Shown here piece by piece: positions 1 through 64,000 of a stretch of 64,000 nt of DNA. Position 1 is the stretch's first letter, and the number at the start of each line of letters is the position of its first letter. The notes under the pieces were generated by a model. It was not told the origin of the DNA, did not search any database, and saw nothing but the letters and a program-made list of their open reading frames with translations. The translations under genes and the position numbers were made by a program. Source of the stretch: Geomonas paludis (GTDB lineage Bacteria; Desulfobacterota; Desulfuromonadia; Geobacterales; Geobacteraceae); NCBI RefSeq assembly GCF_014193585.1, contig NZ_BLXY01000002.1, positions 310,001 to 374,000 on the forward strand. Direction: 5' to 3'.

Positions 1-3000
1 GTTTCGGCCCGGCTGCCCCTGTGGGCCCGTATCGTGGAAGCTCAGTTGCAGGCGTTCATCGATATCCCCTCCGTCGCTCAACTCGCTCGCTACCGCACCG
101 TGCCCGTTGCCGGTTGCGCCGTCGGCGGGACCGGATCCGCGGGGATACAGGGCGAGGATGGGCGCGGAAGGCTCCAGCGACGACCCCTCCCGAACGCCCG
201 ACGGGCGAGCGAAAGTGATGGCCTCGGCAGGTTTTATGATGTCGTCCCCGGTTCCGCCGAGGATCACGTCGCCTCCCCCGAAGGTCCTGATGATGTCATC
301 GCCGTCATAGGCGGGGTCGCTGCTGGAAATGGTGGCGAGCCTTCCCGATGTGAAGGTGGCCCGGCCGTTGTCGCCGATGACCACGTCGAACCCGGAGCCG
401 CCGGTGATGGTGTCTCCCCCCGTCCCGCCCAGCATGATGTTGGTGCCGTTAGCGCCGGCGATGGTGTCCCCATCCCCCCTGGCGGGGTCCCTGGTCGCCA
501 CCGAGGTGATGACGCCGCCGTCGGTGAAGGCAGCCTCGCCGTTGTCGCCGATGATGATGTCGTAACCGTTGCCCGTGGTGATGGTGTCCTTGCCCAAACC
601 TCCGATGACGGTATTGTTTCCGCCCCCCGCATGTATGACATCGTCTCCGCCGTTCGCGCCGGGGCCGGACGCGATCCCGACCAGCACGCCGCCCCTGAAC
701 GAGGCGCTGCCGTCGTCCCCGAGGATGACGTCGTTACCGCTCCCCGTGGTGATCAGGTCCCCCGCGCCCCCGCCCGCGACCACGTTGTCGCCGTCGCCAC
801 CCATTATGCTGTCGACGCCGTCGGCCGCAGTCGCCTCGCTGACGACAGAGAGGAGTCTGCCGTCGCTGCCGTACTGGATCGCCCCGTTGTCCCCCAGGAC
901 CGTGTTGTCGCCGTTGCCGGTCATGATGCGGTCGTCGCCGCCACCGCCTAAGATGCTGTTGGTGCCGTCGCCGGCCATGATGCTGTCGTTTGCTCCCACA
1001 CCGGTATCGGTGCCGGTCGCCGCAAGCAGCGCTCCCTCCCCGGAAAGGGTGAGCTCTCCGCTGTCCCCGAAAACGACCAGCGCCGAGTTCCACGCCGCGC
1101 CGTTGATGACGTCCGCCCCTCCTTCTCCGAACAGGGCTAGCACACCGTTATCGGCTCCCCCCTCACCCTCCGCGGCAAGCAGGTCCCTCCCCTCCCCGGC
1201 TTTCACCGTGGTCACCGTGCCGGAGAGGGTGCTCTCGACGGCGATACGGTCGTTGCCGCTGCCTGCATAGATATTGACGCCCCCCGTGAACCTTCCGCTT
1301 GTCTGGAAGCTGATGGTTCCCGAGTGCAGTCCGTCCCCGGTCATGCCGGTGATGTCGTGGTCGGTGATGACCGCATCGGCGCCGATACTCCCGCGCCCGG
1401 AGGCGTTGCCGCGGTCGCTGACGTTCAGCGTGTTGTCGCCGCCGCCGGCATCGAGGCGCAGGTCGCTGCGAATGCCGTCGAGGTTGCCGAGGTTTTCCGG
1501 TGCGTCGGAGGAGACGTTGAAGATGTCGTCGCCGCGCCCCCCGACGACGGAGGTCTCCGTGCCGACCGCCGTGGAGCGGATGCCGATCGAGTTGGGACCG
1601 GCGCCAGCCAGGACGGTGAGGCTCTCGATCTCCCGGTAGTGAACCACTCCCCCCATCCCGAAGCCCGAGACGAGACTGTCGGTGACGATGCCGCTGTCGG
1701 CCGAGGTGTCGGCGGAATCGTCGAGCAGCAGCAGATCGGTGTCGTTTTGCTGCCCGCCATCGACGGTAAGCCGCGCGTCGATCCCGTCCAGCAGGCCGTC
1801 ACGGTCCGATCCTCCCACTGAACGCCCGAGGTAGATGAGGTCATCCCCCCGGAAGGCTTCCACCGATGCGGACTCGGCGGCGACGCTCACGATGCCGATC
1901 CTGTCGTCGTCGTCGCCACCCAGGATCGATACGGTCTTCCCTTCTACTGCTCCGATCAACTCCAGCGTCGTCCCGATGCCGGGGTCGGCGTCCTGGTAGT
2001 CGCCCTGGATGCGCACCGAGTCGCCGGCGGTGATCCGGCCCAGCACCTGGACGTTGTCCCCCGCCAGCAGCTCGACCTTCCCGCCCGCTTCGACGGCACC
2101 GAAAACGGTTGCCGAGGAGGTGTCTCCCGGCTGGTAGCTGTCGTACACGACCAGCGTCACGGCGCCGGATTCGGACGTGATCTCACCGATCCTCATGTCG
2201 TCGACGGTCTCGGTCAGGTGGATGTCTCCTGCGGCAGTTGCATCGAGCAGTCCCGCCTCCGACGCGGAGGAGTCCACCTGCAGTCCGTCGGGGCCCTCAC
2301 CGATGTGCCCGTTTCGGGAGACGAGCGAGATCCCCCGCGCGATCACGTCGGCTTCCCGGTCGTTGCCGCTATCCACTATGGAACCGTCGGCCTCGAGGAC
2401 GACATCGCCGGTGGCGGAGAGAACCCTGTCGAGGTTCAGATCGCCCGCCACCTCCTCAAGATAGATCCCCTCCCCGGCCGTGGCCTGCAGCAGCCCGGAA
2501 TCGATCTGCACCATGTCGTCCGCCGTCCCGATGCCGCCGGCGGCGACGAGGGTAACATCACTGCCGGAGATGCTCGCGAAATCTCCGTTGCTGCTGTCGG
2601 AGATACCCCCGGCGGAGGAGAGCGCAACGACGCCTGCGTTGGTGAACACCACCCCCACCCTCATGTCTCCGGAGACCTCTGCCAGATGAACATCTCCCGC
2701 CGTGACGGAGCTGAGCGTTCCGGTCCCCGTATCGACGCGGATGGGGTTGAAGAGCTCTCCGACATCGGCCGATCTCGAATCGATGACGATGGACCCGGCA
2801 GAGATCACTTGCCCCGCAGAGACGGATTTGATGGAGCCCGCGGTCGATATGACAACGTCGCCGCTGCCGTAATCGATCGCGCCGGCAAGCTCCAGGTCGT
2901 TGTCGCTGCTGAAAAGGTAGAGGTTGCCTGTATCCGTCCCCCCCTTGTCGACCAGGTACGTGGAGGTCCCGGCCGTCGGCGAGGATGGCTCGGGAAGGGT

Positions 3001-6000
3001 GGTGAGAGGGGGCGTGTTCCCTATCGCGCCGGGTCCGAATTGACGGCTGTCCCAGAGATTGAGCTCCCCAAGCCCGCCTGCGCTGATCTCCTTGATAAAG
3101 GCGCGATAATCGAGGCTGCCATTGCCGTCCAGGTCGAGTCCCCGCACTTCGGCGTGGATGTCGCCGGCGGCTACCAGGGTCAGTTCGGGATTCAGGACCA
3201 CGCCGGAAAGGGCAACCTGCGTGAGTTCTATGGGGAGCAGCGCGCCGGAGGCGCCGATGTCCCCCCGGCTGTCGACCTTGACCGCGCGCGACCTGACCGT
3301 ACCTCCCTGGGCGAAGATGTCCCCCCGGCCGAAGTTGTAGATTGCGGTCGTGCCGTAACTGTTGTCGATGAAGCCAGCCAGCCTGATGGATGAATCGCCG
3401 TAGTTCTCGATGGTCAGCGCAGTCTCGCGCGGAGCGGTTCCGACCGTGTAGTGGAAGTCGCGGCGGTCCGCGACGGCAAAGGTCAGGTCCGGGGTAACGA
3501 CGCCGGCACCGATGGTGTCGATGTCGTTGACGACCAGGTCCAACTGCGAGCGGTTGACGATATGGACCGGCATGCTGGTCGAGAAGACGAAGCTCGCGTT
3601 TCCCTTCAGCGTCCCGAAGGGGGAATCGAAGCGGACCTTGCCGGTCCCGGTGTTGGCGACGGCGTCGACCACCACCGAGCCGTCGACCACGTGGGCGGAG
3701 ATCCCGTCCCCGGTCACGGTGCCGTCCGCGTTGACGACCAGTTGCGCGGGCGGGGTCAGGACTTCAACGTCCGAGTTGAAGGTGATGAGCGTCTGGTCCT
3801 GGGTGTAATAGGCGGTTTGCTCAACCAGCAGGTTGCCGGTCACCATGGCTGTTCCATCCTCAGTGGTGATCAAGGACCAGGTGCTGTGAGTGAAGGTGTT
3901 GGAGTCGTATGTTCTAACGAAGCGGGATGTGGCCGTGGCCTTTGCCTCGGTCCAGACGAACAGATGCTCCTGCAGGGAAGACAACCGAATGCTGGCTGTT
4001 CCTTTTATATCGGTCCCCTGTCGCACCACGACCTGGGTGGTCGACTCTGCGGCTTCCGACAGGCGTGAATCGGATGTGCCGACTGCCGATCCCGTGTTTG
4101 AGCTGGTGGCCTTGGCGACGATCTGTAGGGAGAGATCCTCCGACCTGAGTTGGACCTCCTCTGCCTCGATATGACTTGAGGGACCGACCATCACGTTGGT
4201 GCCGTTTCCTTTCATGAAAGCTTCAGCGACCGCTATGATGTCATTTTGCAAATTACGTGTGCCATTCCCGGCCAGTTGGGCCTCGGCCCGTATGTCGGTA
4301 ATCTTCTCCGCCTGAACCGTCAATGCCGCCGCGGCACTGAGAGCGTTGTTCGCGCCGATGGCTGCGGTGGTCTGCAGCCCTTCCGAGGTGGCGGTAGCCC
4401 GCGTCTTGCCGCCGGAGACGCCCCCCTCGACGGAACCGCCTCCCTTCGCACTGGAGTTGGTCTGGGTGTGGGCCGCAATGAGCAGGTCCTCTCCTGCCTT
4501 GAGAGTCACGCCAGCCCCGGTTGATACGGCGGTGCTCCCGTACTGCAGTGCTTCACCGACCACATCGAGGCTGCCTATCGCCCCGGCAGTGAGTGTGCCG
4601 GTCACCTCGGCGTGGGCTTTGTTGAACGCATAGGCAAGCAGCGATATGTCGCCAGTGGATGTCACGGTGGCGCCGTCACCGACATCGGTCAGCACATCTG
4701 CCACCAGGTCCGCCCTTGAGGTCACCCCACTACCGCCGAACACCGCTTCGCTGGAGAGTGTTGCAAAAGACTCGTCGCCCTGTTCGAGTATCGAACCATC
4801 CGCCTTCATGTTGTGCAGGGCCTGCAGGGAAACTTCCCCCGCGGCGATCCGTGCACCATTGCCGACACGAGAGGTGATCACCGGCTTCAAGCTGGCGTTA
4901 GAGCTGATGCCTCCCTGCTTTAGCACACCCAGCGTGCTGCTCTCTGCTCTTGCGTTTGCCCTGTCGTACGCCCCAGCGGTCACCGACAGCATACCGGTGA
5001 CGGTAATAACCGCGTTGTCACCTATAGCCGCCGTGACCCGGGGTGTCACCGGGGCGGTCACCTCCGCGCCGGTGACATCGACGACGCTGGCGACGGAAGC
5101 GGTCCCGAAGGCATCGGCGCCGGCAGCGCACTCCGAGGAGATCGCCAGCGCCCCACCCTCGATCCGTGCACCCGGTGCGACGGCGGCCGAAACGGTGGGG
5201 CTGACCTGGGCCCTGGATTCCGATTCGCCGACGGCGCCCACCGCCACCAACCTCCCCTTCACGTCCGTGTCGGCCGCTACATCGCCCCGCGCGGTTACCC
5301 CGATCCGGCCGGCTGCGATATGCGCATTGCCGACGAAGGCGGCTACCGTCGGGTCGATCGTGGCCGTCGCCGCGTTGCGTCCGCCGGCCAGGACGCCTCC
5401 CGTCAGGCCTTCGGCGTTCGAGGTCAAGCTGACGCCGGAGCGTGCCTTGATCCCGATGTCGTCGAGCGACGCCGCCGCCCCGATTTCCACATGGTCCCCC
5501 ACGTATGCCTTGGTGGCGCCCAGGACCGTCGCGGTCGCCTCCGAACTGCCGGCAGCTATCAAGGCGTCCGCCAGGCCACGGCTTCTCCCGCTCACCGAGT
5601 AGTCGGAATCGGCCAGGATATCCAGAGAAGCGGCTTTGACGATCTGCGACATCCCGGCGGAGCTCCCTTCAAAGAAGGCGTGCGTGTTGTCGACGATGGT
5701 AGTGCTGGTGCGGGCGCCTCCGACGGCGCCGGCGCCGGCAGCGAGGTTGAGCGCCAGCGAGTCCACGGCCAGGTTGTCGGTTGCCGAGATCGCGATGTTC
5801 CCGCCGGCGGAGACGGTCGATCGCCCCGAGATGTCCGCGGTCGTTTCCGTGGTCGAACCGTTGTCAACAGACGACGCGCTTCCGGCCACGGCCGCGATGC
5901 TCCGACCTGCGGCAAGAGCCGCCACCCTCTCCCGCGAGCCGGCAGAGATGGCGATGTCGTTAGCAGCGGTGAGGTTGGCATTCACCGCCTCGGCCTTCAC

Positions 6001-9000
6001 GGTATTGTCTATCTCGTTGTCTACCAGGGCGGCGCCGGCTGACACCCCCAGCGCCGCCTGGAAGCTCGCTGCCACGGCGGCGATGTTGGCGCCGGGATCC
6101 ACCTCGGCGACCCCATTTCCTGCCAGTACGGCATTAACCTCCTGGATGACTGAATTCTCCGCCTGGGGCACGGCGGGCGCGGCGTCTGACGCGGTAATGG
6201 AGACGCTCCCCCTGGAGGTGACCGTGGCATCGTGGACAGCGGCGTCGACGGCGTTGGCCACGGTGTTGGTCGCTTGCGCCGCTGCGATGCCGGCGAACCC
6301 GGCAAGCCCCATCCCGCCGGCAAAAGACCGCGCTACGGGGGTCGAGCGTGCGGCCAGCGCGATGTCCCCGCCCACCACGGTGGCGTTGCTGACCGTCGCA
6401 TGAACACCGTTGCCGATCTCGTTTCGGGACGCGGCGGCACCTAAAGCTCCCCCGGCTGCTGCTGAGAACCCGACCCCGACGGCCTCGACCGTGGTAAGGT
6501 CCGTCGCCACAAGCGCCACCCCCTGATTGGACCGGACATAGGGGCAGTCGGTTATCGAGGCGGTGGTCGTGTTGCCTACTTCGTTGACGGCAAGTGAAAG
6601 CGCGGCCGATCCCCCAGCGGATGCAGCCACCCCGCGTACGGAGCTGAAGACATCGGCGTCCTCCAGGGCGGAAAGCTGCAAGCCGAGGTCGGCCAGGACG
6701 GTGGCGCCCTTGATGTCGGCGGAGACCGCGTTGGCGATGTCGTTCACGGCGACCATCGTTGCACCGGCTAACCCTGCCGCGCCTGAGAAGCTGAGCCCCG
6801 CCGAGTCGATGGATGAGGCATCCTGTGCCGACAGCACCACCCCGCCGATACTCGCCCTGGCCATGGAACCGTTGTCGACGGCGGATTCGATGCGGTTTCT
6901 CACCGTGTTTCCCATCCCTCTGGCATCGATGGAAACTCCGCCGGATACGGCAAGCCCCGCGGTCAAGGCGACGATGCCGGAGTCCGAGCGGGCGTCCAGG
7001 TTGATGTCGTGGTGCGTCGAGGTGACGTTCGAGGCGCTTATCGCGGTCCCGATCGAATTGCCGATGCTGTTTCCGACCAGCGCAACGTTCAGGGCGCCGG
7101 CACCGGCTCCGGCCGTGCCGACCACCAGGGAGAGGATGTTGCTGCCGGTGAGGGTTTCTGAGGAAAGAGGCGAATCGGCGGTGGCGTCTGCGATGGCTGC
7201 CTGCTGTTGGGCCGGTATGGCCAAGGGGGGCAGTATCCCGGCCTTGCCGTCTCCCGCAGCCAGGTTCACGTCGCCCCGGACACGCACCGTGGCGCCGTCG
7301 ATTCGCGAGGAGATGCTGTTTCGGACCACGTTGCCGACACCGGCAAGGTTGAGCCCGAAGCCGCCGGAGCCTGCCACACCATAGGAAACCGAGCGCACCG
7401 CCTGGGACGAGGCGGCGCTCATGTTGAGCCCCCCGTCGGTGCAATCGAGCGTGGAGCCGCTGACGCGCGTCTGGATGGAGCCGCCAACCTCGTTTACCGA
7501 AACGGCGGCTCCCGCCGCGCCGCCACCGCTTCCCGCAACGCCGAAGGCGAGGGCGTCGATGGTGGAGTTCGACCGGGCGGAGACGGTGATGGTGTCCTCG
7601 GCGTCGACGTCGGAGGCCGCAGCGCCTTCGTTGACGACACCTGCCGCCACCTGGTTGTCGACGGTGTTGGCCGACAGCGAGAGGATGCCGGAGATGGCGC
7701 CAGCGCCGGCGACTCCGCCGGAAAAGCTCAACAGGTCAGCGGATGAGGCGGCCCACAGCTCCAACGTGTAGCCGCACCGGACCGAGGAGCCGGAAACCAG
7801 CGCCTCGGTGGTGCCGGAGATGACGTTGGAGCCGATCAGGGCGCCGGCGGCGATCGCACCCGAGCCGGTGACGCTGTGGGCTACGGAACGGATTTCCGAT
7901 CGGTCGCTCGCGCTCAGGGTTGCCGCCCCTCCTGCCTTGACGGTGGAGCCCGACCGTATCGAGGCGGAAAGGGTGCCGTGGATCACGTTTCCGAAACCGG
8001 TTGCGGAGGCGGCGACTGAACCGGAGCCGACCATGCCGGTGGTGACCGCGGAGATCTTCGATCCGGCAAGGGCCGTGAGCGTGACATCGGCGAGGGAATT
8101 GCGGACGGCGCCCGAGCTGTCGACCCCGGCCTGCAGCGTCGAGTTCACGATTTCCGCCTCGATCCTGCCGTTGATCGAGTTGCCGGTGAGAGCGATGCCT
8201 GCCGCCACGCCGCCTGAACCCTGGAGGTTGACGTTCAGGGAGGAGACGTTGGCGCCCTGGAACCCCGAGGGGGTCGCGCCGAGGGCGCGGTCCCGTTCCG
8301 ATTTCTGGGCGTCCGACAGCGGCATCTCGCCTGTCGAAGCGGGCGCCGTCTCCAAAGCCTCGACCCTGACGTCGTCCGCGGTGTAGACCGTCGAGCCGGT
8401 CACCTTCGAGGTGACGGTGGTGTCTATCGAGTTGCCCAGCACGGCGAGGGTTGCCCCGATACTCCCCGAACCGGTGCAACCGATGGCCAGCGCACGGACG
8501 GTCGCCGAGGACCGGGAAACCATGGTGAGGAAAGAGCCGCTCTCCAGTGAGGAACCGGCAACGGCGCTCCTGACCTCGCTGGTCACGAGGTTGGCGGCCA
8601 CGGCGGCTCCGGCGGCGATCCCCCCCGAGGCCGAGACGCCGAAGGCGACCGAGTCGATGCGGGAGGTGTCGGTCGCGAAAAGGGAGACGGCGCCGGCGGC
8701 GTGGACCTCGGCGCCGTTTTCGATGGAGGCACCGGTAGTGTTCCAGACCCGATTCACCGTGGCGAACAGGACCCCTGCGGCGTTGCCGGAAGCCGCCGCG
8801 GCGCGGGCGAAGGAATCGATGGCGGCGTTCGACACCGCGCGCAGCCCCAAAGCGGCCCCGGTCTTCACCTGGGAGCCGTCGACAGCGGCCCTGGTGGTGT
8901 GATCTACCAGGTTGACCGATCCGTTGACGCCGCCGGCCGTGCTTCCGGAGGCGGCAAGGTTCAGGGCCACGGAAGTTATCGACGAGTCGTCCGTCGCCCT

Positions 9001-12000
9001 CAGGTCGAGCGCCTGCCCCGCAGTCACCGAAGCACCACCGTCGATGACGGCCTCCACCGTCGCTGTGGCGTCGTTGAGCGCCCCTGCTGCGTCCAAGGCG
9101 AACTCCCCCGAAGCCGACAGGCCGGCCGTATAGGCGGCGGCGCTCGATTTGTTGAGGGAGCCGAGGGTCACGCTTCCTGCTGCGGACACCTCGGAATTTC
9201 TGATCCGCGAGCGTACCGTGCTGACCAGCTCATTGCGGCCGATCGCCCCCCCCACGGCGCTGCCGCCGGCTGTTGCCAGCCCGACGGACGCGGCAAGCAT
9301 GTTGGCGCTCCAGTCCAAGGGGGTGTCCGCCGCGGTGGAGAGGATCTCGTTCGCCACCCCGCCCGGAAGCAGGTGCCAGAATCCCGGAGCGGTACCCGAG
9401 GCGGCTTCCCTGGCATCCAGCACTACGTTCCCCGCCGATTCCAGCGCCGAGTCCTCGACGTGGGCCTCTGCTGAGGAGGTGATGGAATTGGCCCGGATCG
9501 CCCCGGAAACCGCCGTCCCTCCCGAACCGGACACCCCTGCGGAAAGGGAGCGGATGCATGGCAGGGAGCTCGCGGAGATGGTGACGCCGCCGGCCGCGAC
9601 ATCGGCGTGCGCAATACGCGCGACGGCCGTGACGGCGACCAGGTTCGTTGCCGTAGCCGCTCCCACAGCCGTGCCCGCTGCAGCGGGGAGGGTGACGGCC
9701 GCGCTATTGAGGTTGCTGGTGTCGCTGGCCGAGACCTCCAGGGCACCCCCTGCCCGCACCGTTGCGGCGTGGTCCGCGGTGCCGTCGATCGCGGCCCGGG
9801 TCAGGCTCTTCAGGTCGAAGACGGTGAGGCAGCCGGCGGTGCCCCCATCAACTGCGGCTCCGGCCGACAAGGCAAGGGAGGTCACGTTCTGCACCGAGGA
9901 GGCCTTCAGGGTGACCGAGTCGTGGGCGTAGACCTTGGCGCCGGCGGAGATGTAGGCCTCGGTCTCTTTGGTCACCACACCTACATCCAGGCAGATTCCC
10001 ACACCCGTGGCGCCTACCGTGCCGGCCAGCCCGCCGGCGCCGTTGACGACCCCCATCGTGCTGGTGGCGGCGACGGTCACGCTTTGTCCGGCGCCGGACG
10101 CCCCCCCCTCGCTTGCGTTGAGGGTGGCGCCATCGGCGACACCGGCCTTGGTGCGTTGCGCTACGACATCCACAATCCCCGAGCCTGCTACCGACGGCCC
10201 GCCGGTGGTAGTCGCGTGGCCGATGGCTACCGTGGCGTAATCCGGATCGAGCTGACCGATGGAGGCGCCGGCCGCCACCGTGGTCGCTCCCGCTGCGTCG
10301 GCCTCCACCCCGGAGCCCAGTACGGCGTAGGCCTGCTGGCTGATCAGGTTGGCCGCGAGGGAGGCCCCGACACCGGTCCCGACACCGCTCCCCGCCCCGC
10401 CGGCCCGGTTACGGTAGGCCAGGGCGTCGGTGGCGGTGATGTCGATCCCCCCGCCGGACGCGAGGCGGGCGCCGGCGCCGACGGACGCCTCGGTGACCAT
10501 GTCGAGGTCGTTGACCCCGGCCGCGCCGGCGATCCCGTAGTCGCGCCCCCCTCCTGCCGCCTCCGCCGACACGGAGAAGTTGTTGTTTGCCGTAGAGGGG
10601 GTCATTGCCGCGCGCACGGTGATGCCATCGGCCGAAACCTCCGCTGCGGCGCCGATTGCGGCCCGGTTCAGCAGGCTCGCCTCGTTGACCGCCACAGCGG
10701 CCCCGACACCGGTGGCATTCGCCAGCCCCTGGGCGGCGCCAGTTGCCTTGGCCGTCGCGGCGCTTGCCGAGCGGGCGTCGATCCGGGCCGCGCCTGCGGC
10801 CGTCAGTTTGACGCCTGCGGCGACGCTTGCCGCGTTTTCAGATTCGAGCCGGTTGACACCGATGGCGGCGGCCACGCCTACCGCGGCCCCGCTGGTGCCG
10901 CTCTGCAGCAGGGCGGTGGCGTTGGCGCCTGCCACCTTGTCCTGCACCGTCGGTACGGAAGCACCGGCGGTCGCCGGTGTCCCCTGGAGCTGGCGGCTGA
11001 TTTCGCCGTCGACGCTGCTCCCCAGCGCCGGCGTCCCCTGGGCCCCTCCGGTGACGTCGACGCCGCTGGTCTGGCGGGTGCGGGCGGTGATGTTCACCGT
11101 CCCCCCCGCGTCGAGGTCTCTGGCAAGGGACGCGGAGCAGGAGCCGCTCGTCAGGCTGACGCCTACGGCGACGTCGCTCCCGGCCGCATCGGCGTCGGCG
11201 CTCAGGGCCGCGGTCGCGGTACGATCCGCCTCGATGACCACCTCGCCGGACACGGTGAGTGCGCCATCGGCCAGGGCGCCCACCCGTGCGGTCACCTGGT
11301 CGTCGGCGATGGCGACGGCCACGGCAGGGGTCACCGTCGTGCCGCCGGAGGCCCCGCCGGCCGCAGTCGTCGCGAGAGACCGGGAAGAGATCGAGGAGAG
11401 CAGCACGTCGCCCGCGCCGGCTATCGTGGCGCCGTCCTCGATTTCCGCCCTGGTGGTCGTGTCGCCTACGTTGATGGCAACCGACGCCCCGACGCCGACG
11501 CCGGCGCCGGGAAGGAGGGCCTCAGGCCTTGCCTTGGCCGTGAGGCCGGCCACGTTTTCGGCGGCGAGGCTCACGTCGCCGCCGGCGGTCTCGATCCGCG
11601 CACCGCTGCCGATGACCGCGCTGCTCACGGCATCAGACGTGTTGACCGCCAAGCCCCCCGCGACTCCGACGCCCCCCGCGCATGCCCCCGATACCGCCTC
11701 TGCGGCGAAGGTTCGACTGCCGCCGCTTTCCACGTACAGGTCGCCCGCCCGTACGCTGGCGTTGCTCCCTACCAGGGCCGCGCAGGAGGCTTCGGCCGAG
11801 TTGATCGCGACCGCCGCGCCGATGCCGACCGACGCGAGCCCGGTGGCGCTGCCGTCAGCCGTGGCGGAGGCGTCGCCTGCATCGGCTGCGCTCACCGTCA
11901 CCGGACCTGCCGCGGTTATCGAGCCCCCCTCGGGGAGGTAGGCCTGGACGCGGGAAGCGGACAGGTTGACGGCAACCGCGGCCGCCACGCTGACGGCGCC

Positions 12001-15000
12001 GCCCGGGGTCTCCGCCTTGGGGGTCGCCGGCGCGTCCGCGCTCCCCTTGCTGCCGGCGGCGGCCGCTTTCCGATCCGCCTGTTCCCGCTCCTGCGCCACC
12101 TGGCCGTCGACGCCTCCGTCCACGCCGGGGGTCGCCTTACCACCGGCCGCGCTCGCCTTGGCCTCCGCGCTCTTCGCAGCAGAGGACTGCGCCGCGAAGG
12201 TGGCCCTTTCCGAGGCGGCAACGTCCCTTCCGGTAGTGGCGGTCGTGGTGTCGTCGCCGACGTTCAGCGCCAGGACCAGGCCGACACCGGCGCGGGTGCC
12301 GGTCGAGCTGCCGTCGCCCTGGGTGACGGTGCGGCCGGTGTGGCTCGCGGAGACGGTCAGGTCGCCCGCGATGCCCAGCTCGCCCCCGCTGCCGAGATCG
12401 GCGCGGGTTTCGCTGTTGGCCACGGTGCAGGCGACTGCGCCGCCGATGCCCGTTCCGCTTCCGCCGCCGGCCGCGGCGCCGGCCCGGGCGGTCGTGCTCG
12501 CGCTGTTGTCGGAGCTGGCGCTCAGGGTGACGTCGTCCCCCCCCAATAGTGCCGCGCCGTCTTCCAGTTCAGCGACGGTGGCGGCGTCCGCGATGTTAAA
12601 GGCCACCGAGGCGCCTACCCCGAGATCCCCTGCAGCGGCGCCCACGCCTTCCGGGGCCGCCCAAGCGTTGCTGACGCTCCTGGTCTCCGCCGAGAGGGTT
12701 GCGTCGCCGGCGATGGTGACCTCGGCGCCGCTCTTCAGCACGGCGCCGGCGCTGACATGGGCGACGTCGACAGCCAGCGCGCCGGCGACCCCCGTTTTCC
12801 CGCTGCTGGCACCGGCGGTCGCCTCAGCCGAGAAGCTCTGGGTGGTGTCGCCGAAGCGGTCGGGCACCGTCGCCTCGACCAGCAATCCCCCGGCACGCAC
12901 CCGGGCGTTGGAGCCGATGCTCGCCTCGCTGGTGACCCTGGGGGCGTTGATCGCCACGGCCGCGCCGATCCCCGGGGACGAATCAGAGGTGGTGCTGCCG
13001 TCAGCCTTGGCCGAGCCGTCGCTGTTGTTCCCGGCTCTGACCGTCAGCGTGCCGCCGCAGGTGATGGAGACGCCGTCGGCAACGATCGCGCGGCTGCCGG
13101 AGTCGGCGAGATTGACGCCGATGGCCGCGGCGACGCTCACTCCCCCCGCGGAGGTCGCGGCCCCGGGGGACTCCGGCGCGTCCGATGCCCCCACGGTGCC
13201 GGCAGACGCCGCCTTCTGGTTCACGAGTTCCCGCTCCTGCGCCACCCGGCCGTCGACCCCGGCGGGGTCCGCCCCGTCACTCTCCCCCTGTGCCCCGACC
13301 GTGCTCGCCTTCGCGTCCGCGACGCCGGAGGCCAGCGTGGTGGCCGCGAGGGTGACCCCTCCCCCCGCCTCCACGTCACGGCCGGTTCGCGCCAGGGTCG
13401 TGTCGGCGACCATGTCCAGGGCGAGGGCCGTGCCCATGGCTGCATTGTCCCCAGCGGCAGAGCCGTCCGCCGCAGTCGCGTGCCCCCCGATGTGGCCGGC
13501 GATGACCGTCAGGTCGCCGGAGAGGCGCTGGGCCGGGCCGCTGCCAAGGTCGGCCCGGGTCAGGCTGTTGGCCACGGTCACCGAGACGGCGCCCCCCTCC
13601 CCCCCTACACCGTTTGCCGCACCGCCCCCCTTCGCCGCCGTCTCGGTGCTGTTGCTCGAGACGGAGATCAGGGTCAGGTCGCTTGCGCCGGTCACGGTGG
13701 CTCCGTCCTGCAACTCCGCGACTGTCGCCGCGTTTCCGACGTTCAACGCCACGGACACGCCCACTCCCGGGTTCGCCTCGCCTTCGCTTTCCGGTCGGGC
13801 GGTTGCCGTGCACGAGGTGTTGCTCTGCGCGGTGAGAGCGACGTCGCCGCCCATTATGACCACCGTGGCTCCCCCCCGGATGGTGGCGCTGTTCCCCACG
13901 TCGGCTATGTTTTGTGCCAGTGCCCCGGCAACCTCTGCCTCCCCGGCGCTGTGGCCCGAGACGGCCACGGCGGAGACCCCCTCCCCCTGTGGCGCGACTG
14001 CCGCGTCGGGCGCCCCCCCTGCCTCCAGAACCACTCCCCCCGCGCCGACAATGCCGCTCCCCCCGATGTAGGCCTCGTGGTCCACGTCCGCCAGGTTGAG
14101 GGCGACGGCTACGCCTGCTCCCGTGGAACCGGCAGCGACGGAACTGCCGTCGGCCGTCGCCGACGAGCCGGCAGCCCCGAGGGAGCGGACCGTCAAGAGG
14201 CCGGAGGTGAGTACCGGCCCGCTGGAGGCGATGCCGGCGCGGGTGGTGCTATGGTCGAGCTCGGTCACCGCCACCGCTGCCGCGAAGGCGACGTTTCCTG
14301 CGCCGGTTCTCGCGTCATGCTCCGCCAGCGTCCTCTCCGATGCCGTGGGGGGCGCCGCGCCGTCGTTGGTGGCCCCGCCGGAAGCGGCCTTCGCTTCGGT
14401 GGAGATGTCATCGACGCTGGAGGCAACGACCGTGATGCTGCCCGCCGAGACCGATGCGCTCTCGTCGATGACCGCCTCCGTGTTCCCGGACACGACGGCG
14501 ACGGCCACGCTACCGCCGGCTCCGCCTGCCGATCCGTCGGCGACGGTCCGCACGGTGCGCCGGTTGGCCGCCCCCATCACCAGGGTGCCTCCCGCCGTAA
14601 CGGAGGTGGAGCCGCCGATGTGGACCGCGGCGGCGCTGTCGACGCTGGAGGCGGCTACCGCAGCATCGGTCTCGGTATCCTCTTTGGAGGTGTTCGCCAA
14701 GGCCACCGCCGTGGTGTCCACCGTCGACGAAGCGGTCAGGGTGACCTGTCCCGCGCCGGTCAGCAGAGATGCACCGCCGACCTCGATCTCGGCGTGCGAA
14801 GCCACCTTGATCAATGCGACGTCGGCGTCGGGCGCGTCGATCAGATCCCCGGCTGTCGCTGTCACGGTAGAGGCGGCCGTCAGGAATATGTTGGCGCCGG
14901 TCAGTTCGGCATCGTTCACCGTGATGCGGCCCCGGACATCGCCCAGGATGCCGTCCCCGGTTGCAACGGCGACCAGGGAGATGTCTCCCGCCGCAGCGGT

Positions 15001-15687
15001 GACATTGCCGTTAACGGTTATGGTCTCCGCGGCGAGGGATACCCCCTTCTCCAAGACGATGCTGCTGCCGACCAGGATGTCATCGGTCCCCGCCCCCCCG
15101 TCGATGCCGATCTTTTCAAACCCCTCGTATGAGATCGAAGTGGAGTTGACCGTGACCAGGTGGTGTTCCCCGTCCACGCTTATCACGTCGTCCCCGTCGG
15201 TCCCCGTGATGACAAGGGTGTCGTTGCCGTCCCCTCCGTCTATCCGCAGCAGGTCCCCCTCCAGGATGACGGGTGTGCCCGCTCCCCCGGCAACGGTCAT
15301 GGTCGCGAGGTCGACGCTGAAGGCGTCGTCGCCGCCGGTCCCGGCGATGGATACCTCCGGCCGAGTCTCGCCCTGACCCGTGGCGCCGAGGCTGCCGAGA
15401 AGGGTGACGGAGGCCTGCAGGGCGACGCCGCTTGCCGGTGTGGCGTCGGCGGCGGCGAGTGCGCCCTGCGCATCGGCGAGTGGCGCCGCGCCGGGAGAAC
15501 CGCCCGCGCTGTCGGCCAGCGGGGCGACGACGTCGGCGGCCTGGACGACAACCGGAGCGAGAATCGGGTCAGCAGAAAGCAGTACGCGGCATTCCAGAGT
15601 CTCGAAATGAACCACCCGCGGCGCCACCTCTCTCTTCCCGGAAGCCACCTTTTCGGCGAACCTGCTGAACCGTCCCAGCATGCCCAT
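1..15687 (-). CDS. Giant LEPR-XLL / RTX-repeat surface protein (partial, C-terminus beyond left edge)
   Basis: One uninterrupted frame of 5,229 codons starts at an ATG preceded by GGAGGTGCGCG and is still open at the window edge. Residues about 28-41 read HFETLECRVLLSADP, a variant of the LEPR-XLL motif found at the N-terminus of very large bacterial proteins. Residues about 120-4,500 are low-complexity beta-strand repeats rich in Gly, Ala, Ser, Val and Thr, alternating segments like VGASVAINVG with segments like GAGDVLLSS, as in filamentous-haemagglutinin-like beta-helices. From about residue 4,860 the chain changes to calcium-binding RTX-type repeats (GGDDxIxGGxG, VIGDNG) with a period near 58 residues. 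I saw no Sec signal peptide. With a TolC-type gene just upstream, type I secretion and a role as surface adhesin or matrix protein are likely. The frame, family motif and repeats are seen; the secretion route and function are inferred. Confidence 0.9.
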   Translation of the reverse strand, partial: MGMLGRFSRFAEKVASGKREVAPRVVHFETLECRVLLSADPILAPVVVQAADVVAPLADSAGGSPGAAPLADAQGALAAADATPASGVALQASVTLLGSLGATGQGETRPEVSIAGTGGDDAFSVDLATMTVAGGAGTPVILEGDLLRIDGGDGNDTLVITGTDGDDVISVDGEHHLVTVNSTSISYEGFEKIGIDGGAGTDDILVGSSIVLEKGVSLAAETITVNGNVTAAAGDISLVAVATGDGILGDVRGRITVNDAELTGANIFLTAASTVTATAGDLIDAPDADVALIKVASHAEIEVGGASLLTGAGQVTLTASSTVDTTAVALANTSKEDTETDAAVAASSVDSAAAVHIGGSTSVTAGGTLVMGAANRRTVRTVADGSAGGAGGSVAVAVVSGNTEAVIDESASVSAGSITVVASSVDDISTEAKAASGGATNDGAAPPTASERTLAEHDARTGAGNVAFAAAVAVTELDHSTTRAGIASSGPVLTSGLLTVRSLGAAGSSATADGSSVAAGSTGAGVAVALNLADVDHEAYIGGSGIVGAGGVVLEAGGAPDAAVAPQGEGVSAVAVSGHSAGEAEVAGALAQNIADVGNSATIRGGATVVIMGGDVALTAQSNTSCTATARPESEGEANPGVGVSVALNVGNAATVAELQDGATVTGASDLTLISVSSNSTETAAKGGGAANGVGGEGGAVSVTVANSLTRADLGSGPAQRLSGDLTVIAGHIGGHATAADGSAAGDNAAMGTALALDMVADTTLARTGRDVEAGGGVTLAATTLASGVADAKASTVGAQGESDGADPAGVDGRVAQERELVNQKAASAGTVGASDAPESPGAATSAGGVSVAAAIGVNLADSGSRAIVADGVSITCGGTLTVRAGNNSDGSAKADGSTTSDSSPGIGAAVAINAPRVTSEASIGSNARVRAGGLLVEATVPDRFGDTTQSFSAEATAGASSGKTGVAGALAVDVAHVSAGAVLKSGAEVTIAGDATLSAETRSVSNAWAAPEGVGAAAGDLGVGASVAFNIADAATVAELEDGAALLGGDDVTLSASSDNSASTTARAGAAAGGGSGTGIGGAVACTVANSETRADLGSGGELGIAGDLTVSASHTGRTVTQGDGSSTGTRAGVGLVLALNVGDDTTTATTGRDVAASERATFAAQSSAAKSAEAKASAAGGKATPGVDGGVDGQVAQEREQADRKAAAAGSKGSADAPATPKAETPGGAVSVAAAVAVNLSASRVQAYLPEGGSITAAGPVTVSAADAGDASATADGSATGLASVGIGAAVAINSAEASCAALVGSNASVRAGDLYVESGGSRTFAAEAVSGACAGGVGVAGGLAVNTSDAVSSAVIGSGARIETAGGDVSLAAENVAGLTAKARPEALLPGAGVGVGASVAINVGDTTTRAEIEDGATIAGAGDVLLSSISSRSLATTAAGGASGGTTVTPAVAVAIADDQVTARVGALADGALTVSGEVVIEADRTATAALSADADAAGSDVAVGVSLTSGSCSASLARDLDAGGTVNITARTRQTSGVDVTGGAQGTPALGSSVDGEISRQLQGTPATAGASVPTVQDKVAGANATALLQSGTSGAAVGVAAAIGVNRLESENAASVAAGVKLTAAGAARIDARSASAATAKATGAAQGLANATGVGAAVAVNEASLLNRAAIGAAAEVSADGITVRAAMTPSTANNNFSVSAEAAGGGRDYGIAGAAGVNDLDMVTEASVGAGARLASGGGIDITATDALAYRNRAGGAGSGVGTGVGASLAANLISQQAYAVLGSGVEADAAGATTVAAGASIGQLDPDYATVAIGHATTTGGPSVAGSGIVDVVAQRTKAGVADGATLNASEGGASGAGQSVTVAATSTMGVVNGAGGLAGTVGATGVGICLDVGVVTKETEAYISAGAKVYAHDSVTLKASSVQNVTSLALSAGAAVDGGTAGCLTVFDLKSLTRAAIDGTADHAATVRAGGALEVSASDTSNLNSAAVTLPAAAGTAVGAATATNLVAVTAVARIAHADVAAGGVTISASSLPCIRSLSAGVSGSGGTAVSGAIRANSITSSAEAHVEDSALESAGNVVLDAREAASGTAPGFWHLLPGGVANEILSTAADTPLDWSANMLAASVGLATAGGSAVGGAIGRNELVSTVRSRIRNSEVSAAGSVTLGSLNKSSAAAYTAGLSASGEFALDAAGALNDATATVEAVIDGGASVTAGQALDLRATDDSSITSVALNLAASGSTAGGVNGSVNLVDHTTRAAVDGSQVKTGAALGLRAVSNAAIDSFARAAAASGNAAGVLFATVNRVWNTTGASIENGAEVHAAGAVSLFATDTSRIDSVAFGVSASGGIAAGAAVAANLVTSEVRSAVAGSSLESGSFLTMVSRSSATVRALAIGCTGSGSIGATLAVLGNSIDTTVTSKVTGSTVYTADDVRVEALETAPASTGEMPLSDAQKSERDRALGATPSGFQGANVSSLNVNLQGSGGVAAGIALTGNSINGRIEAEIVNSTLQAGVDSSGAVRNSLADVTLTALAGSKISAVTTGMVGSGSVAASATGFGNVIHGTLSASIRSGSTVKAGGAATLSASDRSEIRSVAHSVTGSGAIAAGALIGSNVISGTTEALVSGSSVRCGYTLELWAASSADLLSFSGGVAGAGAISGILSLSANTVDNQVAAGVVNEGAAASDVDAEDTITVSARSNSTIDALAFGVAGSGGGAAGAAVSVNEVGGSIQTRVSGSTLDCTDGGLNMSAASSQAVRSVSYGVAGSGGFGLNLAGVGNVVRNSISSRIDGATVRVRGDVNLAAGDGKAGILPPLAIPAQQQAAIADATADSPLSSETLTGSNILSLVVGTAGAGAGALNVALVGNSIGNSIGTAISASNVTSTHHDINLDARSDSGIVALTAGLAVSGGVSIDARGMGNTVRNRIESAVDNGSMARASIGGVVLSAQDASSIDSAGLSFSGAAGLAGATMVAVNDIANAVSADIKGATVLADLGLQLSALEDADVFSSVRGVAASAGGSAALSLAVNEVGNTTTASITDCPYVRSNQGVALVATDLTTVEAVGVGFSAAAGGALGAAASRNEIGNGVHATVSNATVVGGDIALAARSTPVARSFAGGMGLAGFAGIAAAQATNTVANAVDAAVHDATVTSRGSVSITASDAAPAVPQAENSVIQEVNAVLAGNGVAEVDPGANIAAVAASFQAALGVSAGAALVDNEIDNTVKAEAVNANLTAANDIAISAGSRERVAALAAGRSIAAVAGSASSVDNGSTTETTADISGRSTVSAGGNIAISATDNLAVDSLALNLAAGAGAVGGARTSTTIVDNTHAFFEGSSAGMSQIVKAASLDILADSDYSVSGRSRGLADALIAAGSSEATATVLGATKAYVGDHVEIGAAASLDDIGIKARSGVSLTSNAEGLTGGVLAGGRNAATATIDPTVAAFVGNAHIAAGRIGVTARGDVAADTDVKGRLVAVGAVGESESRAQVSPTVSAAVAPGARIEGGALAISSECAAGADAFGTASVASVVDVTGAEVTAPVTPRVTAAIGDNAVITVTGMLSVTAGAYDRANARAESSTLGVLKQGGISSNASLKPVITSRVGNGARIAAGEVSLQALHNMKADGSILEQGDESFATLSSEAVFGGSGVTSRADLVADVLTDVGDGATVTSTGDISLLAYAFNKAHAEVTGTLTAGAIGSLDVVGEALQYGSTAVSTGAGVTLKAGEDLLIAAHTQTNSSAKGGGSVEGGVSGGKTRATATSEGLQTTAAIGANNALSAAAALTVQAEKITDIRAEAQLAGNGTRNLQNDIIAVAEAFMKGNGTNVMVGPSSHIEAEEVQLRSEDLSLQIVAKATSSNTGSAVGTSDSRLSEAAESTTQVVVRQGTDIKGTASIRLSSLQEHLFVWTEAKATATSRFVRTYDSNTFTHSTWSLITTEDGTAMVTGNLLVEQTAYYTQDQTLITFNSDVEVLTPPAQLVVNADGTVTGDGISAHVVDGSVVVDAVANTGTGKVRFDSPFGTLKGNASFVFSTSMPVHIVNRSQLDLVVNDIDTIGAGVVTPDLTFAVADRRDFHYTVGTAPRETALTIENYGDSSIRLAGFIDNSYGTTAIYNFGRGDIFAQGGTVRSRAVKVDSRGDIGASGALLPIELTQVALSGVVLNPELTLVAAGDIHAEVRGLDLDGNGSLDYRAFIKEISAGGLGELNLWDSRQFGPGAIGNTPPLTTLPEPSSPTAGTSTYLVDKGGTDTGNLYLFSSDNDLELAGAIDYGSGDVVISTAGSIKSVSAGQVISAGSIVIDSRSADVGELFNPIRVDTGTGTLSSVTAGDVHLAEVSGDMRVGVVFTNAGVVALSSAGGISDSSNGDFASISGSDVTLVAAGGIGTADDMVQIDSGLLQATAGEGIYLEEVAGDLNLDRVLSATGDVVLEADGSIVDSGNDREADVIARGISLVSRNGHIGEGPDGLQVDSSASEAGLLDATAAGDIHLTETVDDMRIGEITSESGAVTLVVYDSYQPGDTSSATVFGAVEAGGKVELLAGDNVQVLGRITAGDSVRIQGDYQDADPGIGTTLELIGAVEGKTVSILGGDDDDRIGIVSVAAESASVEAFRGDDLIYLGRSVGGSDRDGLLDGIDARLTVDGGQQNDTDLLLLDDSADTSADSGIVTDSLVSGFGMGGVVHYREIESLTVLAGAGPNSIGIRSTAVGTETSVVGGRGDDIFNVSSDAPENLGNLDGIRSDLRLDAGGGDNTLNVSDRGNASGRGSIGADAVITDHDITGMTGDGLHSGTISFQTSGRFTGGVNIYAGSGNDRIAVESTLSGTVTTVKAGEGRDLLAAEGEGGADNGVLALFGEGGADVINGAAWNSALVVFGDSGELTLSGEGALLAATGTDTGVGANDSIMAGDGTNSILGGGGDDRIMTGNGDNTVLGDNGAIQYGSDGRLLSVVSEATAADGVDSIMGGDGDNVVAGGGAGDLITTGSGNDVILGDDGSASFRGGVLVGIASGPGANGGDDVIHAGGGNNTVIGGLGKDTITTGNGYDIIIGDNGEAAFTDGGVITSVATRDPARGDGDTIAGANGTNIMLGGTGGDTITGGSGFDVVIGDNGRATFTSGRLATISSSDPAYDGDDIIRTFGGGDVILGGTGDDIIKPAEAITFARPSGVREGSSLEPSAPILALYPRGSGPADGATGNGHGAVASELSDGGDIDERLQLSFHDTGPQGQPGRN

Positions 15688-15720
15688 CGCGCACCTCCAT
15701 GCCCCGACCACACGTGTAGG

Positions 15721-17070
15721 TCACTGCAACCACTGGTTTATCAGCCCTACGTCCTCGCCAGTCAGCGTCCCCGTCACCTGTTTCAGCCTAAGAGAACTCA
15801 GGATGTAATCGCGTCGCGCCAGCGAGTACTCTCTTCGATACCTGTACAGGTCCTGCATGGCGTCCAGTACCGCTATGCTGGTGTACATCCCTGAGCGGAA
15901 ACCCTCTTCCTTCCCTTCCACCACAAGCGTCTGCGCGCTGACCGATTTCTTCATCGCCTCGGCCCTGGTCGCGGCGCTGACGATGTCGTTGTACGCCGCG
16001 CTGGTCTTGCGTTCGACCGCCCGGCTCGCCCCCTCCACCTCCTGGAGGGCGCCCTGGAGCAGGTGAGCGGCCTCTCTTGTCCGTGAAGACGTCATCCCCC
16101 CTTCGTACAGAGGGATGTTGAGCCTGACCATGGCGTTCCAGATGACCGTGTTGCTCCCAAGGCCAAAGAGTGAGCCCCGCGTGACGCTCTGGTTGTAGTC
16201 GGCCTGGAAATCGAGGGTCGGGTAGTGGGCCGATTCCCGCAGCCGGACTTCGCGCCGTGCCACCTCCGCGTTTTCCTTCTGGATGCGGAGCTCCAGGTTC
16301 TTCCTCCGTGCAGCCTCCAGCCAGAACGCCCCCCCCTGGGGGAAAGGGAGGGGCATGGGGATGTCGTCCTTCAGTGGCCTGACCTCCTGGACCCGCTCGC
16401 CGCAGATCTCCACGAGCGCCTGGAAGGCGTCCTGAAGCAGATATTGGGCCTCGCCCCGCTGGGCTTTGACGGCGGCCAGACGCGCCTCGGCATCGTAGGC
16501 GTCTGTCACCGGCGCAAGTCCCGTCTCGAAACGCGCCCTGGCCAAGGTGTGATGCAGTTCGACTGCGGTCTCTTCGGCTTTGATCGCCGCAAGCCTGTCC
16601 TGGTAGAGCAGGATGTTCATGTAGGCCTCGACCACCCTGAGGGTCACATCCTGCCGTGCCTTTTCGAGCTCGAGTTCGGACCGTTGCAGCAACCTTTTTG
16701 CCTGACCGATGCTGAGGTAGGAGGAATACCGGAAGAGCGGCTGGGAGAGCGCAGCACCGTAGAACCTGGTCGGGTAGTCGATCGTCCCCACGACGTAGAC
16801 GCTGTTTTGGGAACTCCTTACATCCTGGAAGGTGTGGGTGTACCCGGCGAAACCGTATATCTTCGGCAGCACCCCCGCGTACGCCTGTTGCAGCGTCTCA
16901 ACCGTTGCCAGGGACCGGTACTCGGCGCCCCTAAGCTGCGGGTCTTTGCTGAGGGCCAAATTGTAGTAGTGAAGAAGATCGGCTGCCAGGGCGGATCTGG
17001 GAAAAACAAGGAAGGAGCACAGCAAGGTCACTGAAAAAAGGACGAACGACGCCGTTTGCTTTACCGACAT
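15721..17070 (-). CDS. TolC-family outer-membrane channel, type I secretion
   Basis: A 449-residue protein with a signal peptide ending ALA near residue 29 and two OEP-like helical repeats, typical of TolC trimers that form the outer-membrane duct of type I secretion or efflux. Motifs such as LRVVEAYMNILLYQDRL and the matching second repeat (SAAYNDIVSAATRAEAM) support the family. The gene ends 33 bp before the start of the giant RTX protein on the same strand, so the two are probably co-transcribed and this channel probably exports that protein. The ABC transporter and membrane-fusion subunits are not in the window and may lie past the left edge. Confidence 0.88.
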   Translation of the reverse strand: MSVKQTASFVLFSVTLLCSFLVFPRSALAADLLHYYNLALSKDPQLRGAEYRSLATVETLQQAYAGVLPKIYGFAGYTHTFQDVRSSQNSVYVVGTIDYPTRFYGAALSQPLFRYSSYLSIGQAKRLLQRSELELEKARQDVTLRVVEAYMNILLYQDRLAAIKAEETAVELHHTLARARFETGLAPVTDAYDAEARLAAVKAQRGEAQYLLQDAFQALVEICGERVQEVRPLKDDIPMPLPFPQGGAFWLEAARRKNLELRIQKENAEVARREVRLRESAHYPTLDFQADYNQSVTRGSLFGLGSNTVIWNAMVRLNIPLYEGGMTSSRTREAAHLLQGALQEVEGASRAVERKTSAAYNDIVSAATRAEAMKKSVSAQTLVVEGKEEGFRSGMYTSIAVLDAMQDLYRYRREYSLARRDYILSSLRLKQVTGTLTGEDVGLINQWLQ

Positions 17071-17402
17071 GCTGCCCCTCCTGGCAGTTCAATAAGTGCC
17101 GCGTACCGCATAGCATAATTAGCACTTTTTAATAAATCAGGTCAGCAGACATCGCCACCATGCCGGGTTGTCAAAAAAAAATCGATGGGTCCTGGGTCGG
17201 AACAGGAGGTACAAGGCGGGGGGGGAAATGTGACACAGGGGCACCGGCGAGAGCAAAGCCGGCGGAGCAGGTGAATCATGTAAGATCTGACGCGGTAGCC
17301 GATTGCGTGCACCACGACCGTATGAAAAATGGCCAAGGCGCGACTCGCGTGAGCTGCCGCCGCCTTGGCCATTTTCTATGTGAAGGTACGCTCTGAGACG
17401 GG
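17071..17402. other. Intergenic gap between tolC-like gene and cysN
   Basis: I see no credible gene in this 332-bp gap. It holds the cysN terminator (listed separately) and a short CCGGC/GCCGG hairpin near 17245-17265. A weak promoter candidate for the TolC-like gene reads TGACCT, 17 bp, TAATTA on the minus strand (17144 to 17116). Confidence 0.5.
17325..17375 (-). terminator. Rho-independent terminator of the cys operon
   Basis: AAAATGGCCAAGGCG pairs with CGCCTTGGCCATTTT across a 20-nt loop. Read on the minus strand the stem runs into ATTTTTC, 28 bp after the cysN stop. The A/T ends are symmetrical, so it could stop transcription from either side. Confidence 0.8.
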
Positions 17403-19055
17403 CTAGATGCCGGTGCCGTCGTCACCGTACCCTTTTACCGGGCTGGTGCCGCGCTTGAAGAGCAGGATGCTGACGCCGTCGCCGTTTCGGTCAAATTCGA
17501 AGGCAAGCTCATGCTCGTAGGCCAGTTGCGCCACCGGCTCCAGCTGGGAGAGATCGCGCAGCCGGATCAGGATGCGGTTCCCCTTGCCCAGGTAGTCGTG
17601 GATGCTCTGGGCCAGATCGAGGATGAAAAGCCCCTTCTCCTCGGTGAGATCGACGACGTTCAGGTTGGTGGCGGCCACGGCATCGAGGGTGATGTGCCGC
17701 GGGGCCCAGGGGTTACTGTCGCTGGCGGAGAGATGCGCCCGCTGCGACTCGTCGGGAGCGCTCAGCACCATGCCTGCCGCCACCGTCGCGTTGGTGAACC
17801 GGTCGATGAGGATGAAGCTGCCGGTATCGCGGTTGGCGCCGTAAGGGTCGAAGGAAACCGGACGGTCCAGCTCGATACGCGCCAGGCCGATCTCGTTCAG
17901 CCCCAGGGTGCTGACCTGCTTCTGCTCCAGGGTGTTCACGTCCACCGCGTACTGCACCGCGGTAACGCGCCCGGGGGTGACGCCGGTGGCGGTCTTGACC
18001 AGGTAGAGCTGCCCGGGCTGCAGCGGCTCGTCGTGCATCCAGACCAGGTGCGCCTCGGGATGCCGGGTGTACAAGGGGGGCGCCTCGGGACGGGTCAGCA
18101 TGTCGCCGCGGCTGATGTCGATTTCGTCCTCCAGGGTGAGCGTGACCGCCTGTCCCGCCACTGCTTCGTTGAGATCGCCGTTGAAGGTGACGATCCGGGC
18201 AACCTTGCTGGTTTGTCCCGAGGAGGCCACCCTGATCTCGTCGCCGGGGCGGACCGTGCCGGAGGCGACGGTGCCGCAGAAGCCGCGGAAGTCAAGGTTG
18301 GGACGGTTCACCCACTGCACCGGGAGACGGAACGGCTGCTGGTCGCGGTCGTCCTCGACCTGCACCGTCTCCAGGAAGTGCATCAGGGTCGGCCCCTGAT
18401 ACCATGCAGTCTCGCTGCTCTTCTCGATGATGTTGTCGCCGTTCAACGCGGAGATGGGGAGCGCGGTGATGCTGGCAAAGCCCAGCGGTGCTGCGAACTC
18501 GCGGTAGTCCGCCTCGATGGCGCGGAACTTCTCCTCGTCGTAGCCGATCAGGTCCATCTTGTTGATGGCCAGGACGATGTGCTTGATCCCCACCAGGGAG
18601 ACCAGGAAGCTGTGACGGCGGGTCTGGGTCAAGAGCCCCTTGCGGGCGTCGACCAGGATGACGGCGACCTTGGCGGTCGAGGCGCCGGTCACCATGTTGC
18701 GGGTGTACTGCTCGTGTCCCGGGGTGTCGGCCACGATGAACTTGCGGCGGTCGGTGGAGAAGAAGCGGTAGGCGACGTCGATGGTGATCCCCTGCTCCCG
18801 CTCGGCCTGCAGACCGTCCAGAAGCAGCGCGTAGTCGATGGCGCCCCCCTGGGTCCCCACCTTCTTGCTGTCGGCCTCCAGCGCGGCGAGCTGGTCCTCG
18901 AAGACCATCTTGGAGTCCCACAGAAGGCGGCCGATCAGGGTGCTCTTGCCGTCGTCCACGCTGCCGCAGGTGATGAAACGGAGCAGCGACTTCTCCTCCT
19001 GGCTCTTCAGGTAGGCAAGGATATCTTTCTCGATCAGTTCTGATTGATGTGCCAT
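17403..19055 (-). CDS. cysN: Sulfate adenylyltransferase subunit 1 (GTPase)
   Basis: CysN couples GTP hydrolysis to formation of adenylyl sulfate (APS) from ATP and sulfate by CysD, the first step of assimilatory sulfate reduction. The 550-residue protein has the EF-Tu-like GTPase motifs: P-loop GSVDDGKS at 31-38, DTPGHEQYTRNM near 115 and NKMDL near 165, followed by the beta-barrel domains. There is no fused CysC (APS kinase) domain, in keeping with a downstream enzyme that reduces APS directly. Its ATG shares one base with the cysD stop (TAATG), so translation is coupled. It is the last gene of cysH-cysD-cysN. Confidence 0.96.
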   Translation of the reverse strand: MAHQSELIEKDILAYLKSQEEKSLLRFITCGSVDDGKSTLIGRLLWDSKMVFEDQLAALEADSKKVGTQGGAIDYALLLDGLQAEREQGITIDVAYRFFSTDRRKFIVADTPGHEQYTRNMVTGASTAKVAVILVDARKGLLTQTRRHSFLVSLVGIKHIVLAINKMDLIGYDEEKFRAIEADYREFAAPLGFASITALPISALNGDNIIEKSSETAWYQGPTLMHFLETVQVEDDRDQQPFRLPVQWVNRPNLDFRGFCGTVASGTVRPGDEIRVASSGQTSKVARIVTFNGDLNEAVAGQAVTLTLEDEIDISRGDMLTRPEAPPLYTRHPEAHLVWMHDEPLQPGQLYLVKTATGVTPGRVTAVQYAVDVNTLEQKQVSTLGLNEIGLARIELDRPVSFDPYGANRDTGSFILIDRFTNATVAAGMVLSAPDESQRAHLSASDSNPWAPRHITLDAVAATNLNVVDLTEEKGLFILDLAQSIHDYLGKGNRILIRLRDLSQLEPVAQLAYEHELAFEFDRNGDGVSILLFKRGTSPVKGYGDDGTGI

Positions 19056-19960
19056 TAGAAGTACCCTTCCTGTTTCTTCTTCTCCATCGAACCGGCCTGG
19101 TCGTGGTCGATCAGGCGCCCCTGGCGCTCGGAGGTGCGGGTGAGCAGCATTTCCTGGATGATCTCGGGGAGCGTGTCGGCCTCGGACTCGACCGCACCGG
19201 TGAGCGGATAGCAGCCCAGGGTGCGGAAGCGGACCGACTTGTACTCGACCTTCTCGCCCGGCTTCAGTTCCAGCCGGTCGTCGTCGACCATGATCAGCAT
19301 GCCGTCGCGCTCGACCACGGGGCGCACCGCCGCGTAGTAAAGGGGCACGATGGGGATCTCTTCCAGGTGGATGTACTGCCAGATGTCCAGTTCGGTCCAG
19401 TTGGAGAGCGGGAAGACGCGGATGCTCTCGCCCGGCTTGATGCGGGTGTTGTACAGGCTCCAGAGCTCGGGGCGCTGGTTCTTCGGGTCCCAGCGGTGGT
19501 TGGCGCTACGGAAGGAGAAGATGCGCTCCTTGGCGCGGGATTTCTCCTCGTCGCGGCGCGCGCCGCCGAAGGCCGCATCGAACTTGTACTTGTCCAGCGC
19601 CTGCTTGAGTCCCTCGGTCTTCATGACGTCGGTGTAGAGCGCCGAGCCGTGGGTAAAGGGAGAGACTCCCTTTTTCACCCCGTCCTCGTTGACGTGCACC
19701 AGCAGCTCCATGCCGGACTCCTTGGCCATGCGGCCGCGGAACTCGATCATGTCGCGGAACTTCCAGGTGGTGTCCACGTGCAACAGCGGAAACGGCGGCG
19801 GGGCCGGGTAGAAGGCCTTGCGGGCCAGGTGCAGCATGACGGCGGAGTCCTTGCCGATGGAATAGAGCATCACCGGGTTGTCGAACTCGGCCACCACCTC
19901 GCGGATGATGTGGATGCTTTCGGCTTCGAGTTGCTGCAGATGGGTCAGATTTTTCTTCAT
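19055..19960 (-). CDS. cysD: Sulfate adenylyltransferase subunit 2
   Basis: This is the catalytic subunit that transfers AMP from ATP to sulfate, acting as a heterodimer with CysN. The 301-residue sequence has the ATP-pyrophosphatase PP-loop [18 protein letters not shown] at 33-50 and typical family segments ([50 protein letters not shown]). The length is usual for CysD. It lies 70 bp after cysH and overlaps cysN by one base. Confidence 0.96.
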
Positions 19961-20030
19961 GGCATTATCCCGTATCGATCTTCGTGTGCCGGAGCCGTAG
20001 CAGCGCCGGGCGCATGTTCCCCTACCCTGT

Positions 20031-20723
20031 TTATCGGCGGTGCAGCCCGCATTCCTTATGCTCAGGGTTCTCCCACCACCACCGTCCGGCGCGGGCGTCT
20101 TCGCCCGGCTGGACCGCGCGGGTACAAGGGGCGCAGCCGATGGAGCGATACCCCTGCTTCAGGAGGCGGTTCTGCGGCAGGCGGCGCTCCTGGACGAAGT
20201 CCATAAGCTGCGCCTCGCTCCAGTCCAGCAGCGGGTTGAGTTTGAGGATGCCGCCGTTCAACTGGTCCAGCTCGATGGCCTTCAGGTCGGTGCGGGTGAC
20301 GTTGTGTTCGCGGCGCATGCCGGTGATCCAGCCGGCGAGCCCTTGCAGCGCGCGCCCCAGCGGTTCCACCTTGCGGATGTGGCAGCACTCGTGGCGGTTC
20401 TCCAGCGATTCCCTGAAGGAGAAGAGCCCCTTCTCGCGCTCCAGCTTCTCGACGGCCTCGTGCTTCGGGAAGTACCAGTCGATCTGGATGCGGTAGCGTT
20501 CGGTGAGGGCGTCGGCCACCTCGTAGGTTTCCTCGTTGAGCCTGCCGGTATCGAGCGCGAAGACGCCGATCTCCAGACCGGCCTCCTGGGCAAGCTCGAT
20601 GATGGCGACGTCCTCCAGCGAGAACGAGCAGGCCAGTTTCACCGGCCCTTGGGCTGCTTCAAGGCCGAGACGAAGGATCTCCTGGGCGGTTGCGTTGGCG
20701 GGGACTTCAGGCACAGCGTTCAT
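20031..20723 (-). CDS. cysH: Assimilatory adenylylsulfate reductase, 4Fe-4S type
   Basis: The enzyme reduces APS to sulfite with thioredoxin-type electrons. Its 230 residues contain the PP-loop-like SFSLEDV at 33-39 and the Cys pairs that bind a 4Fe-4S cluster in APS-using enzymes: CC at 113-114 and CAPC at 197-200. The catalytic cysteine is in KECGLH (C225). The cluster cysteines mark it as an APS rather than PAPS reductase, which fits the absence of APS kinase in the operon. It is the first gene of the cysHDN operon, with a good promoter about 75 bp upstream. Confidence 0.94.
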
Positions 20724-21071
20724 GGGTGCGTCCTTTCAAGATACGGTTCGATTGCGCGATCGAAGTGATAAAACCCCAGATCCGAGCTTGTGTGACGTTG
20801 TAGCTTATTCAACCAAAGCAGTCAAGAAAATTTATCTTAATTGCACAGCTAACAGCTAGGTTTTTGTATTACCTTGTTTCCGCCACTGGCAACCGGACAA
20901 CACATGGCACTGTAACAGGCTGATTATGCGCAAAGATTTAAGGCACCGCGCTATCAGCCGCGGTGCCGTTCTGGAGCAAGCAATGGTGGGATAGTGAACC
21001 GTGGGGAGCAGTGACAGAAGAAGATACTACAGCTATGTCAGTGGGAAATGGTGATGACTCCCCGGACAGCT
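20724..21071. other. Intergenic gap cysH / MATE gene
   Basis: No gene is seen in this 348-bp stretch. It carries the cysH promoter near its left end and, near its right end, a 9-bp hairpin at 20942-20967 (GGCACCGCG / CGCGGTGCC) just past the MATE stop codon. The hairpin lacks a clear T-run, so it is only a possible terminator for the MATE gene. Confidence 0.5.
20797..20825 (-). promoter_or_regulatory. Sigma-70 promoter of cysHDN
   Basis: On the minus strand TTGACT (-35) and TACAAC (-10) are separated by exactly 17 bp. The predicted start gives a leader of about 65 nt before the cysH ATG. No recognisable riboswitch was found in that leader. Confidence 0.6.
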
Positions 21072-22409
21072 TCAGTGCGAGTCGTGCAGCACCCGGATCG
21101 CTCTCCAGGCGCCGGAGCGAAAACGCAGCGACCAGATTACGGCGGTAAAGAGGACGAAGCAGGTACCGAGAGTCCACTCGGCGATCAGGCCGGGCATGAA
21201 GCTGTCGATGAGCCACAAAAGCAGCAGGAATCCGGCGGAGGAGTACACGAAGGTGCGGGCGACCCAGTTGGTGTCGCCGGCTGAGGAGAGCACGCAGCCG
21301 GTCATCACGTTGGCGGCGTCGAACAGGCAGTAAAAGGCGACGAACTTCATGATCAGCGTCCCGGTCTCGACGATACGGGCACTCTCGGGGCCGTGACCGG
21401 CGAACACGGAGATGAGCGGGGCCGAGCAGGTGGCGAACAGCACGGCCATGATCAGCATCCAGACCTCGCATACCAGCAGCGACTGGGAGGCGATGGCCGG
21501 AACCTCGTCATCCTCCCCTGCCCCGCGGGCGTGTCCCACCAGGATGCCTGCCGCCTGGCCGAGGCCGAGCGCGGGAAAGAAGGCCATGCCGTTGATCCGG
21601 AAAGCGATGCTGGAGGCGGCCAGTTCCACCGTCCCCAGCCGTCCCAGCACCACCAGGAAAAGGGTCCAGGCGAGCAGTTCGCCGCTGATGCGCAGCCCCA
21701 TGGGCATGGCGAGTTTCAGGAAGCGGCCGAGCTCGACCCGGTCCAGGCGCCTGGCGCTACGGTCGGAGCAGCCGCGGCCGACGACGAAGATGGCGGCGTA
21801 GAGGATGGCGGCCACCGCCTGGGCGGAGACGGTGGCAAGCGCGGCGCCGGTGATGCCCAGGCGCGGGAAGCCCCAGACGCCCAGCACCAGACCCCAGGCC
21901 AGGAGGGCATTGATCACGAAGGAGAAAAAGGTGACCGCGGTGACGATGGCCGGGCGCCCGATGCCGGAGAGCCAGCCGGCCAGTGCGGAACCGAGCACCG
22001 GGAAAAGCGAGCCCGCCATGCAGATGGTGAAGTAGCTGATCTCGTCGGCGGCGACGTCGGGCGTGTGCCCCGCCAACAGGAAGAGTTGGCCGATGGGCCA
22101 GGCGACGGCCAGGGCGAGGATGCCGGAGGCGAGCGAGGTATGGATGCCGAGCCAGGCCGATTTGCGCACGCCGGCGGCGTCGCCGCGGCCGTGGTTGTGG
22201 GCCACGAAGGTGCCGGCGTACCCGGCCGTGCCGAAGAGAAAGCCCTGGAACAGGATCACCGCCAGCCCGGCGGGGCCGATGGCCGCCACCGCGGCGCTGG
22301 AATGCCGGGACAGGACGATGGCGTCCACGATCTGCATCAGGGTGATGGCCGAGGTGGAAAGTATCATGGGGCCTGCCAGTTTCAGCAGGCGCGGAACGTG
22401 GTTGGTCAC
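21072..22409 (-). CDS. MATE-family multidrug/cation exporter
   Basis: A 445-residue inner-membrane protein with about twelve hydrophobic segments in two similar halves, as in MATE (NorM/DinF) antiporters that export organic cations using Na+ or H+ gradients. The start (LLKLAGPMILSTSAITLMQIVDAIVLSRH) and the second half (FLKLAMPMGLRISGELLAW) show the family's repeated N-terminal helix pattern. The substrate cannot be told. It stands alone between the cys operon and the divergent rhodanese gene. Confidence 0.9.
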   Translation of the reverse strand: MTNHVPRLLKLAGPMILSTSAITLMQIVDAIVLSRHSSAAVAAIGPAGLAVILFQGFLFGTAGYAGTFVAHNHGRGDAAGVRKSAWLGIHTSLASGILALAVAWPIGQLFLLAGHTPDVAADEISYFTICMAGSLFPVLGSALAGWLSGIGRPAIVTAVTFFSFVINALLAWGLVLGVWGFPRLGITGAALATVSAQAVAAILYAAIFVVGRGCSDRSARRLDRVELGRFLKLAMPMGLRISGELLAWTLFLVVLGRLGTVELAASSIAFRINGMAFFPALGLGQAAGILVGHARGAGEDDEVPAIASQSLLVCEVWMLIMAVLFATCSAPLISVFAGHGPESARIVETGTLIMKFVAFYCLFDAANVMTGCVLSSAGDTNWVARTFVYSSAGFLLLLWLIDSFMPGLIAEWTLGTCFVLFTAVIWSLRFRSGAWRAIRVLHDSH

Positions 22410-22766
22410 TGGACGGGGCTACCTTTCAGAGTCGGAATCGCAGCATGTGGCTCGTCCACACATTCTCCGGCGGGAGCCGGTCAGATCCGCAAAGATAACG
22501 CCAACAGCCTGAGAAAACAAGGAGGGAAAACGAGATGACGATGCCGGGAGGTATTGCATCAAAGCTTTCTTGCACGGGGAGGAAGATCTGAAAACAGTCA
22601 AAGCGGAAGGGAGGAATTATCCCGTACGGATGATTCCTCTTCATTTTGCATGATAGCGTGGCATCAATGCAAAAAAACTGCTATAACAAGTCCATTGTTG
22701 ACCGATATGTGTGCTTATATCCTGCTACTAACTTCCATCCTATACCACTCCCAAAGGAGGAAACGT
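22410..22766. other. Divergent intergenic region MATE / selenoprotein gene
   Basis: This 357-bp stretch holds no convincing gene. Its main feature is a 12-bp hairpin at 22611-22639 followed on the plus strand by TTCATTTTG (listed separately). Possible -10 hexamers for the rhodanese gene (for example TATAAC near 22681) lack a good -35, so no promoter is called. Confidence 0.4.
22611..22639 (+). other. Strong hairpin in leader region
   Basis: GAGGAATTATCC pairs with GGATGATTCCTC (one G-T pair) around a 5-nt loop and is followed by the T-rich TTCATTTTG. No plus-strand gene ends just before it, so it may be an attenuator in the leader of the rhodanese gene or a terminator for an unrecognised transcript. 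Confidence 0.45.
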
Positions 22767-24158
22767 ATGTCCGTACCAAGAATGAGCTGTTCGCTGACTG
22801 CTCTGTCTGTCATAGCCTTGTTGACAGCGCATGGCGTACTGGCAGGCGAGACCGCACCGGCCAAGGCGAAGGTAAAAGAGGTGAAATCGTGCGCGGTCTG
22901 TCACAAACCTGCCGAAGGACAACTGCGCGGCTTCTTCGACAACGTGGCCATGAAGTCGCAGACCATCCAGCTAAAGTTCGACGACGGTGCCGAGGTAGTG
23001 GCCTTCGACAAGGACACACTCAATGTCGTCAACGCAGCCGTGCCGGGGAACCTGGAGAAGTCGCTTCGGGCCATCAAAAAGGGCCACGAGGTGCGGGTGG
23101 CGTACGTGGCAGGGAGCAACGGCATCAAGAAAATCAGCGAGATCTCCATCAAGCCGGCCATGAAGGTGCCCGCCGAAAAACAGCTGAAGGTCGAGCAGGT
23201 GGAAAAGCTCATCGCCGGGAAGGAGAAGTACACCCTGGTGGACGCGCGGCCGACTCCCAAGTTCCAGGAGGGATCCATACCGACGGCCATCAACATCCCC
23301 TACCCCGCCTTCCAGAAGAACCTGGACAAACTCCCCAAGGACAAGGGGGAACTGCTGGTCTACTTCTGTGCCGGCGTCACGTGAGCGCTCAGCCCCTCTT
23401 CCGCCCGTGAGGCGGAAAAGCTCGGTTACACCAACGTAAAGATCTTCCACGATGGCATCCCGGAATGGAACAGCCGCAACTTCACGGTGCTGAAGGCGAA
23501 CGCGTTGAAGGAAGCCTGGCTGGACAAGGACCTCTCTTTCGTGCTCCTCGATGTGCGCCCCGAAGGCGAGGCGCGCCAAGGCTTCATCAAAGGTGCCGCC
23601 AACGTGCCCGAGCAGGCGCTCGACCAGACCTTGGCGACCTTTCCCAGCAAGGAACTGAAACCTCCCATCGTGATCTACGATGCCAAGGGTGACGGCAGCG
23701 CCGAACGGGTTGCCATGAAACTGCTCAGGGCAGGATACCCCGGTCCGCGCGTCCTCTCCGGCGGCTACGCCGCCTGGCAGGGCGCAGGGTACGCGGTGGC
23801 CACAGGCACACCGGCAGATCACGTAAGCTACGTCCCCAAACCCAAACCAGGCACCATCGCCGTCGCTGATTTCCGCACCTTTGCCGCGGGCATCCCTTCC
23901 GGGGTGGCGGTCGTCGACGTTCGCGGCAGCGATGAAGTGGAAAAAAACGGCCTGATCAAGGGAGCCGCCAACGTCCCGGCCGACGAGATCGCGGACCGCC
24001 TGGCAGAGATACCGCGGGACAAGAAGGTCGTGCTGCACTGCTCCACCGGTGCCAGGGCGGAAATGGCGTACACCATCCTGAAGGAGAAGGGATACCAGGT
24101 CCAGTACCTGGACGCCACCATAACCACCAGCAAGGACGGCAGTTTCACAATCAAGTAG
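22767..24158 (+). CDS. Secreted triple-rhodanese selenoprotein (in-frame TGA read as selenocysteine)
   Basis: The ATG follows AAAGGAGGAAACGT. One frame of 464 codons is interrupted only by TGA at 23382-23384, residue 206; the sequence on both sides is one continuous rhodanese domain. The protein has a signal peptide ending VLA at 26, a CAVCH motif at 42-46 (possible haem c or redox site) and three rhodanese modules. Module 1 (about 145-240) has the active loop CAGVTU then ALSPSSA, with C201 and Sec206; from memory, related rhodaneses carry Cys at the second position. Module 2 (about 245-345) has no catalytic Cys (VIYDAKGDG). Module 3 has HCSTGARA with C425. A SECIS-like hairpin follows the TGA. 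Rhodaneses move sulfur or selenium; a periplasmic role next to a multihaem cytochrome is inferred. Automated annotation would break this gene into two pieces. Confidence 0.85.
23382..23417 (+). promoter_or_regulatory. Recoding site: UGA plus bacterial SECIS-like hairpin
   Basis: After the TGA, TTCCGCC (23399-23405) pairs perfectly with GGCGGAA (23411-23417) around the loop CGTGA. The apical loop begins about 22 nt after the TGA and has G as its second base. Both fit what is known of bacterial SECIS elements, which lie inside the coding region just 3' of the UGA and need a G in the first loop positions. This is what SelB would bind to insert selenocysteine. Confidence 0.75.
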
Positions 24159-24179
24159 CAGGTCACGGCAGGAGAATTG

Positions 24180-24219
24180 GTACGCCCCGGGCAGGGTTAC
24201 TGCCCGGGGCGTACTTTTT
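24180..24219 (+). terminator. Rho-independent terminator after the selenoprotein gene
   Basis: A perfect 15-bp stem, GTACGCCCCGGGCAG with CTGCCCGGGGCGTAC, has a 5-nt loop and is followed by TTTTT. It separates the rhodanese gene from the cytochrome gene, so the latter may need its own promoter or depend on read-through. Confidence 0.93.
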
Positions 24220-24302
24220 CGAGATTCCCGCATTGTCACAGGGGAAATCAGGAGTACCCTTTTCAGGGTCTGCTACAAAAATCTCTGACTGGAGTACGAG
24301 AT

Positions 24303-26171
24303 ATGAAAGCAATAATCCTCCTGGTTGCCTATCTCATCCTGACGAACCCAGGCTTCGCGGCCGATACCAAGTCTCAGTGTGTCATCTGTCACAGTGACAA
24401 AGCCATGATGAAGAAACTGGGGGCTGAATCACTGTATCTGGACCCGGCCCAGGTAGACCGGGAGGTCAGGATGCCGGGTGCCACCTGCGTCGACTGCCAC
24501 CTGGGTGATGGCGGGAAGGCCGACAAGGAGGGAGCACACCAGGGGATGGTGCGGCCTTTCCTGGTGGGGGTGGGCCCGAAGCTGAAGGGACAGGCACTGT
24601 CCCGCGAAGCCGCCGGGGCCTTGAAGGCGCTGATGCCGCGGGCCAATGACATGGAGAGCATGATACCCGAAGGGGATGCGGCTAAATTCGCCGCCGCCGG
24701 GATCAAGACGGTCGCCAACATCCACTGGCAGGACCGTGACCCGAACAGCTTCGCCTTCTCACCGGCGGTGGCGGAGAAAACCTGCGGCAGGTGCCACGCC
24801 CAGGAGGTGAAGGACTACAGCAGCTCCGAGATGGGGCGCCTGAAGCACCAGAGATCGTACCGCAGTTGGTCGGAGCAGCTCCCGGGACCCCAGAACTGCG
24901 GCATGTGGTTCGGCCAGAACTACGACAACCTGAAAGGGCAGACCGCCGTGCCGTACAGCGAGGCGCAGAACGCGGCGTCGGACCGCAGCTGCAACATGTG
25001 CCATCCCGGCTGTAACGACTGCCATTTCAAACCGCACGCGGGCAAGGGAAGCCACAGTTTCGGCCTCCCCGATACGGCCAGCTGCTACGGCGGCGGACGG
25101 GGGAGCATCTGCCATGCCGGTCCCATGGACCGCAGACGCGGCGCCGGTTTCTTCCGCGGCGACTACTCGTTCCCGCCCAACCTGCCCCAGGACACCCATT
25201 TCAAGGCCGGGCTGCAGTGTACCGACTGCCACAAGCCGGTGAACCACAAGTTCGGCCATCTCGGATCCGACAAGGCGCGCGCCTCGTGCGGCAACTGCCA
25301 CGCCGACATCGTCCAGGCGCTGGCCAGTTCGGTCCATGGCAAGGTCGACTGCGCGGCCTGCCACGTCACCCTGGTGGGCGCCTACCAATACACCTTCTGG
25401 GGACCCGGCATGACCTTCGGCGTGGAGACGCCCTACGGCAAGCACAAGGAGTACTACGGCACCCGCGACCTGCCCACCATCATCAGGAACGCGGACGGCC
25501 GCTGGATCGGCGTGAAGCCCTACCCGATGGCTGTGATGAACCAGACCCGGGAGCTGGCGCCGACCGGGCTTTTGTTCCGGGCCATCCCGAAAAGGGAGAT
25601 TCCCGGGAACCCCGCCATCGGCGAGCCGGCGCTCTTCGAGGCGGTACGCGGCGTCCGCGACGTCAACGACGCCTACATCGGGGTCGGCACCCGCAGCGAC
25701 CTGCCCTCGGGGAACAAGGCCATACTTTGGGTGCAGATGGACAAGATGAGCCACGCCATCGGCAAACCGCGCGGCTGCAGGACCTGCCATGACTCCTACG
25801 CGCAGGTGGGGAAATCGCAGTGGAGCTATTTTGAAAAATCTGACGTAAAGAAGGCGTTCAAGGGGAGCTATACGGTGGTGGCGGACCGGGACGGCATGCG
25901 CTTCACCGATCAGGTGTGGGAGAAGCCGGAAATGGCGGGCACCCGCAAGGTGGAGGACATCGCGCCCTTTACCCTGCTGCCGTCAACCGCCTGGGACGTC
26001 AAAGGGATCGATTTCTCGCTTCCCTACGACCAGCAGAAGACCGATGCCGCCCGCAGGGAGCTGGATGCCTTCCTGGCTGGTTATATAGCCGCTGGTGCGG
26101 AGGCGAAGAAAATCAGGAGCATAGCCTACCACAACCTGGCGCTGGCAAAAGCGATGCTGAAGCAGCGCTAG
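24303..26171 (+). CDS. Multihaem c-type cytochrome, nine CXXCH plus one CX8CH
   Basis: The ATG chosen has GGAG 10 bp upstream and gives a signal peptide ending FAA at about residue 20; an open frame further upstream overlaps the preceding terminator. The mature protein of about 600 residues has nine CXXCH haem-binding motifs: CVICH, CVDCH, CGRCH, CNMCH, CNDCH, CTDCH, CGNCH, CAACH and CRTCH. Two of them nearly touch (CNMCHPGCNDCH). A tenth candidate, CYGGGRGSICH, has eight residues between the cysteines. The C-terminal third (after about residue 500) has no haem motif. It is exported, probably periplasmic or outer-surface, and likely carries electrons. The exact family is not recognised, and an enzymatic role cannot be excluded. 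Confidence 0.9.
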   Translation: MKAIILLVAYLILTNPGFAADTKSQCVICHSDKAMMKKLGAESLYLDPAQVDREVRMPGATCVDCHLGDGGKADKEGAHQGMVRPFLVGVGPKLKGQALSREAAGALKALMPRANDMESMIPEGDAAKFAAAGIKTVANIHWQDRDPNSFAFSPAVAEKTCGRCHAQEVKDYSSSEMGRLKHQRSYRSWSEQLPGPQNCGMWFGQNYDNLKGQTAVPYSEAQNAASDRSCNMCHPGCNDCHFKPHAGKGSHSFGLPDTASCYGGGRGSICHAGPMDRRRGAGFFRGDYSFPPNLPQDTHFKAGLQCTDCHKPVNHKFGHLGSDKARASCGNCHADIVQALASSVHGKVDCAACHVTLVGAYQYTFWGPGMTFGVETPYGKHKEYYGTRDLPTIIRNADGRWIGVKPYPMAVMNQTRELAPTGLLFRAIPKREIPGNPAIGEPALFEAVRGVRDVNDAYIGVGTRSDLPSGNKAILWVQMDKMSHAIGKPRGCRTCHDSYAQVGKSQWSYFEKSDVKKAFKGSYTVVADRDGMRFTDQVWEKPEMAGTRKVEDIAPFTLLPSTAWDVKGIDFSLPYDQQKTDAARRELDAFLAGYIAAGAEAKKIRSIAYHNLALAKAMLKQR

Positions 26172-26192
26172 CCGCCGGGCGGGCAAAGAAGA

Positions 26193-26222
26193 AGGGCGCG
26201 CTTCGTGTGAAGCGTGCCCTTT
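26193..26222 (+). terminator. Terminator-like hairpin after cytochrome gene
   Basis: AAGGGCGCGCTTC pairs with GAAGCGTGCCCTT (one G-T) around GTGT, 21 bp after the cytochrome stop. The following bases are CCTCG, so the T-run is weak. Confidence 0.65.
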
Positions 26223-26250
26223 CCTCGCTACCGGCCATCGGTCCGGCCCA

Positions 26251-26280
26251 AGGGACTGGCTCCGTCAGGTGCCTGTCCCT
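26251..26280. repeat. Dispersed 30-bp palindrome, copy 1
   Basis: Arms AGGGACTGGC and GCCTGTCCCT flank the core TCCGTCAGGT. The same element occurs at 38912, 38978 and 63426, always between genes. It looks like a REP-type intergenic palindrome. Confidence 0.7.
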
Positions 26281-26303
26281 CTAGCCACCAGAGAGAAGCC
26301 GGT

Positions 26304-26609
26304 TTAGTGCCTGTTCAGCACGCGCAGCGTCTCGTTGGCTTCCTGGAGCTTCTTCTTGAGAATCTTCAACTCCTCGACGGTGTAGGTGCTGGCACCCTTC
26401 TCGTTGATGGCTACCTGCAGCTTTTTGATCCTGTCCTGAATGCTGTCGACCTGGTTGTTGCAGTCCTTGATGAGCATGGCGCACTCTTTCTCACACTGCG
26501 CGTCACCGGCTTTGTGCATGGAGCCGTGGTTGGCGGCTTCGTCAGCCAGGACCGGGGTTGCTGCTGCGAAAAGCGATACTGCCATAAGGACCAAGAGTTT
26601 CTGTTTCAT
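26304..26609 (-). CDS. Small secreted coiled-coil protein, unknown function
   Basis: A 101-residue protein that I do not recognise. It has a signal peptide (MKQKLLVLMAVSLFAAATPVLA), then a short Cys-containing segment (CEKECAMLIKDC) and a charged helical stretch (about 55-95) with heptad-like Leu and Ile spacing, so it is likely a small periplasmic coiled coil. The RBS AAAGGAGGAAGTAACT is strong. A near-consensus sigma-54 promoter lies about 65-80 bp upstream, so expression probably depends on an enhancer-binding activator. It is transcribed alone. Confidence 0.75.
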   Translation of the reverse strand: MKQKLLVLMAVSLFAAATPVLADEAANHGSMHKAGDAQCEKECAMLIKDCNNQVDSIQDRIKKLQVAINEKGASTYTVEELKILKKKLQEANETLRVLNRH

Positions 26610-26673
26610 AGTTACTTCCTCCTTTAGTAGGTGGTCATGCTAAGCGCTTCATTGCGCTTGCTGACCTACATAG

Positions 26674-26689
26674 AGCATCGGCCGTGCCA
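26674..26689 (-). promoter_or_regulatory. Sigma-54 (-24/-12) promoter
   Basis: The minus strand reads TGGCACGGCCGATGCT, against the consensus TGGCACG-N4-TTGCW. The invariant GG and GC are 10 bp apart. It faces the small coiled-coil gene and predicts a leader of about 50 nt. Confidence 0.75.
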
Positions 26690-26872
26690 ACTCCATAACT
26701 GGTTGTAAATACACAAATATTCACAACCAACAACATTAAAGCTAGAGAATATTCGACAACACTCGTGGCATATTCGGCAGGAAGCAAGGAGCAAAGGACG
26801 GCGGAATATTTCCAAGAAGCGCGCGCCGGCAAACTGTGTCTGACCAACCGTTTGCAACTGGCATGAACAAAA

Positions 26873-26903
26873 GCGCCCCCTGCGGTGATACCGCAGGGGG
26901 CGC
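26873..26903 (-). terminator. Terminator of the TAXI-hydrolase-mlaA operon
   Basis: GCGCCCCCTGCGG pairs with CCGCAGGGGGCGC around TGATA. On the minus strand it runs into TTTTGTTC, 23 bp after the last stop codon of the operon. Confidence 0.9.
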
Positions 26904-26926
26904 AGTTTGCCGAAGTTTTTTATCGG

Positions 26927-27880
26927 TCAGGCCGGAATGCTGACCAGCGAGACCACCAGTTTCCTCCCCTCCGCATCACAAAGGACGTCCAGGCTCACCT
27001 CGCGGGCATCGACACCGGCCTCCCTGCGTTTGATCCCCATCCGGTCGACCACGAGCGTCTCCTTGCCCAGCCACAGGTGCTCCTCGGCCCGCCCCAGCAC
27101 GTCGGCAACCACACCGAGATAGACGTCCAGCATCTTGTCGTCCTTCCCCATCGCCAGCAGTTGCGCCTCGATGTCCGCCAGCCTTTGCTCCAGTCCGGCA
27201 ACGTCGGTCTCTCGGCCGGAACGGGGGTCGAAACCAAAGCCGCCGCGCTGCAGCAGGGAGAGCTTCGAACTCAGCAGGATCCGGTGCTTTTCCAGGTTCC
27301 CCCTTCTCGTCTTCAGCTCCGTGATCCTTCCTAAGGCGATACGCAGCAGGTGGTCGTAGGCCCGGCGCTTCAACTGGTAACGGGTTTCCTCCTCGTTGCC
27401 GTTCAGGTCCATGAGACGGTGCGCCTCGAAGCTCACCGACACCTGCGGCACGTCGCGCAGCACCACGTCGCCTGACAGCGATGCCCCAAGCGTCATCCGC
27501 TCCCGTTTTTCCATGAGCAGAAGAGCGGTGGCACCGTGCTGATGATTTCCGCGCTTGCCGCGCAACTGCACCAGGTTGGGCTCGTGCTTGAGAAAATCGC
27601 CCATCTCGGAGGCGGTAAGGAAATAGGTGCGCAGGTTGGGATTACTGTCGTAGCTTTGCGGGTCGAGGGGGAGGACCGGCCCGGTGCCGTCCACCAAGGC
27701 CACCACGTGGTCGATGGCGTGAATGACGGCGGGGCGGAGCTTTTTCTTGTAGCCGAAGACGGCACGGATCCAGGGATCTGTGCCGTCCACTGCGCGTTCG
27801 ATGGCCTTGTTGACCAGGGAATCGGGCACGGCACCTGACTTGGTGCCGCGCCGGAAGATGGAGTGTAAAAACCTCAGCAA
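26927..27880 (-). CDS. Conserved-looking protein of unknown function
   Basis: A 317-residue soluble protein with no signal peptide and no family I recognise. It starts at TTG behind a good RBS (GGAGGCGGCAG). The first half has mixed alpha/beta character (AIDHVVALVDGTGPVLPLD). The middle (about 165-260) is rich in Leu, Arg and Glu with coiled-coil character (ITELKTRRGNLEKHRILLSS; LEQRLADIEAQLLAM). The C-terminus is beta-rich (KETLVVDRMGIKRRE). It is the last gene of the operon with mlaA, 15 bp behind it, so a role linked to envelope lipids is possible but unproven. Confidence 0.75.
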   Translation of the reverse strand: MLRFLHSIFRRGTKSGAVPDSLVNKAIERAVDGTDPWIRAVFGYKKKLRPAVIHAIDHVVALVDGTGPVLPLDPQSYDSNPNLRTYFLTASEMGDFLKHEPNLVQLRGKRGNHQHGATALLLMEKRERMTLGASLSGDVVLRDVPQVSVSFEAHRLMDLNGNEEETRYQLKRRAYDHLLRIALGRITELKTRRGNLEKHRILLSSKLSLLQRGGFGFDPRSGRETDVAGLEQRLADIEAQLLAMGKDDKMLDVYLGVVADVLGRAEEHLWLGKETLVVDRMGIKRREAGVDAREVSLDVLCDAEGRKLVVSLVSIPA

Positions 27881-27895
27881 CTGCCGCCTCCGGAT

Positions 27896-28729
27896 TTACT
27901 TCGTCTCGTTGGTCTGACTGATGTCGTAGTCGCGCTTCATTGTGTACAGGCTCCTGATCAGCTCGTATTCGAAAGGCGAACCGGTCTGGCGATACCTGAA
28001 GGGGGTGCGGTGCCTCCTATCCACGGCATAGATGCCGGAATAGGCGTAGGTGAAGGTGGTGTCGTTGATCCAGGCCACCGGCCCCAGGTAGTTGGAGGTG
28101 GCCAGGTCCGCGACCAGCCCGGTGGTGTCCCGGACGTTGGAGGCGCCCAGCACGGGAAGCATCAGGTAGCTTCCGCTGCCCGCGCCGTAGTGCCCCAGGG
28201 TGAGCCCGAAATCCTCGGTCTGGCGCTTGAGTCCCATCTTCTTCGCCTGGTCCCACAGCCCGCCCACGCCGACAGTCGAGTTGATCACGAAGCGGCTCAC
28301 CGTGATGCCGGCGGCCTTGAGATTGAACTGCATGAGGTTATTAGTCAAGTTCGTAAATTCACCCAGGTTGTCGATGGCATCGGAAACTCGGTCCTCCAGG
28401 TAATTGGGCATGATGAACTCGTAGCCGCGCACCACCGGACGATAGAGGTATTCGTCGAAATAATAGTTGAACCGGTAGCTGCCGCGGTTGAATCCCTCGA
28501 CCTCATCCTTCACTTCCAGCATGTTGGGCTGCCCCGGCTTCACCAGGTCCTCGTAGCGTCTAAGCGGCGGCTCGACCGGACCGGTCACTATGGGCGCGGT
28601 GCTGCAGGCGGAGAGGAACAGCAAAATCAAAAGCGGCACCAGGAGACTCCCCCTCGTTACGGCACGGCTGCTGCGCGTTACTGTCCCATGAGACGTCGAG
28701 CAAGGCATGTGATCGGCGTGCGTTTTCAT
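27896..28729 (-). CDS. mlaA: MlaA (VacJ)-family outer-membrane lipoprotein
   Basis: MlaA removes misplaced phospholipids from the outer leaflet of the outer membrane and passes them to the Mla system. The 277-residue protein has a lipobox (LSAC near residue 42) and family segments (DEVEGFNRGSYRFNYYFDEY, FVINSTVGVGGLWDQAKKMG, DFGLTLGHYGAGSGSYLMLP). The ATG at 28729 is preferred over an open upstream extension because it follows AAGGAGGAGTGATC and begins a proper lipoprotein signal. It starts 2 bp after the hydrolase stop. No mlaBCDEF genes are nearby. Confidence 0.92.
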   Translation of the reverse strand: MKTHADHMPCSTSHGTVTRSSRAVTRGSLLVPLLILLFLSACSTAPIVTGPVEPPLRRYEDLVKPGQPNMLEVKDEVEGFNRGSYRFNYYFDEYLYRPVVRGYEFIMPNYLEDRVSDAIDNLGEFTNLTNNLMQFNLKAAGITVSRFVINSTVGVGGLWDQAKKMGLKRQTEDFGLTLGHYGAGSGSYLMLPVLGASNVRDTTGLVADLATSNYLGPVAWINDTTFTYAYSGIYAVDRRHRTPFRYRQTGSPFEYELIRSLYTMKRDYDISQTNETK

Positions 28730-28731
28730 GA

Positions 28732-30021
28732 TCACTCCTCCTTCCCTTTGAGGAAACCGGTGATGGCGGAGGCCACGTCGGGCTGGAACATGTTGCCCAT
28801 GTGTCCGCCGCTGGGAAAGATCCAGGCCCGGTCGCCGAAGACCCGCTGCAGGTACTCGATGTCCCCGGGGACCAGGATGATGTCGTCCTCGTTGTGAATC
28901 AGTCCGAACTTCTTGGAGCTCTTCAGGTATGCCTCCATGCCGCGCAGGCTTTCGCGCTGCAGCAGCGCCTCGCGGGTGAGCCCCGGTTCCTGCTTCTGGT
29001 AATGGGGGAAGAGCCACTGGTCGAAGTAGTCCGCGAAACTGGTCTTGTAGGCGACGATGGCGTAGCGGGTCAGCGAGGTCGTCGAGGTGAGGCGGACGTT
29101 CTTCGGCACGATGTACCCCCCGCCGTTCATGACGTCCGCCGTGAAGATCATGTCCGCCGCGTTCATGCGCGCCGTGAGCCCGATCAGCGCTGCCAGGTTG
29201 CTCTCGCTGGGCTGCATCCGCTTGTAGGTGCGGTACATGGATTCGCCGCTCAACCCGCCGGGGCCCCACGACTCAGCGAGATGCATGGTCTCGCTGAAGA
29301 CGCCGCGGAACCAGTTGTCGAAGTTGTCCATTCCGCCGGGGACGTTCTCCACCAGCAGCCGGTCCAGGGCCGACACCGAGTCGTACAGGCAGACCGGCGG
29401 ATTGATCATGAGCACGCGCTTGAAGTTGAAGCGGTGCTCCTGGTCATCCTGCCTGGCGACGAAGGCTGCATCGAATCCCCCCAGGCTGTAACCGGCCAGC
29501 AGGAAGTCGGACACGTCGACCCGGTGCCGGACCTTCTGATAGGCAAGCTCCATCACCCGGTACAGGTCCCTGGCGTCCTCGGAGGCGATGCCGGGGAGCC
29601 CGCTGGCGGCGTTGACGACGAAGTCCATGTGGGTCGGCGAGGTGATGGAGATGACGTGGAAGCCGGCCTGGTACAGCACCTTCTGCAGCTTGAGCATGCG
29701 CGGCACGTCGAAACGGGAGCCGGAACCGGCGACCAGGAACACCAGCGGAGCCTTGCGATCCTGGTAGACCAGCGAGCAGGGAAGTCCCTTTTCGTACCAG
29801 AACACCTCGGGGATGTCGCGCTTCGGGAAGGGGCGCACCACGAACTCCTCGACCGGGACCTGCTCCGGCAGCCGGACTTCGAACTGCTTGGGGAGTTCCA
29901 TCACCGTCGCCTCGTACGGGTTGACGAAGGGATAGAAGTAGGACTGCGGGGGCGCCGCGGCGGCAGACCGGGCGGCAAGGAGGGAAACAAGCAGCAGAGC
30001 AAGGGCAAGTAGACGTTTCAT
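28732..30021 (-). CDS. Exported alpha/beta hydrolase
   Basis: A 429-residue protein with a signal peptide (cleavage near AAA at 21-23) and an alpha/beta-hydrolase core. It shows an LVFLVAGSGSRFD oxyanion-side strand, nucleophile elbow GYSLGG (S179), a likely acid in HNEDDIILVPGD and a catalytic His in GGHMGNMF. It is larger than a minimal hydrolase, with an inserted cap of about 150 residues. The substrate is unknown. Its tight coupling to mlaA suggests an acyl ester or lipid substrate in the periplasm (inference). Confidence 0.83.
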   Translation of the reverse strand: MKRLLALALLLVSLLAARSAAAAPPQSYFYPFVNPYEATVMELPKQFEVRLPEQVPVEEFVVRPFPKRDIPEVFWYEKGLPCSLVYQDRKAPLVFLVAGSGSRFDVPRMLKLQKVLYQAGFHVISITSPTHMDFVVNAASGLPGIASEDARDLYRVMELAYQKVRHRVDVSDFLLAGYSLGGFDAAFVARQDDQEHRFNFKRVLMINPPVCLYDSVSALDRLLVENVPGGMDNFDNWFRGVFSETMHLAESWGPGGLSGESMYRTYKRMQPSESNLAALIGLTARMNAADMIFTADVMNGGGYIVPKNVRLTSTTSLTRYAIVAYKTSFADYFDQWLFPHYQKQEPGLTREALLQRESLRGMEAYLKSSKKFGLIHNEDDIILVPGDIEYLQRVFGDRAWIFPSGGHMGNMFQPDVASAITGFLKGKEE

Positions 30022-30044
30022 GGGTACCTCCCCACTGCCGGCCG

Positions 30045-31031
30045 TCAGGGCATCAGGCCGGACTCTTTGAAGTAGCGCGCCGCTCCGGGATGCAGGGGGA
30101 TCACCGTGATGCGGGCGGCCTGCTCCGGGGTCAGTTCCTGGAGGATGGGATGCTGGCGCCGGAACAGGTCGAAGTTGCCCAGGATCTCGCGCACCACGCG
30201 ATACACGGCTTCATCGGACTGGTCGGAACTGGTGAAGAGCACGGTACGGACGCCCAGGCTCTGGACGATGCCGCTCCCCTGCACGTTGGGATAGAACCGC
30301 ATCGGGATGACCACCGGCGCCAGCAGCTGGTTGTTCGAGGTCACCTGCTTGATCAGGGTGTCGTCCAGCGGGACCAGCAGCACCTTGCGCTTGCCGGAGC
30401 TCGCCTCCAATACGGTGAGGTTGGGGTGCCCCACGATGCAAAGGTAGGCATCGATGTCCCCTTTTTGCAAAAGTTCCGGGGCCAGCGCCGTGGAGTGCTG
30501 CGTCGTGATCACCTCGCCGGGGTTGAGCCCCGACATCTGCAGCAGGGCGCCGGCGTAGGTGTTGTCGATGGAGCCGGGGGCGCCAATGTTGAGTCTCTTA
30601 CCCTTGAGATCCGGGACGCGCTTGATGCCGCTGTCCACCGCCGCGACGATGGTGACGGTGGCCGGGTACAGTCCCAAGACGGCCCGCAATCCGCCGCGCG
30701 CCTTCCCTTCCCAGGGACGCACCCCCTGGGCCGCCCTTTTCAGGAGCTCCGTCTCGGCGATGCCGAAAGAGGCCCTCCCCTCGGCCACCGCGTCTATGTT
30801 GGCGACCGAACCGGCCGAGGCGACCGTGGCGAGTTTCATGCCGTAGGCGGCGCTTTTGCGGTTGAAGACCTTGGCGGTTGCGCTGGCAGCCGCGTAGTAG
30901 GAACTGGTGGTGGTGCCGGAGGAGATGGAGAAGGATTGCAGCGGGGCTGCAAGGAGACGGGAAGGTGCAAGCGGTAACGATGCAACTGCGAGGAGCGCCA
31001 GGAAGCGCGCGGCAGGTCGGCAACCATGCAT
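30045..31031 (-). CDS. TAXI-family TRAP solute-binding protein
   Basis: A periplasmic binding protein of 328 residues in the TAXI group of TRAP transporters. The signal peptide ends LLAAP near residue 27. It is followed by the family N-terminus (SISSGTTTSSYYAAASATAKVFN) and segments such as LKGKRLNIGAPGSIDNTYAG and VPLDDTLIKQV. The ATG at 31031 follows GGGGGGACCCT; the frame is open further upstream but has no signal peptide there. No TRAP membrane subunits are adjacent. Instead it heads an operon with the hydrolase, mlaA and an unknown gene, so it may deliver its ligand to something other than a TRAP permease. Confidence 0.87.
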   Translation of the reverse strand: MHGCRPAARFLALLAVASLPLAPSRLLAAPLQSFSISSGTTTSSYYAAASATAKVFNRKSAAYGMKLATVASAGSVANIDAVAEGRASFGIAETELLKRAAQGVRPWEGKARGGLRAVLGLYPATVTIVAAVDSGIKRVPDLKGKRLNIGAPGSIDNTYAGALLQMSGLNPGEVITTQHSTALAPELLQKGDIDAYLCIVGHPNLTVLEASSGKRKVLLVPLDDTLIKQVTSNNQLLAPVVIPMRFYPNVQGSGIVQSLGVRTVLFTSSDQSDEAVYRVVREILGNFDLFRRQHPILQELTPEQAARITVIPLHPGAARYFKESGLMP

Positions 31032-31343
31032 AGGGTCCCCCCGTGAAGCAAGTTTGAGCAACAAGCCTAAGTTATACCATTTTTTCGCAGCGAGGCAGCA
31101 AAGGAGTGACAGGGTCCACGGTACTGCTTCCCGGGGTTCATCCGCAAATTCCTGGGAAATGTACGAGGCTGATCTCCCCCTCCCCTGACGGGAGGGGGAC
31201 GGGGGGTGGGTGAAGCCGCAAGCTGTGGAAACGATAGCCAGTTCCCCCACCCCCTACCCCCCTCCCGCAAGGGGAGGGGGGACCCAAAGCAGTACTCACC
31301 GGAATTCTCTTAAGAAGCTGCCCCGGGCCGGGGAGTTGCTGCC
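31032..31343. other. Intergenic gap with C-rich inverted repeat
   Basis: No gene is seen in this 312-bp gap. About a third of it is the inverted repeat described separately. A possible -10 (TATAAC on the minus strand near 31077) lies upstream of the TAXI gene, but no convincing -35 goes with it. Confidence 0.5.
31174..31282. repeat. C-rich inverted repeat pair
   Basis: Left arm CTCCCCCTCCCCTGACGGGA and what follows, right arm from CCCCCACCCCCTACCCCCCT, about 30 bp apart and roughly complementary. This belongs to the CCCTC-rich intergenic repeat type common in proteobacteria. It lies just past the end of the RND operon and could also act as a transcription end. Confidence 0.6.
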
Positions 31344-32759
31344 TTACTTGCTGCCGCCCCCCAGCACCTTGTACAGGGTCACCATGTTGTTCAGGCGCGC
31401 GAGGCGGGTGGTGATCAGGCTCTGCTGGGCCGCGTACAGCGAGCGCTGCGCGTCCAGGACGTTCAGGTAGCTGTCCACGCCGCTCTGGTAGCGGGCCTGG
31501 GAGAGACGGAAGGTCTCGGCGGTGGCACCGGTGAGCGATTGCTGCGCCGCCACCTGCTCGTCGATGGTGCCGCGCTGGGCCAGGGCGTCGGCCACTTCGC
31601 GGAACGCGATCTGGATCGCCTTTTCGTACTGCGCCACGGCTATGTCGCGATCCACCTTGGCCACGTCGAGGTTGGCCTTGTTGCGCCCCCCCTCGAAGAT
31701 GGGGACCGAGATGCTCGGTGCGAAGCTCCAGGCGAGGTTGCCACCCTTGAACAGGCTCACGAGCTGGTCGCTGCCGAACCCCACGCTGGTGGTCAGGGCG
31801 ATGCGCGGGAAGAAGGCGGCGCGCGCCGCACCGATGTTGGCGTTGGCCCCTTTCAGATTGAACTCGGCCTGCAGGATGTCAGGACGGGAGAGGAGCACGT
31901 CCGAAGGAAGCCCCGGCGCCACGTCCTTGACCGCGGTCAGCGCCCCGGTCAGCGACTTGGGCAGGAGATCCTGCGGGACGTCGGAACCGACCACCAGGAC
32001 GAGGGCGTTCAGGTCCTGCGCCACCTGGGTGGTGTAGCGGGCTATGTCCACCCGGGCGGAGTCGACGCTCGTCTGGGCCTGCTGCAGGTCCAGGGCCGAG
32101 GAGACCCCGGCTTCGAACCGGCTCTTGCTGAGGCGGTAGGACTCCTGCTGGTTGGCCAGGGTGTCCTTGGCGAGTTGCAGGCGCTCCAGATCGGAGCCCA
32201 GGGTCAGGTAGGCGTTGGCCACCTGGGAAACCAGGGTGATCTGCACGCTGCGCCTGGCCTGCTCGGTAGCAAGGTACTGCTCCAGGGCCTGGTCCTTGAG
32301 GCTCCTGATCCTGCCGAACAGGTCCAGTTCGTAGGAACTGATACCGACCGAGACGTTGTAGGAGTGCCCCACGCCGCCGTTGCCGTTCTGGGCCAGGTCG
32401 TCGGCGGTCTTTCGGACGGCAAACGCGCCGTCACCGGTGACCGTGGGGAGGAGGTCGGCGCGTCGGATCTGATACAGGGCGCGGTAGCGGTCCATGTTCA
32501 GGACCGCCACCTTGAGGTCACGGTTGTTGTCCAGCGCGAGGCCGATCAGTTTCTGCAGCTGGGGCTCGACGAAGAACTCCTGCCAGGGGATCTCCGCCAG
32601 CGGCTTCTGCGCCGCCGCTTCCGCCTTGTAGGAGGGGCCGGCGGGCCAGTTGTTGGGGACCGGAGCCGCCGGCTGGGTGTATTTGGGTGCCATCGAGGCG
32701 CACCCTCCCAGGAACAGGAAGGCGGCCAGGGCAAGAGGTCTGGCGATCGTGCGTGTCAT
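31344..32759 (-). CDS. RND efflux outer-membrane lipoprotein, NodT/OprM family
   Basis: The outer-membrane channel of a tripartite RND pump. The 471 residues carry a lipobox (FLGGC near residue 20) and two OEP repeats. Typical segments are VGISSYELDLFGRIRSLKDQ, SRFEAGVSSALDLQQAQTSV and ARYQSGVDSYLNVLDAQRSL. It starts one base after the stop of the RND permease gene, so translation is coupled. It is the last gene of the operon. Confidence 0.95.
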   Translation of the reverse strand: MTRTIARPLALAAFLFLGGCASMAPKYTQPAAPVPNNWPAGPSYKAEAAAQKPLAEIPWQEFFVEPQLQKLIGLALDNNRDLKVAVLNMDRYRALYQIRRADLLPTVTGDGAFAVRKTADDLAQNGNGGVGHSYNVSVGISSYELDLFGRIRSLKDQALEQYLATEQARRSVQITLVSQVANAYLTLGSDLERLQLAKDTLANQQESYRLSKSRFEAGVSSALDLQQAQTSVDSARVDIARYTTQVAQDLNALVLVVGSDVPQDLLPKSLTGALTAVKDVAPGLPSDVLLSRPDILQAEFNLKGANANIGAARAAFFPRIALTTSVGFGSDQLVSLFKGGNLAWSFAPSISVPIFEGGRNKANLDVAKVDRDIAVAQYEKAIQIAFREVADALAQRGTIDEQVAAQQSLTGATAETFRLSQARYQSGVDSYLNVLDAQRSLYAAQQSLITTRLARLNNMVTLYKVLGGGSK

Positions 32760-32760
32760 G

Positions 32761-35700
32761 CTAGTGCACCTCCGCAGCGGCAGCGGCTTTTCTGGCCGAT
32801 CCGTGCTTCTTGGAGAACATCTTCGTCACCATGACGAAGAAGAACGGGATGAAGATAAGGTCGATGAAGGTCGCCGACAACAGGCCGCCGGTCACCGCGG
32901 TGCCGATGGCGTTCTGGGCGCCCGCCCCCGCCCCCTTGGTGAGCGCAAGCGGCAGCGTGCCGAAGAAGAAGGCCAGCGAGGTCATGATGACCGGACGGAG
33001 CCTGATCTTGACGGCGGTCAGCGTCGCCTCGACCAGTTCGTGCCCCTGGTGCAGCTGGTCCTTGATGAACTGGATGATCAGGATCGCGTTCTTGGTCGAC
33101 AGGCCGATCGTGGTCAAAAGACCGATCTGCAGGTAGATGTCGTTGGGGAGCACACGCAGCGTCACCGCGGTCACCGCGCCGACCAGGCCCAGCGGGAGCA
33201 TGAGCAGGTTGACGAACGGGATGCTCCAGCTCTCGTAGAGGGCCGCGACGGCCAGGAAGACGACCAGCAGCGAGATGGCGTAGAGGGCGGGCGCCTGCCT
33301 GCCCGCGTTCTTCTCCTCGAAGGAAAGGCCGGTCCACTCGTAGCTGATCCCCGGGGGGAGCTTGGCGGCCATGGCCTCCATCTCGGCCATCGCCTCGCCG
33401 GTGGAGATCCCCTTGGCGGCGTTGCCCATGATCTCGGTGCTCGGGATGCCGTTGTAGCGCTCAAGGCGCGGAGAGGCGTGCTCCCACTTGGCGGTGGCGA
33501 AGGCGGAGAAGGGTACCATCTCACCCTTGTCGTTTCTCACGTACCACCTGTTGATGTCTTCGGGCACCATGCGGTAGGCCGCATCGGACTGCAGGTACAC
33601 CTTCTTCACCCTGCCGTTTTGCAGGAAGTCGTTGACGTAGGAGGAGCCCCACGCCGTACCCAGGGTGTTGTTGATGTCGGAGAGCGACACGCCCAGGGCG
33701 CCTGCGCGGACGTCGTCGATGTTCAGCTTGAACTGCGGGGTGTCGTCCTGGCCGTTGGGGCGCACCGCCATGAGCTTCTTGTTCTGGCTGGCCATGCCCA
33801 GGAGCTGGTTCCTGGCGTCCATGAGCGCCTGGTGCCCGAGGCCGCCGCGGTCCTGCAACTGGAAGTCGAAGCCGTTGGCCTGGCCCAGCTCGACAACGGC
33901 CGGCGGCGAGAAGGCGAAGGCCATGCCGTCACGGAACTGGGAGAAGGCGCCCATGGCGCGGCCGGCAACGGCGGGCGCCTTCAGGTCCGGGGTCGGGCGC
34001 AGCTTCCAGTCTTTGAGTTTGACGAAGGCAAGACCCATGTTCTGGCCGCGACCGGCGAAGCTGAAGCCCGCCACGGTAATGAGCGAGTCGACCGACTTCT
34101 TCTCGTTCTCCAGGAAGTGTTTCTCCACCTTCTCGAGCATCTTGATGGTCCGCTCCTGGGTGGCGCCCGCCGGAAGCTGGATCTGGCAGACGATGAAGCC
34201 CTGGTCCTCGTCCGGCAGGAACGCGGTGGGGAGGCGCAGGAAGAAGAAGACCATGGCGCCGACCAGGCAGCCGTAGAAGACCAGGTAGCGCAGCGGCTTG
34301 CCGAAGGAGTTGCCGACGATGGACTCGTACTTGTGGCGCGCCTTGTCGAACATCCTGTTGAACCAGCGGAAGAAGCCGCAGTACCACCCGGACTCGCACG
34401 GCTCGTGCCCCTTCATCACCGGCTTCAGCAGCGTGGCGCACAGGGCGGGGGTCAGGATCTGGGCGGTGAGCACCGACAGGATCATGGCGGAAACGATGGT
34501 GATGGAGAACTGGCGGTAGATGACGCCGGTGGAGCCGCCGAAGAACGCCATCGGAATGAAGACCGCCGAAAGTACCGTGGCGATGCCCCATAGGGCCGAG
34601 GTGATCTGCCCCATCGACTTGACCGTCGCGTCGTGTGGCGAGAGCCCCTCCTCGGTCATGATCCTTTCCACGTTCTCGACCACGACGATGGCGTCGTCGA
34701 CCAGCAGGCCGATGACGATGACCAGTGCGAACATGGTCAGGGTGTTGATGGAGAAGCCGGCAGCGAACAGCACGCCCAGGGTGCCCAGCAGAACGACCGG
34801 GACCGCGATGGTCGGAATCAGGGTGGCGCGGATGTTCTGCAGGAAGAGGAACATGATGATGAAGACCAGGCAGACCGCCTCCATCAGGGTCTTGACCACC
34901 TCCTCCATCGAGATCTTGACGAACGGGGTGGTGTCGTACGGGTACACGACCTTGGCGCCGGCCGGGAAGAACTTCTCCAGGTCCGCCATCTTGGTCCTGA
35001 CCCGCTCCGCGGTGTCGAGCGCGTTGGCGCCGGCGGCAAGCCTGAGCGCCATGGCCGCCACCGGTTTCCCCTTGTAGCGGGCCAGCGTGTCGTAGTTCTC
35101 GGTGCCGATGTCGATCTTGGCCACGTCCCTGAGCTTCACGGTGGAGCCGTCGGGGTTGGTGCGCAGCACGATCTCCTGGAACTGCTCCGGGTTCTGCAAG
35201 AGAGTCCGGGCCGTGATGGTGGCGTTCAACTGCTGCCCCTGCATGGCCGGCATGCCGCCGAACTGGCCCGCGGACACCTGCGCGTTTTGTGCCTGCAGCG
35301 CGGTGGTAACGTCGTTGGGGGTCAGCTTGTAGTTGTTCAGCTTGTCGGGGTTCATCCAGATGCGCATCGCGTTCTGGGAACCGAACACGGTCACCTCGCC
35401 CACCCCCTCGACGCGGCTGATGATGTCCTGGACGTTGGACACCATGTAGTCGGTCAACTGATAGCGGTTGAGGCTGCTGTCCTCGGAGACGATGCCGACG
35501 ATCAACAGGAAGTTACGGGTGGATTTCACCACCTGGACCCCCTGCTTCTGCACCACCTGCGGCAACAGCGGCGTGGCCAGCTGCAGCTTGTTCTGCACCT
35601 GGACCTGGGCGATGTTGGGATCGGTCCCGGCCTTGAAGGTCAGGTTGATGGATACCGCGCCCGCGGAGTCGCTGGTGGAGGACATGTAGAGCAGGTTGTC

Positions 35701-35916
35701 GATGCCGTTCATCTTCTGCTCGATCACCTGGGTGACCGTGTCCTGCACCGTCTGGGCGGAAGCCCCCGGGTACATGGCGTTGACAGAGATCTGCGGCGGC
35801 GCGATGGGCGGGTACTGGGAGACCGGCAGCGACTTCATGGCCAAAAGGCCCGCCAGCATGACCGCGATGGCGATGACCCAGGCGAAGATGGGTCTGTTTA
35901 TGAAAAACCTGGACAT
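32761..35916 (-). CDS. RND multidrug efflux permease, HAE1/AcrB family
   Basis: A proton-driven inner-membrane pump of 1,051 residues, the usual length for AcrB-type proteins, with the standard [20 protein letters not shown] start. Other marks are [14 protein letters not shown], the TM4 proton-relay segment [18 protein letters not shown] (two adjacent Asp) and the C-terminal [13 protein letters not shown] repeat of the second half. The ATG at 35916 has AAGGAG 8 bp upstream; a longer open frame upstream lacks an RBS. It works with the adaptor and NodT-type channel in this operon. Substrates are unknown. Confidence 0.97.
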
Positions 35917-36001
35917 GGAATAAGCTCCTTGAAATCCGTTCAACGTTCAACGTTCGACGTTTACTTCACATCGACGAGAGTGGCTGTTTTAGTGGTCGCG
36001 C

Positions 36002-37309
36002 CTACTTCTTCTGGGGCTGTGCCGGGGCTGCCGGGGCACCGGGGGCTGCCGGTTTGCTGCCTGCGGCGCCCTGGCCGCCCTGCCCTGCGGCTGCCGGAGC
36101 GCCCTGCTGCGGGCCACCCGCGCCGGGGCCACCCGCGCCGGGACCACCCTGCCCTTCGGGGGACTGGAACGGCACCACCTTCACCTGGGTGCCGGGACGC
36201 GCCTTCTGCAGACCTTCCAGGATCACCTTCTCGCCTCCCTTCAGGCCGGAGCTGACCAGCCAGGCGTCACCCACGGTGCGGGCCACCTGGATCGGCCTCG
36301 GCTCGACCTTGTTGTCGGCGCCCACCACCATGACGACGGCCTGGCCGGCAGCGTTGCGGGTCACGCCGCGCTGCGGGATCAGGATCGCCGCCTCGTTGAT
36401 CCCCTCTTCCAGTACCGCACGCACGAACATGCCGGGGAGCAGGGTCTGCTTGGGGTTCGGGAAGACGGCGCGCACGGTGATGGAGCCGGTGCTCTGGTCC
36501 ACGGTCACGTCGGAGAACTTGAGCGAACCGGTCACCGGGTACGGTGTGCCGTCCTCGAGCAGGAGCTTCACCCGGGCCTGGCCCGCCTGGTCGCGCTTCA
36601 GAAGACCGGTGGCGAGGCTGCGGTTCAGCTTCAGCATGTCCGAGCTGGACTGGGTCACGTCGACGTACATGGTGGAGAGCTGCTGGATGGTGGCCAGCGC
36701 GGTCGGCTGGCTCGCGGTCACCAGGGCGCCGTCGGTCACGGTGGAGCGGCCGATGCGGCCGGAGATGGGGGCGGTCACCTTGGTGTAGGCAAGGTTGATG
36801 CGCGCCGTCTCCACTGCGGCCTTGGCGGAGGCGACGTCGGCCTCGGCCTGCTTGAGCGCGGCGTAGGCGGCGTCGTAATCCTGCTTGCTGACCGCGTTGA
36901 TCTTGACCAGTTCGCGGAAGCGCTCCTCTTTTAGCTTGGCGGGGAGCACGTTGGCCTCGGCGCGCGCCTCGCCGGCCTTGGCGCTGGCGTAAGCGGCCTG
37001 GTAGGTCGCGGGGTCGATCTGGTACAGCACCTGGCCGGCCTTGACGTCGCTCCCCTCGGTGAAGACCCGCTTCAGGATGATGCCGCTCACCTGGGGACGG
37101 ACCTCGGCGATCAGATACGGGGAGGTGCGCCCCGGGAGCTCGGTGGTCAGTGCCACGCGCTCGGGCTTCACCTCGATGACGCCCACCTCGGGGGGCCCCA
37201 TGGGCGGGCCGCCGGCCTGCTGCTGTTTCTTGCCGCACCCGGAAAGAAGCAGGGAGCCGCTCAGAACTACGACGACGGATAAAAACTGTGCCCTGTACTT
37301 GATCTGCAT
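36002..37309 (-). CDS. RND membrane-fusion (adaptor) lipoprotein, AcrA family
   Basis: This is the periplasmic adaptor that links the permease to the outer-membrane channel. The 435-residue protein has a lipobox (LLSGC near residue 25), lipoyl halves (PQVSGIILKRVFTEGSDVKA; KVTAPISGRIGRSTVTDGAL) around a coiled-coil hairpin, then the beta-barrel and membrane-proximal domains. The last 65 residues or so are an unusual Gly/Pro/Gln/Ala-rich tail (GGPGAGGPGAGGPQQG) that typical AcrA proteins lack. It sits 85 bp upstream of the permease; that gap contains short CGTTCAAC tandem repeats. Confidence 0.94.
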   Translation of the reverse strand: MQIKYRAQFLSVVVVLSGSLLLSGCGKKQQQAGGPPMGPPEVGVIEVKPERVALTTELPGRTSPYLIAEVRPQVSGIILKRVFTEGSDVKAGQVLYQIDPATYQAAYASAKAGEARAEANVLPAKLKEERFRELVKINAVSKQDYDAAYAALKQAEADVASAKAAVETARINLAYTKVTAPISGRIGRSTVTDGALVTASQPTALATIQQLSTMYVDVTQSSSDMLKLNRSLATGLLKRDQAGQARVKLLLEDGTPYPVTGSLKFSDVTVDQSTGSITVRAVFPNPKQTLLPGMFVRAVLEEGINEAAILIPQRGVTRNAAGQAVVMVVGADNKVEPRPIQVARTVGDAWLVSSGLKGGEKVILEGLQKARPGTQVKVVPFQSPEGQGGPGAGGPGAGGPQQGAPAAAGQGGQGAAGSKPAAPGAPAAPAQPQKK

Positions 37310-37377
37310 GAAAACACCTCGTTTGGTTGGTTGCTGCCCGTATAAAAGGTCACGCGGGCGCTGGGGCCCGCCGTTGT

Positions 37378-37458
37378 TTATTTGCGTCTAAAGGAAACTA
37401 TCAGCACGATGCCGCCCCAGGTAAGGGCGAACAGGATCAGACAAAGCTTCATCAGCAT
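37378..37458 (-). CDS. 26-residue single-pass membrane protein
   Basis: A very small gene: ATG behind GGAGAGGTTATTC, 26 sense codons, TAA. The product, MLMKLCLILFALTWGGIVLI followed by VSFRRK, is a single hydrophobic helix with a basic C-terminal end (positive-inside topology). It lies between the tetR gene and the adaptor gene in the same orientation. Small membrane proteins that bind RND pumps are known (AcrZ with AcrB), so an accessory role is plausible, but there is no sequence proof of one. Confidence 0.6.
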   Translation of the reverse strand: MLMKLCLILFALTWGGIVLIVSFRRK

Positions 37459-37495
37459 GAATAACCTCTCCTATCAGGAATGAACGATCCGTCAG

Positions 37496-38098
37496 CTAGC
37501 GGCGCAGGGCGTCCCAGCAGGCCCCGACCACCTGCTCGATCAGGGCATCGTCCAGCTTGATGAAGCCAAGGATGTGGTCGCGACAGATATCCACCAGCGG
37601 GCCGAAGAAGAGCGAGAAAAGGATGGCGAGCTCGAGCGGCTTGAAGATCTGCTGCGCCACCGCCTCGTGGAACAGTTCGCTGATGATGTCCTTCTTCTGC
37701 TGGCCGAAGATCTTCTCGCGGCGGTGGTCCACGCCGTACGGGGAGTTGTGGAACTGCTCGACGAAGCGCAGTTGCAGCGGCTCGTTGATCAGGTGGCGCA
37801 CCAGCGCGGTGCCGATGTGCACCAGGCGCTCGCGCACCGGCCCGTGCTCGGGATACCCCTGCATCATCACCTCGACGAAACGCTCTTCCACGTTCTTGTA
37901 GATCCAGCGGATCAGGTCGTCCTTGTTCTCGAAATAGCGGTAGATGGTGCCGGCGCCGACGCCGGCCTTCTCGGCGATCATCGCCATGGGGGCGCCGTGG
38001 AAGCCCTGTTCGGCCACCAGTTCCAGCGCTGCCTGGATGATCAGGTCCCGCTTCTCGGCACACTTGTCAGACTTGTCACACTTGTGGGTTTTATCCAT
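37496..38098 (-). CDS. TetR-family repressor of the RND operon
   Basis: A 200-residue regulator with an N-terminal TetR helix-turn-helix (IIQAALELVAEQGFHGAPMA, then GVGAGTIYRYFENKDDLI) and a divergent ligand-binding C-terminus. The N-terminus MDKTHKCDKSDKC is unusually rich in Lys and Cys. It is the first gene of the operon, followed by the small membrane protein and the three pump genes. A palindromic operator overlaps its promoter, so it probably represses itself and the pump until it binds a ligand. Confidence 0.92.
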   Translation of the reverse strand: MDKTHKCDKSDKCAEKRDLIIQAALELVAEQGFHGAPMAMIAEKAGVGAGTIYRYFENKDDLIRWIYKNVEERFVEVMMQGYPEHGPVRERLVHIGTALVRHLINEPLQLRFVEQFHNSPYGVDHRREKIFGQQKKDIISELFHEAVAQQIFKPLELAILFSLFFGPLVDICRDHILGFIKLDDALIEQVVGACWDALRR

Positions 38099-38112
38099 TG
38101 TTTCTCTCCTAC

Positions 38113-38130
38113 GGAATGACCGTTCATTCC
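38113..38130. promoter_or_regulatory. TetR operator palindrome
   Basis: GGAATGACC and GTTCATTCC form an 18-bp palindrome with one mismatch pair, placed directly downstream of the -10 of the tetR promoter, where bound repressor would block transcription. The half-site CGTTCATTCC recurs on the minus strand at about 37475-37485, just upstream of the 26-residue gene. Confidence 0.7.
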
Positions 38131-38159
38131 CTTATATGCCCCTCGCTGGATGCTGTCAA
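38131..38159 (-). promoter_or_regulatory. Sigma-70 promoter of the tetR-RND operon
   Basis: TTGACA and TATAAG on the minus strand, spaced 17 bp: a near-perfect promoter. The transcript would start inside the operator palindrome. Confidence 0.82.
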
Positions 38160-38239
38160 TAAGGCAAAACGGCAAAAACGATTAAAAACAGGTTAAAATG
38201 AGGCGCCGGGCGGCCCCGCAGCACTCACCAGGGCGGGTT

Positions 38240-38268
38240 TGACTGGAAGAGGGTTTTGGAGTAGATTT
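38240..38268 (+). promoter_or_regulatory. Sigma-70 promoter of the nitroreductase gene
   Basis: TTGACT and TAGATT are separated by 17 bp, about 50 bp before the start codon. Confidence 0.55.
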
Positions 38269-38316
38269 GCGCCTCTGTCACAACCAAGCCTGTCATCTCA
38301 CTGAGAAGGGAAAGCC

Positions 38317-38838
38317 ATGATCGAACTGTTACGCAAACGCCGCAGCATACGAAAATTCACCGATGAGCCGGTGTCCGCCGAAGCCGTCGAGACACTGATC
38401 GAAGCCGCCCTGAGAGCGCCGGCGTCGCGCAGCCTGAACCCGTGGGAGTTCATCGTCGTGGACGATGCCGGACTGCTGCAGCAACTCGCCGCCGCCAAAC
38501 AGCACGGCTCCGAATTCGTGGCGCGGGCGCCCCTGGCCATCGTGGTCTGTGCCGACAGCACCAAGTCCGACGTCTGGATCGAAGACTGCTCCATCGCCGC
38601 CATCCTGGTCCAGTGCACCGCCCTGTCGCTGGGGCTGGGGAGTTGCTGGGCGCAGATCCGCGAGCGCAGGCACGACGCCCAAAAGAGCGCCGAGCAGTAC
38701 GTCCAGGAACTGCTGGGACTCCCGGAGCAGGTAAAGGTCGAGTGCATTCTCGGGATCGGTCACCCCGCCGAGCGCCCGCGCCCCCTGCCCGCCGAGAAGC
38801 TGCAGCGCGAAAAGATCAGGCGCAACCGCTGGGCCTGA
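38317..38838 (+). CDS. Nitroreductase-family FMN oxidoreductase
   Basis: A 173-residue flavoprotein of the nitroreductase fold, with the FMN-phosphate motif RRSIRKF at 8-14 and family segments APASRSLNPWEFIVV, DCSIAAILVQCTALSLGLGS and CILGIGHPAE. Such enzymes use NAD(P)H to reduce nitro compounds, quinones or flavins; the substrate cannot be predicted. It is slightly shorter than the classical 200-220 residues. It is monocistronic and followed by a hairpin terminator. It is transcribed divergently from the tetR-RND operon, so shared control is possible. Confidence 0.88.
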   Translation: MIELLRKRRSIRKFTDEPVSAEAVETLIEAALRAPASRSLNPWEFIVVDDAGLLQQLAAAKQHGSEFVARAPLAIVVCADSTKSDVWIEDCSIAAILVQCTALSLGLGSCWAQIRERRHDAQKSAEQYVQELLGLPEQVKVECILGIGHPAERPRPLPAEKLQREKIRRNRWA

Positions 38839-38855
38839 CGCCCAAGGAAATTGAT

Positions 38856-38884
38856 AAGGCCCGCTCCGGAATGGGGCGGGCCTT
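38856..38884 (+). terminator. Terminator after nitroreductase gene
   Basis: AAGGCCCGC pairs with GCGGGCCTT around an 11-nt loop, 17 bp after the stop codon. The following GTTGGG is a poor T-tract. Confidence 0.6.
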
Positions 38885-38911
38885 GTTGGGTACTTCGGAC
38901 CAGGTAAGCAG

Positions 38912-38943
38912 AAGGGACTGGCTCCGTTAGGTGCCAGTCCCTT
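38912..38943. repeat. Dispersed 30-bp palindrome, copy 2
   Basis: Arms AAGGGACTGGC and GCCAGTCCCTT flank TCCGTTAGGT. It has the same orientation as copy 1. Confidence 0.7.
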
Positions 38944-38977
38944 TAGCGTAACGCTCCTTTCAGCTCAGCCACCTTCA

Positions 38978-39007
38978 GGGGACAGGCACCTGGCGGAGCC
39001 AGTCCCC
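38978..39007. repeat. Dispersed 30-bp palindrome, copy 3
   Basis: Arms GGGGACAGGC and GCCAGTCCCC flank ACCTGGCGGA. It is inverted relative to copy 2, 35 bp away, so copies 2 and 3 form a head-to-head pair. Confidence 0.7.
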
Positions 39008-39040
39008 TCCCCTTTTGATATTGGCGCAGCTAGGTGAAGG

Positions 39041-39081
39041 AAAAAAAGACACACCCCGGAGGAGGTTTACAGGGGTGTGCC
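39041..39081 (-). terminator. Terminator of the M23 peptidase gene
   Basis: On the minus strand GGCACACCCC pairs with GGGGTGTGTC (one G-T) across a 14-nt loop and runs into seven T residues, 12 bp after the stop. Confidence 0.88.
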
Positions 39082-39092
39082 AATAACACCGT

Positions 39093-39680
39093 TTAGCCGC
39101 CGTTGATATTGGACTTGATGTTTTGCAACAGGGAGCCGATCGACTCGTCCAGTTGCTGTTCGAGTTGCCGGCGCGTCTCCGCGCTCATGCCGTGGGACTT
39201 TGGCGGCGCGGCTGTCGCGACCTCCGGCACCTCCTCGCTCTCCCCGGTCACCGGACGGCCGCCCGGTATCTGCTCGTAGTGGACGTGCGGCCCGGTCGAC
39301 CTGCCGCTGTTGCCGGAGAAGGCCAGCACCGCACCCGCCTGGACCATTTCCCCTGAATGAACGTTCACCCGGGAGTTGTGCCCGTACAGGGTGCGGTCCC
39401 CGTTGTCGTGCTCGACGATGACGGTGGCGCCGTAGCCGCGGCGCTCCCCCGCGAAGGTCACCCTGCCTGCCCGCGTCGCCCGTACCGGGGTGCCGGTCGG
39501 GACGGCGATGTCGATGCCGCGGTGAAAGGCAAGTTTGCCGCTACCGAAGGGATCGAGGCGCCAGCCGACACCGGAGGTCACCACGCCGTCAACCGGAAGG
39601 GAAGCGCCGGCCAGCGCAGGGAGCGGCGCCAAGCACAGAAGAATGGTCACTATGAAAGAGAAATGCCGTACTGCAGTCAC
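39093..39680 (-). CDS. Secreted M23-family (LytM-like) metallopeptidase
   Basis: A periplasmic peptidoglycan endopeptidase or LytM-type factor. After a signal peptide (FIVTILLCLAPLPALA) the M23 domain shows the zinc-site pattern HRGIDIAVPTGTPV (H and D) and HVHYE, with the LYGHNSRV strand between. A C-terminal helical tail of about 60 residues follows. I chose the GTG start because it places the signal peptide at the N-terminus; the frame is open 83 codons further upstream but that part includes C-rich repeat DNA and reads as non-coding. The start is not certain. Confidence 0.82.
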   Translation of the reverse strand: MTAVRHFSFIVTILLCLAPLPALAGASLPVDGVVTSGVGWRLDPFGSGKLAFHRGIDIAVPTGTPVRATRAGRVTFAGERRGYGATVIVEHDNGDRTLYGHNSRVNVHSGEMVQAGAVLAFSGNSGRSTGPHVHYEQIPGGRPVTGESEEVPEVATAAPPKSHGMSAETRRQLEQQLDESIGSLLQNIKSNINGG

Positions 39681-39879
39681 CCTGGTCCCCGACGTGAAGA
39701 GATGTGATGCTCGAGACAGCGAGCCTGTATCAAGTTGCGTGCCTGTGCCGTCGCTTCCTACTAATGCGCTGATTCTAGGGAGGTTTATCTTATGACAGCA
39801 AGGGGAGCTGGCGCGGTTGCTGCAGAATATTCCCTGCCAGTTGCAGAATATTCCGCAACGACGCTGCAGCTCTTTCATA

Positions 39880-39991
39880 CCCTCGCCCTCCGGGAGAGGG
39901 TGGCCGCAGGCCGGGTGAGGGAGGTGCAACGAAGCGGGATCATTGCCTATTGCAGCGCCCTCACCCCAGCCCTCTCCCGGAGGGAGAGGGG
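39880..39991. repeat. CCCTCACCC-type inverted repeat pair
   Basis: The arms start CCCTCGCCCTCCGGGAGAGG (39880) and CCCTCACCCCAGCCCTCTCC (39958) and are largely inverse copies of each other. Related sequence lies at 31174-31282 and inside cheR at 44944-44982. Confidence 0.65.
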
Positions 39992-40031
39992 GATGGGCAT
40001 CTTGGCGGAAGAATTTGCTGATCGGTAAAGA

Positions 40032-40061
40032 AAAAGGGACCGCTGTCAGGCGGTCCCTTTT
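40032..40061 (-). terminator. Terminator of the CoADR-rhodanese gene
   Basis: AAAAGGGACCGC pairs with GCGGTCCCTTTT around a 6-nt loop; on the minus strand the stem ends in TTTTTCTTTACC. It is 23 bp past the stop codon. Confidence 0.88.
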
Positions 40062-40084
40062 GCATCGCTTACTCCCCTGCCCGT

Positions 40085-41761
40085 TTACTGGTCGCGGAAG
40101 CGGTACGGCCAGGCCATGATGCCGCCGTCCATGAACTTGACGTCGGCAAAGCCGGCCGCATCGAGGATCTTCTGCGCCTCGTACCCCCTGAGGCTCACCT
40201 TGCAGAAGGCGACGATCTCCTTGTCCCGGGGGAGTTCTTCCAGCCGCTCGCGCAGCGCTCCCAGCGGGATCAGCTTCGCCCCGGCAATCCCGATCTCGCC
40301 GTGCTCGGCGGGGGAGCGAACGTCCAGCAGGATGAAGTCATCCCCCTCCTCCAGCTTCCTCTTCACCTCGCGCGCCGAAATGCCCCGGGCATGGCCGGCA
40401 AGCTTGTTCTTCATGATGTCGGCGGCAACGATCAGGTTGTCCATCGCGGCGCTGTAGGGGGGCGCGTAGGCCAAGTCCAGTTGGGACAGCTGCTCGGCGT
40501 TGGCCCGGAAGGTGATGGCCGCAGCGGCCGCGTCGAGCCGTTTGTCCACCGCCCCCTCCCCTGCCGCCTGCAGGCCGAGGATGCGCCCGGTGCCGCGCTC
40601 GGCGACCAGCTTCAGCAGGATCGGCTTGGCGCCCGGGTAAAAGTGGGCCCGGTCCGGCGCCGGAGAGAGCACCGTCTCCACGTCGAACCCCTGACCGCGG
40701 GCCTCGCTCTCGGTGAGACCGGTTTTGCCGGCATTGACGTTGAACACCTTGAGGATGCTGGTGCCGATGACGCCGGCAAAGGTCGCCGCGCCCCCGGCTG
40801 CGTTGATCCCGGCAACGCGCCCCTGCTTGTTGGCGGTGCTCCCCAGCGGGACGAACACTTTCCTGCCGGTGACGAGGTGGGTGGTTTCGCAGCAGTCGCC
40901 GCAGGCCAAGATGTCGGGGTCGCTGGTAGCCTGCCGCTCGTTGACCGCGATGGCGCCGGTCACCCCGATGGCCAGCCCGGCCTCGCGGGCCAGGGCCACG
41001 TTGGGCCTCACCCCGGGGGCGAGCACCACCAGGTCGGCGGCGATCTGGCGGCCGCCGGCGATCACCTGCTGCACCCGCCCCTCGCCGTCCAAACCGGTGA
41101 CGGCACAGCCGGTCAGCACGGTCACTCCCTGCAGCTTCACCTGCTTCTCCACCACGGCCGCGACCTCGGGGTCGAGCACGCCGGGCAGGAGCTGGTCCCG
41201 CATCTCGACCAGGGTCACCCGCATTCCCTTGCCCTGCAGCGCTTCCGCGGTCTCCAGGCCGATCAGCCCCGCACCGATGATGCATGCGGCGGCACCGGGC
41301 ACCGCCCGTTCCTTCAGCAGCTCGGCATCCTCGATGGACTTGACGGTGAAGACGTCGTCCAGGGTGACGTTGTCGATGGGGGGCACCAGGGGAGAACTGC
41401 CGGTGGCCAGCACCAGCTTGTGGTAGCAAAGCTCGCTCTCCTCGCCTCCCCCTTCACGCAGGCGAACCACCTTGCGCGTCCGGTCGATGGCGGTGACCTC
41501 GGTGTTGGTGCGTACGGAAACGCCCTTGACCTTGCTGAAGAAGTTGCGGTCGCGCACCACCCCGACCGGGGTGCTCATCAGTTCCTTGAGCTCCTTCACG
41601 GTGTCGGAAAGGTAGTACGGGATGCCGCAGGCGCCGTACGATATGAAGCTGCCGCGATCGAGCACCACGATCTCGGCCCGGGGGTCGGTGCGCCGCGCCT
41701 TGGCTGCCGCCTTGGCACCGGCGGCGTTGGCGCCTATTACCACTATCCTGTTGTTCATCAC
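40085..41761 (-). CDS. FAD-dependent CoA-disulfide/persulfide reductase with C-terminal rhodanese domain
   Basis: A 558-residue two-domain enzyme. Residues 1-450 are a pyridine nucleotide-disulfide oxidoreductase with FAD motif VVIGANAAGAKAA, NAD(P)H motif CIIGAGLIGLETAE and the single redox cysteine of CoA-disulfide reductases in SYGACGIPYY (C45). Residues about 465-558 are a rhodanese domain (FILLDVRSPAEHGEIGIAGA; active loop AFCKVSLRG). The same fusion is known as NAD(P)H-dependent persulfide or polysulfide reductase with tightly bound CoA, which fits sulfur handling in an anaerobe. It is probably cytoplasmic. Confidence 0.92.
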   Translation of the reverse strand: MMNNRIVVIGANAAGAKAAAKARRTDPRAEIVVLDRGSFISYGACGIPYYLSDTVKELKELMSTPVGVVRDRNFFSKVKGVSVRTNTEVTAIDRTRKVVRLREGGGEESELCYHKLVLATGSSPLVPPIDNVTLDDVFTVKSIEDAELLKERAVPGAAACIIGAGLIGLETAEALQGKGMRVTLVEMRDQLLPGVLDPEVAAVVEKQVKLQGVTVLTGCAVTGLDGEGRVQQVIAGGRQIAADLVVLAPGVRPNVALAREAGLAIGVTGAIAVNERQATSDPDILACGDCCETTHLVTGRKVFVPLGSTANKQGRVAGINAAGGAATFAGVIGTSILKVFNVNAGKTGLTESEARGQGFDVETVLSPAPDRAHFYPGAKPILLKLVAERGTGRILGLQAAGEGAVDKRLDAAAAAITFRANAEQLSQLDLAYAPPYSAAMDNLIVAADIMKNKLAGHARGISAREVKRKLEEGDDFILLDVRSPAEHGEIGIAGAKLIPLGALRERLEELPRDKEIVAFCKVSLRGYEAQKILDAAGFADVKFMDGGIMAWPYRFRDQ

Positions 41762-41882
41762 TTCTCCCTCACTACCTTATGCAGGCTCCGCGCCCCCGAA
41801 AGCGGAAAAAAGAGAGGAGGCCGCCGTGAGCCCCCTCTGCGCGACTTCATGCTGCGCCCAACTGGGCGGCTGGTCAGAACCT

Positions 41883-42059
41883 TCAGCCGCCGCTGTGGCA
41901 CTTCGTTTCCGACGTCCCCCCCGCCGCGAAGGTGGACAAAGCCTTGTTCACAGCGGCGGAACCGCAGGTCGGGCAGCTGCACTCGTCAGCCGCACTCCCT
42001 TTGTGCAGTTTCTCGAAACGGGTACCACACTCTTTGCAGACGTACTCGAAAATGGGCAT
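41883..42059 (-). CDS. FmdB-family zinc-ribbon protein
   Basis: A 58-residue protein reading MPIFEYVCKECGTRFEKLHK, then CSCPTCGS and a short tail ending TKCHSGG. The MPxYEYxCxxCG start and two CxxC knuckles define the FmdB/regulatory zinc-ribbon family, whose role is poorly known. The RBS is GAGGAGAG. It lies 121 bp upstream of the CoADR-rhodanese gene on the same strand and may be co-transcribed with it. Confidence 0.88.
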   Translation of the reverse strand: MPIFEYVCKECGTRFEKLHKGSAADECSCPTCGSAAVNKALSTFAAGGTSETKCHSGG

Positions 42060-42117
42060 TGCGGCTCTCCTCGTCCTTCATATTCAAATTCTGGCATATA
42101 CTATAGCCTGCATTATC

Positions 42118-43227
42118 CTATGTCAAGGGATGATCGTGCCCCTCCCCTTGCGTCAGCACTTTCCAGATCCGCTCCGCCGCCCGGCCGTCCCAAAGCGGAG
42201 GGATGCGTGCCGTATCTTTTTTGGCCAGGCTCTGTTCGAAGCCGGCCAGTATCCCCCCCGGCGAGGTCCCCGCCAGCACGTTGCTCCCCAACTCGACGGT
42301 GATGGGGCGCTCGGTATTCTCCCTGATGGTGACGCAGGGAACGCCCAGGGCGGTGGTTTCTTCCTGCAAGCCGCCGCTGTCGGTCAGCACCGCCTCGGCA
42401 TCCTTCCACAGGTACAGGGCTTCGCGGTAGCCCAGAGGCGGCAGGAGCACCACCTTGTCGGACAGGTTGACGCCGTGTTCGCGCATCATCTTCGCGGTGC
42501 GCGGATGCACCGGGAAGAAGATGGTCCGGCTTTGGGCGAGCTGGTTCAGGGCCTCCGCGATCCCCGAGAAGGTCTCGCGGCAATCCACGTTGGCGGGTCG
42601 GTGCAGGGTGAGGAACAGGTAGGGGCGCGCCTGCTCCTTGAGGGCGAAGCCGTTGAGCAGGCTCTGGTCCTGGCGCGAGAGGCACTCGACCTGGTGCAGC
42701 AGGTTGTCCACCATCACGTGCCCCACCGCGTGGATGCTCGCGGCAGGCTTCCCCTCCCGGAGCAGGTTGTCCACGGCGCTCTCCTCGGTGACGAAGAAAT
42801 GGTCCGAGATGGCGTCGGTGACCATGCGGTTGATCTCCTCGGGCATGGCGAGATCGAAGCTGCGCAATCCCGCCTCCACGTGGGCCACCTCGATGCCGCA
42901 CTTCTTGGCCACGATGGAACAGGCCAGGGTGGAGTTGACGTCCCCCACCACCAGGACCAGGTCGGGGCGCTCCTTCAGGCAGACCTCCTCGAAGGCCACC
43001 ATCACCGTGGCGGTCTGGGCGGCATGGCTGCCGGAACCGGCGTTGAGCGAATAGGCCGGTTGCGGGATCTCCAGTTCCTCGAAAAAGGTGCCGGACATCT
43101 CCTGGTCGTAGTGCTGACCGGTGTGCACGATGCTGCAGCGCACGGACCGGCAGGCAAGCGAGGCGCGGTAGATGGGAGCAATCTTCATGAAATTGGGCCG
43201 GGCACCGGCTACCAGCAGGACGTTCAT
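42118..43227 (-). CDS. wecB: UDP-N-acetylglucosamine 2-epimerase (non-hydrolysing)
   Basis: The enzyme interconverts UDP-GlcNAc and UDP-ManNAc for surface polysaccharide synthesis. The 369-residue sequence has the GT-B fold marks of WecB: VAGARPNFMKIAPIYRA, TGQHYDQEMS, VVGDVNSTLA, HVEAGLRSFD, PEEINR, TDSGGLQEE and RENTERPITVE. The ATG at 43227 follows GAGGAAGCC; the longer open frame upstream has no RBS. No other polysaccharide genes are adjacent in the window. Confidence 0.94.
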   Translation of the reverse strand: MNVLLVAGARPNFMKIAPIYRASLACRSVRCSIVHTGQHYDQEMSGTFFEELEIPQPAYSLNAGSGSHAAQTATVMVAFEEVCLKERPDLVLVVGDVNSTLACSIVAKKCGIEVAHVEAGLRSFDLAMPEEINRMVTDAISDHFFVTEESAVDNLLREGKPAASIHAVGHVMVDNLLHQVECLSRQDQSLLNGFALKEQARPYLFLTLHRPANVDCRETFSGIAEALNQLAQSRTIFFPVHPRTAKMMREHGVNLSDKVVLLPPLGYREALYLWKDAEAVLTDSGGLQEETTALGVPCVTIRENTERPITVELGSNVLAGTSPGGILAGFEQSLAKKDTARIPPLWDGRAAERIWKVLTQGEGHDHPLT

Positions 43228-43554
43228 GGCTTCCTCGTCTTCAGCAGCCCAGGGGGAAAAGGCGTTGCCAGACTGCCGCAGGGGTTTATTGGGGTCCCAG
43301 AAACATTGTAAGTTTTTAACATTAGGCCGGACGATTGCAATCGCCGCGGGCCGGGCAAAGGCATAAAAGATCAAAACATTATTCTATCGATGAAATTAAT
43401 TTTAGTTGACCTGCCCGAGCTAAACCAATACTATTGATGTGATTTCGGCTTATTACCTTTTACCAGACCGTTTTATTTTGATGTACACCAGCTTTACCGC
43501 CACCTGCCACGCTGCCAGCCTGTCGCCAAGATATCCAGGAAGAGGAAACGGCCC
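43228..43554. other. Divergent intergenic region wecB / chemosensory operon
   Basis: No gene is seen in this 327-bp stretch, which is relatively AT-rich for this genome. It contains the promoter of the chemosensory operon, leaving a leader of about 115 nt before cheR. Confidence 0.5.
43406..43434 (+). promoter_or_regulatory. Sigma-70 promoter of the chemosensory operon
   Basis: TTGACC and TACTAT are separated by 17 bp, upstream of the TTG start of cheR. Confidence 0.65.
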
Positions 43555-45558
43555 TTGCCACTGCAAATCCTCATTATCAGTGACAACGAATCCTTCACCA
43601 CCTACCTCGGTGAACTGCTGCAGCGCGCCGGGCACCTGACCCGCTGCGTTGCGCAGGAAAAGGAAGCCTTTCCCGCCATCAGGCGACAGAAGCCGGACCT
43701 GATCATCCTCGCCCTGGAGGCGTCGAAGATCGCCTCCCTCGCCATCGAGCACCGGGTGCAGACGCCGTCGGGCCCGCGCTCGGTCCCGGTGATCGTCATC
43801 TCGGAGTGCCTGAGGCTCGAGGCGGAACTGCTCCAGGTTTTCGATTTCATCGGCAAGCCGCTGGACGTGAAGCGCCTTTTGGACGACGTGAACGCGGTGG
43901 CGCTGAGAAAGGGGGTGCCGCCCCAGGACCAGGAGCTCGATGGCCGGCTGGCAGCGGCGTTCTCCCGGCACATCCTCTCCCACAGCGGGCTGCACTTCGA
44001 CCGGCGCAACCAGCCGGCCCTGACGCGGGGACTGCTCAAGCGGATGGCGGCCTTGCGCCTGACCGACTTCAAGGAGTACCTGCAGTACCTCAAGGAGCAC
44101 GGCGAGGACCGGCACGAGCTGCAGAAGCTGCTGCAGTTCCTGACCGTCGGCGAGACCTACTTCTACCGCTATCCCGCCCACTTCGACGTGCTCAAGGAGC
44201 GTTTCGCGGGGCTCCCCGCATCGAGCGCCCCGATCCGGGTCTGGTCCGCGGGGTGCTCCACCGGCGAAGAGCCCTACTCCATCGCGATGGCCCTCATGGA
44301 GGCGCTCCCCGACTGGCGCGAGCGGGACATCAGGATCATCGCCACCGACATCAACAACCGTTCCCTGAAGCGGGCGCGCGAAGGGGTCTACTCCCCGTGG
44401 TCCATGAGGATCACCACCCCGGAGCAGTGCGCGCGCTACTTCAGGAGGGTCGGCGAAAGTTTCCTGATCCGGGACGAGGTGAAGCAACTGGTGCAGTTCT
44501 CGCACCTGAACCTCTCCGTCCCGTGCCGTGAACCGGTCTGCGACGAGCTGCGCGACCTGGACGCCATCTTCTGCCGCAACGTCCTGATCTACTTCACCCC
44601 GGAGACCGCCGCCGGGATGCTGGAGCGCTTCACCGCCGCGCTGCAGCCCGCCGGCCTGCTCTTCCTCGGGCACTCGGAAACGCTGTTGCAGCGGGGCCTG
44701 GATCTGGAACTAAGGCGCAAGGAGCGCAGTTTCTATTACGTGAAAAGCGGCAGCGCCGCTGCGCCGGGCGCCCCCCCGCCCCCCCCGCCGCCGCAGGTGG
44801 CGGACGACGGCGACGCCCTGACCGACGAGCAGCGCCGGCTGGCTGTGGCGTGGCTCAGCGAGCAGAAGCCGTGGCAGGGGGATGACGAGCCGCTTCCGGC
44901 TGAGAGCGCCGACAGCGCCGACAGCGCCGATAGTCCTGGGCTTCCCTCACCCCGGCCCTCTCCCGTAGGGCGAGGGAGGGAACCCCAGCCCCCGCCTGAC
45001 AGCGAGGGCGCCCCCAAGGCACCGGCGAGGAGCGAGGCACCCCCACACGCGCCTGCGCCAGAGGACGACTTGCTGCAGGCGGCGCGCGAGCTGTTCGACC
45101 GGGAGGAGTTCGACCCCGCCCTGGAGATTCTGGAACTGCTGCTGCGGCGCACCCCGGACCTCCCCGACGCGCTGGTGCTCAAGGGTTTCATCCTGGCCGG
45201 CAAGGGAGCCCTGGAGCAGGCGCTGGCGACCAGCGAGCGGGTGCTGGCCCTGAACGACCTCCTCCCGGAGGGGTATTTCCTGAAGGGGGTGCTCCTGGAC
45301 GCGGCGGACCGGTTGGACGAGGCGGCCCGGGAGTACCGCAAGGCGCTCCTTTTGGACCACGACTTCATCATGCCGCGCTTCCACATGGGGCGGCTGCACC
45401 TGCGCCAGGGGCGCATCGCCGAGGGGACGCGGGAGATCAGGAACAGCATCAGGATCCTGTCGCGCTGCGGCGACCACGAGACGGTCCCCTTCTCCGGGGG
45501 ACTCACCAGGGCCGTGTGCATGCTGCAACTGCAGAACACGCTGGCGCGGGTGGCCTAG
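43555..45558 (+). CDS. cheR: CheR-type methyltransferase with pseudo-receiver and TPR domains
   Basis: A 667-residue protein starting at TTG. Residues 1-115 look like a response-regulator receiver (IISDNE; IGKPLD), but the phosphoacceptor position reads LIILALEAS, with Ala for Asp. Residues about 125-390 are CheR, which methylates receptor glutamates using SAM (SAGCSTGEEPYSIAMALME; FCRNVLIYF). A disordered linker with seven consecutive Pro follows (about 405-415), then repeated ADS residues, then TPR-like helices (about 500-650). CheR-TPR proteins occur in Wsp-like alternative systems. Codons around 464-478 come from a C-rich repeat element (LPSPRPSPVGRGRE). Confidence 0.92.
   Translation: MPLQILIISDNESFTTYLGELLQRAGHLTRCVAQEKEAFPAIRRQKPDLIILALEASKIASLAIEHRVQTPSGPRSVPVIVISECLRLEAELLQVFDFIGKPLDVKRLLDDVNAVALRKGVPPQDQELDGRLAAAFSRHILSHSGLHFDRRNQPALTRGLLKRMAALRLTDFKEYLQYLKEHGEDRHELQKLLQFLTVGETYFYRYPAHFDVLKERFAGLPASSAPIRVWSAGCSTGEEPYSIAMALMEALPDWRERDIRIIATDINNRSLKRAREGVYSPWSMRITTPEQCARYFRRVGESFLIRDEVKQLVQFSHLNLSVPCREPVCDELRDLDAIFCRNVLIYFTPETAAGMLERFTAALQPAGLLFLGHSETLLQRGLDLELRRKERSFYYVKSGSAAAPGAPPPPPPPQVADDGDALTDEQRRLAVAWLSEQKPWQGDDEPLPAESADSADSADSPGLPSPRPSPVGRGREPQPPPDSEGAPKAPARSEAPPHAPAPEDDLLQAARELFDREEFDPALEILELLLRRTPDLPDALVLKGFILAGKGALEQALATSERVLALNDLLPEGYFLKGVLLDAADRLDEAAREYRKALLLDHDFIMPRFHMGRLHLRQGRIAEGTREIRNSIRILSRCGDHETVPFSGGLTRAVCMLQLQNTLARVA
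44944..44982. repeat. CCCTCACCCCGGCCCTCTCC repeat inside cheR
   Basis: This resembles the intergenic arms at 39880-39991. Here it lies in frame in the linker region of cheR and encodes LPSPRPSPVGRGRE, an example of an intergenic repeat tolerated in a disordered protein segment. Confidence 0.6.
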
Positions 45559-45587
45559 CCGCCGCTGCGCCATGAGAGGTACTTGAG

Positions 45588-46124
45588 ATGGGAGACGACA
45601 ACAGCTACGACATCCGCACCATCCTGACCCAGATGCGGGAAGAATACTGGCAGGCGCTCGCCGAGGAGGAAAGCGAGGCGAAGGAGACGCTGGAATGCCT
45701 GGTGTTCACCCTGGGGGGGAAACGCTACGCCTTCGAGACCCACTACGCCTCGGAGGTGATCCGCATTCCCAAGCTGGTGCGGGTCCCGGCGGTGCAGAGC
45801 CTGATCAGGGGGATCTTCAACCTGCGCGGAGAGATCACCGCCGCCATCGACATCCGCCCCATGCTGGGGCTCCCCCAGCCCGAGATCGGCCCGACCGGGC
45901 GCATCCTCGTGGTGCGCGGCGACAACTTCGCCACCGGGATCCTGGTCGAGGCGGCGCACGGGGTGCAAGCCCTTTGCTTCGACGATTTCGAGCCGGTCGC
46001 CGCGGGTTGCGGCATCAAGGCGCAGTTCCTCAGGGGGCACTTCACCGTCGAGGAGGGGAGCGTCATCCTGCTCGACATGGAGGCGCTGCTGGCCGACCCG
46101 GAACTGGTGGCGGGCGAGGCCTGA
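45588..46124 (+). CDS. cheW: CheW-like coupling protein
   Basis: A 178-residue adaptor that links receptors to CheA. The CheW beta-barrel spans about residues 40-175: CLVFTLGGKRYAFETHYASE, IRGIFNLRGEITAAIDI, VEEGSVILLDMEALL. An extra N-terminal 35-40 residues, acidic and helical, precede it. It is the second gene of the operon. Confidence 0.92.
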   Translation: MGDDNSYDIRTILTQMREEYWQALAEEESEAKETLECLVFTLGGKRYAFETHYASEVIRIPKLVRVPAVQSLIRGIFNLRGEITAAIDIRPMLGLPQPEIGPTGRILVVRGDNFATGILVEAAHGVQALCFDDFEPVAAGCGIKAQFLRGHFTVEEGSVILLDMEALLADPELVAGEA

Positions 46125-46194
46125 ACCGGCCTCCCTCCGACGCACAACGCGGATAAGGAAATTGGGAACATAAACTAGAAACTGGGGTTTCGAC

Positions 46195-47931
46195 ATGTCC
46201 AACAAGCTATCGGTAAAGATCGTCAGCGTCCTCATCATGGTCATGGTGGTCATCATGACCGCCTTCTCGGTGTACTTCGTCCGTTCGCGCCGCGCCAACA
46301 TGGAGGAGGAGCTCCTCTCCAAGGGGCGCATCCTGGCGCAAACCGGGGCCCGGTCGATGGAACGGATCATGGAGGAGGCGGTGGCCAACGGCACCCTGAC
46401 CCAGGAGCAGCTCTTCGACGATCACTACGTCCCGATACCTAACACCGACCCGCCTAAGTTCCACACCCAGTTCGACCGTTTCATGGACCAGTCGGTGCAG
46501 GCGCTCGAGGACGAATTCCTCAAGGACGACCAGATCGTCTTCGCGGTCCTCACCGACAGAAACGGCTACATCGCGACTCACAACACCAAGTACTCGGCCC
46601 CCCTTACCGGCGACCGGGAGAAGGACAAGCTGAACAACCGCACCAAGCGCATCTTCAGCGACCCGGTCGGGGTCGCCGCGTCGAAGAACGTGGATCCGAT
46701 ACTGAAGCAGGTCTACAAGCGGGACACCGGCGAGACCATGTGGGACCTCTCCGCCCCGGTCTTCGTGAAAGGGAAACACTGGGGCTCCTTCCGGATCGGC
46801 TTCTCGATGGAGAAGACCGAGCAGAAAGGGGCCGACCTCAGGAACCAGATCGTGGGGAGCATGGCGGTCATGCTGCTGGTGGCGAGCATCACCATCCTGG
46901 TGGTGGTGAGCCGCGCGGTGCAGCCCTTGCGCAAGCTGACCGAGAAGGCGCACAAGATCACCGGCGGCGACCTGGACGAGACCATCCCGGTGGAAAGCAA
47001 CGACGAGATCGGCGAACTGGCCGAGGCCTTCAACGTGATGACCACGGTCATCGTCAGGGACCTCAAAGACGAGATCGGCCGCTCCGGGCGCCTGATCGCC
47101 TCGGTCAAGGAGGCGGTGATCCAGCTCTCCAGCGCCGCCAACGAGATGATGGCCATCAGTGCCCAGCAGGCCTCGGGCTCGACCCAGCAGGCGAGCGCGG
47201 TCCAGGAGGTGACCACCACCAGCGAGGAGATCGCCATCACCGCCAAGATGATCACCGGCAACTCCAAGAGCGTCGAGGCGGTCGCCGAGGACACCACCAG
47301 GAACTGCAACAGCGGCCGCGAGGACGTCACCAACGCCATCGACGGCATGGGCCAGGTCAGAAGCCAGGTGCAGAGCATCGCCAAGAGCATGCTGGAGTTG
47401 GGCGACAACAGCCAGAAGATCGGCGGTATCGTGGAGATCATCGACGAGATCAGCGACCAGACCAACCTGCTCGCCCTGAACGCCGCCATCGAGGCGGCGG
47501 GCGCCGGCGAGGCGGGCAAGCGCTTCGCCATCGTGGCCCAGGAGGTGAAGCGCCTGGCCGACCGCACCGTGGAGGCGACGCGCCAGATCAAGGGGCTGAT
47601 CGGCGAGATCCAGCGCGCCACCAACAACACCATCATGGTCACCGAGGAGGGGACCAAGGCGGTCGACGCCGCCTCGCAGCTGGTGGACAAGGTGCAGTTC
47701 TCCTTCGCCTCCATCATGTCCACCGCCCAGGAGACCGCCCGCACCGCCAAGGAGATCACCCTCTCCACCCAGCAGCAGACCTCGGCCTGCGAGCAGATGG
47801 CGGAGACCATGACCGAGGTGCGCGACGTGGCGCAGCAGGTGGCGCTGTCGGCGCACGAGACCGAGAAGGCCATCGCCGAGATCCTGGAACTGGCCGAGCG
47901 CCTGAAGGAGATCACCGAGGAAGAGGCCTAG
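46195..47931 (+). CDS. Methyl-accepting chemotaxis protein
   Basis: A 578-residue receptor. TM1 is about 8-29, followed by a periplasmic sensor of about 185 residues (likely dCache/sCache-like; [15 protein letters not shown]), TM2 about 217-240, HAMP ([20 protein letters not shown]) and a cytoplasmic signalling domain whose tip reads [20 protein letters not shown]. It lacks a C-terminal CheR-tethering pentapeptide. It is encoded within the operon, so it is probably the dedicated input of this CheA. The ligand is unknown. Confidence 0.93.
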
Positions 47932-49974
47932 ATGGGGAACCGTTACCTGGAGATCTTCTGCCGGGAGGCGGAGGAGCACCTGGCCTCGCTGCAAAGCGGC
48001 CTGTTGGTGCTGGAGAAGAACCCGGCCCGCACCGATCTTCTGCACGAACTCTTGCGCAACGCGCACACCCTGAAGGGGTCGGCGCGCATGGTGGGGCTGG
48101 CCGACATCAGCGCCATCACCCACACCATGGAGGAGCAGCTGAAGGGGATGGAGCGCGGCGAGCGCACGGTGGACGCCCAGGCCATCGACCTTTTGCTGCG
48201 CGGCGCGGATGCGGTGGCGCTGATCACCTCGGCCCTGATGCGGGGCACGGCGCCGGAGCTGGACGTGGAGCGCTTCGTCGCGGAGTACGAGCGGGGCGAA
48301 CTGGGGCAGCACATCTCCGCCGAGCCCAAGGAGGCCCAGGCCGAGGCGCACGCGGACACGGTGCGGGCCGACGTGAAGACCCTGGACCACCTGGTCAACC
48401 TGGTGGGCGAACTGATCATCAACAAGAAGCGCCTGGAAGCGAAGCTGGAGCGCCTGAAGGAGATCGGCTACGCCCTCCCCGACCAGCACGCCGCCACGCT
48501 GGGCGCCTTCCGCGGCGAGCTCGAAGAGGACGTCCTCTACCTCGACTACCTGATCCAGGAGCTGCACGGCAAGGCGATGGGGCTGCGCATGCTCCCCTTG
48601 CGCACCATCTCCGACGGACTGGAGCGCCTGGTCCGGGACCTGGCCCAGCAGTTGGGGCGCGAGGTGCAGTTCCAGATCGTCGGCCAGGCCATCGAGATGG
48701 ACCGGGTGCTCCTGGAGGGGCTCAAGCCGATCCTGATCCACCTGTTGACCAACGCGCTCAGCCATGGTATCGAGGCCCCGGATGCGCGCGCCGCCGCCGG
48801 CAAGCCGCGCCGCGGCACGGTGCTGCTCTCGGCCCGCCACCAGGGCAACTCGGTGCTGGTGGAGGTGCGCGACGACGGACGCGGCATGGACCCGGCCGGC
48901 ATCAAGGCGGCCGCGGTGGCGCGCGGGGTGCTCGACCCGCGCGAGGCGGACGTGTTAAGCGACGAAGAGGCGCTCTACCTCACCTTCCGCCCCGGCTTTT
49001 CCACCGCCGAGATCGTCACCGACGTCTCCGGGCGCGGGGTGGGCATGGACGTGGTGAAGAAGAACATCGAGCGGGTCAAGGGGAGCGTCACCCTCTCCAG
49101 CGAGCCCGGCCGCTACACCCAGGTCACCCTGCAACTCCCGCTCACCCTTTCCGTCCTGGACGCCCTGATCGTGGCCTGCGGCGGCGAGACCTTCGCCATC
49201 CCCACCAACTACCTGCAGGAGATCGTCAAGGTGCGCGCCGGCGAGATCGACACGCTGGGGAGCGGCGAGGTGATCAAGGTGCGCGGCGCCACCACCCCCC
49301 TGTACAGCCTGCCGGGGATGCTGGGGCTCCCCGAGCGCCGCGAGGCGGGCGACGCGACGCTGTCGGCGGTGGTATTGAAGCACTGCGACCAGCGCATCGC
49401 CTGCATCGTCGAGGCCCACCTGGGCTACAGCGAGGTGGTGGTCAAGGGACTGGGGAAACAGTTCCGCAACGTCCGGTTCCTGTTCGGCGCCACCATCCTC
49501 GGCGACGGCAACCCGGCCCTGATCCTGAACGTCCCGGACCTGTTCGAATCCGGCCGCGGGGTACAGCGCGCGCCGCTTTCCGCCGAAGAGGTGCAGGCGG
49601 CCCAGCGCCGCCTCAAGGTGCTGGTGGTGGACGACTCCATCACCACCCGCACCATGGAGCAGAGCATCCTGGTGAGCCAGGGGTACCGGGTGGTGACGGC
49701 GGTCTCGGGCGAGGACGCCCTGGAGAAGAGCGCCCAGGAGCAGTTCGACCTGGTGATCTCCGACGTGGAGATGCCCGGCATCAACGGTTTCGAGCTGACC
49801 CGGGCGCTGCGGGCTTCGGAACAGTACCGGGAAACCCCGGTGATCATCGTTTCTTCGCTGTCGCGCGACGAGGACAAGCGCCAGGCGCTGCAGGCCGGAG
49901 CCCAGGCCTACATCGTCAAGGGCGCCTTCGACCAGGGGCTCTTGCTGGAAACGGTACAGATGCTGATCGGCTGA
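47932..49974 (+). CDS. cheA: Hybrid CheA histidine kinase with C-terminal receiver
   Basis: A 680-residue kinase with an Hpt domain (H45 in NAHTLKGSARMVG), dimerisation and HATPase domains (HLLTNALSHGIEAP; DDGRGMD; GRGVGMDVVK), a CheW-like domain and a C-terminal receiver with D611 (LVISDVEMPG). There is no separate CheY-binding P2 domain, the stretch after Hpt being short. The CheA-REC layout is that of WspE/FrzE-type alternative systems rather than classical flagellar chemotaxis. Its ATG directly follows the MCP stop codon. Confidence 0.93.
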   Translation: MGNRYLEIFCREAEEHLASLQSGLLVLEKNPARTDLLHELLRNAHTLKGSARMVGLADISAITHTMEEQLKGMERGERTVDAQAIDLLLRGADAVALITSALMRGTAPELDVERFVAEYERGELGQHISAEPKEAQAEAHADTVRADVKTLDHLVNLVGELIINKKRLEAKLERLKEIGYALPDQHAATLGAFRGELEEDVLYLDYLIQELHGKAMGLRMLPLRTISDGLERLVRDLAQQLGREVQFQIVGQAIEMDRVLLEGLKPILIHLLTNALSHGIEAPDARAAAGKPRRGTVLLSARHQGNSVLVEVRDDGRGMDPAGIKAAAVARGVLDPREADVLSDEEALYLTFRPGFSTAEIVTDVSGRGVGMDVVKKNIERVKGSVTLSSEPGRYTQVTLQLPLTLSVLDALIVACGGETFAIPTNYLQEIVKVRAGEIDTLGSGEVIKVRGATTPLYSLPGMLGLPERREAGDATLSAVVLKHCDQRIACIVEAHLGYSEVVVKGLGKQFRNVRFLFGATILGDGNPALILNVPDLFESGRGVQRAPLSAEEVQAAQRRLKVLVVDDSITTRTMEQSILVSQGYRVVTAVSGEDALEKSAQEQFDLVISDVEMPGINGFELTRALRASEQYRETPVIIVSSLSRDEDKRQALQAGAQAYIVKGAFDQGLLLETVQMLIG

Positions 49975-50023
49975 GCCGACGGTTTTCGCGCGCGCACGCG
50001 CCGCTGCCAAGGAAGGAACTACT

Positions 50024-51091
50024 ATGAGCACGAGGGTACTGCTGGCCGACGACTCCCTCCTCGCACGCCAGTTGCTCAAGGACATGCTGCAGGCAGGGGA
50101 CGACATCCGCGTGGTCGGCGAGGCGTGCGACGGCAGGGAGGCGGTGCAACTGGTCCAGGCGCTGCACCCGGACCTGGTGATCATGGACCTGCTGATGCCG
50201 GTCCTGGACGGCCTGGACGCCATCGAGGAGATCATGGCCGTCTGCCCCATCCCGGTGCTGGTCCTTTCCGCCGCCGTTGAGGCCAGCGAGGTGGACCGCG
50301 CCTTCGTCGCCATCAAGCGGGGGGCGCTGGACGTCATGGAGAAGCCGAGGCTGGACGGCGACGGGATGCTGGAGGGGTTCGCTGCCGCGCTGCGGGAAAA
50401 AGTCCAGTTCCTGTCCCGGATCAGGGTCATCAGGCACCCCCGGCGCAAGCTGCGCGCCTGCGAGCCGCTCAGCGTCCTTAGCGACGGCTGCGGGCACAAC
50501 CTGCTCGCCATCGGCGCCTCGACCGGCGGCCCCAAGGCGGTGATGCGCCTGCTGAAGGCCCTGCCTGCGGGTTTCCCGGGCGCGGTGTTCGTGGTGCAGC
50601 ACATCGCCCAGGGCTTTGCGGCCGGCTTCGCCAACTGGCTGGACCGGGAGTGCGCCCTGCCGGTCCGGCTCGCCCGCGACGGCGTCCCCTACCGCAGCGG
50701 CGAGGCGCTGGTGGCCCCCGACGGCAGTCACCTGACCGTGGTCGACGGCGTCATCCGGCTCACCGACGCCCCCCCAGTCAACTGCTGCCGCCCCTCCATC
50801 GACGTCTTCTTCGATTCGCTGGCCCGGCAGCGCTGCGACCAGGTGGTGGCCGTGCTGCTGACCGGCATGGGACGCGACGGGGCCCAGGGCATGCTGCACA
50901 TCAAGGAAGCCGGCGGCAGCACCATCGTCCAGGACGAGCCCTCCTGCGCGGTGTTCGGCATGCCCAAGGCGGCCATAACCCTCGACGCGGCGGACCAGGT
51001 GGTCCCACTGGACCTGATACCGGCCGCCCTGGAGAAACTCTTCGTGGCGGAGCGCCACGAACCCGCATCCACCGGTGCCTCCGCGCCGTAA
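50024..51091 (+). CDS. cheB: CheB chemoreceptor methylesterase
   Basis: A 355-residue protein that removes receptor methyl groups, opposing CheR. Receiver domain at 1-120 with D55 (LVIMDLLMP), then the methylesterase with catalytic Ser in IGASTGGPKA, His in VQHIAQGF and Asp in TGMGRDGAQG. It is complete and of usual length. RBS AAGGAAGG. Confidence 0.95.
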   Translation: MSTRVLLADDSLLARQLLKDMLQAGDDIRVVGEACDGREAVQLVQALHPDLVIMDLLMPVLDGLDAIEEIMAVCPIPVLVLSAAVEASEVDRAFVAIKRGALDVMEKPRLDGDGMLEGFAAALREKVQFLSRIRVIRHPRRKLRACEPLSVLSDGCGHNLLAIGASTGGPKAVMRLLKALPAGFPGAVFVVQHIAQGFAAGFANWLDRECALPVRLARDGVPYRSGEALVAPDGSHLTVVDGVIRLTDAPPVNCCRPSIDVFFDSLARQRCDQVVAVLLTGMGRDGAQGMLHIKEAGGSTIVQDEPSCAVFGMPKAAITLDAADQVVPLDLIPAALEKLFVAERHEPASTGASAP

Positions 51092-51115
51092 CCCCGAACA
51101 GATAGGAGACGCGCC

Positions 51116-51487
51116 TTGAACAAAAAGATACTCATCATCGACGACAGCGAACTGGTGCTGGCCATGGCCAAGGACGCCCTTGATCAGGCAGGCTACCAGG
51201 TGCTCACCGCCACCAACGGCATCGAGGCCAACCGCTTCATCTTCGCCAAGGACCGCCCCGACCTGATCATCATGGACATCATGATGCCCATGCTGGACGG
51301 CAACAAGAAGGCCAAGCTCCTGAAGGAGAACGAGGTGAGCCGGGACATCCCGATCCTGCTCCTCTCCTCCAAAAGCGAGGCCGAGATGCGCGAACTGGTG
51401 GACGAGGCCAAGGCCAACGGCTACATCCTCAAGCCTTTCACGCCGGCGCAGATCATCAAAGCGGTGAGCGCGGTGCTGGCCCGATAA
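51116..51487 (+). CDS. Single-domain response regulator (CheY-like)
   Basis: A 123-residue stand-alone receiver starting at TTG behind ATAGGAGACGCGCC, with the acidic pair DD at 9-10, phosphoacceptor D54 (LIIMDIMMP), a Ser-Ser switch (LLLSS) and the conserved Lys in LKPF. It is the last gene of the chemosensory operon and a likely phosphate acceptor or sink for the hybrid CheA. The output target is not evident. Confidence 0.9.
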   Translation: MNKKILIIDDSELVLAMAKDALDQAGYQVLTATNGIEANRFIFAKDRPDLIIMDIMMPMLDGNKKAKLLKENEVSRDIPILLLSSKSEAEMRELVDEAKANGYILKPFTPAQIIKAVSAVLAR

Positions 51488-51510
51488 CGCCGGGCCCACC
51501 GGGCTCACCC

Positions 51511-51545
51511 GGTGTAAAAAAACGAACAGTTCCTTTTTTTACACC
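51511..51545 (+). terminator. Terminator of the chemosensory operon
   Basis: GGTGTAAAAAAA pairs with TTTTTTTACACC (the right arm is the T-run) and is directly preceded by a second small hairpin, CACCGGG / CCCGGTG. It sits 23 bp after the last stop codon. Confidence 0.7.
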
Positions 51546-51686
51546 GTCCGGACAACTCCCCGTTTTGCCGTCGTTTTGCGCGCCGAGGTGGAGCAGCCGT
51601 AAAAAAACGCACACCCGGCGCCCGCGTCGCCCCCAAAACCGCCCCCAGCAACCAGCCGTTTTCGCAGGGTTTTATCTCGACGTCGT

Positions 51687-51702
51687 TGGCACGGATATTG
51701 GA
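51687..51702 (+). promoter_or_regulatory. Sigma-54-like promoter
   Basis: TGGCACGGATATTGGA has a perfect -24 block and the correct spacing, but the -12 block is TTGGA where TTGCA is expected. It predicts a start about 33 bp before the small gene's ATG. Confidence 0.45.
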
Positions 51703-51746
51703 ACTACGGTCAGGTGTTTCGATGTCAATGCAATCGGGAGAAGACC

Positions 51747-52046
51747 ATGGACCAACAGTACTGCATCATCAACCAGTGCCTCCAGCTGCTCAAGCAAAGC
51801 GATCTGCCCACCATCAAGAAGCTGCGTGTCGAGATACAGCTGATCCAGATGAAACGTCTGCTTTTGAACGACCGGCTCACCAACGACATGGTCACGGGGG
51901 CGTGCGGCGAGGATGTCTTCGAGGGGCTTTTGAACCAGATGCGCAGGATCTGCGGCGAAGGGTCCCAGGGGGATGCGCTAACGGACCTGATGGAGAGGAT
52001 CGGCGGGATGCTGACCGTGCTGGGCGGAGAGCACGCCCACCACTGA
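51747..52046 (+). CDS. Small helical protein of unknown function
   Basis: A 99-residue protein with no recognised family, starting MDQQYCIINQCLQLLKQSDL. It looks fully helical and cytoplasmic, with two Cys near the start and a HAHH end that might bind metal. The ATG at 51747 is preferred over an upstream in-frame ATG because it has GGGAGAAG in front. Its last 69 bases overlap the end of the convergent histidine kinase gene. A sigma-54-like promoter precedes it. Confidence 0.7.
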   Translation: MDQQYCIINQCLQLLKQSDLPTIKKLRVEIQLIQMKRLLLNDRLTNDMVTGACGEDVFEGLLNQMRRICGEGSQGDALTDLMERIGGMLTVLGGEHAHH

Positions 52047-53618
52047 GGCCGGGGCGACCGGGAGCACCACCGTCGCCACGGTCCCCCTGCCGACGGTGGA
52101 GTCGAGCTGCAGCCGGCCCCCGTGCTCGGACACGATGAACTGCGAGATGTACAGCCCAAGCCCGCTGCCGCCCAACTCGAGCTTGGTGGAGTAGAAGGGT
52201 TCGAACAGGCGCTCCATGGTCTCCGGGGCGATGCCGGCCCCGTTGTCGCGCACCTCGACCACCACCTCCCCCTTCCCTGCCTCATGGCGGGTACTGAGAT
52301 GAACCTCGCCGCTCCCCCCCGGACAGGACTGCATGGCGTTGAGGATCAGGTTGATGAGCACCTGCTCGATCTGCTGCTGGCTTCCGGCGATGGCCGGGAT
52401 CGAGGTCCCCAAAGAGGTGTGCAGCTGCACGTCCCGTTTCATCTGGCAGGCGAGCACGGAAAGGGCCGCCGTGACCGCGCTGTTGATCTCCAGCCTCTGG
52501 CGCAGCTGTCCCCCTCCCCCCACCCCGTAATCCCGCAGCCCCTGCACCACCTGGGCGATCCGTTCCGAGTTCTCCACGATCTTGCCCGCATTCTCCGTGA
52601 GCACCAGCCGCGCCTTCTGGTACGGCACCCCGCCCAGGTAGAATTCCCCCTCTTCCTGCCATACCCCGTCCAGCAGGGGGAGGGCGTCGGCCAGCATCTT
52701 GCCGATCATGTGGCCGGAAAAGCGTATCGAGGCGTTGGGGTTGTTGATCTCGTGCGCCATGGAGGAAAGGAGCAGGCCCAGCGAGGTCATCTTGTTGGTC
52801 TGGATCAGCCGGGCCATGACCCGTTTCTTCTCCTCCTGCACCTCCAGCCTCATGGCGCGCAGCAGTTCGTCCTGCAGCGCCAGGTTTTCCAGTTCGCGCA
52901 GCTCCAGGGAGGCCGCCATGGCGTTGATGGCGTTGGCGGCCCGGGCCAGTTCGTCGTCGCCGTCGAGGTCGACCCGGGCGGAGAGGGTGCCGTTGCCGAT
53001 CTTCTCGATTCCCGCCAGGAGCAGGTTGAAGGAGCTGGTGACCCTTTTCAGGATCTGGTAGCACAAAAGGGAGACCAAGATCCAGAACAGGGTGCCGATG
53101 GCCAGCGAGGCGGCCACCAGGGTGACCAGCCGCTCCCGCGCCCCGGAGGTGTCCAGTTTCAGGCGCACCTCGCCGATGACCCGCTGCTCGGTCCCCTGGG
53201 GCTGCCCCAAAAGCGCCGACTCAGGAGAGAGGACACCGCTTGGGGAGCTGATGGGGACCTGCATGTCGATCACGTCCCCGGCGACGGTCTGGGTTTTCAC
53301 CTGCTGTGCCAGCAGCTTTCCCTCGCGATCGACGATGGAGACCGACAGGACGGAGGGGTAGCGCGCAGTTCCCTCGGCCAGGATCCCCAAGGCCTCGCGG
53401 TTTTCGGCAAAAAGCGGCAGGCGCGCGTTCTGGGCCAGCACTGTCGCCAGCAGCTTCCCTTCCCGCTCCATGTTGGAGCGGTAGGCGTTCAACTCGGTGA
53501 GAACATAGAAGGTGACGAAGGCGGCGGTCAGAAGCGCTATGGTGCCGGTGAAGATCAGGTAGAGCCGGAACCGGAAGCTCTTGGCGTACGGCGGCAGGCG
53601 CAGTTTCCTTCTTTTCAT
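51978..53618 (-). CDS. Membrane sensor histidine kinase (NtrB-like)
   Basis: A 546-residue kinase: TM1 about 17-40, a periplasmic sensor of about 135 residues, TM2 about 176-198, HAMP, a coiled coil, then the H-box SSMAHEINNPNASIRFSG, N-box INLILNAMQS and G-boxes DNGAGI and GGSGLGLYIS. The HEINNP variant is typical of kinases that pair with NtrC-type regulators. It starts one base after the binding-protein stop and is the third gene of the TonB-receptor operon. The NtrC-type regulator at 57964-59370 is the likely partner (inference). Confidence 0.92.
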   Translation of the reverse strand: MKRRKLRLPPYAKSFRFRLYLIFTGTIALLTAAFVTFYVLTELNAYRSNMEREGKLLATVLAQNARLPLFAENREALGILAEGTARYPSVLSVSIVDREGKLLAQQVKTQTVAGDVIDMQVPISSPSGVLSPESALLGQPQGTEQRVIGEVRLKLDTSGARERLVTLVAASLAIGTLFWILVSLLCYQILKRVTSSFNLLLAGIEKIGNGTLSARVDLDGDDELARAANAINAMAASLELRELENLALQDELLRAMRLEVQEEKKRVMARLIQTNKMTSLGLLLSSMAHEINNPNASIRFSGHMIGKMLADALPLLDGVWQEEGEFYLGGVPYQKARLVLTENAGKIVENSERIAQVVQGLRDYGVGGGGQLRQRLEINSAVTAALSVLACQMKRDVQLHTSLGTSIPAIAGSQQQIEQVLINLILNAMQSCPGGSGEVHLSTRHEAGKGEVVVEVRDNGAGIAPETMERLFEPFYSTKLELGGSGLGLYISQFIVSEHGGRLQLDSTVGRGTVATVVLPVAPASVVGVLSAQHGQHPADPLHQVR

Positions 53619-53619
53619 G

Positions 53620-54468
53620 TCAGCGCCCCACCACGGTGTTCAGTTTCAACTGGCGCACCACCCCGTCGTTGGTCCTGGTGACCACCCGTCGCGGCGGGTC
53701 CCCCCACTCTTCGGGCTGGTTCCCGTCCAGCACGTTCTGCGCCAGTTCGGCCAGTTGCCGCCCGATGTCGTAGCGGTCGATGGTCAGCGCGACCGCCCCC
53801 CCCATGGAGAGGTAGACGTCGGCGAAGGTGACCACCGGCACCCGCTCCGCCTGGGAAAAGAGGAAGTAGGCCTCGGTGGAGACCGGGGAGACCGCCGTGG
53901 TGTCGGGGAGCATCCAGAGCGCGTCCACCTTCCCCTTCAGCGAGGCGAGCATGGCCGGCGTCTCCTTGGCGGCGTGCACCTCGCGCAACACCAGCTTGAT
54001 ACGGCTGCGCGCGGCCATGCCAAGGGCGCGCTTCACGTAGGCGCCGCTGCGGGCCGGGTCGTAGAGCACGCCGACCCGTTCGCACCCCATCTCCTCCAGG
54101 ACCGACAGGTACTTGCCCGGATCGAGCAGCATGGTGACGCCCCCCGCCAGGCGGCGCGGCTTGGCGTTCAGGGCCATCATGTAGACCACGGGCGTCGCGT
54201 GCTGTTTTTGAGCCAGTTCCAGGGCGCGGTCCCCGACCGCCACGATCAGCTTGGGGTGTTCCTCGCGGTTGATGCGGGTCAGGTCGAGCTCGGCGTAGTC
54301 GGTGAGGACGATGCGTCGCACCGAGCCGCGGTAGTCGCGCTTGAAGCCGCGCACCGCCTCGTCGTACCCCTTGTCGTGCATGGACTGGAGCAGCAGCACA
54401 TCGTAGGCCAGGGCGAGGGTGGGGACCAGGGTGAAGAAGAGCAGGAGCAGGAGTCTCAGAAGTGACAT
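53620..54468 (-). CDS. Periplasmic ABC-type substrate-binding protein
   Basis: A 282-residue exported protein (signal peptide ending ALA near 21) of the TrpX/ABC_sub_bind type, with two alpha/beta lobes: LIVAVGDRALELAQ, VVYMMALN, CERVGVLYDPARSGAYVKRA and VVTFADVYLSMGGAVAL. No ABC permease or ATPase gene accompanies it. It overlaps the TonB-receptor gene by 13 bp and abuts the histidine kinase, so it may act as a ligand-sensing partner of that kinase rather than in transport (inference). Confidence 0.85.
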   Translation of the reverse strand: MSLLRLLLLLFFTLVPTLALAYDVLLLQSMHDKGYDEAVRGFKRDYRGSVRRIVLTDYAELDLTRINREEHPKLIVAVGDRALELAQKQHATPVVYMMALNAKPRRLAGGVTMLLDPGKYLSVLEEMGCERVGVLYDPARSGAYVKRALGMAARSRIKLVLREVHAAKETPAMLASLKGKVDALWMLPDTTAVSPVSTEAYFLFSQAERVPVVTFADVYLSMGGAVALTIDRYDIGRQLAELAQNVLDGNQPEEWGDPPRRVVTRTNDGVVRQLKLNTVVGR

Positions 54469-56285
54469 CTTACCCCCGCTTCCGCCCAGCGCCCCGTGTT
54501 CTTGTAGAGGTCGGAGACGTACTGCTTGCCGTCGAAGATGTTCCTGAGCGAGCCGAAGATTTCCACCGCCCCGAACTGGGGGTACTCAAAGGTCTTGCTG
54601 AGGTGCAGATCCCACAGGACCCCCCCGCTCTTGCCGGCAGGCGCGTTCCAGTCGATGTAGTAGCCGGTCAGCTGCGCCTGCAGCTGCGACGGGTCCCGGT
54701 AGTGCAGGCCGAGCTTCAGGGTGTGCCTGGGTATGGAGCTCAGCTCCGGACCGTCGTCGCCCTCGGTGGCATGGATGTAGGTGTAGCCGGCGCCAAGCGA
54801 GGTGTTGAGGAGCGGGACGGTGCGCAGTTCGAACTCTCCCCCCTGCTTGAGCTGCCGTTTCTTGACCACGCGCCCCCATTCGTTGCTCAGGACGTCCCAG
54901 GTGTCGTTTCTGAACAGGGTGGCCTTGAGCCAGAGATAGGGGATCTCGCCCGATTCGAAGCCCAGTTGGGAGGTCCAGACCTTTTCGGTGGCATCGCCGC
55001 GGTTCAAGGAGGTGAGACTGTACCCCCGGGCGGTATAACCGCGCAACAGGCTGTTTTCGCTCAAGGCGTAGGTGATGCCGAAGCTCGGGCTGAAGCGGTT
55101 GCCGCCGAAGCCGGTCCAGTCGAAGCGGGCACTGGGGGTGATGGCGAAGTTGCCGAGGCTGAAGGTGTCGTTGAGGTAGACGCCGAGCCGGTCCGCGCTC
55201 TTGTCCTGCTCGCCGGGCAGCTGCCCGCCCCGCAACAGGACCCGCACGTGGTCGTAGTCCACCCCGGCCACGACCAGCTGCCAGTCCCCCTGCCAGGAAA
55301 GTTTCAGGGTGCCGCCGGTGCTGTCGTCGTCCTCCAGGCCCCTCTGCAGCACGTTACGGGTCGCGGAGCTGACCACGAACATCTCCATGACGCTCTGCCG
55401 TGTTCTCACTGCTGCATCGAGGGAAAGACGGTTGTCCAGCGGCAACTGCAGGGCAAGCGAAGATATCAGCTCGTGCTTCTGGTCGTTGACGTGGAAGTTA
55501 GGGAAATCAAGGATGCCGGTCTTCTTGTTGGTATAGAGAGTGGAGAGGGTAACCCCTCCACGCACCGGGAGTTCGTAATGCAGCTTGCCGTACAGACTGT
55601 CGAGGTTGGACTGGTTGTTCGGGCGCAGCCCGTCCGAGCGCAGCTTGCCGGCGGAGAGGTAGTAGCCGAGCCGGTCCACCGTGCCGCTCCCTTCGATGCG
55701 TCCATCCACCGTCTCCCGGGTCCCGAAGGAGCCCGAGACCGTGCCCCCGTAGGCGCTGTCCTGCTGCGGCATCTTGGTGATCACGTTGATGACGCCGCCC
55801 AGGGCGCTCCCCCAGGAACTGGACGCGGCCCCCTTGACGATCTCGATCCGGTCGATGATCGCGGCCGGGATGGCGGCCAGGTCAGGGAAATTGTCGGCGA
55901 GGCTGTTGATGGGGACGTTGTCGATCAGGACCAGCACGTGGTCGAAGTCGGAGCCCTGTATCTCTATGTTGGTGTTGGTGCCGGGGGTGCCGATTATCTC
56001 CAGCTGGACACCGGTGATGCTGTAGAGGATTTCGGGCAGGGTGTGCGCGTTCAGGGCCGCGATCTCTTCCGCAGTGACGACGGTGATGTTTTCCGCTGTT
56101 TGGGAAGCGGGTCGGGGCGACCGGCTCGCCGACACCAACTCGGCCCCGCCACCGTTGAAAAGCTCAACCGTACTCAGGTCGTCGTCACAGGTGGCCGGCA
56201 CCACTGTCAGCAGGCAGAGCGCCACAGTCAGCAGTATCGGCCTGACTGCGTCGTACACTGACAAAAACGGGGACGTCTTCCTCAC
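54456..56285 (-). CDS. TonB-dependent outer-membrane receptor
   Basis: A 609-residue outer-membrane receptor starting at GTG behind GAGGAGAGGC. It has a signal peptide, a plug domain (ENITVVTAEEIAALNAHTLP; VLVLIDNVPINSLAD; IDRIEIVKGAASSSWGSALG) and a beta-barrel ending in the typical aromatic residue (GVRCHF). It is of the compact, vitamin B12/colicin-receptor-like kind. The substrate is unknown. It heads a minus-strand operon with the binding protein and kinase, and is divergent from the peptide/radical-SAM pair, which suggests that its ligand is connected to that peptide or to a metal or cofactor it binds. Confidence 0.93.
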   Translation of the reverse strand: MRKTSPFLSVYDAVRPILLTVALCLLTVVPATCDDDLSTVELFNGGGAELVSASRSPRPASQTAENITVVTAEEIAALNAHTLPEILYSITGVQLEIIGTPGTNTNIEIQGSDFDHVLVLIDNVPINSLADNFPDLAAIPAAIIDRIEIVKGAASSSWGSALGGVINVITKMPQQDSAYGGTVSGSFGTRETVDGRIEGSGTVDRLGYYLSAGKLRSDGLRPNNQSNLDSLYGKLHYELPVRGGVTLSTLYTNKKTGILDFPNFHVNDQKHELISSLALQLPLDNRLSLDAAVRTRQSVMEMFVVSSATRNVLQRGLEDDDSTGGTLKLSWQGDWQLVVAGVDYDHVRVLLRGGQLPGEQDKSADRLGVYLNDTFSLGNFAITPSARFDWTGFGGNRFSPSFGITYALSENSLLRGYTARGYSLTSLNRGDATEKVWTSQLGFESGEIPYLWLKATLFRNDTWDVLSNEWGRVVKKRQLKQGGEFELRTVPLLNTSLGAGYTYIHATEGDDGPELSSIPRHTLKLGLHYRDPSQLQAQLTGYYIDWNAPAGKSGGVLWDLHLSKTFEYPQFGAVEIFGSLRNIFDGKQYVSDLYKNTGRWAEAGVRCHF

Positions 56286-56368
56286 ACGCCTCTCCTCATA
56301 AAAAAAATCAAATTTATTATTGCAGACAATTTAAACTTTTGTTAATTTATCACAGCAGGTTAAATAAG

Positions 56369-56384
56369 TCCAAGGTTTTTACCA
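56369..56384 (-). promoter_or_regulatory. Weak sigma-54-like promoter facing the TonB-receptor operon
   Basis: The minus strand reads TGGTAAAAACCTTGGA. GG is present at -24 with correct spacing, but the -12 element is TTGGA, not TTGCA. It is of interest because the adjacent regulator is sigma-54-dependent and the same TTGGA variant occurs at 51687-51702. Confidence 0.3.
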
Positions 56385-56404
56385 CATCAAAGGAGGAAAC
56401 CGCT

Positions 56405-56521
56405 ATGGCAACAGAAAATCTGGCAGTGGAGATTCTCGATGAGGGCAACAACATGTCTGAGTCTGTGACGAACGGGTTGGGGTGCTGCTTCTATATGTAC
56501 ATCTGGGCCAGCCCGTTATGA
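56405..56521 (+). CDS. 38-residue RiPP precursor peptide, geopeptide-like
   Basis: The ATG follows the strong RBS AAAGGAGGAAACCGCT. The peptide has a 23-residue acidic leader (MATENLAVEILDEGNNMSES then VTN) and a hydrophobic core GLGCCFYMYIWASPL with two adjacent Cys and four aromatic residues. It is immediately followed by a radical SAM/SPASM maturase gene, the standard RiPP arrangement. From memory, a Geobacter 'geopeptide' family with its own radical SAM maturase has been described; I infer that this is a member. The final product, export and function are unknown, and no exporter is encoded here. Confidence 0.82.
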   Translation: MATENLAVEILDEGNNMSESVTNGLGCCFYMYIWASPL

Positions 56522-56531
56522 CAAACCCCTT

Positions 56532-56563
56532 GTCTCGCCTTCCTCCCAGGCGGAAGGCGAGAC
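56532..56563 (+). terminator. Hairpin between peptide and maturase genes
   Basis: A perfect 12-bp stem, GTCTCGCCTTCC with GGAAGGCGAGAC, has an 8-nt loop, 10 bp after the peptide stop. There is no T-run (TCTGT follows), so it is more likely a partial terminator or mRNA-stabilising hairpin giving more peptide than enzyme. Confidence 0.65.
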
Positions 56564-56632
56564 TCTGTACCATGCCGCCTAGATAGGATTTCCGTCCGCA
56601 AAATCGACGTTGCCACACAGGTGTCAATCACC

Positions 56633-57970
56633 ATGAGACTTTCCAGCTACCTGAAGATCTTCCCCTCCCCCGACCGTCCCGGTCACGTCCTCCTCTACTC
56701 GACCCTGCGCGGCTCGGTCGCCGCGATCTCCTCGGAGACGCTGGCGGCCCTGCAAGCGGGTGACGTTCCCGCCGCCGGCTGCGAGGCGCTGACCCGACTG
56801 GGCATGCTGGTAGAAGACCCCGTTGCCGAAAAGGAGACGATGCGCGGCCTGATCGCGCGCGCCAACGCCGAGGCGCGCGAATTCAAGGTTTCCGTGGTCC
56901 TGAATCTCGACTGCAACCTCGACTGCGGCTACTGCTTCGAAGGGGAGTTCCGCTGCGGCCACTACATGTCGGAGCAGACCGCCGACCTCCTGGTGCAGAC
57001 GCTGGTGCGGGACCGGGTCGCCCGGGGATGGGATCTCACCGTTTCCTTTTACGGTGGCGAGCCGCTCCTGTCGCTGGACCTGATCCTGCGCATCTCGCAG
57101 CAGCTGCACGATGCCGCCCAAAGCCACGGCGTCAGGTACGCCTTCACCCTGGTTACCAACGGCACCCTCCTGGACAGAAGCACCGCGTTGCGGCTGCTCC
57201 CCCTGGGCCTGCAGGGGGCGAAGTTCACCCTGGACGGCCCGCAGGAGATTCACGACGTCCAGCGCCCCTACGCCTCCGGCGCCGGGAGCTTCGACGTGGT
57301 GGCGGGAAACCTCGCCCAGGTCTGTAACCTCATCTCGATCCAACTGGGAGCCAACTTCAAGCGCGACAACTACCGGGAGTTTCCGCGCCTTTTGGACCAG
57401 CTCCCCCTGTACGGCATCACTCCCGACCAGCTGGCCGTGGTGATGTTCACGCCGGTCATGTCCACCGGCGCCTGCGCGGATTTCAACTCGGGGTGTGCCA
57501 TATCGGAGGAGCCGTGGCTTTTGGAGGCGATTCCGTTTTTGCGCGAGGCGACTCTGGCGCGCGGGTATCGCGCCCCGTCGCCCAAGCCGTCGGCCTGCAT
57601 CGTGGAACTGGACAACTCGCTGGTGATCGACTGCACCGGGAAGTTCTACAAGTGCCCTGCGTTCATGGGGTGGGAAGAGCTGAGTGTCGGCAGCCTGACG
57701 GAGGGGTTACGGGATTTCGGAGTTTCGCATGGAATCGGGAATTGGCAGCAGGAGGCCTGCCTTGAGTGCAGCTACCTCCCACTTTGCTTCGGTGGCTGCC
57801 GGCTGGTGACCAAACTGCAGGATAAGGCATTGACCGAGGTGGACTGCCGGCGCACGTTCTACGACGCCACCCTGGAACAGACCGTGCTGCAGAACCTCAC
57901 CTACCTGGCACCCAGGAAAAAGGCGGCCGCCCAGAGCGCTCCGCCCCCGGTCGCCGCACCTTCCTACTGA
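56633..57970 (+). CDS. Radical SAM/SPASM peptide maturase
   Basis: A 445-residue enzyme. The radical SAM 4Fe-4S motif is CNLDCGYC (CX3CX2C, about 94-101), followed by SFYGGEPLL and a TIM-barrel. The C-terminal SPASM region has the auxiliary-cluster cysteines CTGKFYKCPAF, CLECSYLPLCFGGCRL and DCRR. Such enzymes modify the neighbouring precursor peptide, for example by thioether or C-C bond formation. Residues 1-80 may be a RiPP recognition element. I prefer the ATG (AGGTG 9 bp upstream) to a GTG four codons earlier. The gene overlaps the convergent regulator gene by 7 bp. Confidence 0.92.
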   Translation: MRLSSYLKIFPSPDRPGHVLLYSTLRGSVAAISSETLAALQAGDVPAAGCEALTRLGMLVEDPVAEKETMRGLIARANAEAREFKVSVVLNLDCNLDCGYCFEGEFRCGHYMSEQTADLLVQTLVRDRVARGWDLTVSFYGGEPLLSLDLILRISQQLHDAAQSHGVRYAFTLVTNGTLLDRSTALRLLPLGLQGAKFTLDGPQEIHDVQRPYASGAGSFDVVAGNLAQVCNLISIQLGANFKRDNYREFPRLLDQLPLYGITPDQLAVVMFTPVMSTGACADFNSGCAISEEPWLLEAIPFLREATLARGYRAPSPKPSACIVELDNSLVIDCTGKFYKCPAFMGWEELSVGSLTEGLRDFGVSHGIGNWQQEACLECSYLPLCFGGCRLVTKLQDKALTEVDCRRTFYDATLEQTVLQNLTYLAPRKKAAAQSAPPPVAAPSY

Positions 57971-59370
57971 CGCTCCTGTTTCAACCTCTTGTTCAGGGTC
58001 GGCCTGGTAAGTCCCAAAAGCTCCGCCGCCTGGGTCTGGTTGCCGTTGGTCAGTTTCATGGCCTCGGCAATCAGGTACTCCTCCACCTGCATCACCGTGG
58101 GAAATCTCCCGAACACCGAAAACAAGGCGTTGCCGCCGCATTCGACCGGCTGCGCCGCCCGGACCGGCACCGCCGCCACCCCCGGGAAGTCCGCGACCGA
58201 CAAGGGCGCCCCCTCGTTGCAGGTGACCGCGTGGTGCACCATGTTGTACAGCTCGCGCACGTTACCCGGGTACCGGCACTGCTGCAGGGCCGCGATTACG
58301 GTCTGCGGCACCCTGGGAGCCGGCTTCCCCTGCTGCGCCGCGATCTGGTGCACGAAGTAATCCACCAGTGCCTCGATGTCCTCGAGGCGCTCGCGCAAGG
58401 GGGGCACCCGGAACTCGTGGGCGCACAGGCGGTAGTAGAGGTCGTTTCGGAAGGTCCCGGCGGCGCGCAGGGCGGCGAAGTCCATATTGGAGGCGGCCAC
58501 GATCCGGGCGTCGCTTTTGAGCAGCAGGTCCGAACCGAGCCGGTAGTACTCCCTTTCCTGCAAAAGCCGCAACAGCTTGATCTGGGAGGCGAGGTTCAGG
58601 TCGCCGATCTCGTCCAGGAACAGCGTGCCGCCGGCGGCGGCGCTGATGAGACCGTCGCGCTTGCTGTCGGCGCCGGTGAAGGCCCCCTTCTTGTGTCCGA
58701 AGAGGGTGTCGGAGAACATGAAATCGTCGAGCCCTGCGGCGTTGAGCGAGATGAAAGGCCCCGGCACACCCGAGACCGCGTGCACCGCGCGCGCCAGCAG
58801 TTCCTTGCCCACCCCGGTCTCACCGGTGATGAGGACCGGCAGACGGGAGCTGGCGATGGCCTCGATGTACTGGAAGATGCCGCGCATCTTCTTGGACGTG
58901 GTGATGATGCCGGCGAAGGCGTCCGGGTTGCCCAGGGTGTCCGCCAGCAGGTAGTCCTTGAGCTTGCGGTTTTGCTGCCCGAGCTCGCTCACCTGGAGCG
59001 CCTTCTTGACGCTGGCCACCAGGCGGTTGGGGTCCACCGGCTTGGTGAGGAAGTCGAAGGCCCCCTGGCGCATGCAGGTCACCGCGGTCTCCACGTCCCC
59101 CATCGCGGTCATCACGATCACCGGGATCTCCGGGTGCTCCACGGTCAGGCTCTGCAGGATCTCGGCGCCGGTCACGTTGGGCATGACCCAGTCCAGGATC
59201 ACCGCGCTCACCTTGTGCTCCCGGACGTAGCGGATCACCTGGCGGCTGTCGGAGATGGTCGCCACCCCGGGGATGTCGCTCGAGGCGAGCAGCAGCGACA
59301 CCTCGGTGAGGATCCCCGGCTCGTCGTCCACGAGCAGCGTGTGTTGTTGTGTGGTCATCGTGGCTGTCAT
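57964..59370 (-). CDS. NtrC-type sigma-54-dependent response regulator
   Basis: A 468-residue activator with a receiver domain with D60 (VILDWVMPN), an AAA+ domain with Walker A GETGVGKE at 183-190, sigma-54-contact loop GAFTGA at 229-234 and Walker B GGTLFLDEIGD, and a C-terminal Fis-type helix-turn-helix (NQTQAAELLGLTRPTLNKRL). The intact GAFTGA loop means that its targets need sigma-54. It converges on the maturase gene. With the kinase at 51978-53618 it probably forms a two-component system around the peptide cassette. Confidence 0.94.
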   Translation of the reverse strand: MTATMTTQQHTLLVDDEPGILTEVSLLLASSDIPGVATISDSRQVIRYVREHKVSAVILDWVMPNVTGAEILQSLTVEHPEIPVIVMTAMGDVETAVTCMRQGAFDFLTKPVDPNRLVASVKKALQVSELGQQNRKLKDYLLADTLGNPDAFAGIITTSKKMRGIFQYIEAIASSRLPVLITGETGVGKELLARAVHAVSGVPGPFISLNAAGLDDFMFSDTLFGHKKGAFTGADSKRDGLISAAAGGTLFLDEIGDLNLASQIKLLRLLQEREYYRLGSDLLLKSDARIVAASNMDFAALRAAGTFRNDLYYRLCAHEFRVPPLRERLEDIEALVDYFVHQIAAQQGKPAPRVPQTVIAALQQCRYPGNVRELYNMVHHAVTCNEGAPLSVADFPGVAAVPVRAAQPVECGGNALFSVFGRFPTVMQVEEYLIAEAMKLTNGNQTQAAELLGLTRPTLNKRLKQERQ

Positions 59371-59561
59371 TGCACCGCCCAGGCTAGAAGTGTCTATTTA
59401 AAGGATTCACATCATATCCGTTCGCGGGGCGATATTCAACTGTTTCTTGACCAGGTTCGCAAAACCTGACGCCGACGGCAGCGCGACGGTGTTGCAATTC
59501 CGGACGAAATGGGCATAATCTAAACCCTTGATCCGAACCATCACCCATTGGGAGGCGTGCC

Positions 59562-60134
59562 TTGAACCCCAGAGCTCTCCTTGAGAAATACTTCCACAAC
59601 AACAGCCAGGGGCTGGAAATCGTCTACCGGCACAGCCGCCGCGTCGCCGACAAGGCGCTCGCCATCGCCGCACGCGGCGGCAGAAGCGAAGCCGAACTGC
59701 TCTTCATCGAGGAAGCGGCCCTTCTGCACGACATCGGCGTCGCCCGCACCTACTCCCCCAGGCTCAACTGCTTCGGCAAGGCGCCCTACATCTGCCACGG
59801 CGTCATCGGCCGGCAGATGCTGGACTCCGAGGGACTGCCGCAGCACGCCCTGGTCTGCGAGCGCCACATCGGCGTCGGCCTCACCGCCCGCGACATCGTG
59901 GACCAGAAGCTGCGCCTGCCGCTGCGCGAGATGTCACCGGTCACCGACTGCGAGCGCATCGTGGCCCTGGCCGACCTCTTCTACTCCAAAAAAGGGGGGG
60001 AACTGGACCTGGAGAAAAGCACGGACCAGGTGAGGTCCGACCTGCTCCGCTTCGGACAGGAGAAGGTGCGCATCTTCGAGAGCTGGCTGCGCGAGTTCAG
60101 CCTCGACGGCGCCGCCCCCGCCCCATCTAATTAG
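59562..60134 (+). CDS. HD-domain phosphohydrolase-like protein
   Basis: A 190-residue soluble protein beginning at TTG behind GGGAGG. HD metal-site residues are visible: YRHSRRV (H24), LLHDIGV (H56, D57), ICHGVIG and ERHIGVG. The compact HD fold resembles YedJ/uridylyl-removing-like hydrolases and is not an HD-GYP. The substrate is unknown. It is monocistronic or weakly linked to the next gene. Confidence 0.85.
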   Translation: MNPRALLEKYFHNNSQGLEIVYRHSRRVADKALAIAARGGRSEAELLFIEEAALLHDIGVARTYSPRLNCFGKAPYICHGVIGRQMLDSEGLPQHALVCERHIGVGLTARDIVDQKLRLPLREMSPVTDCERIVALADLFYSKKGGELDLEKSTDQVRSDLLRFGQEKVRIFESWLREFSLDGAAPAPSN

Positions 60135-60261
60135 CTCCCCGCCCCTTTCCGGCCAACGAAGTGTGCTATACTGTAAGCGCCCAGCCTCACTGGGCATTTT
60201 CCGGGATAGCGCACCTGTTACGCCCCCGGTCTATCATGTGCTTGCCACGGTAGGTGTTTTC

Positions 60262-62175
60262 ATGGGTAAACCGCTCCGCGTGCTGATTGTGGAAGACTCC
60301 GAGGACGACGCCCTGCTCCTCATCTTCGAGTTGCGCCGCGGCAACTACGCGCCGGTCTCCCGGCGGGTGGAGAGCGCCGAGGCCATGCGCAGGGCGCTGG
60401 AGGAGGAGGACTGGGACCTGGTGGTCTCGGACTACGTCCTCCCCGGCTTCACGGGGCTGGAAGCACTGCAGGTGCTGCGCGACTCCGGTCTGGACATCCC
60501 CTTCATCATCGTTTCCGGCAAGATCGGCGAAGACACCGCGGTGGGCGCCATGAAGGAAGGGGCCAACGACTACCTGATCAAGGGGAACACCTCACGCCTG
60601 ATCCCGGCCATCGAGCGCGAGATGCAGGAAGCGCAGGTGCGCCGCAAGAAGCGCGAGGCGGAAGCGGCGCTGGTAAGGAGCGAACGGCGCTACAAGAGGC
60701 TGGTGGCCGCCGTCACCGACTACATCTACACGGTCACCATCAGCGAAGGCAACGTGACCAGGACCTCGCACGGCCCGGGCTGCCTCTCGGTCACCGGCTA
60801 CAGCGACGAGGAGTACCAGGAAAACCCCTTTCTCTGGTACCAGATGATCCACGAGGAGGACCGCCCCGCCGTGACCAGCCTGACCGAGGAGCTGCGCGCC
60901 GGCAAGGAGATCCCTTCGGTCGAGCACCGGATCCGGCACAAGGACGGCTCGCTGCGCTGGGTCATCAACACGGTCGTGCCGCGCTACAGCGAGCAGGGGG
61001 ACCTGATCGCCTACGACGGCCTGATCTCGGACATCTCCGAGCGCAAACAGGCCGAGGAGTCGCTGCGGGTGCAAAGCGCCGCCCTGGAGGCGGCGGCCAA
61101 CGCCATCGTGATCACCGACAGCAACGGGCTGGTGCTCTCGGTCAACGAGGCCTTCACCAGGATGACCGGCTACACCAAGGAGGAGTCCGTCGGGCGCGAC
61201 CTGGGTTTTCTCAAATCGGACCGGCAGGACCCCGCCCTGTACCAGGACCTTTGGTCCACCATCATGGCCGGCAAGATCTGGCACGGCGAGCTGGTGAACC
61301 GGCGCAAGAACGGCGAGCTCTACCCCGAGGAACAGACCATCACGCCGGTCCTGGACCCGGACGGCCACATCAAGCACTTCATCTGCATCAAGCAGGACAT
61401 CACCGAGCGCAAGCTGGCGGAACAGGCCCTCTTGCAGAACACCAGCATGCACAAGGAGATGGAGATCGCCAGGCAGATCCAGCTCTCGCTGCTGCCCGCC
61501 GCGCCGCCGCTTCTGACCGGTATCGACTGCGCCGGGCGCTGCGTGCCGGCCAGCCACATCGGCGGCGACTACTACGATATCCTGCTGCACGGCGAACGGC
61601 TCGACCTGGTGATCGCGGACGTCTCCGGGCACAGCGTGGGGGCGGCGCTGATCATGGTGGAAACGCGCAGCGTGCTGCGGGCCCAGATGCCTGCGCTGGA
61701 CGGCCCCGCCCAGGTGGTGGCGGCCCTGAACGAGATCCTGCACGACGACCTCTCCCGCGCCGAACTGTTCATCACCATGTCCTACCTGAGCTACCACAGG
61801 ACCTCCGGCAGGCTGCGCTACAGTAACGCCGGCCACCCCCCGCCCCTGCTCTACCGCCCCGGCGAGGAGCGCTTCTTCGAACTGGATGCGGAGGGGCTCA
61901 TCCTGGGGGTGCAGCGCAGGGTCGCCTTCGACGAACCGGTCATGCAGGTGGAAAAAGGGGACCTGCTGCTGCTCTACACCGACGGCATCACCGAGACCCA
62001 GAGCCGCTCGGGAGAGCTGTTCGGAGTACAGCGGCTGAAGGGGGTGCTGGCCCGCGAGTACCGCAAACCGTCCGCAGCCATCATCGACGCCACGCTCGAT
62101 GCCTTGCGCGCCTTCACCGGCAACACCGCCTTCGACGACGACATCTCCATGCTCCTGCTCAAATTTATCCCCTGA
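60262..62175 (+). CDS. Response regulator with PAS sensors and PP2C-type phosphatase output
   Basis: A 637-residue protein: receiver at 1-120 with D57 (LVVSDYVLPG), PAS about 145-265, second PAS about 270-385, linker helix, then a SpoIIE/RsbU-type PP2C domain from about 410 (GGDYYDILLHG; DVSGHSVGAALIM; NAGHPPPLLYRPG; LLYTDGITETQ). Such proteins dephosphorylate anti-anti-sigma factors in partner-switching pathways. No such partner is encoded nearby. The ATG at 60262 directly starts the receiver; the frame is open 33 codons upstream. Confidence 0.92.
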   Translation: MGKPLRVLIVEDSEDDALLLIFELRRGNYAPVSRRVESAEAMRRALEEEDWDLVVSDYVLPGFTGLEALQVLRDSGLDIPFIIVSGKIGEDTAVGAMKEGANDYLIKGNTSRLIPAIEREMQEAQVRRKKREAEAALVRSERRYKRLVAAVTDYIYTVTISEGNVTRTSHGPGCLSVTGYSDEEYQENPFLWYQMIHEEDRPAVTSLTEELRAGKEIPSVEHRIRHKDGSLRWVINTVVPRYSEQGDLIAYDGLISDISERKQAEESLRVQSAALEAAANAIVITDSNGLVLSVNEAFTRMTGYTKEESVGRDLGFLKSDRQDPALYQDLWSTIMAGKIWHGELVNRRKNGELYPEEQTITPVLDPDGHIKHFICIKQDITERKLAEQALLQNTSMHKEMEIARQIQLSLLPAAPPLLTGIDCAGRCVPASHIGGDYYDILLHGERLDLVIADVSGHSVGAALIMVETRSVLRAQMPALDGPAQVVAALNEILHDDLSRAELFITMSYLSYHRTSGRLRYSNAGHPPPLLYRPGEERFFELDAEGLILGVQRRVAFDEPVMQVEKGDLLLLYTDGITETQSRSGELFGVQRLKGVLAREYRKPSAAIIDATLDALRAFTGNTAFDDDISMLLLKFIP

Positions 62176-62264
62176 GTCATCTCCCCTTCCCGTATTACTT
62201 TTCTTGACGGCACGCTCCGTGATGGTGTAAACATACGCCATTCCATCGAAACAGGGGTGTGCAC

Positions 62265-63353
62265 ATGGCGAAAAAGATCTTCGTTGCGGCGACCGGACAA
62301 AACTGTGGCAAGACGACCATCAGCATTTCGCTCATGCACCAGGCCAGGAAGAAGTACCAGCGGGTCGGTTTCGTGAAACCGTTCGGCCCCAAGGTGCTGC
62401 TCTACGACGACTTCATGGTGGACATGGACGCCCTGCTCATGGCCAAGGCGTTCGGACTGGAAGAGGACATCGCGCTGATGTCGCCGGTGGCGCTGTACCG
62501 GGATTTCACCAAGGATTACCTGGCGGGGAAGCTGGACGACCTCTCCCTGGCCGACTGCATCCTGGAGGCGGTGCGGGAGCTGGAGCAGAAATACGACTTC
62601 CTGATCATCGAGGGGGCGGGACATGGCGGCGTCGGCGCCGTGATCGGCCTCTCCAACGCCAAGGTAGCCAAGCTGATCGGCGCGCCGGTCATGATCGTGA
62701 GCGAGAGCGGCATCGGCAAGGTGATCGACGCGGTGCACCTGAACCTGGCCCTGTACGAACGGGAAGGTGCGGACGTGAGGGGGATCATCGTCAACAAGAT
62801 GAAGCCCAGCAAGAAGGAAGTCACCACCAAGTACCTGAAGCGCGCCTTCGAGCCGCAGATCAAGGTAATCGACGGCTTCAACTACTCGCCGATCCTCGCC
62901 AACCCGACCCTGAGCCACATCTCCAAGCTTTTCGACCTGCCGCTGCAGGGGAACATCAACGAGAAAAGCAGGATCATCCACAACATCCAGCTGGGCGCCG
63001 CCTCTTCGCAGCGGGTGATCGACGGGCTGCTCGATTCGACCCTGATGATCGTAACCAGCTCCCGTGACGAACTGATCGTCACCCTCTCTTCGCTGTACCA
63101 CATCCCCGCCTACAAGGAGAAGATTGCCGGGCTGGTAATCTCCGGGCACGTGCCGGTGTCGGAGGTGAGCCAGCAGATCCTGCACGACTCGCACATCCCC
63201 TACATCCGGGTCGAGGAGACCACGGCCGAAGTCTTCACCGCGCTCTCCGACGACGTGGCCAAGATCACCTACGAAGACCAGGAGAAACTGAACTGGATCA
63301 TGGCCAACGCCGAGCGCGACGTGGACTTCGCGGCCATCGATGCGCTGCTGTAA
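62265..63353 (+). CDS. AAA_26/DRTGG-domain protein (BioD-like P-loop)
   Basis: A 362-residue protein resembling the N-terminal regulatory part of long phosphotransacetylases. The BioD-like P-loop domain has Walker A ATGQNCGKTT at about 9-18 and FLIIEGAGHGG near 120. A DRTGG domain follows (about 215-330; GAASSQRVIDGLLDSTLMIV). No acetyltransferase domain follows, so it is a stand-alone regulator-like member of unknown role. I chose the ATG with AGGGGTG 5-6 bp upstream over an in-frame GTG two codons before it. Confidence 0.85.
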   Translation: MAKKIFVAATGQNCGKTTISISLMHQARKKYQRVGFVKPFGPKVLLYDDFMVDMDALLMAKAFGLEEDIALMSPVALYRDFTKDYLAGKLDDLSLADCILEAVRELEQKYDFLIIEGAGHGGVGAVIGLSNAKVAKLIGAPVMIVSESGIGKVIDAVHLNLALYEREGADVRGIIVNKMKPSKKEVTTKYLKRAFEPQIKVIDGFNYSPILANPTLSHISKLFDLPLQGNINEKSRIIHNIQLGAASSQRVIDGLLDSTLMIVTSSRDELIVTLSSLYHIPAYKEKIAGLVISGHVPVSEVSQQILHDSHIPYIRVEETTAEVFTALSDDVAKITYEDQEKLNWIMANAERDVDFAAIDALL

Positions 63354-63362
63354 AACAAAAAC

Positions 63363-63401
63363 AGGGGCTGGGGACCCCCTTGCTCCCAGTCCCCAGCCCC
63401 T
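63363..63401 (+). terminator. Hairpin after the DRTGG gene
   Basis: AGGGGCTGGGGA pairs perfectly with TCCCCAGCCCCT, 10 bp after the stop codon. It has no T-run but is a plausible transcript end. Confidence 0.5.
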
Positions 63402-63425
63402 ACTCCCCTAGTCCCCTGCTTTAAA

Positions 63426-63455
63426 GGGGACTGGCACCTGGCGGAGCCAGTCCCC
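63426..63455. repeat. Dispersed 30-bp palindrome, copy 4
   Basis: Arms GGGGACTGGC and GCCAGTCCCC are perfect inverse copies, with core ACCTGGCGGA. It has the same orientation as copy 3 and lies between convergent genes. Confidence 0.75.
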
Positions 63456-63475
63456 CTAGTCCCTAGCCCCTGCCT

Positions 63476-63868
63476 TTAAATCTTGTTCCCCGGAGGCTTC
63501 GTGGGTATCTCCTGCTCCTTCTGGCACTCGACGCAGTACGGGGTGAAGGGCATCAGCTTCAGCCGCGGCAAGCCGATCGGCTGGCCGCACCCCTCGCACG
63601 TGCCGTAGGTCCCCAGTTCCACACGCCGCTGCGCTTCCTCCAACGCGGTAAGCTGCTGCCGCCTGATGTCGGCCACGGCGAGCCCGGCGTCGGAGAGCAC
63701 GTCCAGCATGCTCTTCTCACCCGGGTCCTGCGGTATGTCGTACTGGGTCGCCAGGTCCTCCCCGGTCTGTGCAAAAACCTCGTCGCGCAGGTCGGCCCAG
63801 AGCCGGCGTTTATACTCCGCCAGCAGGTTACTGAATTCGAGCTGATCACCTTCCAGTTTTTCCGGCAT
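63476..63868 (-). CDS. DksA/TraR-family zinc-finger protein
   Basis: A 130-residue protein with an N-terminal coiled coil (about 1-80) and a C4 zinc finger (CEGC, 17 residues, CVEC). DksA-type proteins bind the RNA polymerase secondary channel and adjust transcription with ppGpp; many shorter paralogues have unknown targets. The coiled-coil tip motif of true DksA (DxxDxA) is not evident, so this is called a family member only. Confidence 0.9.
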   Translation of the reverse strand: MPEKLEGDQLEFSNLLAEYKRRLWADLRDEVFAQTGEDLATQYDIPQDPGEKSMLDVLSDAGLAVADIRRQQLTALEEAQRRVELGTYGTCEGCGQPIGLPRLKLMPFTPYCVECQKEQEIPTKPPGNKI

Positions 63869-63936
63869 GTCATCCTCCTAGAACCGGAAGCCGCCCCCGG
63901 CCCCGGCGCCTTGCCACATGAGGGGAAATCACCACA

Positions 63937-64000
63937 TCAGGGAACGTCCTCGACGTCGCACAACGGACAGAAGAGTTCGCCGCTCTCCTTGTCCCGTTGC
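63937..64000 (-). CDS. C-terminal end of a small protein with a CPLC motif (partial)
   Basis: The last 20 codons before a TGA read QRDKESGELFCPLCDVEDVP. The CPLC pair suggests a zinc-binding end. The rest lies beyond the right edge, so the family cannot be told. Confidence 0.45.
   Translation of the reverse strand, partial: QRDKESGELFCPLCDVEDVP

Follow-up and report, generated by a model that had tools for sequence, protein, structure and literature searches.

Identification of a geopeptide precursor and its maturase

What is made by a 38-codon gene that lies upstream of a radical SAM/SPASM enzyme gene in Geomonas paludis, and what might the surrounding genes do with the product? The original prediction, drawn from the window (the whole 64,000-nucleotide stretch of DNA analysed here), was a two-gene, geopeptide-type RiPP system with an undescribed product. 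The elements of this pair are listed below.

56320..56346, plus strand: promoter-like block TTGC-N16-TGTTAAT, a conserved pattern 85 bp upstream of the precursor start
56389..56396, plus strand: ribosome-binding site of the precursor, AAAGGAGG, read from the sequence
56405..56521, plus strand: geopeptide precursor, 38 aa, matching TIGR04229 at 27.7 bits against a cut-off of 30 (E 1.6e-6) and with conserved relatives
56532..56563, plus strand: stem-loop in the precursor-maturase gap, arms of 12 bp (RNA fold z -2.56)
56633..57970, plus strand: radical SAM/SPASM geopeptide maturase, 445 aa, matching TIGR04280 at 628.7 bits; alternative GTG start at 56621

We assigned the pair, as a new member, to a RiPP family that already has a name in NCBIfam (TIGR04229/TIGR04280). 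The maturase lies far above the 400-bit cut-off of TIGR04280, 'geopeptide radical SAM maturase', and the leader and Cys-Cys core encoded next to it resemble those of the family. The precursor differs in its aromatic tail and in falling 2.3 bits short of the cut-off of TIGR04229, 'geopeptide', a near-miss. When its own genome was scanned with TIGR04229, the precursor site came top at 26.3 bits, with the runner-up at 12.3. The claim of an undescribed product holds insofar as we found no dedicated study of the geopeptide family in the literature searched, which had most subscription journals and bioRxiv outside its scope; it is qualified insofar as the family already carries a name.

Translation from the ATG at 56405 to the stop at 56519-56521 gives MATENLAVEILDEGNNMSESVTNGLGCCFYMYIWASPL. 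The leader contains the motif LAVEILDEG, with five acidic and no basic residues among the first 23, and the core, GLGCCFYMYIWASPL, combines two adjacent Cys with F, Y, Y and W. The acidic leader, the composition of the core and the strong ribosome-binding site ahead of this tiny gene were all read correctly in the original prediction, as was the same-strand enzyme gene downstream. The enzyme more likely starts at ATG 56633 than at GTG 56621, because its relatives start at M-x-LSxYLK.

Several lines of evidence place the enzyme among RiPP maturases rather than in a non-RiPP radical SAM family. The maturase families listed next after TIGR04280 (CefB, TIGR04463, Clo7bot, PapB, nif11 and SCIFF) all score far below their own cut-offs, and the SPASM model TIGR04085 matches at 47.4 bits against a cut-off of 27. 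In an alignment of 18 maturases, the Cx3Cx2C motif at CNLDCGYC (C98, C102, C105) and the SPASM-type cysteines C345, C380, C383, C389, C393 and C409 are invariant, a pattern that we take to be the radical SAM/SPASM signature. An AlphaFold model of the enzyme (pLDDT 86.9) has 5why/5wgg as its best Foldseek match (E 3.8e-21, TM 0.64/0.68), and the closest solved structure by sequence profile is also 5wgg (111 bits). These entries are titled as thioether bond formation, and 5why is the enzyme CteB. In the model, the segment before the radical SAM core forms three strands followed by helices, an arrangement that would be compatible with a RiPP recognition element. Geomonas species account for the four nearest named relatives, with maturase identities of 77-92%.

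Conservation of the precursor and variety of its core

TIGR04280 exceeds its cut-off in all 19 genomes of the genus, in 42 of 48 genomes of the family and in 31 of 395 genomes drawn across the phylum. For comparison of loci we took the best 80 of 169 confirmed loci from a scan of named genomes, records titled Nitrospirae among them, and added the window to give 81. A precursor profile, begun with 14 typed seeds and refined by retraining on the hits it gave, was then run on the 15,003 small ORFs of these loci. The pairing had been predicted to stand or fall with conservation of the peptide beside orthologous maturases, and a precursor was found upstream of the maturase in 73 of the 81 loci. Five of these matches are weak, with E from 0.007 to 0.29 (L134, L122, L111, L079 and L119). 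Four of the eight loci that gave no match are truncated by a contig end (L074, L113, L118 and L124) and one holds a one-Cys variant (L135); the others are L127, L128 and L136. Because the profile was trained and tested on overlapping sets of loci, its E-values err on the optimistic side, and the control is the near absence of matches elsewhere in the 81 loci, where the profile picked up three more geopeptide-like ORFs and two matches at E 0.36 and 0.72.

The Cys pair is retained as CC in 73 of 75 precursors and appears as CxC in the other two, and the tail after CC measures 7-10 residues in 70 of the 73 CC precursors. Across 102 distinct precursors, of which a Cys-filtered list supplied 27, the residue most often found at +8 is Arg, an uncontrolled count of 36 among the 86 tails that reach that position. 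The Cys-filtered search, carried out on 33 phylum-wide loci, returned a plausible precursor in 27, plus one in L163 with a wider span; it demanded Cys pairs and is no test of their conservation. The short, aromatic core had been called unlike most known sactipeptides. Among geopeptides, aromatic tails (FYMYIW, WAVFAFTF) are typical of the window's own Geomonas/Citrifermentans group, whereas many other Geobacterales have small-residue tails, as in the core CCTAGSTSARN.

Two loci carry tandem precursors before a single maturase, both copies ending in CCWAVFAFTF (L066) or CCWAVFLFTF (L067). At L045 and L135, a precursor-like ORF beside a geopeptide maturase has a one-Cys core (IGICFGSYFIVRG), and such precursors might reveal which Cys is dispensable.

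Two non-coding signals accompany the precursor gene. Stems of 8 bp or longer form in the precursor-maturase gap at 67 of 72 loci; the corresponding figures are 144 of 360 for base shuffles and 29 of 72 for upstream stretches. This is as expected for a structure separating a highly expressed precursor from an enzyme gene. Upstream, the pattern TTG[CT]N15-17TG[TC]TAA[TC], which was composed after inspecting the sequences, occurs at 11 of 73 loci against a mean of 0.18 in base shuffles. All 11 fall within the 12-locus Geomonas/Citrifermentans group (the window and L057-L067), in which only L063 lacks the block.

A receptor, a binding protein and a kinase recur at geopeptide loci

The neighbourhood of the pair holds four further genes.

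51978..53618, minus strand: histidine kinase (sCache_4, HAMP, HATPase_c by Pfam), 1 bp after the binding-protein gene
53620..54468, minus strand: PF04392 periplasmic substrate-binding protein (Pfam, 54.3 bits), overlapping the receptor gene by 13 bp
54456..56285, minus strand, divergent from the precursor: TonB-dependent outer-membrane receptor (Pfam Plug and TonB barrel)
57964..59370, minus strand, convergent with the maturase: sigma-54 response regulator (receiver, AAA+ and Fis HTH by Pfam)

Among named relatives, BtuB matches the receptor plug best. The PF04392 protein has, judged by eye, a signal-peptide-like N-terminus, and its fold is closest to Trp-bound 3LFT and to CD0873. The two-gene description of the locus was right about the pair and too narrow about the system, since the divergent run at 51978-56285 (receptor, binding protein and kinase) is part of one recurrent module with it. 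We found no description of this receptor-binding protein-kinase module of geopeptide loci in the literature searched, with the same limits on journals as above.

Other features of the window lie beyond this gene set. Chemotaxis-type genes, encoding a CheB-like methylesterase and a lone receiver, adjoin the cluster at 50024-51487, and on the same side L057 has, in addition, a methyl-accepting protein and a kinase of the CheA type that contains CheW and receiver domains. At the left end, a giant open frame (5237 aa or more) occupies 1-15711 on the minus strand, extends past the window end and crosses the most GC-rich stretch (10-14 kb, 74% GC); two 1000-aa samples of it gave no Pfam match at E 0.001.

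An all-against-all comparison of ORFs of at least 90 aa in the 81 loci brought out the module. After the maturase, the commonest groups were the receptor (75 loci), the kinase (56), the PF04392 protein (53, plus 12 in a second group) and the sigma-54 regulator (31). Profiles made from these groups were scored on 120 loci, comprising the 81, the 33 phylum-wide loci and 6 more; ten proteins from six loci all matched their expected Pfam families over cut-off. Of the 120 loci, 112 had a receptor no more than 6 kb from the maturase and 104 a binding protein no more than 7 kb away; with the limit set at 9 kb, 89 had a kinase and 38 a regulator. The picture is clearer in the 67 full-flank loci, those with at least 7 kb on each side of the maturase, a set that excludes the window because only 6 kb follow its maturase. 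Here the receptor and the PF04392 protein are each present in 66 of 67, the kinase within 9 kb in 63 and the sigma-54 regulator within 9 kb in 30. In 61 of these loci no more than 1.2 kb separates receptor and maturase, and in 57 no more than 800 bp separates receptor and binding protein. The single full-flank locus with neither receptor nor binding protein, L173 (G078), has a maturase of 307 bits, under the family cut-off, and is probably a different peptide system.

Because some of the 120 loci are the same locus twice, we collapsed the full-flank set at 70% maturase identity; receptor and binding protein were each retained in 40 of the resulting 41 groups. The 81 loci trained the profiles and the 33 phylum-wide loci did not, though a few of them coincide with some of the 81. 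Of these 33, 29 have the receptor, and the other four are L173 and three loci cut by a contig end. Chance offers little of an explanation for the receptor: 14 whole genomes, hand-chosen and some of them lacking a maturase, contain 52 Plug domains, about one per Mb, which puts chance nearness to a maturase near 1%.

Kinases call for more caution. HATPase_c domains number 79 to 150 per genome in four genomes, with 140 in the 5.1 Mb genome of the window itself, and about half of all 9-kb spans would hold a kinase by chance, so its presence within that distance says little. We replaced this measure with a kinase gene adjoining the binding-protein gene (within 400 bp on the same strand), which is seen in 56 full-flank loci and absent in 11. 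The sigma-54 regulator is the least constant part and its place in the module is less certain. A group that follows the kinase in the Nitrospirae loci L119, L122, L133 and L136 is of the LuxR type, as judged from a Pfam check of two members; a simple switch of regulator class in Nitrospirota was not fully upheld, as L113 has a sigma-54-type one. Upstream of the 73 precursors, sigma-54 promoters (-24/-12) are no commoner than in base shuffles, which leaves the idea of autoinduction by the neighbouring regulator unsupported.

Transport and processing genes did not emerge as part of the module. Among the 21 gene groups common to at least five loci (ORFs of at least 90 aa), no permease or exporter was found near the maturase and no protease among the recurrent neighbours. 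Module genes and chromosomal neighbours from Geomonas make up the groups represented near the maturase, and four further, unassigned groups lie 8-10 kb away in Geomonas. The sole ABC ATPase group has none of its eight members near a maturase.

Receptor sets apart from maturases and genomes with several clusters

We surveyed 14 genomes for adjacent TonB and PF04392 genes, matched by hand, and found 18 pairs, 13 beside a maturase and 5 elsewhere (G000:C5, G018 at 4.98 Mb, G042, G043 and G370). The G042 pair ends at a contig end, and the G370 pair was set aside as a distant look-alike, to which the module profiles give no more than 166 and 64 bits. True orphan receptor sets are L175 and L176, both from Geomonas, and L178; L177 ends at a contig end. 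At L175 (G000:C5:22000-41000, in the window's own genome) and L176 (in a second genome of the genus), the TonB and PF04392 genes are accompanied by a divergent kinase gene. The orphan receptors are 46-51% identical to their nearest maturase-linked receptors, and no geopeptide-like small ORF was found at L175, L176 or L178 (best small-ORF E 0.23). These three sets rule out a strict dependence of receptor sets on a maturase; they could be listeners or could serve another ligand.

Six genomes have two to four clusters each. A receptor is near 13 of their 14 clusters, the exception, L167, being cut by a contig end, and cores differ between clusters within one genome. Of these genomes, G144 and G068 each consist of a single contig, whereas G017, 6.6 Mb in 370 contigs, could be a mixed assembly.

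When 11 genes of the Geomonas-group locus (the window and L057-L067) were compared, receptor and maturase were the most divergent, with mean identities of 0.60 and 0.63. The binding protein stands at 0.71, the kinase at 0.77, the regulator at 0.84 and flanking genes at 0.73-0.90. Maturase and receptor distances correlate moderately (Spearman 0.48) and their nearest neighbours agree in 53 of 81 cases, which we do not take as proof of a functional tie because shared descent alone gives the same result.

A tentative model of uptake and sensing, and its alternatives

We tentatively read the geopeptide module as one conserved gene set by which a RiPP is made, taken up and sensed, an account that we rate somewhat short of an even chance. 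The CteB-like maturase would act on the small peptide whose gene lies about 110 bp ahead of its own, a step that is supported, with the conserved leader motif [ILV]xVLxEG as its probable recognition site. It may then link either or both of the adjacent Cys to residues of the 7-10 residue tail, with thioethers as the likeliest bond by analogy with the enzyme's nearest relatives; a thioether from Cys to a side-chain or alpha carbon is what marks ranthipeptides and sactipeptides. Leader removal and export would fall to proteins encoded elsewhere, because no gene for either recurs in the cluster. Synteny suggests the later steps, in which the extracellular peptide would cross the outer membrane via its cognate TonB receptor, and the PF04392 protein would then capture it and report to the histidine kinase and response regulator. 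We place the end point at sensing rather than nutrient import because no permease recurs. Also in favour of the model are the clusters of one genome that differ in core and have receptors of their own, and the divergence of receptor and maturase in the Geomonas-group locus. What fits best is a self-recognition (autoinducer-like) signal, or sensing of a ligand-loaded peptide.

Some observations count against sensing. Orphan receptor sets indicate that the receptor is not strictly tied to a nearby peptide gene, 11 of the 67 full-flank loci have no kinase beside the binding protein and just 30 have the sigma-54 regulator, and the best structural match of the binding protein holds a single Trp rather than a peptide. 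Our estimate rests mainly on the receptor and the binding protein.

The same receptor frequency, together with the vicinal Cys pair in 73 of 75 precursors, would also suit a metallophore: a Cys-Cys peptide that binds metal outside the cell and is retrieved as a complex by the TonB receptor, like methanobactin with copper, while the binding protein and kinase report metal status. Methanobactin operons lend this some weight, since the passages of PMC3621798 that describe them couple a peptide precursor with a TonB transporter, in some cases with a trans-envelope, FecIRA-like regulator. Those passages, however, give the operons MbnB/MbnC, a MATE exporter and a FecIR-like regulator, where the window has a radical SAM enzyme, PF04392 and two-component genes; none of 13 window proteins around the precursor has a Pfam match to MbnB (DUF692/MNIO). 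Thioether formation would moreover consume the thiols, recurrent neighbours include no inner-membrane importer and, beyond CC and the frequent Arg at +8, the core is variable and offers no constant ligand set. We consider a metallophore unlikely.

Less probable still is that the receptor set serves a separate ligand, such as a corrinoid or an aromatic compound, and that the peptide stays inside the cell, for example as a cofactor made upon sensing that ligand. The BtuB-like plug, the resemblance of the binding protein to a Trp-bound protein and the receptor sets that lack a maturase all lean this way. Against it, the region 46000-64000 has no Rfam match at E up to 1, hence no cobalamin riboswitch, cores vary more than would be expected of a cofactor, and clusters of one genome have different cores and separate receptors. 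Core variation between species beside similar leaders is what one would look for in a bacteriocin-like weapon that enters related cells by a TonB receptor and harms them, and narrow-spectrum bacteriocins commonly enter through such receptors. Yet the producer itself has the receptor in 66 of 67 full-flank loci, recurrent neighbours include neither an immunity gene nor an exporter, and the binding protein and kinase would have no obvious role, which makes a weapon very improbable.

Relation to known systems and implications

Compared with its own family, the sensing model adds genes that the geopeptide names do not include, namely the receptor, the binding protein and the kinase. CteB and the other SCIFF (ranthipeptide) maturases are likewise SPASM enzymes and provide the closest structure by profile (5wgg) and by fold (5why). 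We know of no SCIFF cluster with a TonB receptor and a kinase. SCIFF peptides have six Cys in about 45 residues, whereas the window precursor has two adjacent Cys in 38 and lies outside that definition. The binding protein shares its fold and Pfam family with 3LFT and CD0873 (6HNI), which, judging by their titles, belong to ABC import or adhesion; loci of the window type instead have a kinase gene adjoining and no recurrent permease. In peptide autoinducer systems, a secreted peptide activates its own two-component system, whereas geopeptide loci show synteny with a kinase and, less often, a regulator. According to a title cited in PMC8326336, ranthipeptides derived from SCIFF have a reported part in clostridial quorum sensing.

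By naming receptor, binding-protein and kinase neighbours, this survey turns an orphan RiPP family into a testable functional proposal about the makers of the peptide, the receptor that admits it and the targets that the kinase turns on, and paralogous clusters within single genomes supply ready-made specificity tests. The proposal is relevant to Geobacter-type metal reducers of soils and sediments, in which we know of no peptide signalling of this kind. A broader reading, that geopeptides are private peptide signals of Gram-negative anaerobes, cross-linked at Cys-Cys by a radical SAM enzyme, released, re-entering by their own TonB receptor, passed on to a periplasmic binding protein and read out by a kinase, is in our judgement doubtful. 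If true, it would describe a quorum-sensing-type circuit gated by TonB-driven passage across the outer membrane, with parallel channels of different specificity within a single genome and receptor-only listeners.
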